From positions 7,580,028 through 7,644,027 of the forward strand of contig OZ020519.1 in the NCBI GenBank assembly GCA_963971425.1: DNA of 64,000 nt. The letters are read 5' to 3'. How positions within the stretch are numbered: the stretch's first letter is position 1; each line of letters opens with the position of its first letter. The stretch comes from Bryoerythrophyllum caledonicum. Its lineage: Eukaryota > Streptophyta > Bryopsida > Pottiales > Pottiaceae. Under the pieces are notes generated by a model. The model searched no databases. It saw only the letters and a program-made list of their open reading frames with translations, and was not told where the DNA came from. Below are positions 1 through 64,000 of this stretch, piece by piece. The translations under genes were made by a program, and so were the position numbers.

Positions 1-2275
1 CATGGCATCCTCGTCGGGTTAGTACTGTTTATTTGGAGAGAAAAACACCGTGTTGATCTGTTGTGTTTGATAGTATCTCTGTTAGATCCAAGTCTTACTG
101 ATCTCTGTCGAACAGTAGACCACGATTTATTGCTGGTAAACTCACTGTTGCTAGCTTGTTTTAATTTGGTGTGACTGACGAATATTCCTGATCACAGTTG
201 CAAGGTGCGTTTCAAAACTGTAGTTCGATTCCGTTTGGAAACGGATAAGAAACGCACTGTAGCACTGAAACGTTTTGAAACACAGTATGAAACTCGTTTG
301 AAATGGAATGCAACTATGTGAATCCTCATCACTCACTTGTGCGGGGTTTGCATTTCTGTAATGTCCAGGAGAGAAGTTCTTCCGGATGGGATCTTGTATG
401 CTTCTAGAGATTCACATTACTCGGTCTTTAAGGCTGCTAGAATGTACCGTATGGAGGCTGTGAAAGTGGATACGCTTCTATCCGGCGAGATTGATTGTGC
501 TGACTTGGAGCGCAAGCTGACCGAGGGAAAGGACAAGCCTGCAATATTGAATGTCAATATCGGTATGTAGAGATCACCAGGAGTGTTGTCGATTAATTTC
601 AAGACCTCGATGTGTAATCTGTTGCAGTGAGTCTCATTCTTGTTTTTAGAGCCTGTAGGTTGTGGATCATGCAGGCCATTTCAGATCTGAAATGAGTTTG
701 TTGTTGTTGGACAGGGACAACTGTGAAGGGAGCCGTGGACGATTTGGACTTGATTCTGAAAGTTCTGGAACGAGTAGGCTACACCGAGGATCGGTTCTAC
801 ATCCATGTCGACGGCGCTCTCTTTGGACTCATGATGCCGTTTGTGAAGAAGGTAAGTACTCTTAACCTCTCTCAATATTATGCGTAGATGAGAACATAGT
901 CAGCATATGGAGTAGAACTTGTCATGTGGAACTGCCGTTGCTTAGCCAAGGCGAAGCGATGTATTATGCTGACCATGGTTTTGGCACATGGTGCCGAGCG
1001 TTTAATTGTGGTCGCTGTGGAGCATTCACTAGCATGGCAGTGACAGGATGAGAATCCGCGGCAGAAGCCACCTCTAAGCCATGATTTGTCTGCTGGCCAG
1101 TCGCCCATAAGACAGGAAGCAGACAGCTACTTTGAGCCTGGTGCAGGTCACTAGCCATCTCCTGGCAGAGCGAATGAGTTATAATTACATAAAAATACGC
1201 AGTTTAGGACTTTCTTTTACAAATTCTGACCTACCATTATTATTCTCATTCATTCTTAAAAGGGTACTTGGGATTTGCGATACATTCGAAAGAAGTCTTT
1301 ATCTGGAGAAGTGCATGAGGTAAGTGCTCTCACACAGTTGAGGAGAGAGTGCCCATCCGCCTGCCTCAGTAAGATCTAGATCTAATCCTTTTGACGTCTA
1401 GTTTGCAGATGTGACTCCATGACCCGGCTTCTTGACTAAGCTCACGCTGTTCTCCTTCCTTTGTGGATGTTTTCTTTGCGACGACTTCTTCTGACGATTG
1501 TTGTTGTTCAACTGTGGCGTTTGCAGGCTCCTAAGGTGACCTTTAAGAAACCAATCGGTAGTGTGAGTGTGTCAGGTCACAAGTTTATCGGTTGCCCGAT
1601 GCCCTGCGGTGTGCAATTTACTAGGATGAAGCACATCAACTGCCTGTCCCGTAACGTAGAATATCTAGCTTCCCGCGATGCAACCATCATGGGGAGCCGA
1701 AATGGCCATGCCCCCATCTTCCTGTGGTACACCCTCAATCGCAAGGGATACCGCGGGTTCCAGAAAGACGTCCAGCGATGCCTCCGCAACGCTCATTACT
1801 TGAAAGAGCGTCTGCGAGAAGCCAAAATCGGAGTCATGCTCAACGAGCTCAGTAGCACAGTCGTCTTTGAAAGGCCTCAGGACGAAACCTTCATCCTCAA
1901 ATGGCAGCTCGCATGTCAGGTGAGTTTTGTCCATAACTAGGTCAGTTTTTTACCTTCATCTTTATGGCATGATCCTAATCTAGTCAACTCTCATGATCGC
2001 AGGGTAAGATCGCACATGCGGTTGTGATGCCGAGTGTGACGGTGGAGAAACTGGATAACTTCGTGGAGGAGCTGATCGAGGTCCGCAAGCGCGCATTCCC
2101 GGACGGCAAAGTGGAAATCCCTTGCGTTGTGGAGGAACTGGGTCCTCTCAACTGCGCCTGCGCTCTCCACCGTGGGAGCCCAATGTTCCAAGCAGGAACT
2201 CTCACTCCCGCAGTCAAGGGGGAGAAGCGAGATCCTGCGCCCATCAAAAGCGGGAAGAGTATAAGTGGAGCTTGA
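1..2275 (+). CDS. SDC: Serine decarboxylase (PLP-dependent, group II), 3' part of gene, 5 exons
   Basis: Plant-type serine decarboxylase, which converts serine to ethanolamine (the head group of phosphatidylethanolamine and precursor of choline) and belongs to the pyridoxal-phosphate group II decarboxylases. Exons: 1-17, 369-562, 715-851, 1527-1919, 2003-2275, all with GT-AG borders and matching phases, giving 337 residues. The first 17 bases already code for HGILVG, whose last Gly is split across the intron before [13 protein letters not shown], so the gene continues to the left and roughly the N-terminal third is outside the window. Visible motifs: HVDGALFG (the PLP-contacting Asp is about residue 103 of this part), SVSGHKF with the Schiff-base Lys (about 135), and the conserved [19 protein letters not shown]. 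The C-terminus ([16 protein letters not shown] and a basic tail) is in line with the family. The family assignment rests on near-continuous recognisable identity with plant SDC. The next gene is convergent. Confidence 0.93.
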
Positions 2276-3146
2276 AGCTTCTCTTCAAATGCTTGTGCTT
2301 GACAGTCGAAAGTCCTATCCCATCCCATCGATCGCGACTGTCGAAGCACGAGATCGGTCACATGATATCATCCTCTTGAGGTGACCACAACTTATATTTA
2401 TACACAACTACTGTCAAGCCCCACGGAAAACGAGGATGACAAGTTGACCACGGCAGGAAATTTCTGCCAGCCATATCCACAATAGAAGAGTAAGAGCTTG
2501 TGGCATTGCTCGTCGTCCAGGTGACACCCCTGCACGATGATGATGATCTCTGGGTCGCAAATTTTGAAGACCCGGACATCCTGTTGGATCACTTACCCAC
2601 CGGTACGCCGGCTGTGTCGAGGAGTCTCCCGATGATGTTCAAATGGCGCTGCACACAAGCAGCGCACGTTCTGGAAATGGCCTGTTGCTAGGCTAGCACA
2701 TAAGAGTCTGCAGCGAACTTGGATCGTTTTCTACTCCAGTTTGCCTGTGTAGATTTTTAGTAGTCATGGTAGAATAATTACTAATTTCAGAGCTCATCAG
2801 TCCTGCAGAAGCTGCTGCATCAGGGTAAAGCTTCTGAGCGGATTTAAATCCTTCTTCTGAAACACAAATAAACTGCAATATAGGCACACAACGTTGAAAT
2901 ATGATCTACAAATTGATTTTTAAAGCATGAGTTCCTCGAGAACACGCTTCTCGTCTTTTAAAGTCATATTATGTCTCATCAGGTATATATAGCCTTGAAA
3001 GTCTACAAATATATATTGATCTGTGCATATGATCTAATGGTTTGTTGTAGTGTTCTGACCTAACAGCAAAATTGAGCACCTTGGAAGAATATGATCATAA
3101 AATGAATAGTATCATAACGGTCATCAGGTGATAATGATCTCTTCAG
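2276..3146. other. Convergent intergenic region between SDC and VCCN1-like gene
   Basis: It should contain the 3' ends of both flanking transcripts. The open frames here are short, overlap on both strands and show no recognisable domain. No repeat family seen elsewhere in the window was noticed in it. Confidence 0.6.
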
Positions 3147-5439
3147 TCACGATCTGGTGACGCCGTTTGAAACGCCGTTGCTTTGTAAGTGGGGCGTCTT
3201 GTTACCCAAGTGCTCTTGAGCTCTTGCTTGCAGCTCTGCTAGCTCCTGTATGTTTTCGCGTGCTTTTATACACATTTGGTCCAATGGCAAGATGGGAAAC
3301 GGCTCCTCAATCAGCACCCCCACCTGCAGGCGCAAAAATAAAATCTAAAAACCTCTCCTTCAAGAACAGCACCTCTCCTCACACCAGCATTTAGATAGTA
3401 CTAATACAGGGTCATAAATCAACCAATCTGGTGTTGCTGACCTCCTCAATGCAGAAAAGGGATGCGGCACTGATGAAAGTGGCAGGGACGACCACCCAGT
3501 GGCAATCATCCCACAGCACCACCGGCAACGCAAGGTGCCACAGCACCAGAATCCGAGAAGTCAACCGCGTGTACGCCAAAGGAATGGGCGTGCGGATCAG
3601 CCGCTCACACACACTGATGCTCTCATTCAACTGCGTAATACTCGCATCCTGCACACAACACACAAAACACGCCATAATCTCCCCCGTCATCAAACACACG
3701 ACAGAACTACAGAGTTTTCCTGAAAGAAGAAAGAGAAGGGAAACAGACGGTGAGAAATTTTATGCTCTCAATTTCAGGGAAACTCTAACAAGGACTAGAG
3801 ATGAGAGACCACCAAGCTCGTCTATTGATTTAGTATCTATTAGACGGAAATAGTACAATAAGTCAAAAGAAGGGGGTATCTTAGAGAGGTTTTACAATAA
3901 TAACTTGCATTAGCATGATGATATAAGGAGTGTTGACCCACCATGAGGCTTCTTTCTCCATCTTCAAACTTGATGGACTTCAAGGAATGGGTGATGAGCT
4001 GAATGAGGCAGTTGGGGCGGTGCTCGGCGCTCAGGACCAGCGCCAGGTCGTCCTCTTTCAAGATTTCCCCCAACTCTTGCGCAATATCTGAGTTGTACAG
4101 CAGGTGACACTGCAGCCACAATTGAGAAACCCTATCATTGAGGAAATAACCGATTGCACATGATTTACTATATTCTCATAGGTTTTGATCAAGGTAATGT
4201 TCTACTATGGACCAGCTCTATGAAACTGTAACTTAGAGCCATAGAACCCTAGACTAAGGAGATCGATTACATGTGGAATACCGTCGGTTTCCATCGTGGT
4301 AAAATTCTACATACAACTAAGGTTCCTCTGACATTATTTAGAGCTGAATTTTACGTGATTTGAAATACTAGAAGGTGACTGAGAAACCCTAAACTGAGGA
4401 AACCGCGGACACATGACTTCACAGGTAATGTTTTACAGACCAGCTCTATGATTCCTCAGAGACCGAAACATAACAACAGTTTAAAGCAGAATTCAAAAAA
4501 ATTGGGGAATTGTGATATCAAAAAAACATGAAGGTGACTGAGAAACCCTAAACCGAATGCAATATTTTGCTACAATATCATCAAGGTAAAGATAACACCA
4601 ACCTAGATACGCATCGACAGCAAGATTCTCACCTTCAAAGCCACAGGGAATGCGAGGATGTAATCCAGCAGGAGCTCCTTCCGAGGCGCGTCCACGCCGC
4701 GCTGCGCCCACGCCATGGACTGGCGCGCGACATCTTTGGCGCTGCTGATCACCTTGGTCCACGTCTTGCGCGCCTCGTCGTAGCGCGAGTACGACGCCTC
4801 TGTGCGGAACACGAGCAGCAGCGCGAGCGCGGGCGCCGTGAGCTGGTACGAGAGCGGGGAAGCGTGCAGAACGGGCACGAACGAGGGCAGCCACCCGCTG
4901 TTGGAGAGCACTGCAGTGTTGTAGAGCGCGACGGCCACGGAGATCGCCGTCACGGTGCCCACGGGCGGGATGAGCGACAGGATGGCACGCGACGCGAGGG
5001 CGGACGAGAAGTGGCGGTAGTGCCGCGTGGAGCTCCGGTGCAGCACCCAGTCGTCGTGGCTGTAGAACGTCCGGCGCCGCTGCATGCCGCGCTCGCTCAC
5101 GCCGTCCACCTTGGCGGCGATCCACCCCAGGTCCAAGGGGCGCCGCAGGTCGAACTCGGTTCTCGGGACGTCCGCCTCATCCTTCTTCTCCGCGACTCCG
5201 GAGAAGTACTTTGAACCAACCTTCTTCTCGCCCTCATCTCCTTTCTCGCTCACACAAAACACCCTCCCTCTCCTTCTCCGGCTCACATCACCATATCCAC
5301 CCCTGATCGGATTACCGCTTCTTACAAACACTTGCGTGCTAGACCCCACCTGCAGCGAAGTGATCCTTCCTCTCGGGAAAAGCGCCACGTCCTGCATCCC
5401 TGCTACCAACACAACCTGCTCCCAAGCTTCTATCCTCAC
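3147..5439 (-). CDS. VCCN1: Bestrophin-like thylakoid voltage-dependent chloride channel (VCCN1-like), 4 exons
   Basis: Bestrophin-family anion channel of the plant plastid branch, which in plants sits in the thylakoid membrane and dissipates membrane potential by chloride flux, tuning proton motive force. Exons on the minus strand: 5439-4633, 4109-3942, 3648-3442, 3323-3147. All joins are phase 0 with GT-AG borders, giving 452 residues. The N-terminal ~110 residues are basic and Ser/Arg/Gly rich, as expected of a plastid transit peptide. Then come RRTFYSHDDW, a hydrophobic stretch SLIPPVGTVTAISVAVALYN, the bestrophin core LLLVFRTEASYSRYDEARK, FPVALK at the end of exon 1, RPNCLIQLI in exon 2, PIPLAYTRLTSR and FCIEE in exon 3, and VGVLIEEPFPILPLDQMC in exon 4. 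Length is slightly above the usual ~400 aa, so the Met 14 codons later is an alternative start. Orientation relative to SDC is tail to tail. Confidence 0.93.
4118..4600. repeat. Imperfect repeats inside intron 1 of the VCCN1-like gene
   Basis: The 523-base first intron holds a phrase with GAGAAACCCTAAAC near 4130, 4380 and 4538. Two of these are followed by AGGTAATGTT and GACCAGCTCTATGA-type segments (about 4192-4226 and 4431-4452). The copies are diverged. They look like local duplication within the intron and not a dispersed element, since I saw no further copies elsewhere. Confidence 0.5.
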
Positions 5440-6372
5440 CCAATTGCTCTCTCCAAATCAAGATATCAGCTTCCACATTCTACAACTCGTCTTGGAGGTC
5501 AGAAACTCAGGTCCAAACTCAGTTTCTAGCTTGAAGGTCAGAGACACAGGTTCTAGTGTCCATGTTCTAGCCGCGAATACTACAACCTTCCAAATTTTTC
5601 CCTCACCAGATCAAGACACCAGACTTCGCATCCTACGATCAGACTCAGGCTCAAGCTCTTTCCTTCGCCATGTCCTCCACAAAAGTTCGTCCTCTACCAA
5701 CTTGCTACTGACCTCACACCAAGTTCAGTCGCAGACCCAGTTGCGCATGTCTACGAGTGATGGTGTCCATGTTCCTGGCACAAGTTGCTGTTGATTTTTC
5801 CATTGGCTGCAGTGACCAGGCTAATTTCACATGAGAATGATGGCATTTAATGTTGCAGGCGATGGAGGACCAACCTTTTGGATGCAACGAATCGATCACC
5901 TTGAAACGTGCATGCATCTGAACGAAGGAATGCGTGATTGTGCTTCGTACTGTCGTCGTTGGTTTGTCAGGCGCTTTTCGCTTTGGTTGTGTGATGGACC
6001 TGAAGGAACGAGCGCTTTCTCGTTCGTCCCTTCCGTCATTCCGTCGACGACTGTGGATGATTATCACCCAAAAGTTGGATGAAGAAAAGGAGAAGCCGGT
6101 GAGTGGATGTGGAATGGAAGGTGGATGATTATCATCCAAACGCAACCGTTTGGTTCGCCGTGACCTAACCGATACCGGACCCAAAGCCGTGGCGACTGCC
6201 AACATCTATACCAAGTCTAGATTTCTGTTTGATGTTAGGCTGACGGATTTGGGAACGCAATTCCTCCGTTAGACATTGATTTCTTTAATGTCAAACAATT
6301 TTGATTTTGTATTTGTGGGTAAGATACTTTGAATGTTTGTTTGTGAGTGAATTCTTGGAGGTAAATGAATGA
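5440..6372. other. Divergent intergenic region / 5' flanks of VCCN1-like and Gnk2-like genes
   Basis: The two neighbouring genes diverge from this 0.93-kb stretch, so both promoters should lie in it. Open frames of 80-240 codons exist on both strands but overlap each other, run into the coding region of the channel gene as antisense, and show no domain or codon pattern that I trust. Confidence 0.5.
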
Positions 6373-7166
6373 ATGGCCACGATGGGATCATGGGTTTTGG
6401 TGCTCTTTTGGATGGTGCCCGTTGTGAGAGGGGAATACAATTGTAGCAAGTCCCAGATTCCGGAGTCTCAAATGGCCGACTTCAAGGAGAATCTGAAGCG
6501 GTGTGCATCCACTTTAAACTTGAATTTGTATCTGGAGCAGGACAAGAAACTGAACCTCTCCTCAACTAGCGATAAGACGAACCACACCGTTGGGATGTGG
6601 GGGGAATGTGATGTGTCTGGCACAAGCAATGGCTGCAGGGTAAGCTCTACGCCATCAATGTGATGAGAACAGGATTGGGTCTGACATGATGGGCATGGTA
6701 AATGTTGTTGTTATAGCTACATTTGATTACATTCATGGCTTTCACATTGTCAATAGTGCTATCTTTTTAAACATTTTGTATGTTTTTCCGGAAAAGAACC
6801 CTTTTGGAATGCTAGAATGCAGAAAGGAGATTAGATGTCATAGATGTTTGAATTGCACATAGTAGGTATTACAAAGAAGAGCCAATGGCACCATAGATGC
6901 ATGCGGCGCTAACTTTATTTTTCATGACATTTTGACAGGATTGCGTGAACCAATTGACTGCAACATTGCTTACAGTTTGCAACAGCAGCAGCTGGGGTGA
7001 GCTGGCAATGGTAGTCAAGGGCAAGAATGTGTGCTTTGTCCATTACAATGCAGTGGATTATGTGAATATTGCTGCCTCTACCACACTCATCCAGAAGTTT
7101 CACCACTCTTCCCTTTTCTACTTGTTGTGGCACCTGCTCATATTCCTGAATATGTGCTTCACGTGA
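6373..7166 (+). CDS. Secreted single-domain Gnk2/DUF26 (stress-antifungal type) protein, 2 exons
   Basis: Exons 6373-6639 and 6939-7166 join in phase 0 (AGG|gtaagc ... ttgacag|GAT), giving 164 residues. Residues 1-20 are a signal peptide (MATMGSWVLVLFWMVPVVRG). The mature part has Cys24 and Cys44, then the diagnostic C-x8-C-x2-C motif at Cys79, Cys88 and Cys91, followed by Cys103 and Cys120, the spacing of the Gnk2/DUF26 fold. The intron cuts inside the motif, just before the third Cys, so it only appears after splicing. There are NxS/T glycosylation sites near 23, 61 and 70. Gnk2 homologues are apoplastic lectin-like antifungal proteins, and tandem versions form CRK receptor and PDLP ectodomains; here there is only one domain and no kinase. 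The last ~17 residues are hydrophobic (FYLLWHLLIFLNMCF), which could be a GPI-attachment signal or a tail anchor. That reading is inference. Confidence 0.82.
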
Positions 7167-7827
7167 CTTTCTTGTGGATCATGTGAGCAAGAACATGTGA
7201 TGGTGATCATGTACCATAGCCATTTTAACATGATTCTTACATTTTGGATTCAACATACAAAAATATTGCAAAAAACCCCGGTTGACGTCGGATGCATTCC
7301 TTGTCCTCACGGCCTTGGAATTGGAAGTCTGGTGCGGCGTGATGAAAAGGAAGAGAAGCTTTGCATACCCGGCCTCTAGCTCCGTCATTGGAAAACAATA
7401 GCTTCTCCTAATTCCCAATGAAAGAAGTATGTCAATGGAGCAAGCAATCACCATCACAATGTTGCCATTGCCGTACGGTGCCTCCTCGACGTAGATTATG
7501 GCCCTTCTTTGACTCGGGCCACACAACATCCAAGGCTATGTCTCAACTAAAATCCTTATTAAGTATTAAGTATGTGGAATACTTAATGGTCCCTAAACTC
7601 ATGTTGAAAGTAGTTTCAAATCCACTAGTACAAAATGGGATGGTTTTGACACTCTAAATTCAACACTATTACACTACGCACAAGTTGTAATAAAGAAAGA
7701 GAGGTCATGTTGTATGGGGAATCTTTGCCACATTTCTTTCCCTCTTTATAAAACTCTAGAGCTACTTAGGGCTGATTTTCATAATTGAAAATGAGAAGAG
7801 GTCAAAACTCATGGGACTTTGCCTCAC
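7167..7827. other. 3' flank of Gnk2-like gene; unclassified sequence
   Basis: A 116-codon minus-strand frame (7529-7179) is open here, but it shows no domain that I recognise and overlaps open frames on the other strand. I treat it as unproven. The last ~150 bases are AT-rich and lead into a TTAA element. Confidence 0.35.
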
Positions 7828-8752
7828 TTAACCCCAAAAGGACCAAGTGTGGCTTGTGGGGACGATTTTGATTTCGGGGAGATTCCTAAAATTCAAAAAA
7901 TCAAAAAATCAAAAAAACTTTTATACTAGATTTTCCCTGATAAGAGCTCCATGGAGGTTTTATTATTATTATTTTTGGATTCATGGTTTGAAAGTTAGTA
8001 CCACTCAAAGTTTAAAATGGGGACTCTGGGTAGCTCCAAAATTTTGCTAGAAGTCTCTATTGACATTGAGATTTTCCGTACATGTGGAGAATATTGCTTT
8101 CTTTGAAGATGTAAAAAAAAAATCTTGTCTTTAGTGTAATTTTTTAAAAACTCAAATTAAACATATTTACACATTTGGGCAAGCGGGGGAAAAACTACAT
8201 CTTTTCTACATAAAACCTAGAGATCTTCATATTTTTCACTTTCTATGTTTCCTACATCAATATGTGGTGTAAAATTTCTTATTGACCGTTTAGATTATCA
8301 TTCTAAAACACATGAAATTCTCAAAAAAATAAATTGTGAATTGACAATTTTTGAACCTCCACTCCTTGCACACTTGTTTTGAATATGCTACATCCCTTCT
8401 CTACCTCTAGAAGTTGGTGTACAGGGAACTAACATCATGCTTAACTCAATGATAAAAGATTTAGACCTTGTGTAGTGCAAAAATTGGATACCAAGTGAAG
8501 TCAAAGTTTGTTGATCGACTCAAGCCAGGGAAGAAAATGAACCATTTTCTTCACTTCAAACACTACAATCTTTCAATATGTGCGGTCAAAGTGTATGAAT
8601 TTTTTTGAGTATGTTACTTAGTAAGTCTTATTGGAGATCCTACGGTCAAAAGGACAAATATAAGGTTTTGTTTCCTTCCTTACTCATTGCACTAGAATCA
8701 ACAATTTTGAAGTGTTTTTGGTGTGAAATTGCCGCGGTCCTTTATGAGTTAA
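7828..8752 (-). mobile_element. TTAA-flanked TIR element (family A), reverse copy
   Basis: Bounded by TTAA at 7828-7831 and 8749-8752. The left terminus reads CCCCAAAAGGACCAAG and the right one is a diverged inverted copy (GGTCCTTTATGAG). The interior from about 8100 matches the other family members at 37.1, 46.8 and, in reverse, 18.9, 28.8, 48.8 and 58.5 kb, for example the segments around ACTTCACTTGG and CTTTCAATATGTGCGGTCAAA. No coding capacity. TTAA target sites with a CCC-rich TIR are typical of piggyBac-type non-autonomous elements; the superfamily call is inference. Confidence 0.7.
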
Positions 8753-9155
8753 GAAAAAACTCTAATTTAAGTCAATGCCTGAGGCCAACTCAAATAGTGT
8801 GATTGAGTTCCATGGAGTATTTTGTCCTTATGTAGGACAAGTTCCAAATGAATGTATTCTCTATCCGTATTGATGGTTGCCTTCAGTCTCAACAGATTGT
8901 ACTTGCGCAATTGAGACATGTCTGGATGGTTAGCTTCATCACACACAAGGTATGCTATTGAAAAGCCTACAGAGAAGAACAGATACAGTAACCATGTGTT
9001 TTTATTTTAAGTGTTTCATCTACAAAAATTCAAAAGGTGTGATAGATAGGAGGAATAGTTTGTGCAGAAACATTCAAGAACTTGTATAAAGGTTATAGCA
9101 TATCACTCCCCACTCTCAACAATACTTTATTCCTTTTCTGATAGGCCATGTGTGT
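8753..9155. other. AT-rich spacer between two TTAA elements
   Basis: No gene, RNA or domain recognised. Only short open frames. Confidence 0.4.
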
Positions 9156-9578
9156 TTAACCCCTAAAGGACTAAGACTATGTTTTGCAAGTACCACCCCA
9201 AAAATGCCTCTCTAAGATGAGATGTTGCAAGATTAAGGGAAATAAGTTTTTATTATTTCCAATCATAGGATCTTCATACTACAAGAAGACATCCGAATTT
9301 TTTTTGTAAACTTTGACCGCGTCAATAGTAAGATACATGTATTTGAAGAGTGCAATATGGTTTTTTCCCCAAGGTCAGCATACTTTGACTCAAGATAATG
9401 ACATATGTTTCCACTACACATTGCATAAAATTTATGGATCTATGTTCTACCTTGTGGTTTTCACATAGCTCTTGCATCCTTGTACAAAATTTCAAGAATT
9501 GGAAATATAAATTGCAATGATGGAACATGCCTCACATTTGTAAGAACCTCCTTAGAACTTTTGGTCTTAAGGGGTTAC
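9156..9578. mobile_element. Short (~420 bp) element with TTAA-family termini
   Basis: Starts TTAA CCCCTAAAGGACTAAG at 9156 and ends with the inverted GGTCTTAAGGGGTTAC at 9578. The interior differs from the 0.9-kb family A copies, so this is a different size class with the same ends. A minus-strand open frame overlaps the right end and continues past it; I consider it fortuitous. Confidence 0.55.
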
Positions 9579-11218
9579 TGAAAAGCCCACAATGTAGACT
9601 TTAAGAGAATTGGAGTCTTCCTGAAGAAGAAAACTCTCCAAAGAAGAAAGAGTAGAAAAAGACATGATGAAAATTTTTATGGACCAAAATAGAGAATTTT
9701 TTGTTTCATATTTTCTCCTATGCACCAATGAAATGCATGAGTAGTGACGGCAATCAATGTTTTTGGGCCCTATCCAAATCAAGTTAAAACTCCTCCATAG
9801 TACCCCAAGCTCATGAAGAGTTGACCAATAGTTTGACCACACCGTTCCCAAGCCAAGTAAGCATATCCATGTAGTCCGAGTCAGTAGCATATTTATAATA
9901 CCCTAAAATAGGGAAAATTTGATTGTATGCTCTTTGTTTTTTATTTAAGTTTAAAAGAAAAATTGCAACAACTTACTACTTATGTATCTTATTTTTCTTA
10001 TTTTTTAGGAAAATAGTTCCTTTTAAAAAAAACAATTCCCTAGTAACATGAAATTACTTATCATTTCAAATAAAATGTTATCTTTCTGGAACATGCTCAA
10101 GTGAATTGTATGTTGAGTTTATCCGAAGCTTCTTTTAATATTCTAATGTAGGAGACACTAGCAAATATAAGGATCTTTTATTGGCATAGGCGTGTAGAAG
10201 AGATGCACGTCAAGCTCCTTAGGCCACAATTACTACAACTATTTGTATTTCTATTGTGCGCAATAACAATGTAATTTTGCTAATAGTTTACAAACCTTGG
10301 CTTGACTTTATTGTTACTTAATTACTATGTGGCTCACTCTAACTTGAATGTAAACAAGTCAAAACTTAGAGTGTGCTATATACTGCCGTAGGTAGCTGTA
10401 AATGTGAAGCCGAGATAGGGGAGAGGAATAACTTTACACTAAATGTACAATACGTATGTAATCTCGTGTTTTTTTTCAAATGTAATAAGATGACAAATAG
10501 TGCTGAGATTTACATTTAATTTTAGCCTCATTGAAGCCTCTATTGACATTTAATGTATATGTTCATATTTTGTGTCTGTATTGATGTACAAATTAGGATC
10601 TTTGTTATTTTCCTATATATTTCATTCTACTTCAATAAGAAGCATGAACGGTTATTTGAACCGTTTGAATTTCCAATTGATAATGAAAAGAATGCTCTTT
10701 TATCGGAGCAATCTATGTAAAAAGACCAAACACTTAGAGGTATCTTCTTTTAACTTAGACGGAAAAGATTATTGCACATCAAATGAAACCAAAATTAATC
10801 TAAGTATATCATATGACTTTCCAGATAATCTACATTTTTATCAAAATAAATTGAAAATTTTGATTTCCCATCTATTTAAAAACTCTTGTTTTTGCAAAGG
10901 TAGGGGTAACCAATAAAGTAAAGAAAGAGAAACTTAAAGCCTAATGCTTAACTAAGTTACAAGGATGATTCATACAATTAAAATTGGAATTTAGCTCACT
11001 TCTCAATATGGTGGTTTATTATAATTTGAAATTTGACATATGATTGAAAACAAAAAAAAACTTATAAAGAAGATATTTATTGTTTAAGCAACCAAAATAA
11101 ATCATTTTATTTTACTTCAATGACAAAATTTGAAGAAATTTAAAGATCCTCCACCATATTGGTAATTCATAAATTCACATAAAATATACATTCACTACTC
11201 AATCAAATAATCATAGAC
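9579..11218. other. AT-rich intergenic stretch, nothing recognised
   Basis: About 1.6 kb of AT-rich DNA. The 114-codon frame at 10572-10916 (+) has AT-driven composition (Asn, Lys, Ile, Ser, Phe) and no motif. I see no TIR pair, tRNA-like box or LTR here. Confidence 0.4.
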
Positions 11219-11740
11219 ACTTCAAATTGTTGATACTCTCTGGAAGCTCCGTCAAGGATCTACATTATGACAAGTACAACTGCATAAGACACTTCAAGTT
11301 GCCAATGCTCTCTGGAAGCCCTGTCAAGGAGACACACTCTCTCAAGTCCAACACTGTAAGACACTTCAAATTCCCGATACTCATTAGAAGCCCCATCAAA
11401 GATGAACAGTCATCCAGATTCAACTTTGTGAAACACTTCAAATTGCCAATGCTCACAGAAAGTCCCGTCAAGGAAAAACACTTAGTCAAGAATAACTTTG
11501 TGAGATACTTTCAATTGCCGATGCTCTCTAGAAGCCCCGTCAAGGAAAAACACCCAATCTAGTTCAACTCAATGAGACACTTCAAATTCCCGATGTTCTC
11601 GGGAAGCTCCACCAAGGATTCACACCCTCTCAACTCTAAGTCTATGAAGCACTTCAAATTGTTGATGCTCTCTGGGAGCTCCATAAAAAAATCCACACCC
11701 TCTCAACTCTAACTTTGTTAGGTACTTCAACCTGTCATTG
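11219..11740 (-). repeat. 72-bp tandem units encoding 24-residue LRRs
   Basis: About seven units repeat every ~72 bases (plus-strand phrase CACTTCAAATTGCCAATGCTC and close variants near 11219, 11291, 11363, 11435, 11507, 11579 and 11651). On the minus strand each unit encodes one LRR (SIGNLKCLT..L.L..C.SLTGLP). The similarity at DNA level between units suggests recent unit duplication or gene conversion before or after gene death. An 111-codon antisense frame through the same repeats is a shadow. Confidence 0.75.
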
Positions 11741-12720
11741 CTCTTTAGAAGCTTGCTTAAGGAATGACAATATGACAAATTTAACTTTCTTAGATGAGCA
11801 AAGTTGGCGATGTTCATCAATTGTTTCTGTAAGATAAAAGAATTCCGTGATAAAATCCAAAACTCTTAGATTAATCATATCATTGAAGAAGTCTAATCGT
11901 GCTCCAATATCCAGAGTAGTAGTATTCTGATGTATACATACTTTCACTCCAAGACAATGAATTTGGAGGTCCTCAGGCCACTAGGAAATGTTACAATTCA
12001 TAAATGACATCCTCTTGAGTCCAACAACACGTTCCCTTGCCAAACATGATATGGATGTATTTTCCGAATGAAAGAGACATTTATACGCACATTCACCTAG
12101 TTTTGCGTTGTGAATGATGTACAGTGCAAGATCTCAAAGAATGTCATGTACGCGACAAAAATATCTTTCTTGGTTTCAATCAATCAAAGACGGCTTTGCA
12201 AGTGTTCTTAAATGGTCATATGCTCTTTTCTTAGCTTTTTTGATATCGAGGTTTGAACCAAATAATCCCTCTTCAATCTAAACTTTTCCACTTCAATCAT
12301 GTAATCTTTGGAAAAGGCTGCAAAATATATAAACAAATCCTTGTTGTATTGCAATTCAGTTCTTTATAACTCAATTGAAGACAATCAAACAATTCACTAT
12401 CCACATGTCATTCCAAAATTGTGGTTGACTGCTGCAAATCCAAAAAAACAAACTCTCACTCTTGAATAAACACCATATCCATAATTGCCAATAACTTTCA
12501 AGGCCAAGGGGAGACAATTACATTCTTCACAAATGGCTTTTGCTAATTCCTTTGGAATTGTCTTCAATGAAGAAACTTCATGAACAAATGCATGGAAACT
12601 AAATAATTTTCAACTGTTGTCATTAGCAAGAGATGACACCACACTGGCTTTTGAACGTGTTTTTCAAAGAATCATTGCACTTCGAGTGTATTACAAGTTG
12701 TCTAGTCAATATTCCTCCGG
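11219..12720 (-). pseudogene. NBS-LRR (plant resistance-type) pseudogene, NB-ARC C-terminal half plus LRRs
   Basis: Reading the minus strand from about 12720 downwards one finds, in shifting frames, a TTRS-like RNBS-B trace, KLFSFHAFVHEVSSL (RNBS-C type; the Trp before it is now TGA), IPKELAKAICEECN then LPLALKVIG (GLPL motif, with a one-base shift inside it), DLFIYFAAFSKDYMIEVEK and EEGLFGSNLDIKKAKKRAYD (ARC2 region, RNBS-D type), RVHDIL then DLALYIIHNA (VHD variant of the MHD motif, with a TGA between), MSFMNC, WPEDLQIHC, DMINLRVLDF, and a run of LRRs of the LPESIGNLKCL type. P-loop and kinase-2 were not found. Stops and frameshifts are spread throughout, so the copy is dead. In the intact family these are intracellular ATP-binding immune receptors. 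Plant identity is clear; the N-terminal domain class cannot be read. Confidence 0.8.
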
Positions 12721-13974
12721 TAGACACTCAATTGTTATTAAATTCTTCCAAAGTAAACCGCTTTGGTGTCGTTCCTATTGAGACCTATTGTTTCTTTCTG
12801 AATAAACTACAAAAATCAAACTACCACATACTACTCCACATCTTATCTTTGCTACTCATTCCTTTGCTCAACATCCAGGTCCTTCCGGATTCCGGATTTA
12901 CATACAATAGCTTCTGGAACTAACTTCCGAACAGGTGGGAGGGGTTTTGATTTATCTTTGCTCCTCCTCAAAGAGTCTTCCGGGCGGTTTAAATGAGTGA
13001 CCGGAAGGCCACTGATCTTATTTGTGTACGTGGCCGGATTCTCCAGTGTCTTGTGGCTTAAAGTGGCTAGACACCCACTCTCCCTACTCCGCTAACCGGT
13101 GGATAATTGTTGCTGCTAGACTCATGCTCTCACAACATCCGGGTGGCCATCCGGACACGGTCATACAGAGGCGAAACCGGACTACAACGACATTTCGGTC
13201 AGTACTATGGTGGTTCTACCGAGTGAGCCTTATAACTTGCAAAGAAGATTTCCTTCTAGACATACACATCAAGCTTTTTTTTCCTATCGTAGAGGGAGAT
13301 TCCGGCCTCAATTAGAATCCGAGTACACACGGATCTTCCGTGGCCTAGAGACTACCAAGCACACCTCTGCAATACGTCTCTTCCCCCTCCTGGCTACCTT
13401 CGGACCTTGAAGAATGTCAGGGCTCTCCTTAAACTCTTCTCCAACTCTTTCGAGCGTTCTCCCAATGCAAGTTCAAACCGGTTACTTCAAATACAAACAC
13501 TCTAACACTCACCACAAGATAATTTAATCACCACACTACAACCACAATGGATCCGTTCCTCACAAGAGAACACTCAATACCACAAGTTTAAAATAAACAA
13601 CATGATGATATACTGAAAACATTCTGAGCCAGAGAAACAAAATGATGAGCTTCCTCAAACCCATCCACTAAATACAAGCTAAGCTTCCTAATCTTAGTTC
13701 TACCTTATCTGCAAGAAATCTGGAAAACCTTATCCTACTGACCAAAAAATGTCCTAGACTGCTACTTCGAGAAGTCTTTTAGTCCTTGGCTCAGATTCAA
13801 AATTTTCGGATCTGAGATCTGAATTTTATGTATTTGAATCTTAAGGTATGCATAAAATTCCCTAATCTAGGGTTTAGTAGCCAGGTGCAATTTGAAGCCC
13901 CATCGTTAGCCGCTACTAAACCTAAGTAATGAAGAATTTTCTAATTCTAATCCTAGATTTAACTAGGGGGGATT
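12721..13974. other. Intergenic stretch with CCGGA-rich segment
   Basis: From about 12880 to 13400 the motif CCGGA/TCCGG is unusually frequent, a trait shared with the gag-like region that follows, so this may be the 3' or LTR part of the same degenerate retroelement. No LTR pair or ORF with recognisable domain was found. 13400-13970 shows nothing further. Confidence 0.35.
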
Positions 13975-15817
13975 CTAAACACCCTTGAGCCTAGGGCTCC
14001 TATGTCTAGGTGATTCCTCCACCACTACCCTTCCGGTGCCCGTTCTCCTAGGTGTTGCTTCCAATTGTTGGCTCCGAGATCCAAATCCAGGAACTGTTGG
14101 AGGCGACTCCGTCATCGAAACTGCCTCAGTTGGTGAGTCCACCGCCATCCCAATAGGTCTTCCAAGGTTGTCGCGGAAGCTCGTACTTGGGCTAGGAGGA
14201 TCCTCCAATAAGCGTCTTCCATTGACGGCGTAGTCTTCCGGCGGCTGGCAGCCAGTGAGGTAGGTGTCAGTCGGAAGGCAGGACGAGTCCCTTGAGAGAG
14301 TCCTTCTGGAAGCATCTTCTCCAGCTCCTTGAGGATTCTCGTACTAGGCAGGGTGTAGTTACTTCAGCTCATCGGAGAGGAAAATTTTGGAGTTGTCATA
14401 ACCTCCTTGCGCTTTTCGGAGTTCTCGGATGTATTTTTGAAGGCCCAGCCACGTCTGGAGTGGTTGTGACCCGCACTGGGGTAGTCATGTCGTCCGGTGC
14501 TAGGGTACCCCGAGTCTCCGGCCCTTTCGAAGACATGTTCCCAACCACTTCTTGCATTCCGACCTAGGTCTCTCCATCTTCCAGCTGTGATCGTGGAAGA
14601 ACCGGATGATCTGCACCCGATTCAGCTTGTCCTCCTTCTCCAATCGCTCCATCAAGATAAGACTCCGCTTGACGGTGCCAACTGGGAAGTCAAGCGCCGT
14701 CCGAGCTTCTGCCACGCTTGGACCGAGGCATTTGCCCAATCCTCCGCCTCCTTCCGCATGGCCTGCGCTTCCGCCAACGCCGTCTCTGTTCGGTCCAGTT
14801 GTTCTTGGAGCTTCACCCGACTCCGAATAATCGCAGCCTGTTGATCTTCCAGTGTCTGTAGCCGAAGTGTGTTGTGCTTGAGCTCCGCAATCTAGGGGAT
14901 AATATCGAGTAGCTCCTTGACTCTCAATTGTTGCCGGATCTGATCGATGACTACTAGGTCGTTCGCGTGTGATTGTTTGATCAGGGCAACCCGCCAAGCC
15001 ACATGGTGGAGGAGTTCCATGATGTCAAGTCCTGGTACTCTGGTGAGTTTAGGAGGCTCCGCCTTTTCCACCCGGCCTGGTCTTGATGTTGGTTCGGTTG
15101 CTTCCGGCCTCTCATGCGTCTCGTCCTGTTGGCTTGGATTGGCCGGCTCGGGTTCCTATTGCACCTATCGGCTTCGCTTCCGAGTATGAGTGACTAGAGG
15201 TGGTGCTGGAACTTCCGATTCCTCCTCCTCTTCAGACTCCGGCTCCGCCCCTCTATATTTTTGGATGCTCATGAGCTCTTGATAGGTGTCTTGCTCCGGA
15301 GGCGTCAGCACATCATCGTGAGCGTAGAGGTGGACGATATAGGAGGGTAGAAAAGTTCCTGATTTCTAACCTTTCGGAGGCTTTTTACCATCCGGTCAAC
15401 CATGTCATTCATCAAGGAGGCCAAGTTCATTGAGATCTTTCCTCTCAGCGCTCCGAGGAAGGTCGCCGCCCACTTGGAGACGATCCGCTTAGGCTTCTCC
15501 GGGTGGAAGATAGGATTGAGAAACCGGACCATGATTCGTGCATCTTTGTGGCCGAGATCTTCAACGCTGAAGCCGTCCTTGGAGTTCGCATCTTAAGTGA
15601 ACTCTTGCTCCAAGTACTCGTCCTTCTGTTCCGCCACCTTCACCATGCCGTCCTTGAAGCTGTAGGTGCTTTGCCACTCCGGCGCTCCCCAGGTTTCCGG
15701 ATGGGCCCGGATTGTTTCGTCGTATTTATTGTCCGGAGCTCCCATCAGCTTTGTTACCAGCTGCTCGTCCTTCACGCCCCATGCGATTACTCTAACAACA
15801 GATGGGTACACCAACTG
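13975..15817 (-). pseudogene. Degenerate gag-like retroelement region
   Basis: On the minus strand several open frames (15814-15593, 15532-15305, 14997-14500, 14208-13975) follow one another, interrupted by stops. They include WQSTYSFKDGMVKVAEQKDE, IVSKWAATFLGALRGK, NLASLMNDMVDRMVK, and a Pro/Ser/Arg-rich, charged middle part. The order (helical N-terminal part, then low-complexity charged part) resembles plant retrotransposon gag polyproteins, but no zinc knuckle, protease or RT was found, so the call is inference. GC content and the CCGG motif density differ from the AT-rich surroundings. Confidence 0.4.
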
Positions 15818-15840
15818 CTAATTTTTCCTTATATTGCTCG

Positions 15841-16502
15841 TTGGTTGGAAGTTTGATCTACTTGACCAACAAGAGACTAGACATACCATAAGTCGTCAGC
15901 TGCATTGCCAAGTATATGGAGCACCGTGAAGACGCCCACTATCAAGTAGCAAAGAAAATCCTTTGCTTTTTGTAAGGTACCATGGATTACAAACTTTTTC
16001 TCTCATTTGACAACTTTACTCAATTCCATATATACGCAAATGCCGACTAGGGAAGTGATCTTGACACCGGATGATCCACATCCGACATCCTTCACAAACT
16101 AGGCACATCAAGCAACTTTTGGAACAACAAGGTGTAGTCATGTGTATCTCTATCTACAACTGGAGCAGAATACATGGTCTTAACCGACGCAGCAAAAGAC
16201 ATAATATACTTGAGAAGACTATTGCAAGAGTTTGATCTGTCCACTCAAGATCCAACACCACTGATGAGTGATAATTAGTCTTACATTAAGCTAGTCCACA
16301 ATCTGGTACTTCACTCCCGGACGAGACACATTGGCATCCAGCACCACTTCATTTGTGAGACATCGCAAAACGATGATATATGGGTGGTCTACACTCCTAC
16401 AAAATCTCAACATGCTGATTTTCTAACCAAGTTGTTTCCATTCACCAAATTTGTTGCTAACAGACTAAACACCGGAGTCATCTCTCGTCAAGCCTTGCTT
16501 TG
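15841..16502 (+). pseudogene. Ty1/copia reverse transcriptase tail and RNase H relic
   Basis: Plus-strand reading gives LVGSLIYLTNKRLDIP, VSCIAKYMEH, HYQVAKKILCFL, GTMDYKLFLS, TGAEYMVLTDAAKDIIYLRR, PTPLMSDN, THIGIQHHF-like text and YTPTKSQHADFLTK, the ordered landmarks of the copia-type RNase H domain. Several stops replace conserved codons, for example TAA after LDIP and TAG after MSDN, so it is dead. It is a 3' fragment abutting, in opposite orientation, the gag-like region, so at least two elements are joined here. It is unrelated in sequence to the full copia element at 30.7-36.2 kb. Confidence 0.8.
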
Positions 16503-18185
16503 ATCTAAAAGAGAGTCCACTAGCCATCCACCCATATGCCTCTCCGCGTCAACTTGTGCCAAAAATCAGGATCCCTAGTCTCAAGTTGGTCAATCTGTTG
16601 TCCCACCAATCACTCGGCCATTCTAAATATTGAAGCCAGAGATCTTCATCTCTCTCACATGTCACAGCTACACCATAAATCCTAAAGTTGAACGACGCTT
16701 CAAGTATCCTCGTCCGCCAAATAACTGCTGTGACCAAGAAGAAGCTCGCCTTCAGCGCCCCATCTACGACTCGGTGTACCACGACGGCCAACAAACAAAC
16801 TACAACAATCATGACTTCCACCTGCACATCCAGCATTGACACTTAACTACAACGTCTCCAATATTTACGCTCAACTCAACTCGCATCTGGTCACATACTT
16901 ACTGTTGTCAATCCTTCAACAAGCTCTTGCACCACCTTTGTTGCCTCCTGCAAAATCCCTTGCACTTGTGCCATTATCTCTTGTCTGTACAGTCGCTTCA
17001 AATGCTCACACTATAAGGAACCCCGTTGTTTTTCATTCAAAAGTATTGCTCTTAACCCACCAAAATGTCGCTCTTCACTCACTGGAAGTGTGGAAAAGCT
17101 CTTTTTTTGGTCTTTTGTGATCCAACTAACTCACCCGCTCAGAAAATCCTCGAAATGACAAATGAAAAACGACGGGGTTCATTGTAATGTCACAAGTAGT
17201 GGTCGAGTGCAAGGGAGGGTGTTGGCGACAAGCACCCTTGACCCACCTTTCATCATTATTCATCTTTTGTTAAACATTCATCCATTCTTTCATTAGGTTC
17301 AATTGTATATAACTCATGTAGATCAGTAAGGCATGCACGTCTTTACTCGCACTCCATGTGTCACCATGCATACACTCTTTCCACAAGATCGGGTATAGAC
17401 TTGTGCCCAACAAGAGAAAATCTTGCACCTCAACCTTCTTCTCAATGCACAGCAGATATGCCACTCCGACAAGATTTCGCTCCTACCACTAGCCCTCTAC
17501 CAATTAGCACCCATCATGTGCTCAAGACCTCTCAAAATCACGAGGTAACATATACATGGGCCTTGTCAATCGAGGAAAGAGCACCAAACTCATTCAACAT
17601 TGCCAAGCTCAGAAAATCCTAAGAAGTGGGCATCATCCTCGACCCACCACACGTCTTCCTCAGTATCCAAGTCGCCACTGCAACATAGGTCTACCGCTCA
17701 GCACTGCAAACAACCCGCCATGTCAACAAGTAGCATGCCCATATGACCGCCAAGTATCTCCACTATGAAGTCCACCTGGTCCATTGCCTCAGCAAACCGT
17801 GATAGATTCGAGTCTAAGTAAGGAAGAACCAATACCGAAATGGGGCTATGCATGCAGCACACTGCTCTTCGAGGGAAGGGTTGAGAGTGTGTTGATGGCG
17901 AGCAATCAACAGAGTGGCTGTGATGATGGTGGTCAGCAGACCAAGCAAGTGATGGCGCTTCAATGATCCAGTGCCAATTTGAAAGTGTCAGCCTTGTGCA
18001 AATCTTGGAACATGGGAGATAAACAACTTGTTTGTGTACATCTGACTGGTTTTCTAGATGCAAGTGATGAAAGACTAGATGTGGCAGTTTTGGAGGTATT
18101 CTCGTGTGTTGTGATTCCGGGATAATACCTGACGTGTGGGGAGGCTAGGAAGGACCCACAAGTCGTGTTTGGACGCACATTGGGT
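16503..18185. other. Transposon-derived or unclassified spacer
   Basis: The first part follows a copia relic and may include its 3' LTR remains; I could not find a matching 5' LTR. Open frames of up to ~120 codons on both strands have no recognisable domain. Nothing else supported. Confidence 0.35.
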
Positions 18186-18199
18186 CCATTCACCACCAA
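18186..18199. repeat. Target-site duplication of SINE (left copy)
   Basis: CCATTCACCACCAA, repeated exactly at 18556-18569 on the other side of the SINE. Confidence 0.85.
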
Positions 18200-18555
18200 G
18201 AAGAAGAAGAACTCCAATCTCCAAAGGAAACCGGCGTGAAAATAATGTTTGTTCATTCTCTTCACTAAGCATATGGCCACAGGACATAGGCTAGTATCAT
18301 AGAACTACTCCCCCCTCTCGAGGGTAAACACTTTTCTACACTAAGTGTTTCCCTACACTAACTGCCTCTAAGACAACCGACATGCCATCTCCCCCAAGGG
18401 CTTTGTGGATCCACACACAACAAGGCCTTGGGAATCCCCATCATAATTGGGTGGACTATGGTGGTAGGCACCACGCCGGCAATAGGACTTGAACTCACAA
18501 CCACCTCACCGGTGTGCCATGACCCAAACCACTACACCAAGGTCGTGGTGCTTTC
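18200..18555 (-). mobile_element. tRNA-derived SINE, complete, with 14-bp TSD
   Basis: Read on the minus strand the element begins GAAAGCACCACGACC and carries a pol III promoter: A box TTGGTGTAGTGGTT (plus positions 18527-18540) and B box GAGTTCAAGTCCT (18484-18496), about 30 bases apart as in a tRNA. It ends in a TTC-rich run. It is flanked by a perfect 14-bp duplication CCATTCACCACCAA (18186-18199 and 18556-18569). It has no ORF. Its last ~130 bases match the 3' end of the LINE at 38.1-41.5 kb, which would be its mobilising partner. A homologous-looking tRNA gene was not identified. Confidence 0.85.
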
Positions 18556-18569
18556 CCATTCACCACCAA
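18556..18569. repeat. Target-site duplication of SINE (right copy)
   Basis: Exact copy of 18186-18199, bordering the tRNA-related 5' end of the SINE. Confidence 0.85.
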
Positions 18570-18666
18570 TTCTAGCGACGTACGGTGAGAAATTCTCCTG
18601 AAACAACATATGATTTTCTTCTGTAACTAAAATGCATTCCAATGAACTCCTAAGGACCACCTAGGT

Positions 18667-18931
18667 CAAATTGACCCCCCCCGTTGGGATTTACCCGAGG
18701 GGGCCACGAGGTGGTGGGGCCAAACCTCGCCCCTATTTTGTTTTTGGATGGGGCCCTAATTATAGCAAGGGAGAATCCTCTACGACAAACAATGGCCACA
18801 GGCCTCAAATTTTTCCCAAAAAATCCAAAAAAAAACCTCTAAACCGCCCAAAATAAGAGGGCTAGAAAAATGACCCCATACAATTAAGACGTGGCCCACC
18901 TCGGGTAACGTCCAACTAGGGGGTCAATTTG
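18667..18931. mobile_element. Small MITE with 13-bp perfect TIRs (265 bp)
   Basis: Termini CAAATTGACCCCC (18667-18679) and its exact inverse GGGGGTCAATTTG (18919-18931). The interior has alternating C and G runs and no ORF of note. Related interior text (GGGGCCC..., CCCAAAAAATCCAAAAAAA) recurs near 36780-36960 (inverted) and 43330-43500, so it belongs to a small dispersed family. It directly precedes another element. Confidence 0.6.
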
Positions 18932-18939
18932 CCTTGGGC

Positions 18940-19846
18940 TTAAAGACCCAAGGCATTTTCACACCAAAAACACTTTTAAACTGCTTGTTCTTGTGAAATG
19001 AGTAAGGAAGAAAACAAAAACTTTTATTTCTACCTCTAGCCGTAGGATCTCATGTAAGAGTTAAGAGTTATTAAGTGTCGTCCTCACAAATTTCCACAAA
19101 ACTTGACTACACGGATTGCAAGAATATAGTGTTTAAAGTCAAGCAAATGGTTCATTTTCTTCCCTACATTGAGTGGATCGGTAGACTTTGACTTCACTTG
19201 GTGTCACATTTTTGCACTATTCAAAGTCTAAATCCATTATCATTGTGTTAAGCATGATGTTGGTTCCTTATACACTAATTTTTAGAGGCATATGAGGGGT
19301 GTAGCATATTCAAAACAAATATGCAAGAAGTGGAGATTCCAATTTTGCCAATTCAACTAATATTTCTTTGTGAACTTAAAGTGTTTTTGATTGATTATCC
19401 AAATGGTGAATAAGAAGGTTTACACCACATTTTGTTGTGGAAAGTAAAAAGTATATTTTGGTACCTTGCCTGACAATGTGTGACAATGTGTGACAATGTT
19501 TGACTTGGGTTAATATGCTATCTTTTACTAAAGACAAGAGATTTCTTTTAACAATATGAAAGGAAATAATATTACTTGCCAGTATTGAAAATCTCACATT
19601 CAATAGAGTGTCCAAGTAAAAGTTTTTGGAGGTGCCCGAAGTGCCTGCTCTCCTTGTTTGAAATTCAAAACCTTATAATTTTTTCATGAAATGTTGGATT
19701 TAGAAAAAAATTGTTCTTCCATTGAGGTTTTAGTAATGCCCTTCTAGAGTAAATTTTTTAAAGAGGAATGACAAAAATTGACACCATAGGAATCTGAACG
19801 ACCTTTCAAAATGCCATTCTATCACACTTGGTCCTTTAGGGGTTAA
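18940..19846 (+). mobile_element. TTAA-flanked TIR element (family A), forward copy
   Basis: Begins TTAAAGACCCAAGGCATTTT (5' terminus worn) and ends GGTCCTTTAGGGGTTAA, with TTAA at 19843-19846. The interior follows the family consensus: GCATTTTCACACCAAAAACA at the start, and a triplicated TGTGACAATG near 19478-19500. No coding capacity; the ~80-codon minus-strand frame inside is fortuitous. Confidence 0.7.
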
Positions 19847-21509
19847 CACGAGATAAAACAAGCTCCACAACACCTACTTTATAAAGCTCAAATGTCTCTA
19901 CTAGTCCTATTTCCAATACAAAGACATCCAATAGAATTTTGTTCTTCTAATAGACATGTGTAATTCTTACCCTAACATGTAATATTTATTCAATATGGAT
20001 CTTTTTTTCTCTGAACACAACACTTTTGTGGCATACTACATGTCAAGATCCGTAATTGAAATGTGTCAAATCTATTGGATGGAGCTCTAAGGATGTTAAG
20101 AAAACAACACAATACTATCATAATGGACTATTATATATATATATATATATATTCTAGTAGGAACCTTCATCGGAGTGGACGGGGCAAGGGCAATCTCGAG
20201 GCAAGACCTTATATTGGCGCAAGACCCTATCCAATGACACTAAGAAGTTAGATTGCAGATCATATGAAATGCCCATCACAAATGCTCACTTGTATTGAGT
20301 TGAACTACAAAGTTAGTGGGAAGATCTTATGCTTTGAATTAGGCAAACATCCTCCTTGTTTGTATGATAAAGTGATATGTATTTAGATTTTTAGATTGAG
20401 TTCATAAAACTATAAGCTCATGGATATGAATTCAAGTTTCTAAATTACGTATTGTCACTTCATTTAGGGTTTTAACAGAAAAATAAAACCCAAGATAAAG
20501 TACACCAATGTACTTGGCTAAAGATCAAGGTGAAGGAATAGAATGCTTATAGACTCAACATTAATTCAAACTCTTTTTTATCAAACTAGGTACATATATT
20601 CAACTCTTAGCAACACACAAAAATACTCAAGGATTCAAATTCAAAAAAACAAAATGTGCAAAACACTCCTAAAATCCTCAGCTTCCTAGGATTTGCCATA
20701 GATAAAGTAGTGCTCCATTAAGCTGCAATAGAGGTAAAAACAAAGTTGGTGATATCTCATCCAATAGAGAGGTCATCCATTGTAGAATCTTTGGATGAAA
20801 TTTGTCCATTCCAAAACCGGGATGTTCTGGACAGACGGATGATAAAGAAGTGCATTACACTTGTCTATATCAATGATAGAATTGGTTTCCATCCGAACGT
20901 GCATGTGTGCACTCAAACTTTTCTACATTTAGGGAAGATTTTCATTCTTTTACTTTGAGGTTTATACATTTAATGTTTTTGCTTTGACACTTTCTTATTT
21001 GATTTTTTAAAACAAATGTTAAGTTTTTAGAAGTAAGTGGGGACTTAATTCAAAACAATATTGTGACCGGAGGACAGGGATTCAGTACTCAAATATAAAA
21101 AGTTATACTAGATTAACCAACAACTACTGTAGTGCGGGTAACGCTAATTACTATTTCCAGAGTTTAAGAAAATCCTAAACACGTCATAGCAAGTGTCGGT
21201 TTTGCACGCAGTTCCGGAGCCTACATTTTTGCTGTAGGGCGCCAACTCCTCGACCCCTAAACCATCACTGTACCCCAAAGCCATCGCGGCATCTACAACC
21301 GAGAGAATGAACCATGCGCAAACAGCAGGTGACCCAAAATCTAGGGTTTTTTGGAGAGTGTCGGTTTTGCACGCACTTCCCTGATCGACTGTTAAGTTGA
21401 TCTTGGCTTCCTGTTGCTGGGAGACCTAGTTATTGTTGTTGCAGTTAATTGTTGTCTTCGTCTCCGACCGATCGATCGATCCATCGCCATCGTCATCGCC
21501 ATCGCTACC
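19847..21509. other. Intergenic region with 5' flank of CCT3
   Basis: AT-rich up to about 21150, with a (TA)n microsatellite near 20131-20151. From ~21180 GC rises and the direct repeat TGTCGGTTTTGCACGCA occurs twice (about 21195 and 21358), ~160 bases apart, upstream of the CCT3 start. This is where its promoter and 5' UTR should lie. The GATCGATCGATCCATCGCCATCG stretch just before the ATG is a simple-sequence leader. Confidence 0.5.
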
Positions 21510-24500
21510 ATGCAGGCTCCCGTGCTGGTGCTCAGTACGTCGCGCTCCTCTCTCTTTCTCCACTGGAAATCGTCTTGTCTGCTGTTTTCCTCGAGGTTTA
21601 TGGTTTTGGCGCATGCTTGATAGGGTTTCATCTTTTCAGATGATGCTACGAAGCGGGAGACGGGAAGTCGCGTGCATCGCGCCAATATACAGGCCTCCAA
21701 GGTATGCTGTTCGGTGGATGTGGATGTGGATCCCGGTGTTTCAGTATGGTTTACCTATTTTCTTGGCCATTGGAGGATTTTCTTGAATTGCGGTTGTAAG
21801 GCGATGGGAGACGTCTTCTTTAATGGAGACGTGAAGTTCTGTCTTTGGAGTGTCATGATTGAAAGCGTTTTGATGCTGCGTGTGCATGTGTGAATATGTT
21901 CGCTCTGGAAATTGCTATCATGGATGCTATTTCTTGATTTTGATTTTCAGTTTCCTTTTGGTTATTTGTATGCAGGCTGTAGCAGATGTTATTCGTACAA
22001 CTTTGGGACCTAGGGCAATGCTTAAGATGCTTCTTGACGCTAGTGGAGGTATTTCCCTCATTCAAGTAGTGGATGCTCTTCCTCGTCTGGAATTTCATGT
22101 GTGTTGTGTGTCGTGGCGCCGCTTCTAACGTCTTTTCTCATTTTGTAGTGCGTATGCTGATGGCCTTTGGTATTTTCTGGCAGGGATTGTACTCACCAAT
22201 GATGGAAACGCTATTTTGAGAGAGCTTGATGTGTCTCATCCAGCTGCAAAGGTTAGCTTCAAGGGATATGGAACATTGATTTTGTGTTGAAAGCTCCAGA
22301 TTTTTGTTTACGACGTAATGTTAATTTTGTTCATTGCAATTCTTTTCTGATTTACGCTGGATACCGTATCTGCAGTCAATGCTAGAGATCAGTCGCACGC
22401 AAGATGAGGAGGTCGGTGATGGAACTACATCAGTGATCATTCTAGGTGACTTTCTCTGCTTTTATTTGAGCAGTATATGATTTTTTTATCACGATGGGCT
22501 TTAGGGTGGGCCTATAGTTTTTATTACTTTCAAAGAGCCACGTTTGACTCTTCATTCCTGTGGAGCCGCTATTTCTCGTCAATGGTCACATCAATTTCCT
22601 GAAAGGCCATGTTCTGGGTTTTGAAAGCGCATGTAGAATTGTTAACAATTTTAGTCGAGTAATGATTCGTTTAATTTCTCTTTGTTGGCAGGCATTGAAG
22701 TATATGCTTCGCACCTGCCCGGGTATTGCTTCCGAGTATTTTGACCTTTTGATGCAACTTGGTTTTGCAGCTGGGGAGATGCTTTATGTCGCCGAACAGT
22801 ATCTTGATAGGCAGTTTCACCCTACTGTCATATGCCGAGGTTGATATCTACATTCCTCTTCTTACTGAATACCTGTTACACTCGATAATATACAGTTGTA
22901 GAGAATGACTGCTGTAATACCACTAAGAATATGAGTCACTATAAGGAGAATGTGTCTGGACAGCCATCATCCTATATGTCATTTTCGTACTGGATGTCTG
23001 ATGGTAGGTCAGGTCTGCAGTTTTAATAGATAGCATCGAATGGAGCCGTTGTGCATCTATCAAGTCGCTAAGGCTTCAAATTTTACGGTTAGCCTCGTCT
23101 TATCGCTTCCATTTAATCCTCCACATTTTCTGTGCCCTGTGCTTGAGTGCAGCTTATTCAAAGGCTTTGGAGGATGCAGTTGCTGCTTTGAAGGAAATTT
23201 CTTTTGACGTCGACATTACAGATCGTGAGTTCCTTCTGGTCTATATGAATGTGGTTGCACTGCCGAGCGATGATAATAGTCGTTAAGCTTTAGAATTCTT
23301 AGAGACATCTCCATTTATTCTCGATCTTTCAGTTCATTTTATAATCCTACTATTGTGTACGTTGACACGTTAAGGTTTTTGTATTTGTGAGGAACATATA
23401 CAATAATAGGAAATTTAAATCTCGAGAAAATTTAAGACTTAATTCTACTGCTGAAGAACTTTGCATAGTCTGGTTCTAAGGAACGTGCTCGCCACACATG
23501 CAGGTGCAATGATGCTGAATATTGTACGAAGTTGTATCGGCACAAAGTTCACAAGTTGTTTTGGAACTCTTATTGCGGTTAGTCCTTGTACCGTGTCAAG
23601 GGCATGGAGGAAACTCTGAATTAGGTCAACCTTGTTAATTTGGTGATGGCTTATGTATCTGTTTCCTGCCCTTGTGCTGCTGCCTCTGTCTCTGTTCTGG
23701 AATTGATGGACAAAATTGGCGGCGATGAATTCAATTCAGTATATCTAATATGTCCATAAGTACGCACAAGTATGCGCAGACGTTTATGCGGATAAGTATT
23801 TCAATGCAGGACTTGGCGATTGATTCAGTCAATACAATATCCGTTGACCTGGGAAACGGGCTTCGAGAGGTTGACATCAAGAAATATATCAAGACAGAGA
23901 AGATTCCAGGAGGACAATTGGAAGATTCAGAAGTGCTTAAGGGTGTCATGTTTAACAAGGATGTGGTTTCTCCAGGAAAAATGCGACGAAAGATTGTCAA
24001 CCCTCGCATCATACTTCTGGATTGCCCACTGGAATACAAGAAGGGAGAGAATCAGACGAATGCAGAGATCATGAAAGAAGAAGACTGGTACAGTCATGTT
24101 GAAAACCTGGTTATCGGGTTCCTGCGATCTTGTTCGAATGTGTATTGCGCCCATTATTTGCCATGGTTTAGACCCTTGTTATTTGCTTAATTCCGGATAC
24201 CGGTTTTAGCTTTGATGTGATGGTTTCTCTATGACGTCTGGTTGCTGGCTAGTTGCTTTGTATTCGCAACTCGGTTGCTGCATCATCGTTATCTTGTATT
24301 ACAGGTCTTATTTGTGTATTTTCTGCTTTGCAGGGCTACTTTACTACGAACGGAGGAAGAGTATATTGAACAATTGTGTGTTCAGATAATGAAATTTAAG
24401 CCCAATTTGGTTATCACTGAGAAAGGTTTGAGTGATCTGGCCTCACACTATCTTAGCAAGGCAGGCATTAGTGCAATTCGAAGATTGAGGAAGACTGACA

Positions 24501-25942
24501 ACAACCGCATTGCCCGTGCGTCTGGGGCAACCATTGTAAATCGGCCAGAAGAGCTGCAGGAGAGTGATGTTGGTACTGGTTGTGGCCTCTTTGAGGTCAA
24601 ACAGATTGGAGATGAGTACTTCTCTTTCATTGTCGAGTGTAAGGATCCAAAAGCCTGCACAGTCTTGTTAAGAGGACCCAGCAAGGATCTTCTTAACGAG
24701 GTGGAACGCAACTTGGCGGTGAGTCGATGGTCCGTAGCCACTGTTGGCATTGCTTCGTCAATTCCATGTTATTCCCGTTCATTAGTATGCGTCGATGGAT
24801 ACAACCTGGGTCACCTATTTAGGTGGCTTCCTCTGAGTGACTGGGCTTCATAACTCTGTCTGAAGATTGACAATGCTAATTTGATTTTGGATGGATATGC
24901 CAGGATGCCATGGGGGTCGCTCGCAATGTCATCAAGGATACAAAATTGGTTCCAGGTGGTGGAGCCTCAGAAATGGCCGTCGCAGCTATATTGAAGAAAA
25001 AAAGTTCGTCGATTGAAGGTGTTGAGCAGGTTGGTCACTGTGTTTATGAAGATGGATGACCCTCTTTAAAACATTGGGAAATGAATGTTCAGATTATTCG
25101 TTATTGGTTGCTCCTGAGGTGCAGTCCTGGCTTTCTATCTATCATGTATTGTGTTGCTCGAAATATCTGATTCTGAAATTGTTTGGCGGATGGCAGTGGC
25201 CATATAGGGCAGTGGTGCAAGCTCTTGAAGTTATTCCTCGAACTCTAGCTCAGAATTGCGGTGTTAATGTGATTCGGACCATGACTGCCCTTCAAGCCAA
25301 GGTCTGTTCGCTCTTCATTTAATATATGATTCAGTGTACACTGTGATAATTCCTCTAACTCCCTTATCCGTTTGCTGCTGTTTCAGTGTCTATTTGTTTA
25401 AAAGTAAAAGCTGGAGAGTCTTCTTTTCTACCTAGCGAAGCGATTTAGTCAGGATTTGTGTAACAATGTGTTTCATTTTCGTTTGCAGCATGCTAATTGT
25501 GAGAATCCAATGATCGGTATTGATGGCAACACAGGAGAAATTACTGACATGAAAGATCGTGGAGTAAGTATATCTATCTTCAATTTTATCTATCTTGCTC
25601 GTGTCACACGAAACGGGGGATCTTGATAAGTTCTGGATCTTGATAAGTTATTGATATCTCTGTAGATATTTTCGTTCAGTAAATATCTCTGTATTTAAAT
25701 TCGTTATTATTTTACTTTCAGTTTTTGAAGTGAAGTGGGTTTTATGGCTCAAGCAGGTCTGGGACTCATTTGGAGTCAAGTTACAGACTTTAAAGACAGC
25801 GATAGAGGCTGCTTCCATGCTCTTAAGAATTGATGACATCGTGAGTGGCATTAAGAAGAAGCAGGCTGCTGCAACTGCACCCCAGCAACCCGTAACATCA
25901 ACTGGGGAAGATGTTGATAGTGAGCAAATGATTCCAGAGTAG
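21510..25942 (+). CDS. CCT3: T-complex protein 1 subunit gamma (CCT3), 14 exons, intact
   Basis: Gamma subunit of the cytosolic TRiC/CCT chaperonin, the double-ring ATPase that folds actin and tubulin. Exons: 21510-21534, 21640-21701, 21976-22048, 22184-22251, 22376-22445, 22771-22839, 23153-23224, 23504-23577, 23810-24087, 24334-24718, 24904-25029, 25197-25301, 25489-25563, 25757-25942. All have GT-AG borders and phases agree, giving 555 residues, the usual plant length. Landmarks: start MQAPVLVL, RTTLGPRAMLKMLLDASGG, GDGTTS at 90-95 (ATP site), SCIGTKFTS, GLREVDIKKYIKTEKIPGGQ, ITEKGLSDLASHYLSKAG, AIRRLRKTDNNRIARA, LVPGGGA (about 407-413), RTLAQNCGVNVIRTMTALQ, RIDDIVSGIKKKQ near the end. Some codons are split by introns (Asn9, the G before IVL, Ala100, Trp264). 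Exon choice follows the plant CCT3 sequence. No sign of damage. Introns carry none of the repeat families. Confidence 0.96.
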
Positions 25943-26201
25943 GTTTGCGTGAGGTTAAACCCAACATACACCGGAAACGTATGTCCTGCCAGGTGGTTTA
26001 CCCGGCAGAGATGTTATCTGCCGCAGCCGAGCTAATAAATCGGCATATCAGGGTTTGGTAATGAGTAGAATGCTGGTTAGACATTGAGTGTTACTTCCAC
26101 TGCAGCCTTTCCCGGAGTGTGCCCCAGACATTTTAGTTAGACAAGGGATGAATGAGAGACATAGATATTTTTCTTTCATCAGGTTTTGGATTCTTTGCCA
26201 G
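25943..26201. other. 3' flank of CCT3
   Basis: Presumed 3' UTR and downstream spacer. An open plus-strand frame from 26088 runs into the first exon-like block of the next feature (PFPECAPDILVRQGMNERH), so that block may start earlier than given. Confidence 0.4.
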
Positions 26202-26738
26202 GGAGCTGGCGCAAATTTTGAGGTGGATAGGAAATTCAACGGGAAGGAACAGGTACTGGTTCGTGTTTGAGGCACTCATCTGTATACTGTTGTGGGTTCT
26301 TTCTACACTGGTCTTGGAATCTCAGTGATCAATGCAGGTGGTCATCAAGCGCAAGTGGGCGAGTCGCTGTAACTTACTTTCTGGCGAGATGCTTATTATT
26401 AGGCTTTTGACATATGAAAGCGTGAACAGGAGATTGATTCTCTCAGTGGTTGCTTTGGATGAGGACAGTACCAACAGTTTCTCAAGAGCTACGGTATGTT
26501 GCTCCTAGGCCTAGATAGCCTTTCCTGTCTTTCTTATCCCTGATTGACGTGAATCTTCGTCTTCAGACAATTAATTCTCATAGAAATACCATGGTTTCTT
26601 TTCCTCAGAAAACAGATATGCCAAAGTTAGGAATCTACTGATGAATTGATACCGCATGATTACGTTCCAATTAGTGAGGAGAATCGTCTGCATTTTGATC
26701 CCACGATAAATCGTATTGCGAATTTTATTCAGGCCTAG
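26202..26738 (+). pseudogene. Unrecognised multi-exon gene fragment, one frameshift
   Basis: Three exon-like blocks with good splice borders join in phase: 26202-26252 (GAGANFEVDRKFNGKEQ), 26338-26493 (VVIKRKWASRCN, GEMLIIRLLTYESVNRRL, ILSVVALDEDSTNSFSRAT) and 26609-26738 (KTDMPKLGIY, then after a one-base shift DELIPHDYVPISEENRLHFD and INRIANFIQA before TAG). The third block is 130 bases, one too many for an open frame, and the excess T lies near 26639. The protein text looks coding (mixed hydrophobic and charged, strand-like) but I do not recognise the family. Either a recent pseudogene or gene fragment, or a sequencing error in a real 3' gene end. Same orientation as CCT3, ~0.26 kb downstream. 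Confidence 0.45.
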
Positions 26739-28390
26739 AAGGGCGTCCTCGAGAGGTGGATTAGTGGGCCTATTACCTGTGCTAAGTGCTTGGCACGATG
26801 TTTTGGTGTTACGCTAAAAAGGAGTCAGACATTGATACCTTGTGCTCAGGTCTCACTGACTTCTTCAACGGGGATAGTTTCTCCAACTCGCGTGAGCAAT
26901 CGCTGCAAGAGGCTCATCAACCCAGCAGCTCGTGTGGTTATGGGGAGCCCTGCCCTGCCTCTTCAGTCCTGGATGTGTCAGGTGAGCGGGGTAAGGTGCC
27001 TTGTTTGGTAAGTCCTGGTTTTCGGAAGGGTGCACTCAATCTAAAGGTGGCTGGCTGCTGCAGGACGAGTGATGAGGCTTGTCATTGGCACTGTCAACAC
27101 CTGTCCCTGATGCAGAAACCCACCAACGCCTACTTGCATTCATGGCATCTGGAGGTATGACACAGACTCTGTGTGTTCTGATTCCTACTTGGTTTGATAC
27201 CTCTGGTTGTACAATTCCCTCGCATCACGGTCAGGTTATTCTTCCACTTACATCAGACATGAGGATGTTTAGGTTATGCCCCACATCATATGACTTGTCC
27301 CAATGCCTTTTATCTTGGTAACCGTGCCACAAGCAGATGAGGACTCTTGATTCCCTAAGGTGGCTGACCATGGTTAAACTCGTGGTTTGCTGTGTGACAT
27401 CTGCCATTGGATGGGTTGTCCTCTTTTAATTCATGAAAAACACACCGGAAACTGGGTTATTCTATTCCTTAATACCGGGGCTGACTCCTCTAACAAAGGA
27501 TTTGTATTTTTTTTGGCAACTTGTCTTCAAAGTGCAAGTCTCTGTAACATGCTCATGACAAGAAGATTTTCTCAAGGTTGAACATTGCACCAATCTGGGT
27601 CAAATTCATGGTACCATTCCACCATCATTGCACTCTCCCATGTTGAAGTGATAATTTGAAAAGGTCAGCCATTATCCTAGACAAAGACATAGATTTGAAA
27701 TAGCCTTGTAAGCATTTGTGTGTGTTCTAACTGATTGACGATAAGGTCAAGTGGAATATTGGCCAGTTTGATACATGCAGCCCTCTAATGCTTTTATGCA
27801 CATGCTAATATGTTGGGAATGAAGTTTAATGCTTCCTCTGTGGGTCCATGATGATCTCTCTCTCTCTCTCTTGGTGAGATAGGGTGACTCATCGATATCC
27901 AACAACAATTGCCAGTTAGCCTTATCCGTGTTTTCCCAAAGAAGTGTGTACTTGGTCAGGCTTCTATTGGTTCTCCATTCATAACATTACTTACCACTTG
28001 TACCTAGGTCGAGAATGGCCAGGGGATGACCCTCAAGGGGATGGACTGAGATGGATAGGGTCATCCAACCAGTCCCCTTGCCTTTTCTTGCAACTCGTTC
28101 CTGTGTTCGCTCATAGTCCCACTCAAATCCTAAACCCTAAAAATCACCAATAAACCAAAACTTAGCCCTAAATTTGATCCATGAACCATAAACCCTAAAA
28201 TCTTGTTGTTGGGGGATTGGAGAGGGAATGACCCCCATCCATTCCCTTAGGGACCAATAAAGAGGTCATTTCTCCTTGGCTGATCAAAAGTGCCATAGTT
28301 GGGGAGAAAATCGGACAAGGGCCCTATTGGAATCCACAAGAGATTCTAGACCCCATCAAATCATTCATTCTTCTTGTGTTCAACTTTAGC
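26739..28390. other. Intergenic, partly unique sequence
   Basis: 26739-27330 has moderate GC and overlapping open frames in two plus-strand frames without a recognisable domain; it might hold further exons of the fragment just upstream. 27330-28390 shows nothing beyond a (TC)n tract near 27857-27872 and the duplicated phrase AACCCTAAAA near 28133 and 28193. Confidence 0.35.
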
Positions 28391-30120
28391 TTAACCCCTA
28401 AAGGCCCAATGTCCCCTCGGAGGACATTTTGAGTTTGGATAGGGTACCACGTTCTCAAATTTAGGCATGATTTTTTGAGATTTTTGTTGAATGTGCAACT
28501 TTTTATTAGCTTCCCATAGACATAATTTTCGTAGAAATCCGACTTACGGTTCAAAAGTTACAATTTTTTTCAGTGGCATATTCAAATAGTGCAGTGGTTT
28601 AGTGTGACATATAACAAATAGTGTAACAATACTTTAATTAACTCTAAATTGAATAGAAATTTGAGTTTTTGTCCATTTAAGGGGGAAAAAATCCTCTTGG
28701 AAAGAAAATGGAAATCTTTGCATCTACAATACAGATTTTCGAATTTCAAAATAAAAGAAGGATATGATATATGCAAAAATTGAAGTGTATTCTTGATTCT
28801 TAGCACCTAGTTGCATTGTAGGATTTTTGACCCCTAAAGGCCCAAGGCATTTTCACACCAAAATCACCTCAAAATTGCTTGTTCTAGTACAATGAGTAAT
28901 AAGGCAATCAAAACCTTTTATTTCTACATCTAACAGTAGGATATAAATCAAGACTTATTCGTTGATGTCCTCACAAGATTTCACAAACTTCAACCGCAGG
29001 GATTAAAATATTAGTGTTTGAAGTAGAGGAAACTGTTCTTTTTGACCCCTGCTTTGAGTGGATCTGCATACTTTGACTACACATGGTGTCAAATTTTTGC
29101 ACTACACAAGGTCCGAAAACATTACCATCGTGTTAATCATGATGTTATTTCCTTGTATAGCGTATTAAAACATGTGTGCAAGGAGTGGAGGTTCAAAAAT
29201 TGCCATTTCACGTTTTACTTTTTTATGAACTAAATATGTTTTAGAATGAAGATCCGAATGGTCGATAAGAAATTTTACACCACATCTTGTATTAGAAAAA
29301 ATCAAATGTAAGAAATATGAAGATCTCTAAGTTTTATAGGGAAAAGAAGAAGTTCTTTTATTACCTTGCCTAACAAAGTGTGACAATGTGCAAAAATGTT
29401 TAACTTAGATTATTATGCTATTCTCTACTTAAGACAAGAGATTTTTTTTTGACAATATGAAAGGAAATCATATTATTTGCTAGTATTGAAAATCTCACAT
29501 TCAATAGATTGTCCTAGCAATAGTTTTGGAGTTGCCAGACGTGTCCAATCTCCCCATTTGAAATTCAAAACCCTATAACTTTTTCATTAAATGTCGGATT
29601 TAGGAAAAAAAATTGGACTCACATAAAAGCTTTTGGCAATGTCCATCTATAGTAGAAATTTAAAAAATGAACGTTATAATTTGACACCATAGGAACGTGC
29701 CCAAACCTTCAAGGGTCCCCCAAGGGGACTCTTGGGTCTTTAGGGATTAAGGACATCTTTTACCTCTCTTCTACTTCTAAAATTTGGTGCACATATGCCT
29801 ACCATGATCCCTTTTAAGTTAAAATTAGAATATCATGGAGTGTAGTGCAAAAAATGCCATAGAAGATGGTCAAAATTTATTGAAGGTGTTTAGTATGACC
29901 TCAAGAAGAGCTTATGTCTCACTTCAAAGGTTGATATCTTTCAATCCCTGCGGTCAAACTGATTAAAATTTTTACCACATACACTTGTACAATCCCAGTG
30001 CAAGATCCTACTGTTAGATATGTAGAAATTGGATTTGTTTGTATTTTGTGTTGAATGCATTGAAAATGGCAAATTTCAGTAAGTTTGGGTGCTAAAATGC
30101 CTTGGGCCTTATGGGGTTAG
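28391..30120. mobile_element. TTAA-flanked element (family A-prime), interrupted by a nested family A copy
   Basis: Begins TTAA CCCCTAAAGGCCCAAT at 28391 and ends CTTGGGCCTTATGGGGTTAG at 30120. Without the insert (28827-29750) it is ~810 bp and aligns along its length with the split copy at 61575-63731 (GGACATTTTGAGTTTGG, GGTACCACGTTCTCAA, GTTGCATTGTAGGATTTT, CAAGATCCTAC and others). Its ends are the same as those of family A but the interior is different, so the two are separate subfamilies with shared termini. Confidence 0.75.
28827..29750 (+). mobile_element. TTAA-flanked TIR element (family A), forward copy nested in A-prime
   Basis: Left end TTGA CCCCTAAAGGCCCAAGG, right end CTTGGGTCTTTAGGGATTAA. 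It sits inside the A-prime element between GTAGGATTTT and GGACATCTTTTAC, which are contiguous in the sister copy at 63361-63380. About 920 bp, no coding capacity. It carries the family hallmarks GCATTTTCACACC, TGGTGTCAAATTTTTGCAC and AAGAAGTTCTTTTATTACCTTGCC. Confidence 0.75.
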
Positions 30121-30739
30121 AGATGACCCACATTAGAAATTGAACCTAGGGAACAACTGAAACGTGCTCTAAATCTAGGGAACGACTGAAACGTGCTCTA
30201 GATTTGCCACCACCATCTAAAAGAAAAAGGTTTATTCAGCTGAGGTAGCTATGAAATGTTCTGTTGTAGCTATGGAATGTTAAGTTGCCCATGCCCATGT
30301 GGCCAGCATCAGATTGAAATATCTGGTGTACCTCTTTCTTTTTGGAAAGCTGCTCAATTTGTAGGAGATTTACGACTTTCTTTTGAACTCATGAACTAAA
30401 AAAGAATGCTCCAACTACTCCCTCTGAAATTCCTCCTGTCAATCATCACTGATCACGCTCACCATTTGGCTAGCCATAGCACCAGCAATAAATTCTTCAC
30501 ATTCGACATGCTTCTCCATTTATTCCTCGTTTGTTTCTGTGTGTTTGTATTGATGTACACTTTTGTAGTAAGATGTCTTACTGTCATTTGAACAACATTG
30601 TTGGACATTACCTCCCTTATTGCTCTATATAATAATAAAAACCACTACTACCCATCCAGTGAAACAAGGTATATTGCGATTGCCGAGACAAAGTAAGGTT
30701 GGATGACCTATCACCACCACGAACCCCAGAACCAACAAT
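30121..30739. other. Spacer; insertion context of the copia element
   Basis: No gene found. A short direct repeat GAACGACTGAAACGTGCTCTA occurs twice near 30150 and 30180. The CACCACCACGAACCCC text just before the LTR is interrupted by the retrotransposon. Confidence 0.4.
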
Positions 30740-30744
30740 CTAAT
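30740..30744. repeat. 5-bp TSD (CTAAT) of copia element, left copy
   Basis: CTAAT abuts the TG of the LTR and recurs at 36228-36232 after the other LTR. Confidence 0.85.
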
Positions 30745-31057
30745 TGTTGAGAGACTCAAGTGAGAGAGGGAATGAGACGAGCAAAAGAGCAAGAGCTCCT
30801 CCTCAGATCCAGGGTTTAATCCCCGGAGGTTGGTACATTAGGAGTCCGTTCACTGGTGATAGGATCCTCATGTCGTACCATTAGTGGTAGTTAATCTAGT
30901 ATTAAGTGTCATGATCAGGTGGTAATCCCGCTACAATATGGTAATCCCACTATGATACGGTTAGGTGAACCGTACTAGGTCTAGGGTAGGTCTAGACTAG
31001 GTCCTAGTTAGTGGAGGACCCTGGAGTGGATGGATGTGCTATCATCCTATCTTAACA
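30745..31057 (-). repeat. 3' LTR of copia element
   Basis: 313 bp, differs from the 5' LTR only at the fourth base of its last eight (TCTTAACA against TCTCAACA). It contains the internal near-duplication GGTAATCCCGCTACAATAT / GGTAATCCCACTATGATAC. Confidence 0.93.
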
Positions 31058-31068
31058 CTCCTCCTCGA
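31058..31068 (-). other. Polypurine tract of copia element
   Basis: On the minus strand CGAGGAGGAG lies immediately before the 3' LTR (TGTTAAG...), the position of the plus-strand priming site. Confidence 0.75.
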
Positions 31069-31118
31069 ACGATGAACTTCCTCATTAAAAAACCTAAATA
31101 TTAGGAAAAAGAGTGAAT

Positions 31119-32006
31119 TCACCGTTCGCCTAATTCTCCCAGGGTTCGCATTCCGGCTGCCCTGATGAGTTTTCGATGTTGGTGTGCGGGAAGTGCCTTT
31201 GTTAGGACGTCGGCTATGTTCTCTGCTGAAGCAATCTTCTTTACTTGAATCTGGTTTGTGTCCGTCAAGTCCTGTGTGTACCCGAAGATATGAGGGCTGA
31301 TGTGTTTTATTCTATCAGCTTTGATGAAGCCCGAGGTGACTTGTTCCACACACGCGGCGTTGTCCTCAAAAATCATTGTTGGCTTGTCCGAGTTGACGAT
31401 CCCACACTGTTGGAAAATGGCCTGTTGCATCGTCCTCAGCCATACGGCCTCCCTGGACGCTTCGTGGAATGCAAGTAATTCTGCATGGTTGGTGGAGGTG
31501 GCTGTCACGGTCTGCTCGGTGGATCTCCACGAAATTGGTGCGCCATTCTTCACGAAGATGTATCTTGTTTGGGACTTGCCTGTAACAGGGTCGTTCTTGA
31601 AACCAGAGTCGGCGTAGCCAATGATATCATTGCCGGCGTTCTTCTTAAAATGTAGACCAAGGTCTTCAGTGCCGTGTAAGTAGCGTAGGAGATGTTTGAT
31701 CCCCTGCCAGTGGCGCATTGTAGGTCGTTGGTTGTGCCTTGCTAGTACGCTGACTGCAAATGATATGTCGGGTCGCGTGTTTGTCGTGAGATAGAGTAGC
31801 GCTCCCACTGTTGCTAAGTACTGAGTTTTATCGACCTCCTCCTCGCCGTCGTCAGCGAGTCTGTAGGGGTCGTCTTCGGTCTTGCTTCGACCGATCATGG
31901 GCGCGGACAATGCATTCGCGTTTTCCATGTTGAACGTGCTCAGGAGCTTTTTAACATAGGTCTGTTGATGAAGTCGGGATAGTGCTGTACCTGTAATCCA
32001 AGGCAA
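31119..32006 (-). pseudogene. Copia RNase H domain segment (frame 3 of broken pol)
   Basis: Open frame of 295 codons. Text: HQQTYVKKLLSTFNMENA, TVGALLYLTTNTRPDISFA, GYADSGFKND (first catalytic Asp of RNase H), SWRSTEQTVTATSTNHAELL (with the catalytic Glu), FEDNAACV (Asp), FIKADRIKHISPHIFGY, and ENIADVLTKALP near the end, followed by the natural stop. This is the typical C-terminal end of copia pol. It overlaps the RT frame because of a small indel near 31975-32005, so the listed start is not biological. Confidence 0.9.
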
Positions 32007-32794
32007 TACGACGTGCGGCCTAACACTTTCATTTCAAAAGTTTTGGTTAGAATGCTCTCCACATGAGCGCATAAGGCTGCAGTGCCAATGGAGTTTAAGT
32101 CATCGACGTATACTGCCAATATGACGAATCCTGATTCGTCCCGCAAGACAAATACATAGGGTAGTGCTGGATGATTAGAAAATCCATGCACAAGTAAGAA
32201 ACTTTTCAAATGGTGGTACCATGCCCTACCCGCCTGCTTTCTCAAGCCGGTGAACTTGCCGGGCTTGGCAGGGCTTACAGTAGGTAAGAAATCAGGTGGC
32301 GGTTTAATATGGATTTCCGCGTCTAAATCTCCATAGAGATAGGCTATTACTACATCGAGTAAGCGTGTTTCAAGCGTCATTTCGACCGCGAGGCTAAGTA
32401 TATATCTAAATGATGTACTGTCCATAACCGGGGAATAGGTCTGTTCGAAATCAATGCCAGGTTTCTGGGTGTAACCCTGGGCTACGAGCCGGACTTTGAA
32501 CCGAACCACATGTCCGTGTTCATCACGTTTACGCGTGGAAATAAGTCTGTGTCCTATTGGTTTAGTGTCCAAGTTCGTGATTAGTGGTCCAAAGACACCA
32601 CGTTTACGTAGGGATTGGTATTTCGTCTGTAGGGCAGTTTCCCACTGCGGCCAATCGGATCTACGTTTAGCTTGGTCTAGGGTCATAGGGTCAGAGTCGA
32701 GGTTAGTTAATCTCGAGATAAATACTTCTGGCTCCTCCCATGGGACTCTAGTGGACTCTATCAGTGTTGACGTGATACGTCGGTCCATGTGCAT
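31940..32794 (-). pseudogene. Copia reverse transcriptase segment (frame 2 of broken pol)
   Basis: Open frame of 284 codons plus upstream text in the same frame (VAPAKKRKTRHSSPVPST from about 32880). Landmarks: WPQWETALQTKYQSL, KVRLVAQGYTQKPGIDFEQT, YSPVMDSTSFRYILSLA, LLDVVIAYLYGDLDAEIHIK, the catalytic YVDD box (LAVYVDDLNS), CLGLQVQH before the frame breaks. Of the usual FLHG-type stretch, AYLYGDL is intact. The polymerase core shows no stop. Confidence 0.9.
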
Positions 32795-32865
32795 GGTGGC
32801 TGCATGTGCGTGCGAGGTACTAGGGACTGGACTAGAGTGCCGTGTTTTCCTCTTTTTTGCTGGAG

Positions 32866-34575
32866 CTACAGGTACTGTGTTACCCGAGCCTGGATTGGAT
32901 TCCTGATTATACGTGGACCTGACTGAAATCCGTCTGGGATTTTCTCAGCTAGGTTCTTTAAATTAATTATTTTGCGGACCTCTGCGTCTGCTAGCGTGGT
33001 TCGAGGATGAGGGTTCAAAGTCAGAGTCTCTAAGGCTCTAAAATTCAAGTCAGTGTCTCGACCTGGGTGTAATGAACCTGGGAATTTATTTTCCACGAAC
33101 TTACAGTTCTGGAATCTGGCTTTGTATAAAGCATCGCTAGTTGGTAATTTATATCGTATTATACTAGGTGTGTCATAACCTAGGTAGATGGCCTTGTGCC
33201 TGTGAGGTGCGATGGTTTTTAATTTTGGTTCGGGTAGAGGTATCCAGACCTCAAAAACGAAAGTGCGTAAGTGCGCTATGTGGGGTATGCGTCCTGACAT
33301 CAGCTCTAGTGGGGTTTGGGTGAGCAACATGGTTGGTCTAAATCTGAGAAGTAGAGATGCGTGTAAGACCGCATGTCCCCACATCGAGGGGGATAAACAT
33401 GCATGAAGTAATAAGGGTCGAACTACAAGCTGCAGTTTCTTTATGTATGCCTCAGCGAGGCCATTCTGTGAGTGCTCATAGGATACCGAGTATGTTAGTT
33501 CTATCCCTGAGGCTATACAAAAGTCCTCGAAGGCTTGGGATTTGAACTCTATAGCGTTGTCCATTCTTAGGAAACATACTTGGTTATCAGGGAAATGGTT
33601 CCTGAATCGTAGGATCATAGCTAAGGTTTTTGAAAAAACCATGTTCCTAGTCGTTAGCAACGAGACCTCAGCGTGTCTACCCGAAGCATCGACTAAAACC
33701 TAAAAGTACTTGAACTGACCTGATTTCTGTGTGATTGAGCCGCAGACGTCACCCTATAGGCGATATAAGGCAGCTGGCATCTCCGCCGGTAACTTCCATT
33801 GCAACGGTTGCCTTATGAGCTTGCCTTGAATGCAGGCTTCACACGCGTCCACGTGCTCCGCGTAGCTAGCGCAGAGGCCGTGACCGGTCAACATGGGAAT
33901 CATCTTCCTCATGATAGTTGTCCCAGGGTGTCCAAGCCGGCGATGCCACACATCCGCTTTGCTACTTGCAACGTGATATGTTGCTTTTTCGCTTTCCTGG
34001 GACAGGCAAGGGGTACTAGCTCTTAGCCGTGAGGCCCTCGAGTGTTCACCAGCCTCTTCTTTACTCAAATGAGCAAGGCTTGCTTCCATATCAGAGATGG
34101 TAAGCTTGTATAGGCCATTGACTCCCGCGCGTGCGGTGGCGAGGATCCTCGGCCCTTGCCTGAGTTCCAGCGCCTCTTCATCGTTCGCACTCGCAGTGGA
34201 AACGTGGATACGGTTCGCTCTTAAGTCTCGGTAGCTGATCAGGCTACGAGGAGCGTCCGGGGCGTACATAGCCCGTTCACAAATCAAAGGGTGTCCTCCG
34301 GGCAATGCTATTGTTGCCCGGCCCTCACGAAATCTGAAATTTCGTCGCCCTGCGATGGTGACGATGTCACAACATTGCCATGGGTCGTTTTGATTTGTGA
34401 ACTCAAAGAACCTAGAATCCTGCAGTATGGTATGAGTTGATGCACTATCGAGCAAAGCTATTTTTGCTTTGGCCGTCTGTGATACTCTCTGGACCATATA
34501 TATCTCAGGATCTAGTTCGCAGAGCGTGAGGGATGGTACATCAAGAGTGTGGGTTTCTCTTTTCCCATCCTTCAA
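32866..34575 (-). pseudogene. Copia protease and integrase segment, interrupted by two TAG codons
   Basis: One frame in three open pieces. 34575-33754: aspartic protease core ALLDSASTHTIL (usual D-S/T-G-A replaced by D-S-A-S), then integrase zinc-binding region WHRRLGHPG...CEACIQGKL. A TAG follows LYRL, then GDVCGSITQKSGQFKYF, a second TAG, then VLVDASGRHAEVSLL (first catalytic Asp), LRMDNAIEFKSQAFEDFC (second Asp; the usual D-N-G reads DNA), YSVSYEHSQNGLAEAYIKKL (Glu is expected and present), SMWGHAVLHASLLL and the GYDTPSIIRYKL C-terminal region. The frame is lost around 32920-32945. Confidence 0.9.
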
Positions 34576-34578
34576 CGC

Positions 34579-35502
34579 CTAGAGTTCCTTAAACATCTCA
34601 GTGAAATAGTGTGGAGCACGACATTCTTTGGCATAGTGTCCCTTTCGGCCACACTTATGACAGGCTCCTTTAACACTCTTACTGGACGACTGAGACGACT
34701 TGTCTATTTTTGGTTTGTTTGCATACCTTTTGTGCGTTGAACGTTCACCTTTCGGTTTGTTCCATTCACCTTTTTGTTTGCGCTTAGGTGCATCTGTGAC
34801 GTGTGACTCGCGGCTGGGGTTCGACTCCTTCTTTGTGGACGAAGTCCCCGCGCTTGGAGTCTTCGACGTCTTGTCAATCTCGCTCGCGCGAACTTCCTTG
34901 GTTGGGCGAGATTTTGCGTTCTTGAGCAGTAGCTGTTGTTGCTTCTCGGCTAACAGCAAGTATGACATTAGTTCTGAATGTTTTGTGAATTTCATGTTAC
35001 GGTATTGCTGAGCTAAAATCGCACAAGCAGGAGGAAAGGTGGACAACGTCTTATCTATAAGATCGGTGTCGGTGAGTCTGTCTCCACAGAGTCGGAGTTG
35101 TGCCGCTATCCTGTGAAGCTCGGCGTTGAAGAGAAGGAAATTCGGAAAACCCAGTACGCGGAGGTTTATCCAATCACTCCGTGCCTGGGGCAGAAATATA
35201 GTCTCCTCGTGCTCGAAGCACGCCTCTAGCGCCTTCCACATCTCCGAAGGTTCATCAACTTGTATGTACTGCTGTCTCAACGATGTGTCGAGGTGACGTC
35301 TTAGGATGAGCAGCGTCTGCCATATGAATGGTGGTGGTAGGTCCACCGCGATTGTCTCGTCCAGAGCTCCGATTAGTTCCTCTGCACACAAGTAGGTGCG
35401 TACGTCAATACTCCACTCGAGATAGTTAGACCCATCAGGTTCCAGTGGATCGAAATAAAGTGGCTGTGTCCGGGTCTCCCGGACTCGAGGCAGTGTTGCC
35501 AT
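34579..35502 (-). CDS. Copia gag with CCHC zinc knuckle
   Basis: 307 codons starting MATLPRVRETRTQ and ending at TAG. Capsid-type helical region (EWSIDVRTYLCAEELIGALD, DTSLRQQYIQVDEPSEMWKA, LRLCGDRLTDTDLIDKTLST), a Lys/Ser-rich linker, then the nucleocapsid knuckle C281-x2-C284-x4-H289-x4-C294 (CHKCGRKGHYAKEC). The stop at 34579-34581 is in the same frame as the protease that follows just four bases later, so gag and pol are separated by a single codon. In many copia elements gag and pol are one ORF. Whether this TAG is a mutation or a functional separator cannot be decided from one copy. Confidence 0.88.
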   Translation of the reverse strand: MATLPRVRETRTQPLYFDPLEPDGSNYLEWSIDVRTYLCAEELIGALDETIAVDLPPPFIWQTLLILRRHLDTSLRQQYIQVDEPSEMWKALEACFEHEETIFLPQARSDWINLRVLGFPNFLLFNAELHRIAAQLRLCGDRLTDTDLIDKTLSTFPPACAILAQQYRNMKFTKHSELMSYLLLAEKQQQLLLKNAKSRPTKEVRASEIDKTSKTPSAGTSSTKKESNPSRESHVTDAPKRKQKGEWNKPKGERSTHKRYANKPKIDKSSQSSSKSVKGACHKCGRKGHYAKECRAPHYFTEMFKEL

Positions 35503-35889
35503 GCATGTAGGTTCTATCGTGACCTAATTCGTGTAGATTCTAGGAGGTGAAGCTAAGTGTTTGTTCAAAGGCTCAGTCGCTAGGATCTAGGTTTTCAATC
35601 AACGTGTGCATATAGTCACTGCGAGTGAACAGTCAGTGGGTTGTCTCTCTCGACGTCTACTGTTCCTATGAACAGGATCTCTGGGTATCGATAATTGTGA
35701 CTGTGTATGCTCTGTCGACGTCCACTGTAATTGTTGACAGTATTTCTAGACGTCGAACTATACTATGCTCCCTTTCCCTCTTCGCTGGTGTGCTCATTGA
35801 TCAATGTGGACTCAAAAAATAAAACCTAAAGACAATCGTGAGGTGATCTATGGTCGATCCGCTCAGTAGAAGGGAAAAAAAATCAGGAT

Positions 35890-35914
35890 CAAGAACAAGA
35901 GCGTGCTGATAACG
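35890..35914 (-). other. Primer binding site of copia element
   Basis: Directly inside the 5' LTR the minus strand reads CGTTATCAGCACGCTC. The TTATCAG-type box at this place is what plant copia elements use for tRNA-Met priming; the tRNA partner was not checked. Confidence 0.6.
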
Positions 35915-36227
35915 TGTTGAGAGACTCAAGTGAGAGAGGGAATGAGACGAGCAAAAGAGCAAGAGCTCCTCCTCAGATCCAGGGTTTAATCCCCGGAGGT
36001 TGGTACATTAGGAGTCCGTTCACTGGTGATAGGATCCTCATGTCGTACCATTAGTGGTAGTTAATCTAGTATTAAGTGTCATGATCAGGTGGTAATCCCG
36101 CTACAATATGGTAATCCCACTATGATACGGTTAGGTGAACCGTACTAGGTCTAGGGTAGGTCTAGACTAGGTCCTAGTTAGTGGAGGACCCTGGAGTGGA
36201 TGGATGTGCTATCATCCTATCTCAACA
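35915..36227 (-). repeat. 5' LTR of copia element
   Basis: 313 bp, TG...CA ends with 8-bp perfect terminal inversion TGTTGAGA/TCTCAACA. Followed by the second TSD copy CTAAT (36228-36232). Confidence 0.93.
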
Positions 36228-36232
36228 CTAAT

Positions 36233-37097
36233 GTGGACTAAAACCACCACCCATCCACCCCATTTCCGAAATTTTAGGAAGTCAGTTATGATTGGGTGTC
36301 AATTTATGATAGGTTCAAAGCTCTCGGTTTTTAGTCTCTTGCACAAGTGGTCATTAGTACAACTTACTGTGGAAATAGAGAGTTTTGTATGTCGAGAATG
36401 GGTCACGGCTTACTTTGAAAATTTGTAGCAATTTCAATATGAAGAAATAAATGGTCACGACAATTGCAATATTCATGAAATCCTATTTTGAATTCCCAAA
36501 AAATGTCTTACCACGTATACAAATGCTATAAATAGGTCAACAAGCTTAAGTTGGTGGTCATAGGTCATCCAATCTTATGGGGGTAGGATATTGGGACATG
36601 CTATGTATCCAGGACAAGGTATCATGTTGGGAGATGGTATGTGTCCAAGACAAGGTATCACGCTGGACACGGTATCGTTCCGGGACAGGGCTGGAAGAAC
36701 CGAACTCTTTATTCCATGTAGAGAGATGTCATGGGAGGGTGAGTTAGGGTAGGCCTCTTTCTTCTGGCTCTTTTATTTTGGAGGTCTAGTAGTTTTTTTT
36801 GAGAAAAAATTTGCCAAATTTGGGTCTTGTGGCCCCAAATTACCCTCAAAAATTGCACCATGGTCTAAATTGGGCCCCCCTCCAAAATAAAAATAGGTGC
36901 TTGATTTTGTCCACACCCCCTTCCAATACCATCCGTTTACATGGTTTAAAAAGATCCTTGGAGAACTCTCTTTGCCCTGGAGGAACCAATGGGGATCAAT
37001 ACTTGTCTTATATATATTCATATTGATCATTTGATTTGACATTATAATTGACACAAGATACCATGGGGTTGACTACCTAATTTGACCAATTTAGGGG
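36233..37097. other. Spacer with GGGACA-type degenerate repeats and a MITE relic
   Basis: 36570-36700 has 4-5 imperfect units of the kind GGGACATGCTATGT / GGACAAGGTATCA, also present at 43855-44010. 36770-36960 has C-run/G-run text (GGGCCCCCCTCCAAAATAAA) inverted relative to the MITE interior at 18.7 kb. GGGGTTGACTACCTAA occurs twice, near 37063 and 37094, at the border of the next element. No coding sequence recognised. Confidence 0.45.
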
Positions 37098-38072
37098 TTG
37101 ACTACCTAAATTACCAAGAAGGTTCGGGCAGGTTCTTGTTGTGTCAATTTATAACATTCTTTTTTGAAGTTTTTATTGTAGATGGACATTGCTAAAAGCT
37201 TTGTGTGAGTCCAGTTTTTTCCTAAATCCAACATCTAATGAAAAGTTATAGGGTTTTGAAGTTCAAATGAGGAAAGCGGGCACGTCAGGCAACTTTTAAA
37301 ACTATTGCTAGGACATTCTATTAAATGTGAGATTTTTAATACTAGCAAATAGTATCATTGCCTTTCATATTGTCAAAAAAAATATTGTCTTTAGTGAAAA
37401 ATAGCATATAATTCCAAGTCAAACGTTTTCACACATTGTCGCACATTGTCAGGCAAGATACCAAAAAATCTTCTTCTTTTCCACATAAAACTTAGAGATC
37501 TTCATAAATTTTATTTTTTATTTTCCCCACGGCATTATGTGGTATAAAAATTCTCATTGACCATGCATATTATCATTCTAAAACATATTAAGTTAACAAA
37601 AAAATAAAATGTGAATTGACAATTTTTGAACCTCCACTCCTTGCAAAAAAAAATTAAATATGCTACACCCTTTTTTTACCACTAAAAATTGGGGTACAAG
37701 GAATTAATATTGCGCTTAACATGGTGGTAGAGAATGTAGACCTAGTATAGTGGAAAAACTCGACACCAAATGAAGTCAAAGTCAGCAAATCCACTACAAG
37801 CAAGGAAGAAAATAAACCCTTTTCTAAACTTCAAACACTATATTACCTCTAAATTACCTATATATATGTGCAGTCAAATACCATATATATACCATATATG
37901 AAATATTACCATATATCCGTGCACTCAAATTATGTTAATTGATAAGTTTTAACTGAGATCCTACAGTTTAATGAGAAATAAGAGTTTTGGTTTTCTTCTT
38001 TACTCATTGCACTGAAACAAGCAACTTTGAAGTGTTTTTGGTTTGAAAATGGCTTGGTAATTTAGGAGTTAA
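37098..38072 (-). mobile_element. TTAA-flanked TIR element (family A), reverse copy
   Basis: Left end TTGACTACCTAAATTACCAAG, right end CTTGGTAATTTAGGAGTTAA: the two ends share the variant CCTAAATTACCAAG, so the TIRs of this copy match each other better than they match the family consensus. The interior is colinear with the 46.8-kb copy (e.g. GTAGATGGACATTGCTAAAA, TCTAATGAAAAGTTATAGGG). AT-rich insertions of ATATAT type occur near 37860-37915. Confidence 0.7.
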
Positions 38073-40143
38073 ATAAAAGAATAAACATTACCTGAAGGAA
38101 TGTTGAAGACCGTGATAATGATACATATACCATGTTCGTCAATTGTGTTCTTGTCGTAAACATATTTGGTCGAACAAAACCCATAACCTCCCTAGACTCG
38201 ACCAACACCTATCCTCTAAACTTCTACAAAAACTACTATGTGTAAACATCAAATTACACTACCAAAATGGTACACACCTTATAGAGAAAAATAACTATAA
38301 AACGTTTTATGGTACTCCATACAAGCTTCTAAAATGTGTGTTCAATGATTCGTAACAACTATTTTCCATGCCTTTCTACATACCTTCCCACATGCCCCAC
38401 TCACATCCCACCTCGCACACTAAAAGAACCATACATCATCCATAACAATGACATCCAACCAGGTATCAATTCTCCTCCAAACCCCCAAACCCACCACACC
38501 CATCCCCTCCCCCACTGCCACATATATTAAAAAAATCCTATTACATATCCTATCAACAACATTATCAATCACAAATATAGAAAATATGGAGGCTTTAACA
38601 ATACAAGCAAAAAAGACACATCATATCTATGCCTTTGGCAACACAATATTACAACCTATAGTAAATGGCTCTCGCAAAGAAAGCTTTTTCCCTGGCACAA
38701 TCAAAAAACCTTTCTCCATAACACCGAAATCCTTAAACAATACTACCATAAAGTCCAAAACAACTTTTACCTAGGAATCATAAAACTACATCACCCCCAA
38801 GTACAACTTAGAGATACAAGGTTTGTCACACCGCCCATCATCATCCCCTTCCTTAATGCCCCCATGATAGAATGTAACCCGGAAACCGACATTCTCATAC
38901 AAATGAACACAATAAAAATACAACAAGATAATGTTTTCATATATGAAGGAAACGGTGGGCACCTAATCACTATACAAATCGCTAGACTACAATGGTTGTG
39001 GTTCCAATACCATGATGCAATACAAACTCCCATGAACATTGAACCACACCTCAACCATTTGAAACCGAAATCGTTTGGCTACACCAAAGATACAAATATT
39101 GTATACCAAAAATAACCCCCTTAAACATGCACGTTACACATAACCCCTTCTATAATAGACTCTATTATCACATCTTTTAACGTAACACAATCATACTTTT
39201 CATCTCCTGTCAAATGTTCTACAAAAATTTCAAAGTTTCACTCTCCATTTGTACGGGATAAAATATTTGGTTCACTAGGGAAAGCATTTGACTACAGGTG
39301 GAATGGAATAGGCCTCGCACACCCACAAAATGACAGGACCACAAAATGCAATACATTCGGCCCGCTTAGCGGCAAACAACAACCCCAACCATACCACCAC
39401 TATCATTATCACACCCGACACTAATGGGTACCAAAACTTTAATCCACACTTGGGCCCATTTTCGGACTCCCACATCATAGCACTATTTGAAGCAGATTCA
39501 ATTTTGCATATTGAATCCCCTATACCGTCAGAAATACAAAAATCCAGACTTGAACCATCAACCTTACGTGTCCTATGTGTACATCATCAAAACTGAGAAA
39601 TTTGCACATTAGAACACCTTGCTCAACTTACACTAATCGCAAAAAATCTCAACATCAACAATGTGTGTACCGCAATTGCTCCACCCACACCTACACTAAT
39701 CCGTGTAAACCGCAATAAAAAGTGGTCTAAGACCCCCTATATAAACAACTTCACACCAATAACCCCTCCAATCCCCTTAATTCCCAAATACCAAACTTAC
39801 ACCGTCTAAAATTTCACCCCAACTTTACTTATTACACAGGCGGTTCCTTTCAAGAACCAACCAAAGTAAGTCCGCGACATTGGCACCAGGACAAAGCCGG
39901 CTATGGATATAACAACCCCACCAAACAAATCAAACTTGCCAAAAGACTACTAGGACTCCAAAATATCCTTAGAGCCAAAATGATGGCTATCCATGAAACC
40001 CTCAAGATAATTACCATGCAATACCCCAACGAACGAGCACACATTTTCACAAATTGCATTAATGTATTCTACCTCCTAAACACACACACATAAAACATCC
40101 CACTCAACACAATAGTCATCCAGACCAAACTATCCTAACATCC

Positions 40144-40656
40144 ATGGTCGGAATGCTCCAAAATTGCACACAAATCACCACACTCCATAAAGTTCAAGCT
40201 CACGCTAACATTGACAGCAACAAACAAGCCGACAAATTAGCAAAGAAAGGTCAAAAGAAAGCCTACCGAGATGCCAAACACCCATACAAACATGCTTATG
40301 CCACCCCATACTACTTTCATAGATATGAATGGCCCTCTATGGACAAAACCCTCAACAAAGGCCCCATAAGATTCTTGGATAAATACCTCAAAAAACACAA
40401 CCTAAAAAATCATTTGGAAATACTTACAAAAAAATTCTCTAATATTAATAAATGGACCGGTAATACAAGCATTGACAAAGAACTCTCCACCAACTTTTGG
40501 AAAAACCTCATAGTCACGGACTCGCCAAAAAAATGCCTAATCAAATTCCACTCCGAACAATATATGGGAAACTCTTGTAAACAACTCTTCTTTGGCATAG
40601 AGAGATTCCCCTCCATAACATGCTCAATTTGCAACACCACATATCCGGGCACATGA
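40144..40656 (+). pseudogene. Longest open piece of LINE ORF2: end of RNase H and downstream region
   Basis: 170 codons containing the C-terminal RNase H helix (KVQAHANIDSNKQADKLAK, with the catalytic D), a basic linker (TPYYFHRYEWPSMD, KGPIRFLDKYLKKHNLKN), LIKFHSEQYMGNSCKQLFFG and SITCSICN. In the preceding piece the usual catalytic Asp (YTDGS) reads YTGGS and the Glu in RAEL reads RAKM, so the enzyme is inactive. Confidence 0.75.
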
Positions 40657-41373
40657 TTGCACGTTTTACTCAAATGCCATAGCCCTCATATACACGCCCT
40701 AATTGTCAAACGTCACAACAAAGCGGTATGGACAATCCGTAAATTAATCGTGTCATCAAACATATCTTGTTGCTTCATCCTCATGAATGCCAGAACCTTT
40801 AATGACAACCTGCAAGAAAATACGGTCCCTCCATGGTTATTACCAAGTATACGAGGTACTCAAAGATATCATTGAAATGCAAGATTTAAACCTTACCTAT
40901 TATGTGTTAGAGGGCTACCATGCAAAGACTCCCCACCAACCCACATAGACCCAAATCTCACTTTTTAATTTATTGAATTCAAATGTTGTAATGATAGATT
41001 TTCACTGGAAGCTATTTCAAACAAAACATATAAATACCAACCACTCCTCAATGATATTCAAGCACTCGGATGGAAAGTAGCCCCCTCCTTGTCATCACCG
41101 CAAGTGCTAGAGCCACCACCTTTATTCCTTCAATGACAATTCTTGAAGAAACATTCAAAATTTCCATGACTTCAATGAAGACCACCTTTACAAATATTAA
41201 CACTATTGCAATCCAACATGCTATGTCCATACTCCAACCCAAAAGGAAACTCGAAAACAACCAACCCATCTCGGACACGCTAGACCCCCCTTGAAAACCT
41301 ACTAAAAACTTCACCACCTTAGCCCCCTGGAGTCATCAATTCTTTGTTCTTGATTACTTGTTACGTGGTACAT

Positions 41374-41515
41374 AGTGTCTACCCTTGAGAGGGGGAAGTA
41401 GTTCCATACCACTAACCCATGTCCAGTGAGCATGACTTTAGTGGTGGAACGAACAGACACTTTATTCACGTCGGCTCCCCTTGGGGACTAGAGTTCTTCT
41501 TCTTTTGCTCTTGTG
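41374..41515 (+). repeat. LINE 3' tail shared with the SINE at 18.2 kb
   Basis: Aligns over ~130 bases with SINE positions 18332 down to 18200 (minus): TACCCTYGAGAGGGGGRAGT, then ...CATGTCCAGTG / CTATGTCCTGTG, TTCACGTCGG / TTCACGCCGG, and AGAGTTCTTCTTCTT / GGAGTTCTTCTTCTT at the end. Confidence 0.8.
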
Positions 41516-41739
41516 GTATGAAACTTTCACTGTAGTATCCTTAAACATTTCTTTTTGAGGATTGTAAGAAGTTGGAAGCTATCACACTCTTTTATGTCCA
41601 ATTTCTTTAATTCTAGGATTATCAATTATCAATAACCTTTGCCAACCCTTATTTTGAACATTATTGTGTGATCATTAATTGTTTTAAAAAATTCAAAGTG
41701 CTCATCACATATGCACTTTTAGTAAAGTATTATTACTTA

Positions 41740-42322
41740 GGGGCGGTTTACACTACATACCAAGAGCTGTGACCAAGGAAAATGGATTAATTCCATGGTC
41801 ACACTTCCATGGTCACACTTCACAGAAATGTATTTTTTAGAGCCCTTGGGCCTCTCATTAAGTGTAAACTGAACTTGGACCGGGAGGAATGACCATGTAC
41901 TAAAAAGTGGGCGTGCTGATTTTTTTAATGAATGCCTAAAAAGGGCACTTTTGCCTTTAAAAACAAAGAAAAAAAACAAGCCCAAAAGACAAAAGGGTGG
42001 CCGCCATTGTATCTACACTAACGTTGGGCCCCCTCCAAAAAAAAAACAAAAAAAAAACAAAAAAATGGCATTTCAGGCCCATGGTCTCCTCGTTCAGCAA
42101 TGAGAGAATCCTTTTTGCCTCTCTCGCCGCAAAATCCGGGGGACCCTTCAACATTATCCACTAGGCCTATTTCTAGGCCTTTTGAGGACCCCAAATCCTT
42201 TGGTCACTTTTCTTTTTTCCTCGTAGTGTAAACCCAAGTCATCCCGGGACGAGTTGATGGAGCCAATCACAGATTTTAGAGGTGCGTGGGACGAGTTCTT
42301 GGTCCATAGTGTAAACCTCCCC
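41740..42322. mobile_element. Harbinger/Tourist-like MITE with TTA target duplication
   Basis: 583 bp. Left terminus GGGGCGGTTTACACTA and right terminus TAGTGTAAACCTCCCC are near-perfect inversions; the similarity extends ~26 bases (ACATACCAAGA against ATGGACCAAGA). TTA at 41737-41739 and 42323-42325. A GG-starting TIR with TTA duplication is the PIF/Harbinger signature. Interior without transposase; it holds a duplicated CCATGGTCACACTTC near 41791-41822 and A-rich runs. Confidence 0.75.
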
Positions 42323-42325
42323 TTA

Positions 42326-45107
42326 TTGTTACAAGGGCACCCTGTTCACTGTAGAAATATTCTCTAATAAGTTTTCAATCATATGCACAAGAATTAAAAA
42401 GTATTAGAGGCAATTTGGGTATACAGTATTGATGTGCCATCAGCGTGGGGCATGTTCTTGGCTGCAATTGCTGTGCGATTGCTCTCTCAGTGAAATTCAG
42501 TCATGGGCAACATGATGGTCACGTGTGCTGGTTGAGTGCAGATAAGAATGGGTTTGAATTTCAAGGCTCTCGTGCTGGGGAATGCCATAGCACTTACATA
42601 TATACAGGTCCAAAAGGCAACAGTGGGGGTGCAATCAAGAAAGAAAGAAAAAAGGCAAATGACAAGAGCCCAAAATCCAACCAATGACCCAATATTGCCA
42701 ACTTTTATACCCCGCCTTGATTTTGATGAGGAAATCTAAACAATCGGTACATCACTTATGTATTCATTGTCTATGCACAAGTCATGAAAGGACAACCTAC
42801 ATTTCCTCCTTGAAATCTAGGAATGGTATCAAACTTGGAAGTACTAGCCTCTAGGTCACTCGCCAATATTTTCTTTTTCTTTTGGCACAATAAAGAACCA
42901 AAATATATATTGCAAAGAGGAAACGTATACAAAGAACGTGCCAAGTTTGGTCATGCCAAGAACAACAACCGTGCAACCTAAGCCCTTTAGCCCAAGTAAC
43001 GTGATTGCCTTGTCTTCTGCACACAACCTCGATACAACCCATGTTGACATCGAATTGGATGAGAGCCTTCAGCATTCCATTGATTTTGAAACACTCGTTG
43101 GTTTAGCCTACCACACCTAAGAACAATAAGCTTTAGACTCCATCAGATCACCTTTTTTCATATGTTGAATTTTAACTGAAGATGACCTACAGTAAAAATA
43201 AAATCATGGGACCGAGTCAATTATGCCCAAGGTTGGCTGCCGTCAAGAAGGTGAAATTATTGAGCTCCTGAATGTTACAGTATGTGAGACGGATTCGCCT
43301 AAATACCACGGTCGAGTGTTGCTCGAAACCTCAGGCTTGGAAGGATGGGGGAGGGTAGGGACAAAACCGGGCCCTATTTTTATGCTGGAGGGAGGCCCTA
43401 TTTGATCTACGGGGACCCATCCGAGGTGATATGGGGCTGTAGGCTCCAAAATTGGCAAAAAAAATTCCAAAAGAAGCCTCTAGAATCCTGAAACGGGCAG
43501 GGCCAGAAAAATGGACCCACCCGAGGCTGAGGTTTGGTGCAACGCTCGACCAGGGTCAATAAGGAGAATATTGACTAGGAGGACCAATGCATGGTTGGCT
43601 AGGTTTCTAACCCCCCTGACATCCACTAAGCATCCATATTCCCAACAATCTTAATTCTTATTCTTAACATAGGTAAATTTGTCTACCACTTCTGTGAAAA
43701 ACTCTCAACTTTCATTCTGGATTATACAACATAGCATTCCAGTACCACAATCACAACATCTTATTTTAAAATTTTCTTTGGGCATACAAACTCTGAACAT
43801 CAATGTGTCTTATATTTGTACAAGGCATCTCCTCATATTAAAGAAAACGATCTAGTGCCAACAGGGTATTTCAAGACACAATAGGGTACTGTCAATCAAG
43901 ACAGGGTATTGGGACATGGTATGTATGGTATCGCATTGGGACAGGGCCTCATGCTGGGACAATGTATCACTCCGGGACAAGGTCTTGGGGGGCTGCTCGT
44001 GTCATGCCGGGACGATATGTATCTACACTTGTTTATTATGAATCCTTGGCCTATGAAGCCATTTTTTTTTACTGATTAAGTCTTATGTGGAATACAACAA
44101 ATACGAGAAATAGATAAGACGTGAGATATTGCCATGTATATGTACGTGAAAACATACTCGATTCACAACAAAATACACCAAATTTTAGGTACTTACGCTA
44201 CATGCACAAAAATACATGTGTTATGTCTCGATAACCCTACATGAAACAAGCTATGACAAATATCAAGGTCCAATCCAACATCTCACGCAAGAGGAAAAAC
44301 GAAGAAGCCCATCTTAGTCAAACCATTGCCAAACCATTCAAGAACAATGAAGGAAGCGGTTAGGATAGAGGACTACATTTAAGATTGTCAAAGACAATTG
44401 CCATCTGTAGACATGCATATGTGTGTACATGTCTCTTGGCATGGTGCACCGCTTGAATTGCATGGGAATAATTCATAGTTTACAGATGTTGGAATGAATT
44501 CAAGGTACCTTTACTGCCACATTCACCACTAAAGTACATAACATTCATCACTGCTTGTACGTATGTACGAAACGCAATAGTGCGGGGAGTAAATAAGAAT
44601 GTGGAGAAGAAAGAGAAGGATCTCACCGAAAACAATAATTTGTGGACTCCATCAAATTATAGTTTCTTCTGATATTTGAATTTAACTAACCCTTTCGCGA
44701 TGAGGCGGCCCAAAGCAGACATAGGCAACACAAAATTTGGCCATTCACCTGATTGGGAACTCCGCAGGGCTGTGTGATTTGGCAATCGGTGCTTTCTCTG
44801 GAGTAGTCTTTAGTGAACCAACTTGATCCGTTTGCAGTGGATAGATGCGATAGGAAAATTGAACTAACTTTGATGGAAATATAATGACTAATTTTAGTAT
44901 CCAACCTTATAAAATTGAACTCAAACCATGACATGAACTTTGGAAAAATTGCACAACATCCAACAGTTGATGGAATATATTGTAGTGTTTAAAGTTCCCG
45001 TATATTGGTAATGAGAATTGTGGACTTTGGAGGGTATACTACTTTTTCCACCAATAGATTCTTGCAAAAAAAAATTGTACTTTCAATTAGAAAGGATCAC
45101 ATGTGCA
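42326..45107. other. Long spacer with repeat fragments, no gene recognised
   Basis: 42440-43110 has several short open frames on both strands without a domain. 43320-43600 contains GGGCCCTATTTTTATG..., CAAAAAAAATTCCAAAAG, similar to the MITE family at 18.7 kb and 36.8 kb. 43855-44010 carries the GGGACA-type degenerate repeats also found at 36.6 kb. 44050-45107 shows nothing further. Confidence 0.4.
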
Positions 45108-45501
45108 CTAGGTTGATAGCTTCACATTGACATATCATATGTGGAAAAAACATTTATACATGATTATTAATGATTTTTTTACTTTTGTCTGCTTGATTGT
45201 ATACAAAAATGTTCCAAATTTGAACGAACTAAAATAAAAGTTTTGTATGCGATGAGAGAGATCAACAACCACAAAACAATGAAGAATCTCTTAAAGAAAA
45301 ATTTCAATCAAAATTTAAGAATAAAATCATTTTGCATGTGTTTGAAATACAACATAGTATGCGGGATGATATTCATTGTATTAATGTGTGCACAAATCTG
45401 AACTTCAAATTTCACAACGTAATTCCTCATGGATTTTGTGCAAGTTGAGTTTTAACACCTCCAGAGTCCCATTTTGGATCTTGTGGGCACTAAAGGGTTA
45501 G
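45108..45501 (+). mobile_element. Right-hand part of a TTAA-family B element
   Basis: Aligns with 51340-51816 (TTCACATTGACATATCATATGTGG, GTATGCGATGAGAGAGATCA, TTTTAACACCT, GAGTCCCATTTTGG), ending GGGCACTAAAGGGTTAG. The left terminus is missing, and a ~100-base stretch near 51610-51690 of the other copy is absent here. Confidence 0.6.
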
Positions 45502-46800
45502 CACCAATGGAAATCACGTTGGAAAGTGGGTTTTCTTATATTCTTCCAAGAATAACTACTATCTCTAGAAAATTTGCTATCAAAAGTACCAAGGAACCCC
45601 ACTTTTCCTTGGTGTTCTTGATGTGATTTCCACTAGGAATCTTTGAAGAGGATAATTCCCAAGCTTTTAACTTTATATACTGAATTGGAAAAGGACTACT
45701 AAAAATGAAGAGCGTGTCCATCAAATGGGGGAAATTATGTGTGTGACTGAAAGAATGAACATGACCTATTCAAAATTTAACCGATTTCTACTAAAATCCA
45801 ACCAAAAGGGCCACTGTAACACCAATTCTAGAGTGTCATGTATTGATGGTTTTTCATACATTTGGTTTGTCACATATGGATGAAATGTTAACATTGAAAT
45901 GACTTTGCCTACAGGCATACACAAAAGTCTAAAGCTGACCAAAATTGCATTCAAATATTTATGAACAAACATGCTTGTTTTAGTAATATTTCAAAATTGA
46001 GGTACATGTAATACAATGTTGTTCCACTTGAATATCACTTTAAAGCATACACATTACATAACTTCTAAATCACCCCAAAAGCAAAATCTTTTACCTTCTT
46101 TTGACCATGCACATAAATTTTGATGTTGAAATATTACCTCCATCACACTACATTCTTATGACATGTTCCCAATTGGTGCCTCCTATCACCAGATACAGTC
46201 AGCTCCCTTTAGAAAAGCATATGATATAACAACAATCTCATTATAAGAGGCAACTTGGGTCAAGAACTAATTTATGTTCATTATAACTGTCATTTGCTAT
46301 TACAACCTTATTCATCATTAAAACCCTTTCCGTCCACTTCCAAGTTGTCATCACTCCCACCAAACTAAAAAAGCCATCACCAATCATCCAATACTCCTAT
46401 ATTACAACCTTCACCCATCCCTTCCATTACAACAACCTCTATATATAGCATGCAAAACCAACAAGGCTTTTGTAAAGGAAGTTGGCTTTATGTATATAAA
46501 GAAGTGGTTTGTAATTGTCCATTTCCACTATCAAAAGATGGCAAGCTTTTCATGAAAGTGGAAGCCTCCATAACAACAAAGATATTAATGTTGGTTAGAT
46601 GAAGATATTTGTCATGTTGAAGCGGGGATTTTTAATGCTTGAGAATTGGAAGAACTATTGAATTTGATAAGAAGAGAAAGAAAATGGAAAACATATCGAT
46701 AGACCTTTGGAACCCCCCCCCCCTCCGGTCTTGTGTTATTACTATCAATATGAATGAGAACTACTCTAAATTTTATTTTTAGTGTAGGTACACAATATAA
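45502..46800. other. AT-rich spacer, nothing recognised
   Basis: Short frames only. A CCCCCCCCCCTCC run sits at 46715-46727, just before the next element. Confidence 0.4.
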
Positions 46801-47754
46801 TTAACCCCTAAAGGCCCAAGAGTACCCTCGGGGAACTTTGAAGATTTGGGCACGTTCCATTGGTGTCAATTTATTACATTCCTTTTTAAAATCTAGATTG
46901 TAGATGGACATTACTAAAAGCTTCGTGTGAGTACAAATTTTTCCTTAATCCGACATTTCATGAAAAATTTATTACAGTGTTTTGAATTTCAAATGGGGAG
47001 AGCGAGCACTTTGGGGAAACTTCAATTTTTTTGCTAGAACACTCTACTAAATGTAAGATTTTCAATGGTAGCAAGTAATATTATTTCCATTCATAGTGTC
47101 AATAAAAATTTATTGTCTTTTGTGAAAATTAACACATCAATTCAAGTCAAACATTTGCACACATTGGTCACGCATTGTTGGGTAAGGTACCAAAAAAACT
47201 TCTTCTTTTCCATATAAAACTTCTAGATTTTTTTTTAAATAAAAAATAATTTTTTTTACTACAAAACGTGGTGTAATCCTTCTTATCAATTGTTTGGATA
47301 ATCAATTTGAAACATATTTAGTACACAAAAAATAAAACGTGAATAGGCTATTTTCAAACCTCCACTCCTTGCACAATTGTTTTGAATATGCTACACCGCT
47401 TTTCTACCTCTAAAAATTTGTGTTCCAGGAAACAACATCATGGTTAATATGATGGAAATGACTTTAGAGCTTTTGTAGTGCAAAAACTTTACACCAAGTG
47501 AAGTCAAAGTGTCGACCCACTCAAGGCATGGAAGGAAATGAACAAGTTTCTCTACTTCAAATACTATAATCTTTCAATCCATGTGGTCAAAAGTTATGGA
47601 ATTTTGTGAGGATGTTACTTAATAAGTCTTAATTGAGATCCTATAGTTAGATGAAGAAATAAAATTACCTTGTTTCCCTCCCTACTCATTGCACTAGAAC
47701 GAGCAGTTTTGAAGTGTTTTTGGTGTGAAAATGCCTTGGGCCTTTAGTAGTTAA
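46801..47754 (-). mobile_element. TTAA-flanked TIR element (family A), reverse full-length copy
   Basis: The cleanest copy: TTAA CCCCTAAAGGCCCAAG at the left, CTTGGGCCTTTAGTAGTTAA at the right, perfect TTAA on both sides. 954 bp. The interior runs opposite to the 18.9, 28.8, 48.8 and 58.5-kb copies. No ORF. It would serve as the reference sequence of the family. Confidence 0.8.
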
Positions 47755-48842
47755 CAAATGCTTTAAGTTTTTTCTCTCGATGAATATTTTTACCTATCAT
47801 GTTGACAATAATCACCCTCTTTAAGTAGTATAGACAGTTGAACTCCAAATCAAAAAACTTCGTCAAAGCTGAAAGTAATAACGCTCTCAAATCATAAAGT
47901 ATCACTACACTAAACATAATATTTAGTGTAGCTTTCTGGAATCCAAAAGTGATTCTAAAATGTGGGGGGTGCTCTAAACCACTAGATCATTATCATGGGT
48001 TATACTAGTAAACAATTTTAGTGCACTAAAATCACATATCTTTAAGTTTGATAGTTGAGATGATTGTCATCCGTCTCTCCACCCACTTGTCATATGTTTG
48101 ATATATTTTCATCCAACACCAGCCCACAGTACTAATTTGTTATGGGGATGTGTGAAATCAATGGATTTGGACTCATAGCGGGAACTGAGTGGTGAGGTTG
48201 CTTGATTTCCCGAGGAAAAGCTGATGCTCAGCTTATTTACCGGCACCACTGCTGACATTCATGGCACTGCTGCTGCAGCTTGATGATGGTCCGCCTGCCC
48301 GCCTGCAAGCGGAAATTTATGGTGGCAATGATTGTACAGCACATTTGATTGTGTGTTACTCACGCCTCTGCTGCTTAGTTTACTTCTCTCGGGACTGTAG
48401 CCGACGTCGGTACCTTGCTTGGGTTGCACGGTAAAGAAGTAGTTGGATCCTCCATGCCCCAAAATTTGTTGTAAAAGTCTTTCGTGAAGAAGTAAAGTCA
48501 GGGTAAGATGTAAGGTAACTTCTGTGGTTACAGACCGAAAACCAGTAATCAACACCTATAAAATTGGGGTATAGTCAACCCACTTCCATCCCATTACCAC
48601 CCATTTAGCTTCAAATGGTGGTCTGCTACTTATCATGATTCCTTGCTTTTGGTTGACACTGATGGTGGGTATCTATTGGCGGCCAATGGCTTAACATGGC
48701 ATCACACTTTGAAAATCTATAACAAATTCACATTTTACTAAAAAATTTAAAATGAAATCACTTGAATTGAGATTGTAAATCTATTGGCTATCTTTGAAAA
48801 ATGAATGTATTATCATTTGTTCTCTCCATATATGCACATTGC
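47755..48842. other. Spacer, nothing recognised
   Basis: A 98-codon minus-strand frame at 48555-48259 lies in a slightly GC-richer patch (HHKFPLAGGQADHHQAAAAVP at its end) but has no recognised domain; perhaps a relic exon. Confidence 0.3.
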
Positions 48843-49415
48843 TTAACCCCTAAAGCCCCAAGGCATTTTCACACCAAAAACACTTCAAAACTGCTCCTCC
48901 AAGTGCAATGAGTAAGGAGGGAAACAAACACTATTAAATTTCTACATTTGAACATAGGATCTCAATTAAGACTTATTAAATAACGACCTTGCAAAATTTC
49001 ACAAACTTTGACCACATGGATTGAGATATTATAATACTTCATGTATTATGATATCTCAATCCGTGTGGTTAGTGGATCAACAGACTTTGATTTCACTTGG
49101 TGTCAAGTTTTTGCAAAACACAAGGTCTAAATTCATTACCATCATGACAATCATGATGTTATCTCTGTGTACACCACTTTTTAGAGGTAGAGAAGGGATG
49201 TAGCATATTAAAAACAATTTTGCAAGTAGTGGCGGTTCAAAAATTGCCATTTCACGATAAACTTTTTTGTGAACTAAATATGTTATAGAATGAGAATCCA
49301 AACGGTCAATAAGAAGGTTCACACCACATCTTGTAGTAGAAAAAACAAAATGTAAAAAATATGAAGCTCTCTAAGTTTTATGTGGAAAAGAAGAAATTGT
49401 TTTGGTACCTTGCCC
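48843..49415 (+). mobile_element. TTAA-flanked TIR element (family A), forward, 3' truncated
   Basis: Starts TTAA CCCCTAAAGCCCCAAGG and follows the family through GGTACCTTGCC at about 49412, where similarity stops abruptly; the right third is missing. Inside, at ~49022-49070, the phrase GATTGAGATATTATAATAC is followed by its near-inverse GTATTATGATATCTCAATC, a small palindrome not present in the other copies. Confidence 0.65.
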
Positions 49416-51141
49416 CCCTTAAGACAAATACTTTTATAATAATAAGGTTCACTCTTCAGAAAATTGAAATTTTCCCCCAACATACCTGAAACAACCTCAA
49501 TTGGCTTTAAATCATAGAAGAACAATGCCAAAAATAACACATTTTGTTTTCTTTTTGGGAACATAAGAGGTTGCCCCGTTTTTGAATGATTTTCTGAATG
49601 TCTACATGGTAGCATCCCATCATGTCATTCAGGGAAGCTTGCCTCTGACAAACATACTCATGATGAATGCATGAACTGAAATGCCCATGTTCCATGAGAA
49701 CCCAAACACGACTCCCTCATGTCCCATAAGAACCATGAGGACGGTGAACCTTGCAAAGTTGTCCCTTCAAACGCTAAGCAGCATGTTCCTAGTGAAGATC
49801 TAGAATGGAGAAAAAATGGCGCACGGTGGAGGCTCCCTTGACCCAAAAATAATGGGAATAGTAGGTACCATGAAGTTTTCCAACATTCTTGAAGGACCCG
49901 CGCCTACTAACTTTGAAACTTTAGTACCTCATATCCATGTTCGAATGAGGGTCATGTGTAATTTCATTGTAATTAATCTTGTATGTGACTTGTTCAATGG
50001 TTTGAATATTCTTTCCACACCCAAGTCAAGATTTGCGGGTTGCCTTTACTAATCATTTCGACATGGCATGCCAAGTGTAGTATGTGAATTGATGGTAGCA
50101 TGCTTAGTGTCGGTTAGGATCACAAAGGTGTAGAATTGTGAGTACCCGAGTTTTGATATAGTGTGGACCATTCTAATAATGGTTCTTTCAATCTCTAAAG
50201 GATCAAGTGTCCATTTGGAGCACAATTTGAATTTGGATAGGTCCTATAGATCTAATTTTAGATATTCATAATTGTAAAATTTATCAAGAATATGAATTTG
50301 ATAAGCTAGAGGAAGTTTATTTCACAAAAAAAACAAATTTTGTATATCCATGCAACAACAACAAAAAACACTCTCTTTTACATTATATACTACAAACACA
50401 CAATCCAAGCACACAAAGATTATTTGATTAAAACCCATTCATTCTTCTAGTAACTCATAACAAAACCTTGTGACTAGAATTGAAAATTAATCATTGTGTT
50501 TCAACATTCATCCTTTTCACCAACTAGGAGTACTTTTTTAATAAGCTGGTGAATGTATTCAAGAAACTCTACAACTTAAGTTTGTGGCTGTAAGTTAATA
50601 TCCGGGCGGGCGGTGCCCGGGGCTTCGGCCAAATCCATGACACTAATTTCATTTCACTTGTGAAGGACCATGCACAAATTAGGTACAAGTCTCGACATGT
50701 TACGTACTAAATAACAGCAAATCTTAATCAGATGACCAAAATCTAGCCAGATCATGACTAGGTCTTCTGGTTTGTACCTCTAATGAACATTGAGTACTAC
50801 CCTCAATTGAACGATACACGCTGAATTCGGAGGATTGGGGAGCTAGTTTCAACACATGCCTCGTGAACCATCACATGCCTTGATGATTAGATTTCAATCT
50901 CATTCAAAAATGCCAATAGAATATTGTCTCTATTTAAAGTAATTATATTATAAATTTCTAAAAACATATGTATATAAACAAAAATCTAAAATGTGAAAGA
51001 GGGGAATCCTTCGGAAAACTATTGGAGTTTGCTTTTGTCGGATATATTTCCTTAAAACAAATTAAAAAAGAATAAAAGAATTTAATTATTTATCCAACCT
51101 CTTAAGGAGCTATGGATGCAAATACCCTTTTCCATGCAAGC
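49416..51141. other. Spacer, nothing firmly recognised
   Basis: Near 50190 the text CTCTAAAGGATCAAGTGTCC resembles a worn A-prime left end (followed by GAATTTGGATAGG). Otherwise AT-rich with short frames only. Confidence 0.35.
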
Positions 51142-51272
51142 TTAACCCTTTAAGGACAAGCGACCATGGATGGATAATGAGATATATCCCCTCCTTGAAT
51201 GATGTTATTCATAATCTATGACACTTGTAGATTCCCCCATCGTCCAAAGTTTGCTCATCGTTAAAGGATTAA
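51142..51272. mobile_element. 131-bp mini TTAA element
   Basis: TTAACCCTTTAAGGACAAGC at the left; the right end reads inverted as TTAATCCTTTAACGATGAGC. Both ends are TTAA, and the right TTAA is also the left boundary of the next element. Confidence 0.5.
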
Positions 51273-51816
51273 CCCCTATAGCGCCCAAGTTATGTTTCTC
51301 CAAAACCAAGATACAAGCTTGATTTTTTTCATGTTGAACTACGGTAGCTTCGCATTGACATATCATATGTGAAAATAACATTTATACATGATTATTGATG
51401 GATTTTTTTTTTCTTTTGTCTACTTGATTGTATACAAAAATGTTCCAAATTTGAACGAACTAAAATTAAAGTTTTGTATGCGATGAGAGAGATCAACAAT
51501 GAAGAATCTCTTAAAGAAAAATTTCAATCAAAATTTTAAGAATAAAATCATTTTGCATGTGTATGAAATACAACATAATATGCGGGATGGTATTCATTGT
51601 ATTCTAGTGTGTTTGATATATATTGGGTTGTATTCCTAGCTTTTCCATGAGTTCTATAACTCCAATTCATGATTTGACTTTTGAAGAGTGTTCATGTAAT
51701 GTGTGCACAAATTTGAACTTCAAGTTTCACAACCAAATTCCTCATGGATTTCTTGCAAATTGAGTTTTAACACCTGTAGAGTCCCATTTTGGGTCTCGTG
51801 GGCACTAAAGGATTAA
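51269..51816 (+). mobile_element. TTAA-flanked element (family B), full copy
   Basis: Left TTAACCCCTATAGCGCCCAA, right (inverted) TTAATCCTTTAGTGCCCACG. 548 bp, no ORF. A truncated sister lies at 45108-45501. Confidence 0.6.
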
Positions 51817-52110
51817 GGCCTAACAACCATATACGAGTCGTTTTGGCACAAAAACCTTTATAGCAAGCGCTACATGCCACCTTGAAGGAAAAAATACACC
51901 ACGGCTTAGAGGTGGAGGAAGATGGGCATCTATTGAGACCATCACCACAACAATCAGTGCAAGCACCAACGAGCCACAATGATTTCCGTGAAGTGGAATT
52001 GTAGATTTTTGTGCTGAATGTACCCACTGTGTAGTTGGCATATTGCATGATCTAGAACGCACGTAGATTCTCTCAGGCCATAGAAGCTCAATCGGCCTTT
52101 AAAGGGTTAA
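51813..52110. mobile_element. TTAA-bounded 298-bp segment, third link of the chain
   Basis: Starts TTAAGGCCTAAC and ends GGCCTTTAAAGGGTTAA. The inverse match is short (AAGGCC plus TTAA), so it may be an element or simply host sequence between elements. Minus-strand frames of 80-93 codons inside (VALAIKVFVPKRLVYGC at one end) have no known domain. Confidence 0.35.
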
Positions 52111-52552
52111 GTCAATGAGTGTCGAGAGAGGAATTTTATGGGGGGTTGGTGACATGTGGTGAATATAGAAGGTGAGAATGTTGAATGCACAAATGATAGA
52201 TTTGAACAATCTGATTCAGATTTGGCTGTTACGGAGTACATGGCTCTCCCGAATCATACTTAAACATGCGTGGTCCTTGGACACTGAATGACAACCACTG
52301 GCCACCAAGTGTACCGATTTCCGAAGACCGCACATCAATTTCAAGATCCAATATCTGGGACGGGTATAGATTTGGTTAGTTTTGCTATTATGGCACGTAA
52401 TCACTCCTTTTCCATGCATTCTGGCATTCTAAGAGCGTTCACGTCACCTTCGAAGTCTTCTAGACTATGGCAAATGGTTGAAAGCAAAACCTTTGACAAA
52501 GAAGGAAGAAGTAGAGACATTTATTTAAATTTCTACAAAAATGCATGCTAGA
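52111..52552. other. Spacer, nothing recognised
   Basis: An 87-codon plus frame (52288-52551) has no domain and runs into the next element. Not supported as a gene. Confidence 0.3.
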
Positions 52553-52758
52553 ATAACCCCTAAAAGGATCAAGTCCGTTTGGGGGACAAAAGTTTCACTT
52601 TTGCTGTGATTTGTACGGTCAAAATTCGCAAATTTATTATCACATCAACTCATATTGAAGGATAGAAGAAGATCCTACGGTTCCATTGTCAAAAAGTTCA
52701 TCTTTGCAACAATGGAATGGATATTCCTCTAAAATACCTTGGTCCTTTTGGGGATAAT
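52553..52758. mobile_element. ~200-bp MITE with family-type TIRs and ATAA flanks
   Basis: ATAA CCCCTAAAAGGATCAAG ... CTTGGTCCTTTTTGGGG ATAA. The TIRs match each other and the TTAA family, but the flanking tetranucleotide is ATAA on both sides. Interior ~170 bases without coding capacity. Confidence 0.65.
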
Positions 52759-53854
52759 ATAGATTATGATATTTTAGTCCTACATAAGCATACCTACATA
52801 AGAGTGATCAATTTTTAACAACAAATCTGCTTCAAGAATATGTGCTTGAGATTTACTCTTTAAACAAACTAGGTTTAGTGAGTTGAGAAGGCCAAGCTCT
52901 TCACCCTTTATATGCAAACTTTTATACCACACACATGTTCAATTTGGGCCAATTCTTCCGATGTTGATTTTGATTGCGAATTAGTGAGGTTAACAAAGAT
53001 TGGATAAGATTTTGGTTGTGTAGAAATACCGTTTGGTGATGTCGGTTTTTGTACAAAAGTCATTCAAAATATCTTTGTCAATTTTTTGAAGGAATTTCCT
53101 TCTAAATGTACAAAATTTTGAGGAAATTATAAGATGCCTAAGCTACCATAAACATGGTGAAGGTAAACCTCAATTTCAAGGGGAAAAAAAGGTTTTCCTA
53201 CAACCTAATAAAAGATTAAATGGCTTTTTAAGCAACAAAGAGCCCAATTTTTTTTGAATTGATAGTGAAATGGTTAAACCTATTGCCCAATGTAATATTA
53301 CTTTAACACCAAACTTCTAGAAAAATAAATTTATTACTCCAAATGGTTTTGTTAACATTTGACACCTTCAACTTTTTGCATCACATATCTTTTTTTGAAA
53401 TTTTGGAACTGAAGTGTCTAATATTCTCTTGCTTGAGATTTGCAAGCAAAAATATTTTTTGCACTGCAAAGACTTTGAATGAGGAGGAATAAATTGAATT
53501 CACCTTCTATGATGTTTTCAAAACAAGTTTTCCTTCATAAAGTGGCATGAAGCTTTGTTTTGGCAATCTAAACCCACATTCTATAGGAAAGTGGATGCAC
53601 ACAATAATGTCTATTCTTGATATTTGAATCACTAATTTTTGCAACTTGATGATCCAATAGTTTCTTGCAATGACTAATGGATTGAAAATATATTTTAGTT
53701 GTGAATACTTAATAACATGCAATTATGTAATTTTGCCCTTGCATTTTGCAGTTGCTTCAAAACAAATTTCCAATCAAATTTTGACATACATGTGCTTGTT
53801 ATAAATTAGTGTAAGTAATCCACACTAAATAATGAAACCCCACTATATACAGTA
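52759..53854. other. AT-rich spacer, nothing recognised
   Basis: Only short frames (a 71-codon minus frame at 53722-53507 is AT-driven). No repeat family noticed. Confidence 0.4.
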
Positions 53855-55907
53855 AAGAGGGCAACAAGGCAACTAGGCAACAAATAGTGCAAAGACAGCC
53901 ACCATGTCCATCAACAACGACCACATCCATTCAAAACCAGCCCGTTCATCCTCCAAACAACCCTTTCCATTCAAGCCCGAGCTTCATCTTCCAAACAATC
54001 CTTTCCATTCAAGCCTTGAGCTTCATCCATCCACACCAAACATTGAGGGGGTGTGCAGGCGCACACCCCTAATCAACGATTTTGGTCTTCCCCCTTTCTC
54101 GCTCTCAATAGGATGCAAGGGTTCTCAATGTCATGCTAGAGTTATGTGCTAGGGTTACCGTTAGGGGTGACAAACAATGCAAACATGGCGACTACACTCA
54201 CCCAACGTGCACAGATGGATAGCGGTGGTGGCACAACTTTGAGTTGTATATGGGATTTCTTGTGGAGTTGGACACGGTGGTGTATCACTTGGAGGTGCAA
54301 ATCTTGGTGCTCAACCCGGTCCTGCGTGAGGTCTAGATTGCGCAAAAGTTCATCATGTCTTGTAGCTACAAGGTGAGACAGACAAGGTAAACCCGTGTAT
54401 CGTATGGATTGTCAATGATAAAACCTTAAGTGTGGACATGAACGCGCAGAGGGAGCTCCTAATGGGGTGTTGATGTCGACCTCCAACTATGTGCACGGCT
54501 TGTCCGAGAGAGAGGTGTGAAGCTTGCGTGTGGTGGCCACTAGTCGCCTTGTAAGAATCCTTGTGCAGGTTGGTTCCGAAATATTGCACTAGGCGGTACT
54601 CTGCAACACAAAACCTGTAAGGCGTGCTCATGAGATCGTCCGCCATATCTCTAAGAATTTTGTGGAGCGTTGACTAAAGCTTCTCCTTTCAGGCCTTGAA
54701 ATTATCCAGACTGCAAATATCCACGTTATCGAGCTTCATCTCCAGTACCCGCTTCCCGCCATGTCTATCCAGCGCCGCGTTGATCTTCATCACCGCCTTG
54801 TTAAGTGCCCGTACTACCGAACTAGCGTAAGTGTAGATGGCATATCTGCGCAGCCGTCATCCTAACCGTAATCCTAGCATGACATTGGGAAGAAAAAAGG
54901 GAGAACATAGGAAGGGGAGGAGCAGATCAAAATCATTGATCAGAGGTATGCACCCGTATTAACCAAAGAACTATGTGCAGTAAAAAGTAGCACATGGTAG
55001 TAAAATTAACAAGGTAAAACGCAATTTGATCAATGGATGATTCTTGTGGATGAAAAGATGCCCAATCGATGAAAAGTCCATTTTAGGGCAGATTTTCATT
55101 CGGACAAGGCGACTAGGGTTCCGAAGGGGGTAAGGGCTGGACGCCTTCACTCTCTCGCTCTTTCTTGAAATACTGTTTGGAGCGTGTGTGTGTGGAGAGG
55201 TGTAGAGGTGTGCTTTGAGACGAGTTTTTTGTATGTTTGGGTTATTTTGAGGTGAAGTTAGGCCCGATTAAGGCCGGATTGTACTTTTTGGGAGTGAAAT
55301 CAACTATTACATGAAACCTAATGTGTTTTGAGTAAGACCCGCCTTCAAAAGTGATATCTTGATTGTTTTTGTGTGTAATTTTGGTATTTTTATTGTGGGT
55401 AGTGTAGATTGGAGGCAAATTCCTCTAGATCTGGTCTAAATCTCTTCAATCTACAAAACCCTAACCCTTTTTGTGCATATTTAGGGTTTTTAGGATTAAA
55501 GATGGTGTGCATTGAGTTGTAAACACTGGATATCCATTTAAAACCATTGGATTTAGTTGAGAGAATCTTAAATAAGACCTAAGGCCGGAACCTTTAAAGG
55601 TTGAGGTTGATGTCAAGGTCTAGTTTTGTATCCAATCCTTTGGGTTAGCTCCAGTTCTAGACTTCTTGATATTCCGGTTCAAAACTTAATTAATTACTAA
55701 ATGAATGAAAGAATATTAAAAAAATCTTCGTTTATCATCCTTCACACCCTTTCAATGATTGGTGTGGATAGATGAAGGTCAAGCCTTGATAGGGAGGGTG
55801 GTTTGGAGGATGAATGTGCTGCTTTTGAATAGATGTGGCCATTTTTGATAAATAGAGTGGCTCTCTTTGCACTGTTGGTCGCCTAGTCGCCATGTTGCCT
55901 TCTTTTT
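53855..55907. mobile_element. Long-TIR (Mutator-like) element carrying gene-like sequence
   Basis: 53855-54060 and 55740-55907 are inverted copies of ~170-200 bases: GGCAACAAGGCAACTAGGC / GGCAACATGGCGACTAGGCG, CATTCATCCTCCAAAC / CGTTCATCCTCCAAAC, CTTCATCTATCCACACCA / CTTCATCCATCCACACCA. A second inverted pair lies inside (54128-54166 and 54855-54895, GTCATGCTAG...TTACGGTTAGG). Long TIRs and captured host-like sequence are typical of Mutator-like elements, but no 8-11 bp target duplication was identified and the right arm contains ~800 extra bases. Superfamily is therefore inference. Confidence 0.55.
54353..54845 (-). pseudogene. Captured gene fragment inside the long-TIR element
   Basis: Minus-strand frame, read downwards from 54845: YASSVVRALNKAVMKINAAL, DRHGGKRVLEMKLDNVDICS, LDNFKA, TGA, KEKL, TAG, STLHKILRDMADDLMSTPYR, FCVAEYRLVQYFGTNLHKDS. 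Amphipathic, charged, with clear coding character and GC content above its surroundings, but two stops. I do not recognise the source protein. Located between the inner inverted repeats of the element, as in gene-fragment transduplication. Confidence 0.5.
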
Positions 55908-58199
55908 TCTCAAAAAATTTGTCCGTTGTCTTCTTTTGAGTGGCATGAAATTTCAATTTTTTTATAGGAATTTGATGAAATTTGAAATATTTTTAGTAAT
56001 TTTTTCCTTGCTCCTATATTCCCCCCCGGAAAAAGTTTGGATCAAAAAGTTCTTTATATGTACTAACATGATGTTTTCTCTTACACTTTACCATACTTAC
56101 ATGAGTGTAGTTTTACTGGAACATAAGATATGCACAAATATTGTAGTAAACATGGAAAAAAATGATTAGGAAGCCAAATTTTGTTCCTATGATGGCACAT
56201 GTTTGCATGGGCAAAGTTGTCCGCAGTTGCCATCCTCAATGGCCTGCATTTGTTATAGCCACCTCTACCTCTAGATAAAGTCAAATCTTGTGCAATGGCA
56301 CCAGATAAATCAAACATCCATATTTTGGTTTACATATTTCATACAAGCAACCACACTTGATGCACCTATGATCCACTCTTAAGTTGAGAAAGAAATTGGT
56401 CAAATGTACATGTGCCTTATCCATCCACCCCTAGTAACAAGGCCATTGTGTGTGGCAAACCAACTCATACAACAATTCATGACAAAATCAAGGCCTCCTT
56501 CACGATAATTGGACTGAATATGGTATTTGCATGCACGTGAAGAGGTGTATGTTGAGAGAACTATATATGCAAATTCACTTCAAAAACTCAAACTCTTCTT
56601 TATATTTTTATTGTTTTTGGTTATCAAGTGCAAAAACTTGCATGTTTTTGTCGTTGCTTCATGCACTTGACCAAGTGCATAATTGCTTAATTAGCACTTT
56701 AAAAGTACTCCATACCAAAGGTCAACCCTTCTTCTTTTTATGGTATATAGTTTTACTTCTTGGAAATTATTTCAAATTTGATGAGCTATGATAATAGATA
56801 CAACTATTGGTTCCAAGAGAATTAATTCTCAAAAGAAGGTAGTAACTCTATTCCATCTACATATGTCCTACTAGCTTACGCTCAGTGGAGCGAACAAGCA
56901 ATAACTATATTTGCATTGGTTTCCTTTGTTAACTAAAATTCAACTTTCAATCTCAATACTTTGTTGTTATGGTCACTAAGAATTTATTTTCATGTGCAAC
57001 CAAAGTCTTTATTTGTAAATGTTGAATTCTTCAAAGATAGAATATAAAAATTCATTAAGACTCTAATAATGAACTATCCAATCAATTGGATTTCAATGTT
57101 TTCCAAGTTTATGAATGATACAATGAAAATAAAACCACCTCATGTCCTTAAAAATGTTTCAATATTTAAAATTCTTTTGATTCCTGTAGCATATTTTTTT
57201 TCAACCTCAAACCACATAACATGATGGCAAATGAGACTTTGGTCAGTGAGAAGTTGCTAAACTATTTTAATATCCATCTTTTTTTGGAGATGTACCAAAA
57301 CTCATTAGCCTTATGTAAAATATAGAAAATCAAGCTCCAAAACGAATATCAATGTGTCTAAGATGACTTTGAACTACAAGAAAATGAACAAGAATATCAT
57401 AAAATTGCAAGGGTTGGAAGGGCTTGGATAGTTCTAAGAGACCAACAAGTATAAAAATGTGCTAGTCTACACCTTGCATATTATATATTTGTTGATTTAC
57501 TTAGACCATCTTTCCTCTAGTAAAGAGATTGGTGGTTCTAATTCCAATTCTAAAATTGATTTTCTTATGAACAAAATGGATCTTTCCTAGAGTTGCAAAT
57601 ACTTTATGAATGGTTGCAAGAAGTTAATCCATCTCTTCTACTTTACAAAACACGAATCTCTAAAAGATAAAAACATCATGAAGGGTCTTTTACACTTCAC
57701 GTAGATTTATATGATCTCAATTACAAATTTTTGAATGTTTTATATAGATGTGTCAATGTAGTAGCTTTGTGGAACAATAAATTATTTTTCAACCAAGTCT
57801 CTATTGAATTTTCATTTTATTTGAAGTACAATGCAATCAAATTTGAGCCATAATACTTGCTATACTCTTATCTACCATTGGATTTTCTTGTACAAGTAAC
57901 TAGTATTATCTCCATATAAATTGTGAAGAAATGACAGCATTGACTGCATTAACTCCATTTAAGGCAAGTCAAGGCTTTTTCCATATCCTCCCATGGAAAG
58001 AACTAGAAATCTTCCTGCTTTCCACATGAAAAGTAAAGAATTTATTATCTTTCTATTCTATCTAATTCAAGATGCATTATAGACCTTTCTTTTTATTGTT
58101 TCGATTTGCAGCCTATGGAAAATTAAACTCACAAGAAGTTTTAACGTGTTTCGACATATAATGAACCTGAGTTTCTTACCCAAATCTTCTAAAATTCCT
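55908..58199. other. AT-rich spacer, nothing recognised
   Basis: About 2.3 kb of AT-rich sequence with short frames on both strands. No TIR, LTR or domain noticed. Confidence 0.45.
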
Positions 58200-58460
58200 A
58201 CATGTCTCTTCTAGCTTTTGAAATTGGTGTACATGTGAACTATAATGGTAATAGATTTTGACCTTGTATAGTGATGACTTTTTACACACCAAGTGAAGTC
58301 ATAATTTATGATTTTCTGAGAATGTCATAATAGTAGCGTGGATTGAGACTCTATATTTGAAGATGGATACCAAAAGTTTTTTTTTCTATCTCCTTTACTG
58401 AAAAAATGAGCAATTTTATAGTATTTTGTTGATAGTTTGTCAAGAAAATTTAGGCATTAG
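58200..58460 (-). mobile_element. Fragment of a TTAA family A element
   Basis: TGTCTCTTCTAGC...TTGGTGTACATGTGAACTA, TAGATTTTGACCTTGTATAGTG and ACACCAAGTGAAGTCA follow the family in reverse orientation; both ends are missing. Confidence 0.5.
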
Positions 58461-58541
58461 GAAAAAATATAACAATAAAAGAGAAATTAAAAATTCTTGG
58501 AAGGAATGTCATCACAATGGTCAATACATAGAGGTAAAAAC

Positions 58542-59490
58542 CGAACCCCTAAATTTCATTGACAATTTCAGACCAAAAACACTTCAAAATTGCTTGTTTT
58601 AGTGCAATGAGTAAGGACAAAATAAAAACTTTTACTTCTAGTTTAAACCGTAAGATCTCAATTAAGACTTATTGAGTAACTTACGTTAAAAAATTCATAA
58701 ATTTTGACCGCACGGATTGTAATATTATAGTGTTTGAAGTAGAGAAAAGGGTCCATTTTCTTCCCAGCATTTCATGGATCAATAGACTTTGACTTCACTT
58801 GGTGTGAAATTTTTGCACTACACAAGGTCTAATTTAATTTCCATCATGTTAAGCATGACATTAGCTCCTTGCACTCCCAATTCAAGAGGTAGAAAAAGAG
58901 TGTTGCATATTCAAAAAAATTGTGCAAGGAGTGGAGGTTCAAAAATTGTCAATTTGCGTTATAATTTTTGTGAATTTAGAATGTTTTAGAATGAGAATCT
59001 GAATGATCAATAAGAAGTTTTACACCACATAATGTTGTGGGAAAAGTAAAAAGGAAAAAAGATGATCTCTAAGTTTTATGTGAAAAAGAAGAAGTTTTTT
59101 TGGTACCTTGCCCGACAATGTGCGATAATGTGTGAAAATGTTTGACTTGGAATTATATGCCTTTTCCACTAAAGACAAGAGATTATTTTTGACAACTTGA
59201 AAGGAAAAAATATCACTTGCTAGTATTGAAACATCTCACATTCAATAGAGTGTCCTAGCAAAAGTTTTTGGAGTTTCCCAATGTGCCCGCTCTCCCCATT
59301 TTGAACTTCAAAAATCTATTACTTTTTCATTAAATGTTGGATTTAGGAAAAAATTGGACTCGCACAAAGATTTTAGTAGTGTCCATCCACATTAAAAATA
59401 TTAAAGAAATTTGTTATAAAATTACACCATAGGAACCTGCCTAAACCTTCAAGAGTCCCGCAAGGGGACTCTTGGAAATTTAAGGGTTAA
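58542..59490 (+). mobile_element. TTAA-flanked TIR element (family A), forward copy
   Basis: Left end CGAA CCCCTAAATTTCATTG (tetranucleotide mutated from TTAA), right end CTTGGAAATTTAAGGGTTAA with TTAA at 59487-59490. Interior standard (CACTTCAAAATTGCTTGTTT, TTGCCCGACAATGTGCGATA). No ORF. Confidence 0.7.
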
Positions 59491-60386
59491 GTGTCATTTT
59501 TCAATCAACAAATTTCAACTCACAATAATAATAAAAGTAAAGAAGAGCAAGTCATTGACCTTGTTGACAACTGTGAACCTATAGTTCCGCATTTATTAGT
59601 TAAAAAATACATGCAAATTAATTAGAAAATATTAAGTGAAGATGCCACAATTGAAAAAACTATTAATAAACATATTTTTTGACATAAAGAGACATCAAAG
59701 TGGAGTGGGGCTTGGGAAAGCCTTTGACACTAAATGCATGTGCATGAAGGTTTAGATTTGGAGCAAGCCGGTAGTCGCCTCGTGCCTTTACAGTGGTCCG
59801 CACATGGCTCTTTTGGTATAGATTTGGAGCCCCAAGATCTAAGTTTCAAGCCTCATGGTCGTAAGAATGTGCTAAATATAATAATATGTGATTTCTTGCC
59901 AAAAATCACTTTATTGTTATTTTGAATGTTTTCCATTTTTCACTTTAATTCATTATTTACCTTTGAGGTGTCGAACTTCAGGTTCACCTACGATACTCAT
60001 GAGAAATCACAAGTAGTAAATGTATAGTTTGTACTAACCAATAGGGTTTGCTTACACATGTAGAGTTAATAACAATTAAGGACAATTGGTCTCCTAGCTC
60101 GTCCCACCTTTGATGGAAGTGAAGGATGATCATTGCGTCTTTCATTTTCCTATAACTATGACTAATGACACAATTGAAAATAACCCAACCAACATTTGTC
60201 TAATAACGGAGCACTAAGGGAAAAAGTACCGATCAGTGTTTATTTTACATTTTAAAATTTGGTGTTGGTGTGGCAACCAAAAAAATTTGGCTAGCAAAAA
60301 TATGGCTTCTTTAGAATTTTTTTGGAAAAGAGTTTCAATAATCTCGTTCTATGAGCCATTGATTTTTAGCTCATCGCGACTAGGAA
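59491..60386. other. Spacer, nothing recognised
   Basis: AT-rich with short frames only. Confidence 0.4.
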
Positions 60387-60505
60387 GTACTCATCATGAC
60401 CAGAAAGTATTCATCATGACCAGAAAGTATCCATCATGACCAAAAAGTATTTATCATGACCAGAAAGTAACCATCTTGATCAGAAAATATTCATCATTAT
60501 CAAAG
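60387..60505. repeat. ~20-bp tandem repeat, about 6 units
   Basis: Units of the form CATCATGACCAGAAAGTATT with gradual decay to the right (CATCTTGATCAGAAAATATT, CATCATTATCAAAGAG). Confidence 0.75.
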
Positions 60506-60624
60506 AGTTAGGCTACATCACTCACACAAGTGGTTACTTCTTGGCAATTTTCTCCATGTAATTCCCATCAATTTGGCGCTAATTTGGACTGTGATAGAGT
60601 TGGCTCTTTACAAATGTTACTCCT

Positions 60625-60800
60625 CGGGAGCGGGATTTTTTGTAACACTTATGAAGTTATAACATATAACGTTTATAGAACTAGATACCAACGATTAGTA
60701 ACACTTATGAAATACAATACCGATGGTTAGTAACATTTAAAGGGATAACACTTATGAAACTTGATAGTGATGATTAATAACATTTAATGAAATAACACTT
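60625..60800. repeat. TAACACTTATGAA-type imperfect repeats
   Basis: GTAACACTTATGAA recurs several times with spacers such as ACTAGATACCAACGATTA and ACTTGATAGTGATGATTAA. The same phrase, preceded by GGGAGC-G/A-GATTTTT, returns at 63920-63990, so both belong to one dispersed family. Confidence 0.5.
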
Positions 60801-60938
60801 GTAAGACTTCAAAGAAAAATCCATAAGATATAGAGAATATGAAAGCTAAAAATACAAAAAACATAAACCATAATGCAATTAAACTCAACTAAATTAAACT
60901 CATCTAAACTCAACTAAATTCAATTAAATTCAGCTAAA

Positions 60939-61316
60939 CTAAGCTTTGTCAAAGAAAGAATCCATAGTGGATTGATGGATATATTCCATACGGGCAATTG
61001 CCACATCTTGCAGAAGAGTTTGAACCAAGTTGATGCGTGATGAAACATCATGTGGTCTTTGCTGAAGGAATTTCTTCACGATATGAAGTGCACCTTCAAC
61101 GGTGTCAAATCCAACCACCTCGTCTACCGCATCATTTATAACCTCATTTGCAACAATCTCCAAGTCATTAGAAGGAAGCATGTCTAGGATATCCTCCTCA
61201 ATAGGTTCATAGGGATCATTTAAATCAAAGTCTACCTCATAGGTTATGAACTCATGAGCGTCCATAACATCGCTATCTTTTAGGTCTGAAGATAAAAGTG
61301 AAAGCCGATGAGGCAT
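60939..61316 (-). CDS. Acidic 125-aa ORF ending in a PIP-box; pogo/Tigger transposase C-terminus-like
   Basis: Open frame MPHRLSLLSSDLKDSD...STMDSFFDKA. The first ~75 residues are strongly acidic (NDPYEPIEEDILDMLPSNDL), then comes a helical part (GALHIVKKFLQQRPHDVSSR, INLVQTLLQDVAIARMEYI), and the end is HQSTMDSFF, matching the PCNA-binding PIP consensus Q-x-x-[ILM]-x-x-F-F at residues 115-122. An acidic segment, a short helical segment and a terminal PIP-like QxTLDSFF are found at the ends of pogo/Tigger-type DDE transposases, so I read this as the last exon or remnant of such a protein. No DDE core was found; upstream (61316-61575) is AT-rich with one short piece EAVRILLAVSRGAT on the same strand. 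No intact start context is claimed. Confidence 0.45.
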   Translation of the reverse strand: MPHRLSLLSSDLKDSDVMDAHEFITYEVDFDLNDPYEPIEEDILDMLPSNDLEIVANEVINDAVDEVVGFDTVEGALHIVKKFLQQRPHDVSSRINLVQTLLQDVAIARMEYIHQSTMDSFFDKA

Positions 61317-61601
61317 GCACCCATTTGGAAGTTTAAATTTTTTTAAAAATCAATCATAGCTAGGAATCAAACCATTAACCTGACAGGCCATGCATCCATG
61401 ATGGGGTCGATGGCATGCCTCTTTCATGCAGCAAACAACCACACCAAAATTTTATAAAACAAACAAATAAAAAAATAAAAATAAAAACTCACTACATGGC
61501 CTACGATACCCTTCTTGAATATGGCCTACGTTGCCCCTCGAGATACTGCTAAAAGAATCCTGACAGCTTCTTTTTTAACCCCTAAAGGACCAATGTCCCC
61601 T

Positions 61602-62951
61602 CACTATAAGAAACCCGTGTTTTTTGTGATAGGGCAATTAACGTGCAATTATGTTTTGTGCAGCATCCGGCACGTCAATGTTGATGTCCAAAAAAATCCG
61701 TTATAATTGACATGCAAAAAACATGCCAAAATCTCAAAAAACAGGCCCACATTTTTAAAAACGTCACAAAAACTTGGGGGTTGAAGGTGTTAAAAATCTG
61801 CCATGTGGCTGCCACGTCGCGTCCACGTCATCGCCACATGGACGGGCAGTGCCACATCCCCAACTTTTTCATCCGGGCCCTTGGTAATGTGGCCCATGAT
61901 GTGGCGCATGACGTGGCATACGATTGTGACTAGGCTTGCATACGTGGACCCGCCATTTTATGACGTGGCACCTTTAAAATATGACGTCACTTTTTAAAAT
62001 ATGACGTGGCATGTCCAATCAGCATAGTTTAATGCAATAATTAATTGTAGACAGTGTAAATTGGGACGTCATTTCTAACACGGTATGTTTTCTGTGACGT
62101 TCGTTATGATGTTTTCTGTAACGTTCGTTGAGATGGAGGTCACCAAAAGCAAGCACCAAGTCAGCAAAAGCAAGTGCCATGTCACCAAAAAGAAGCGCCA
62201 TGTCACCAAAAAGAAGCACCATGTCATCAAAAAGTACCGTATCACTTTAAGTTTCAAGGATAATTCAAATTCATCCAAATAGATGGATGAAAGTGAATCA
62301 CTCTTGATTCAAGTGTGATGAGATAGGAGAGAAGGCCTTACATATATATACAATGGGATGCACAAGTGGTGACAATCCATATGGGATTTTTGGATTTGTC
62401 ATGATGTTAGCATAAACATTCAAATGTCACAGTAGACGTCCATCAAGATGTCTGTTCCAACATCCTCTTTGCCTACGTGGCAGCTAATTTCAACCTTGCC
62501 TACGTGGCACAAACATTTTAAAAAGAATCCAATTTCTACCTTGCATACGTGGCTCAAACATGTTTTTTGTGATGTCAGTAACGACATCCACGTTTTTATT
62601 TTTGTAGGGGTCAGCCCATCTCCACTGTGTTTTAACCGTTGGGCAGTGTTTTACGGGAGGTTGCAGTAACAATCTCGAAGTTACTCACAGTGAAGCTGAA
62701 ACCCCCCTGCTGACGTGGCATTGTCACCTTTCTCAGGACGTTGTCTAAAGCATGACTATGTTCACTAGGACGTCCCGCAAAACAAATACGTTTATGCTAA
62801 CATCTCTGCGTTTTTCCGCCAATTTTTCCATGTTTGGTGCAACATCCACCAGAATCCGAGAGCCCAAGGCTCAGCCCGTTCGCAAAAACATGTTTTGAAA
62901 AACACACTTGATCACAGCTAACGTCACAAAAATCACGGGTTTCTTATAGTG
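61602..62951. mobile_element. Non-autonomous CACTA (En/Spm-type) element, 1350 bp
   Basis: Starts CACTATAAGAAACCCGTG and ends with the inverse CACGGGTTTCTTATAGTG; TSD CCT at 61599-61601 and 62952-62954. Subterminal regions on both sides are packed with ACGTGGC-type heptamers (for example near 61920, 61945, 61965, 62004 and 62475, 62505, 62545, 62713), as subterminal repeats bound by the transposase are in this superfamily. No transposase is encoded. Confidence 0.88.
62139..62243 (+). repeat. 21-bp tandem repeat inside the CACTA element, 5 units
   Basis: Units GTCACCAAAAAGAAGCRCCAT, diverging at both ends. In one frame they spell a heptapeptide of the type VTKKKRH repeated five times, on the other strand hydrophobic heptads. 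Just upstream (62077-62129) ATGTTTTCTGTGACGTTCGT is repeated twice. Confidence 0.75.
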
Positions 62952-63731
62952 CCTCAGGAGACATTTTGAGTTTGGGTAAGGTACCACGTTCTCAATTCTA
63001 GGCATTATTTTCTGAGATTTTTTATTGAGTAGACAACTTTTGATTAGCTTTGCGAAGACACAAATTTCGTACAATTCTGAATTACGGTTCAAAAGTTACA
63101 ATTTATTTTCACTTACATATACAAATAGTGCAGCAGTTGAGTGTGACATATTACAAATATTGTCACTATACTTAATAACTTCTAAATTCAATAGAAATTC
63201 GAGTTTTTGTCCATTTAAAAGAAAAAAAATGTCCTCTGTGAAAGGAAATTGAGATCTTTGCATCTACCGTACGGATTTGTGAATTTTGAAAATTTGAAAA
63301 GGATATGATATATGCAAAATATTAAGTGTATTGTTGATTCTCAGCACATAGTTGCATTGTAGGATTTTTTAGGACATCTTCTACACCTCTTCTACTTCTA
63401 AAATTTGGTGCACATGATCGTTTTCAAGTTAACATGATAAATTCACGGCCCATAGTGCAAAAAGTTGCCATAGAAGGTGGTCGAAGTTTGTTGAAGGTGT
63501 TTAGTATGACCTCAAAAAGAGATTATGTCTCACTTCAAAGGCTGATATCTTTCAATCTGTGCGGTCAAACATACCAAAATCTTCACCACACACTCTCATA
63601 CAACTCTAGTACAAGATCCTACGGTTTAAATTTCAGAATAACTATTTTGTATCATTTTGTGTTGAATGTGCTGAAAATGGCAGTTTTGGAGTGTTTTTGG
63701 GGAAAAATTGTCTTGGTCCTTTAAGGGTTAA

Positions 63732-64000
63732 AAGGACAAATCTTCTCTAGTTCTACAAAAGACATGGTATATATTCATGTGAAGTAATTAATTTTTTTAA
63801 AAACAAGTTCTATTATGATGTTTTTGCCAAATGTAACACATTTTAACAAAGGGGGGAGGGGAACATATTATAACACTTAACATATAACACTTACTAGTGT
63901 TAATTTTGAGGTTTTTTTTGGGAGCAAGATTTTTAGTAACACTTATGCAATTCTAACACTTATAGAGGTAACATTTATAGAGAGCCAATTGTAAATCCAA
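63732..64000. other. End of window: AT-rich repeat DNA
   Basis: Contains TAACACTTA-type repeats related to 60625-60800 and a GGGGGGAGGGG run near 63851. No gene. Confidence 0.4.

Follow-up and report, generated by a model that had tools for sequence, protein, structure and literature searches.

UnaL2 with UnaSINE is a stringent-type SINE/LINE pair. In zebrafish L2 elements, deleting or swapping the stem-loop of the tail abolishes retrotransposition, and the region between the endonuclease and the reverse transcriptase (RT) binds this stem-loop, according to the part of the work cited here (PMC4176376). Within the green lineage, SINEX-1, SINEX-2 and SINEX-4 of Chlamydomonas pair with RandI/Dualen LINEs, with (ATT)n or (CTTT)n repeats (PMC3747384, sections cited); the same sections of this 2013 review list no more than three tail-sharing SINE/LINE pairs for flowering plants, and propose an ancestral stringent recognition in green plants that was relaxed later. 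Dualen elements are defined by an APE together with a restriction-like endonuclease (RLE), and an RNase H is reported for them in the pages cited (PMC4640811); the portion cited of a 2015 survey places Dualen/RandI under green algae only (PMC4438587).

The sharing of a tail by a SINE and a LINE is in itself of a known kind. We describe such a pair in a 64,000-nucleotide window (the whole stretch of DNA that was analyzed; C7:7580028-7644027) of a 437-Mb assembly of 894 contigs, which was the genome searched; loci and contigs carry our own numbers (L and C). With a probability of about 0.86, the shared segment serves a probably still mobile LINE family as its 3'-terminal recognition domain, and was gained by a tRNA-type pol III RNA to yield a SINE that would be copied by the same enzyme.

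The shared segment in the window

An earlier note on this DNA had claimed that about 130 bases at the 3' end of a SINE align with the 3' end of a LINE, and pairwise alignment confirmed the homology: SINE positions 18332-18201 (minus strand) and LINE positions 41374-41504 (plus strand) are identical at 101 of 131 aligned positions, with one 1-base gap and a score of 68; 200 dinucleotide-preserving shuffles averaged 12.4 and never exceeded 16. The segment begins with AGTGT and ends with TTCTTCTTCTT in SINE and LINE alike. A covariance model (R1) built from the tails of both families finds the SINE and LINE places at 140.6 and 130.3 bits, both places being in its training set. A third, much older relic of the tail is also predicted (Table 1), next to which blastn with L051 (SINE) and L047 (LINE) found no adjoining SINE head or LINE body; a further R1 match at 10347-10481 is at chance level (E 0.91).

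The LINE copy had been described as decayed and as lying at 38-41.5 kb. The decay was borne out, and so was the copy itself, its start being near 38158 instead of 38000. Across 1.27 kb it shares 85% identity with the next copies among the matches listed, and the score of its candidate TSD is reached by 1% of 2000 random place pairs. The SINE and LINE copies are about 23 kb apart; both families match most of the large contigs listed, so this nearness looks accidental.

Table 1. Positions of SINE, LINE and tail features in the window
Feature	Position	Strand	Basis
SINE copy, 5' head to (TTC)n tail	18199..18551	-	92.6% over 353 bases to copy L051; 21-copy alignment; consensus
SINE 5' TSD	18556..18569	-	14/14 identical to 18186-18199
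SINE 3' TSD; first two bases possibly part of TTC tail	18186..18199	-	perfect 14-base match to 18556-18569
Putative tRNA-type internal promoter: A box 18539-18529, B box 18494-18486	18486..18539	-	consensus motifs
SINE 3' tail, presumably LINE-derived	18201..18332	-	alignment and R1
LINE copy, 5'-truncated, decayed, subfamily A	38158..41506	+	alignments to other copies begin at about 38158-38166
LINE 5' TSD, probable, decayed	38143..38158	+	13/16 identical to 41503-41518, score 10
LINE 3' TSD, probable, decayed	41503..41518	+	13/16 identical to 38143-38158
PCIF1-like remnant	39190..39500	+	window frame with FGSLGKAFDY...GIGLAHPQN; limits approximate
RNase H remnant	39828..40253	+	PF00075 on 40063-40653, E 0.0031, below cut-off; limits approximate
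CCHC knuckle and presumed restriction-like endonuclease remnant	40620..41290	+	position and motif in relatives
LINE 3' tail, common to SINE	41374..41506	+	alignment and R1
Predicted domain closed by P1 (41375-41380/41455-41460), with P2 (41382-41386/41391-41395) and P3 (41398-41424/41428-41454)	41375..41460	+	coordinates from alignment columns
Predicted terminal hairpin P4, then TTCTTCTTCTT	41468..41494	+	coordinates from alignment columns
Third tail relic, strongly diverged, much older	56820..56951	+	R1 33.4 bits, E 1.1e-5

Other contents of the window comprise a bestrophin and gene remnants recognized by eye (an NB-ARC-like stretch, and leucine-rich repeats that include LPESIGNLK). Together with a Copia element they suggest a plant, presumably a land plant, as the host. 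The Copia open frames (31119-35523) lie between identical 300-base direct repeats (30745-31044 and 35915-36214; by eye); these are probably LTR segments, and the Copia element would then have inserted very recently. Another dispersed repeat family is represented by numerous copies, at 60-91% and in either orientation (8190-8758, 18941-19815, 28824-29610, 37118-38078, 46832-47760, 48851-49415 and 58544-59452), and includes the sequence just 5' of the LINE copy.

The SINE and LINE families

At least 39 further genomic places match the 5' part of the SINE at 91-93%, and 20 of these (L051-L070) were combined with the window copy into a sample of 21, picked by similarity to one copy. The family consensus comprises 350 bp, starts with GCACCAC and ends in (TTC)n. 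The A box reads TRGYNNANNNG and the B box GWTCRANNC; consensus positions 13-23 (TGGTGTAGTGG) and 58-66 (GTTCAAGTC), respectively, fit these motifs, a weak indication of a promoter since neither ARAGORN nor Rfam gives a tRNA in the SINE head. In the head, the ends GCACCA...TGGTGC may resemble tRNA-Gly. Between the SINE head and 12 LINE loci no similarity was detected (best blastn match, E 0.8). Of the 21 copies, 15 diverge from the consensus by 1.7-4.3% and the window copy by 6%, and the five others, whose tails are broken or rearranged, by 7-17%; the sampled copies appear to form one young family. Whole SINEs are surrounded by TSDs: the own-flank scores of 15 of 21 copies lie above the 99th percentile reached by 420 mismatched flank pairs (median 11 versus 5), and scores of 8 or more are reached by 17/21 own flanks and by 20/420 mismatched pairs. 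The family is short, non-coding and dispersed in copies with TSDs, and carries the presumably LINE-derived 3' tail as well as the A/B box motifs, as is characteristic of tRNA-related SINEs.

The LINE body was sampled with a 1.27-kb probe; 40 copies among the matches listed were scored, and 30 loci were taken, the window copy included. A complete copy on C8 is bordered by ..AG-TGTCTACCCTCG on its 5' side and by (TTC)n-TGTCTACCCTCG on its 3' side, i.e. a 12-base TSD (by eye), with about 17 extra bases ahead of the common 5' start; another complete copy, on C6, has TGTATTATCATTG at both sides (13-base TSD, by eye). These TSDs lie outside the elements, and the tail is therefore the true 3' end of the LINE. 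TTC-type ends were found at 20/20 and 37/37 loci in two sets; the tail alignment A1 (described below) contains a few decayed rows with a T-rich end, and a poly(A) end in none. The tail is present in LINE subfamilies A, B and C and in the lineages L111, L112 and L113, with upstream 3'UTRs that are diverged or differ in length (54 to 152 bases); R1 scores 131 bits at the 3' end of L111, a lineage with a 3087-codon frame, and 100 and 119 bits for the two other lineages, L112 and L113.

A genome search with PF12237 gave 2614 first-look candidates, of which 150 rows were scored, all over the cut-off; an open frame of exactly 3087 codons, with the same score, is present in 33 of these best 150 of 2614 rows (counted by eye). 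Together with at least 40 genomic places that match the L111 tail at 100%, these frames indicate that the LINE lineage is probably active.

Pairs of 3087-codon copies are situated 10-11 kb apart on C6, C7 and C8, and the identical or near-identical 3' flanks of the C7 and C8 pairs (L133/L134, L127/L128) point to local duplication. Two recent LINE copies (L114, L115 with L117; C12, C8) are inserted into older LINE tails and share their insertion base, AG^TGTCTACC; in at least three other copies (L141, L146, L151) the 3' flank matches antisense LINE sequence. Apart from the duplicated pairs, the LINE may prefer LINE-rich DNA or a short TGT-type target.

In L047 (subfamily B), a single stop separates two open frames that share a reading frame. 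The predicted domains are an APE endonuclease (PF03372, E 5.4e-7; PF14529, E 1.9e-7; both over cut-off), an RT (PF00078, E 3.1e-28), a PCIF1-like domain (PF12237, over cut-off at E 5.3e-10; L047 6195-6590) located between the RT and the RNase H, and an RNase H (PF00075, E 6.1e-12, over cut-off). Against solved structures, the RT matches R2 RTs best (E 1e-32), and matches chain 8c8j, which we take to be human L1, with E 7e-17. The C-terminus shows C-x2-C..H-x4-C followed by PD, E and K..KY (by eye, four-row alignment A2), with the exceptions that L039 has no PD and that L042 and L039 have altered knuckle cysteines. These motifs suggest a knuckle and a putative restriction-like endonuclease as in R2/Dualen elements; PDB phmmer, a PDB profile and Pfam gave no support for this endonuclease. 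By domain content the LINE is set beside Dualen/RandI, short of an assignment to Dualen, the RT comparison covering solved structures only. A plant L1 as partner was ruled out by the domains, by an RT nearer to R2 than to the L1 chain, and by (TTC)n instead of poly(A).

The dN/dS values for L047 versus L049 are 0.04 for the RT (a rough value, with dS 2.5 and saturated synonymous divergence in the RT piece), 0.14 for the PCIF1-like domain, 0.05 for the RNase H and 0.08 for the C-terminus; the PCIF1-like domain appears to be under purifying selection. Its matches to solved PCIF1 chains (E 0.01 and 0.57) cover the surroundings of the NPPF motif. NPPF is the catalytic motif of PCIF1, and the corresponding site in the LINE reads AHPHN or similar, which makes methyltransferase activity doubtful. 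Upstream of the APE region, DIETNPGP is found at L047 1480 (other frame), L049 1057 and L041 1615, and a related motif, DINPNPGP, at L041 357. We take DIETNPGP to be a 2A peptide signature, which suggests that an N-terminal protein may be separated co-translationally.

Fold of the tail RNA

The consensus tails of SINE and LINE are predicted to take the same fold, with four helices (P1-P4) followed by (TTC)n. The structure model was derived from the fold of L038 and extended by hand. Alignment A1 comprises 44 tails (29 LINE and 15 SINE, window copies included); L001 and L009 (the window copy again), L012, L014, L016, L018, L022, L023, L031 and L033 as well as the SINE loci L053, L054, L056, L060, L067 and L069 were omitted, mostly for interrupted or incomplete tails. 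In A1, 85.7% of cells are paired, and 90 double-changed cells compare with 44.7 in shuffles (0/500 reach 90) and with at most 42 for slid structures; two of the five covariation measures are no better than shuffles, i.e. double-change pairs (20 versus 16.6; 46/500) and pair types (55 versus 54.4; 245/500). With 67 model-fitted rows, an alignment that leans towards the structure, 87.5% are paired, 105 double-changed cells compare with 47.8 in shuffles and at most 53 for slid structures, and for each of the five measures at most 7 of 500 shuffles reach the observed value. Relatedness among rows inflates both tests. P4 is paired in 74-77% of cells in the two sets.

The earlier note had suggested building consensuses of both families and folding the shared tail in search of a conserved stem-loop. 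Consensuses were built for the SINE and for LINE subfamilies A, B and C, and their tails fold alike: each folds alone into the same architecture, with 38-40 of 42-44 pairs in common and z from -2.7 (SINE; -3.5 for the CCGG variant) to -4.1, and compensatory differences among the four consensuses occur in 6 of 46 pairs. A conserved fold is thus present, in the form of a four-helix domain and not of a single stem-loop. The single, decayed copies in the window behave less clearly, the LINE tail folding poorly (z -0.39) and the SINE tail having another minimum-energy fold (z -1.1); unaided RNAalifold on the 44 A1 rows, decayed copies mixed in, returned 13 pairs only.

Origin of the shared tail and comparison with known pairs

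The tail was found by BLAST at 27 of the 30 LINE-body loci (the exceptions being L014, L016 and L033). A LINE body is present upstream at 24 of 27 LINE-tail loci, window excluded (L002-L008 and L071-L090; L084 repeats the L047 element, and the row of the L017 element was left out as a duplicate); at L006 and L079 the LINE remnant consists of the last 3'UTR bases only (by eye), and L002 is tail-only. For the SINE, 20 tail-selected loci sampled from at least 39 other matching places all have the SINE head within 280 bases upstream, eight of them being clearly 5'-truncated and L105 keeping the last 28 head bases. Tail-only insertions do occur: L008 is an inverted tail within a LINE 3'UTR that starts at tail position 4 (GTCTACC) and has a clear TSD, and L002 starts at the same position (both by eye). 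Such copies would be expected if an independent tail-only repeat had landed separately in the SINE and in the LINE, the alternative named in the earlier note; they are also explained by 5' truncation, which seems to have occurred repeatedly at the P1 helix. In the sampled loci, the separate-repeat hypothesis is contradicted by the contiguity of the tail with LINE body and SINE head, by TSDs that lie outside the whole elements, and by the common starting base of the shared segment in SINE and LINE subfamilies, and we regard it as extremely improbable.

Within the LINE, the tail is conserved at least as well as coding sequence, as expected for a cis signal. Identities in tail, preceding 95 bases and coding sequence are 116/129, 54/88 and 1081/1266 for L047 versus L049, 113/130, 55/82 and 1025/1247 for L047 versus the window copy, and 112/130, 55/91 and 1030/1261 for L049 versus the window copy, i.e. 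86-90%, 60-67% and 82-85% in these three subfamily comparisons; two comparisons with L041, the tail of which has a deletion, gave 84-85%, 66-69% and 82%. Its occurrence in six LINE subfamilies and lineages (A, B, C, L111, L112 and L113), despite diverged upstream 3'UTRs, argues that the tail is old in the LINE and was probably transferred from LINE to SINE. The reverse, a LINE ancestor that took the tail from the SINE, would fit the homology as such, which has no direction, and nothing specific speaks for it; the sampled SINEs seem to be one young family, albeit chosen by similarity to one copy, and we hold this course to be very unlikely. The SINE consensus tail shares 81-84% identity with each of the six LINE tails compared, among which no subfamily has a tail nearly identical to that of the SINE, so that either the true partner subfamily lies outside the sample or recognition tolerates 16-19% difference. 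The same difference would also be seen if the SINE tail were left over from an earlier partnership and another LINE were now used by the SINE; since young SINE copies keep the fold, the (TTC)n end and a sharp tail boundary, and the SINE-LINE differences include compensatory changes that preserve helices, we consider this unlikely.

The reading of the segment as a LINE recognition domain gained by a pol III RNA agrees with the proposal of the earlier note that the shared tail is the signature of a stringent-type pair, which is supported by contiguity, outer TSDs and the conserved structured tail. The LINE protein would most likely bind the tail in its folded form, in which P1 encloses P2 and P3 and is followed by P4, and target-primed reverse transcription would start at the (TTC)n end. 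An RNA of tRNA type with a pol III promoter would have acquired exactly the tail domain at its 3' end, from base one, and the resulting SINE would be copied by the LINE enzyme. By analogy with described pairs, we infer binding of the tail, a strict requirement for it, and mobilization of the SINE in trans by this LINE.

A wider interpretation, tentative and in our view rather doubtful as a whole, is that the LINE represents an unreported land-plant kind with two endonucleases, an RNase H, a PCIF1-derived domain (cap-adenosine methyltransferase-like, NPPF lost) perhaps used for RNA recognition, and possibly a 2A-like peptide, which is undergoing an amplification burst and feeds a SINE via its 130-nt four-helix tail. 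In the literature collection searched, neither a PCIF1-bearing LINE nor this SINE/LINE pair was found to be reported. A pair in a plant-like genome with a non-L1 LINE, a large, well-defined RNA domain and recent long-frame copies offers a system in which to test how an R2-like enzyme recognizes RNA, and bears on the distribution of dual-endonuclease LINEs.

The likenesses and differences to known pairs refer to the parts of the sources cited. With ZfL2-1 and ZfL2-2 the LINE has in common a structured, conserved 3' tail that is followed by a short tandem repeat and is shared with SINEs (PMC4176376). Stringent pairs have one stem-loop, whereas the predicted domain described here comprises about 130 nt and four helices with a closing P1 and a TTC repeat. 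As in Dualen/RandI elements, the LINE has an APE, an RT, an RNase H (for APE and RNase H in Dualen, PMC4640811) and a putative C-terminal knuckle with PD..E..K-like motifs; unlike in these elements, a PCIF1-like domain is located between RT and RNase H. For the putative RLE, profile searches gave no support. The SINEX and RandI/Dualen pairs are likewise green-lineage SINEs with tails of dual-endonuclease-type LINEs and non-poly(A) repeats, but the present pair has a TTC repeat, a host that resembles a land plant, and tRNA-type A/B boxes, whereas SINEX promoters are listed as unknown (PMC3747384). Maize ZmSINE2/3 with LINE1-1_ZM (L1), and tobacco TS with RTE, also combine a tRNA-type SINE with a LINE 3' end (PMC3747384). 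In contrast to these pairs, the partner domains of the present SINE do not resemble those of L1 or RTE (R2-like RT, PF00075-type RNase H), and the shared segment comprises about 130 nt, compared with about 50 in the maize group (PMC3747384).
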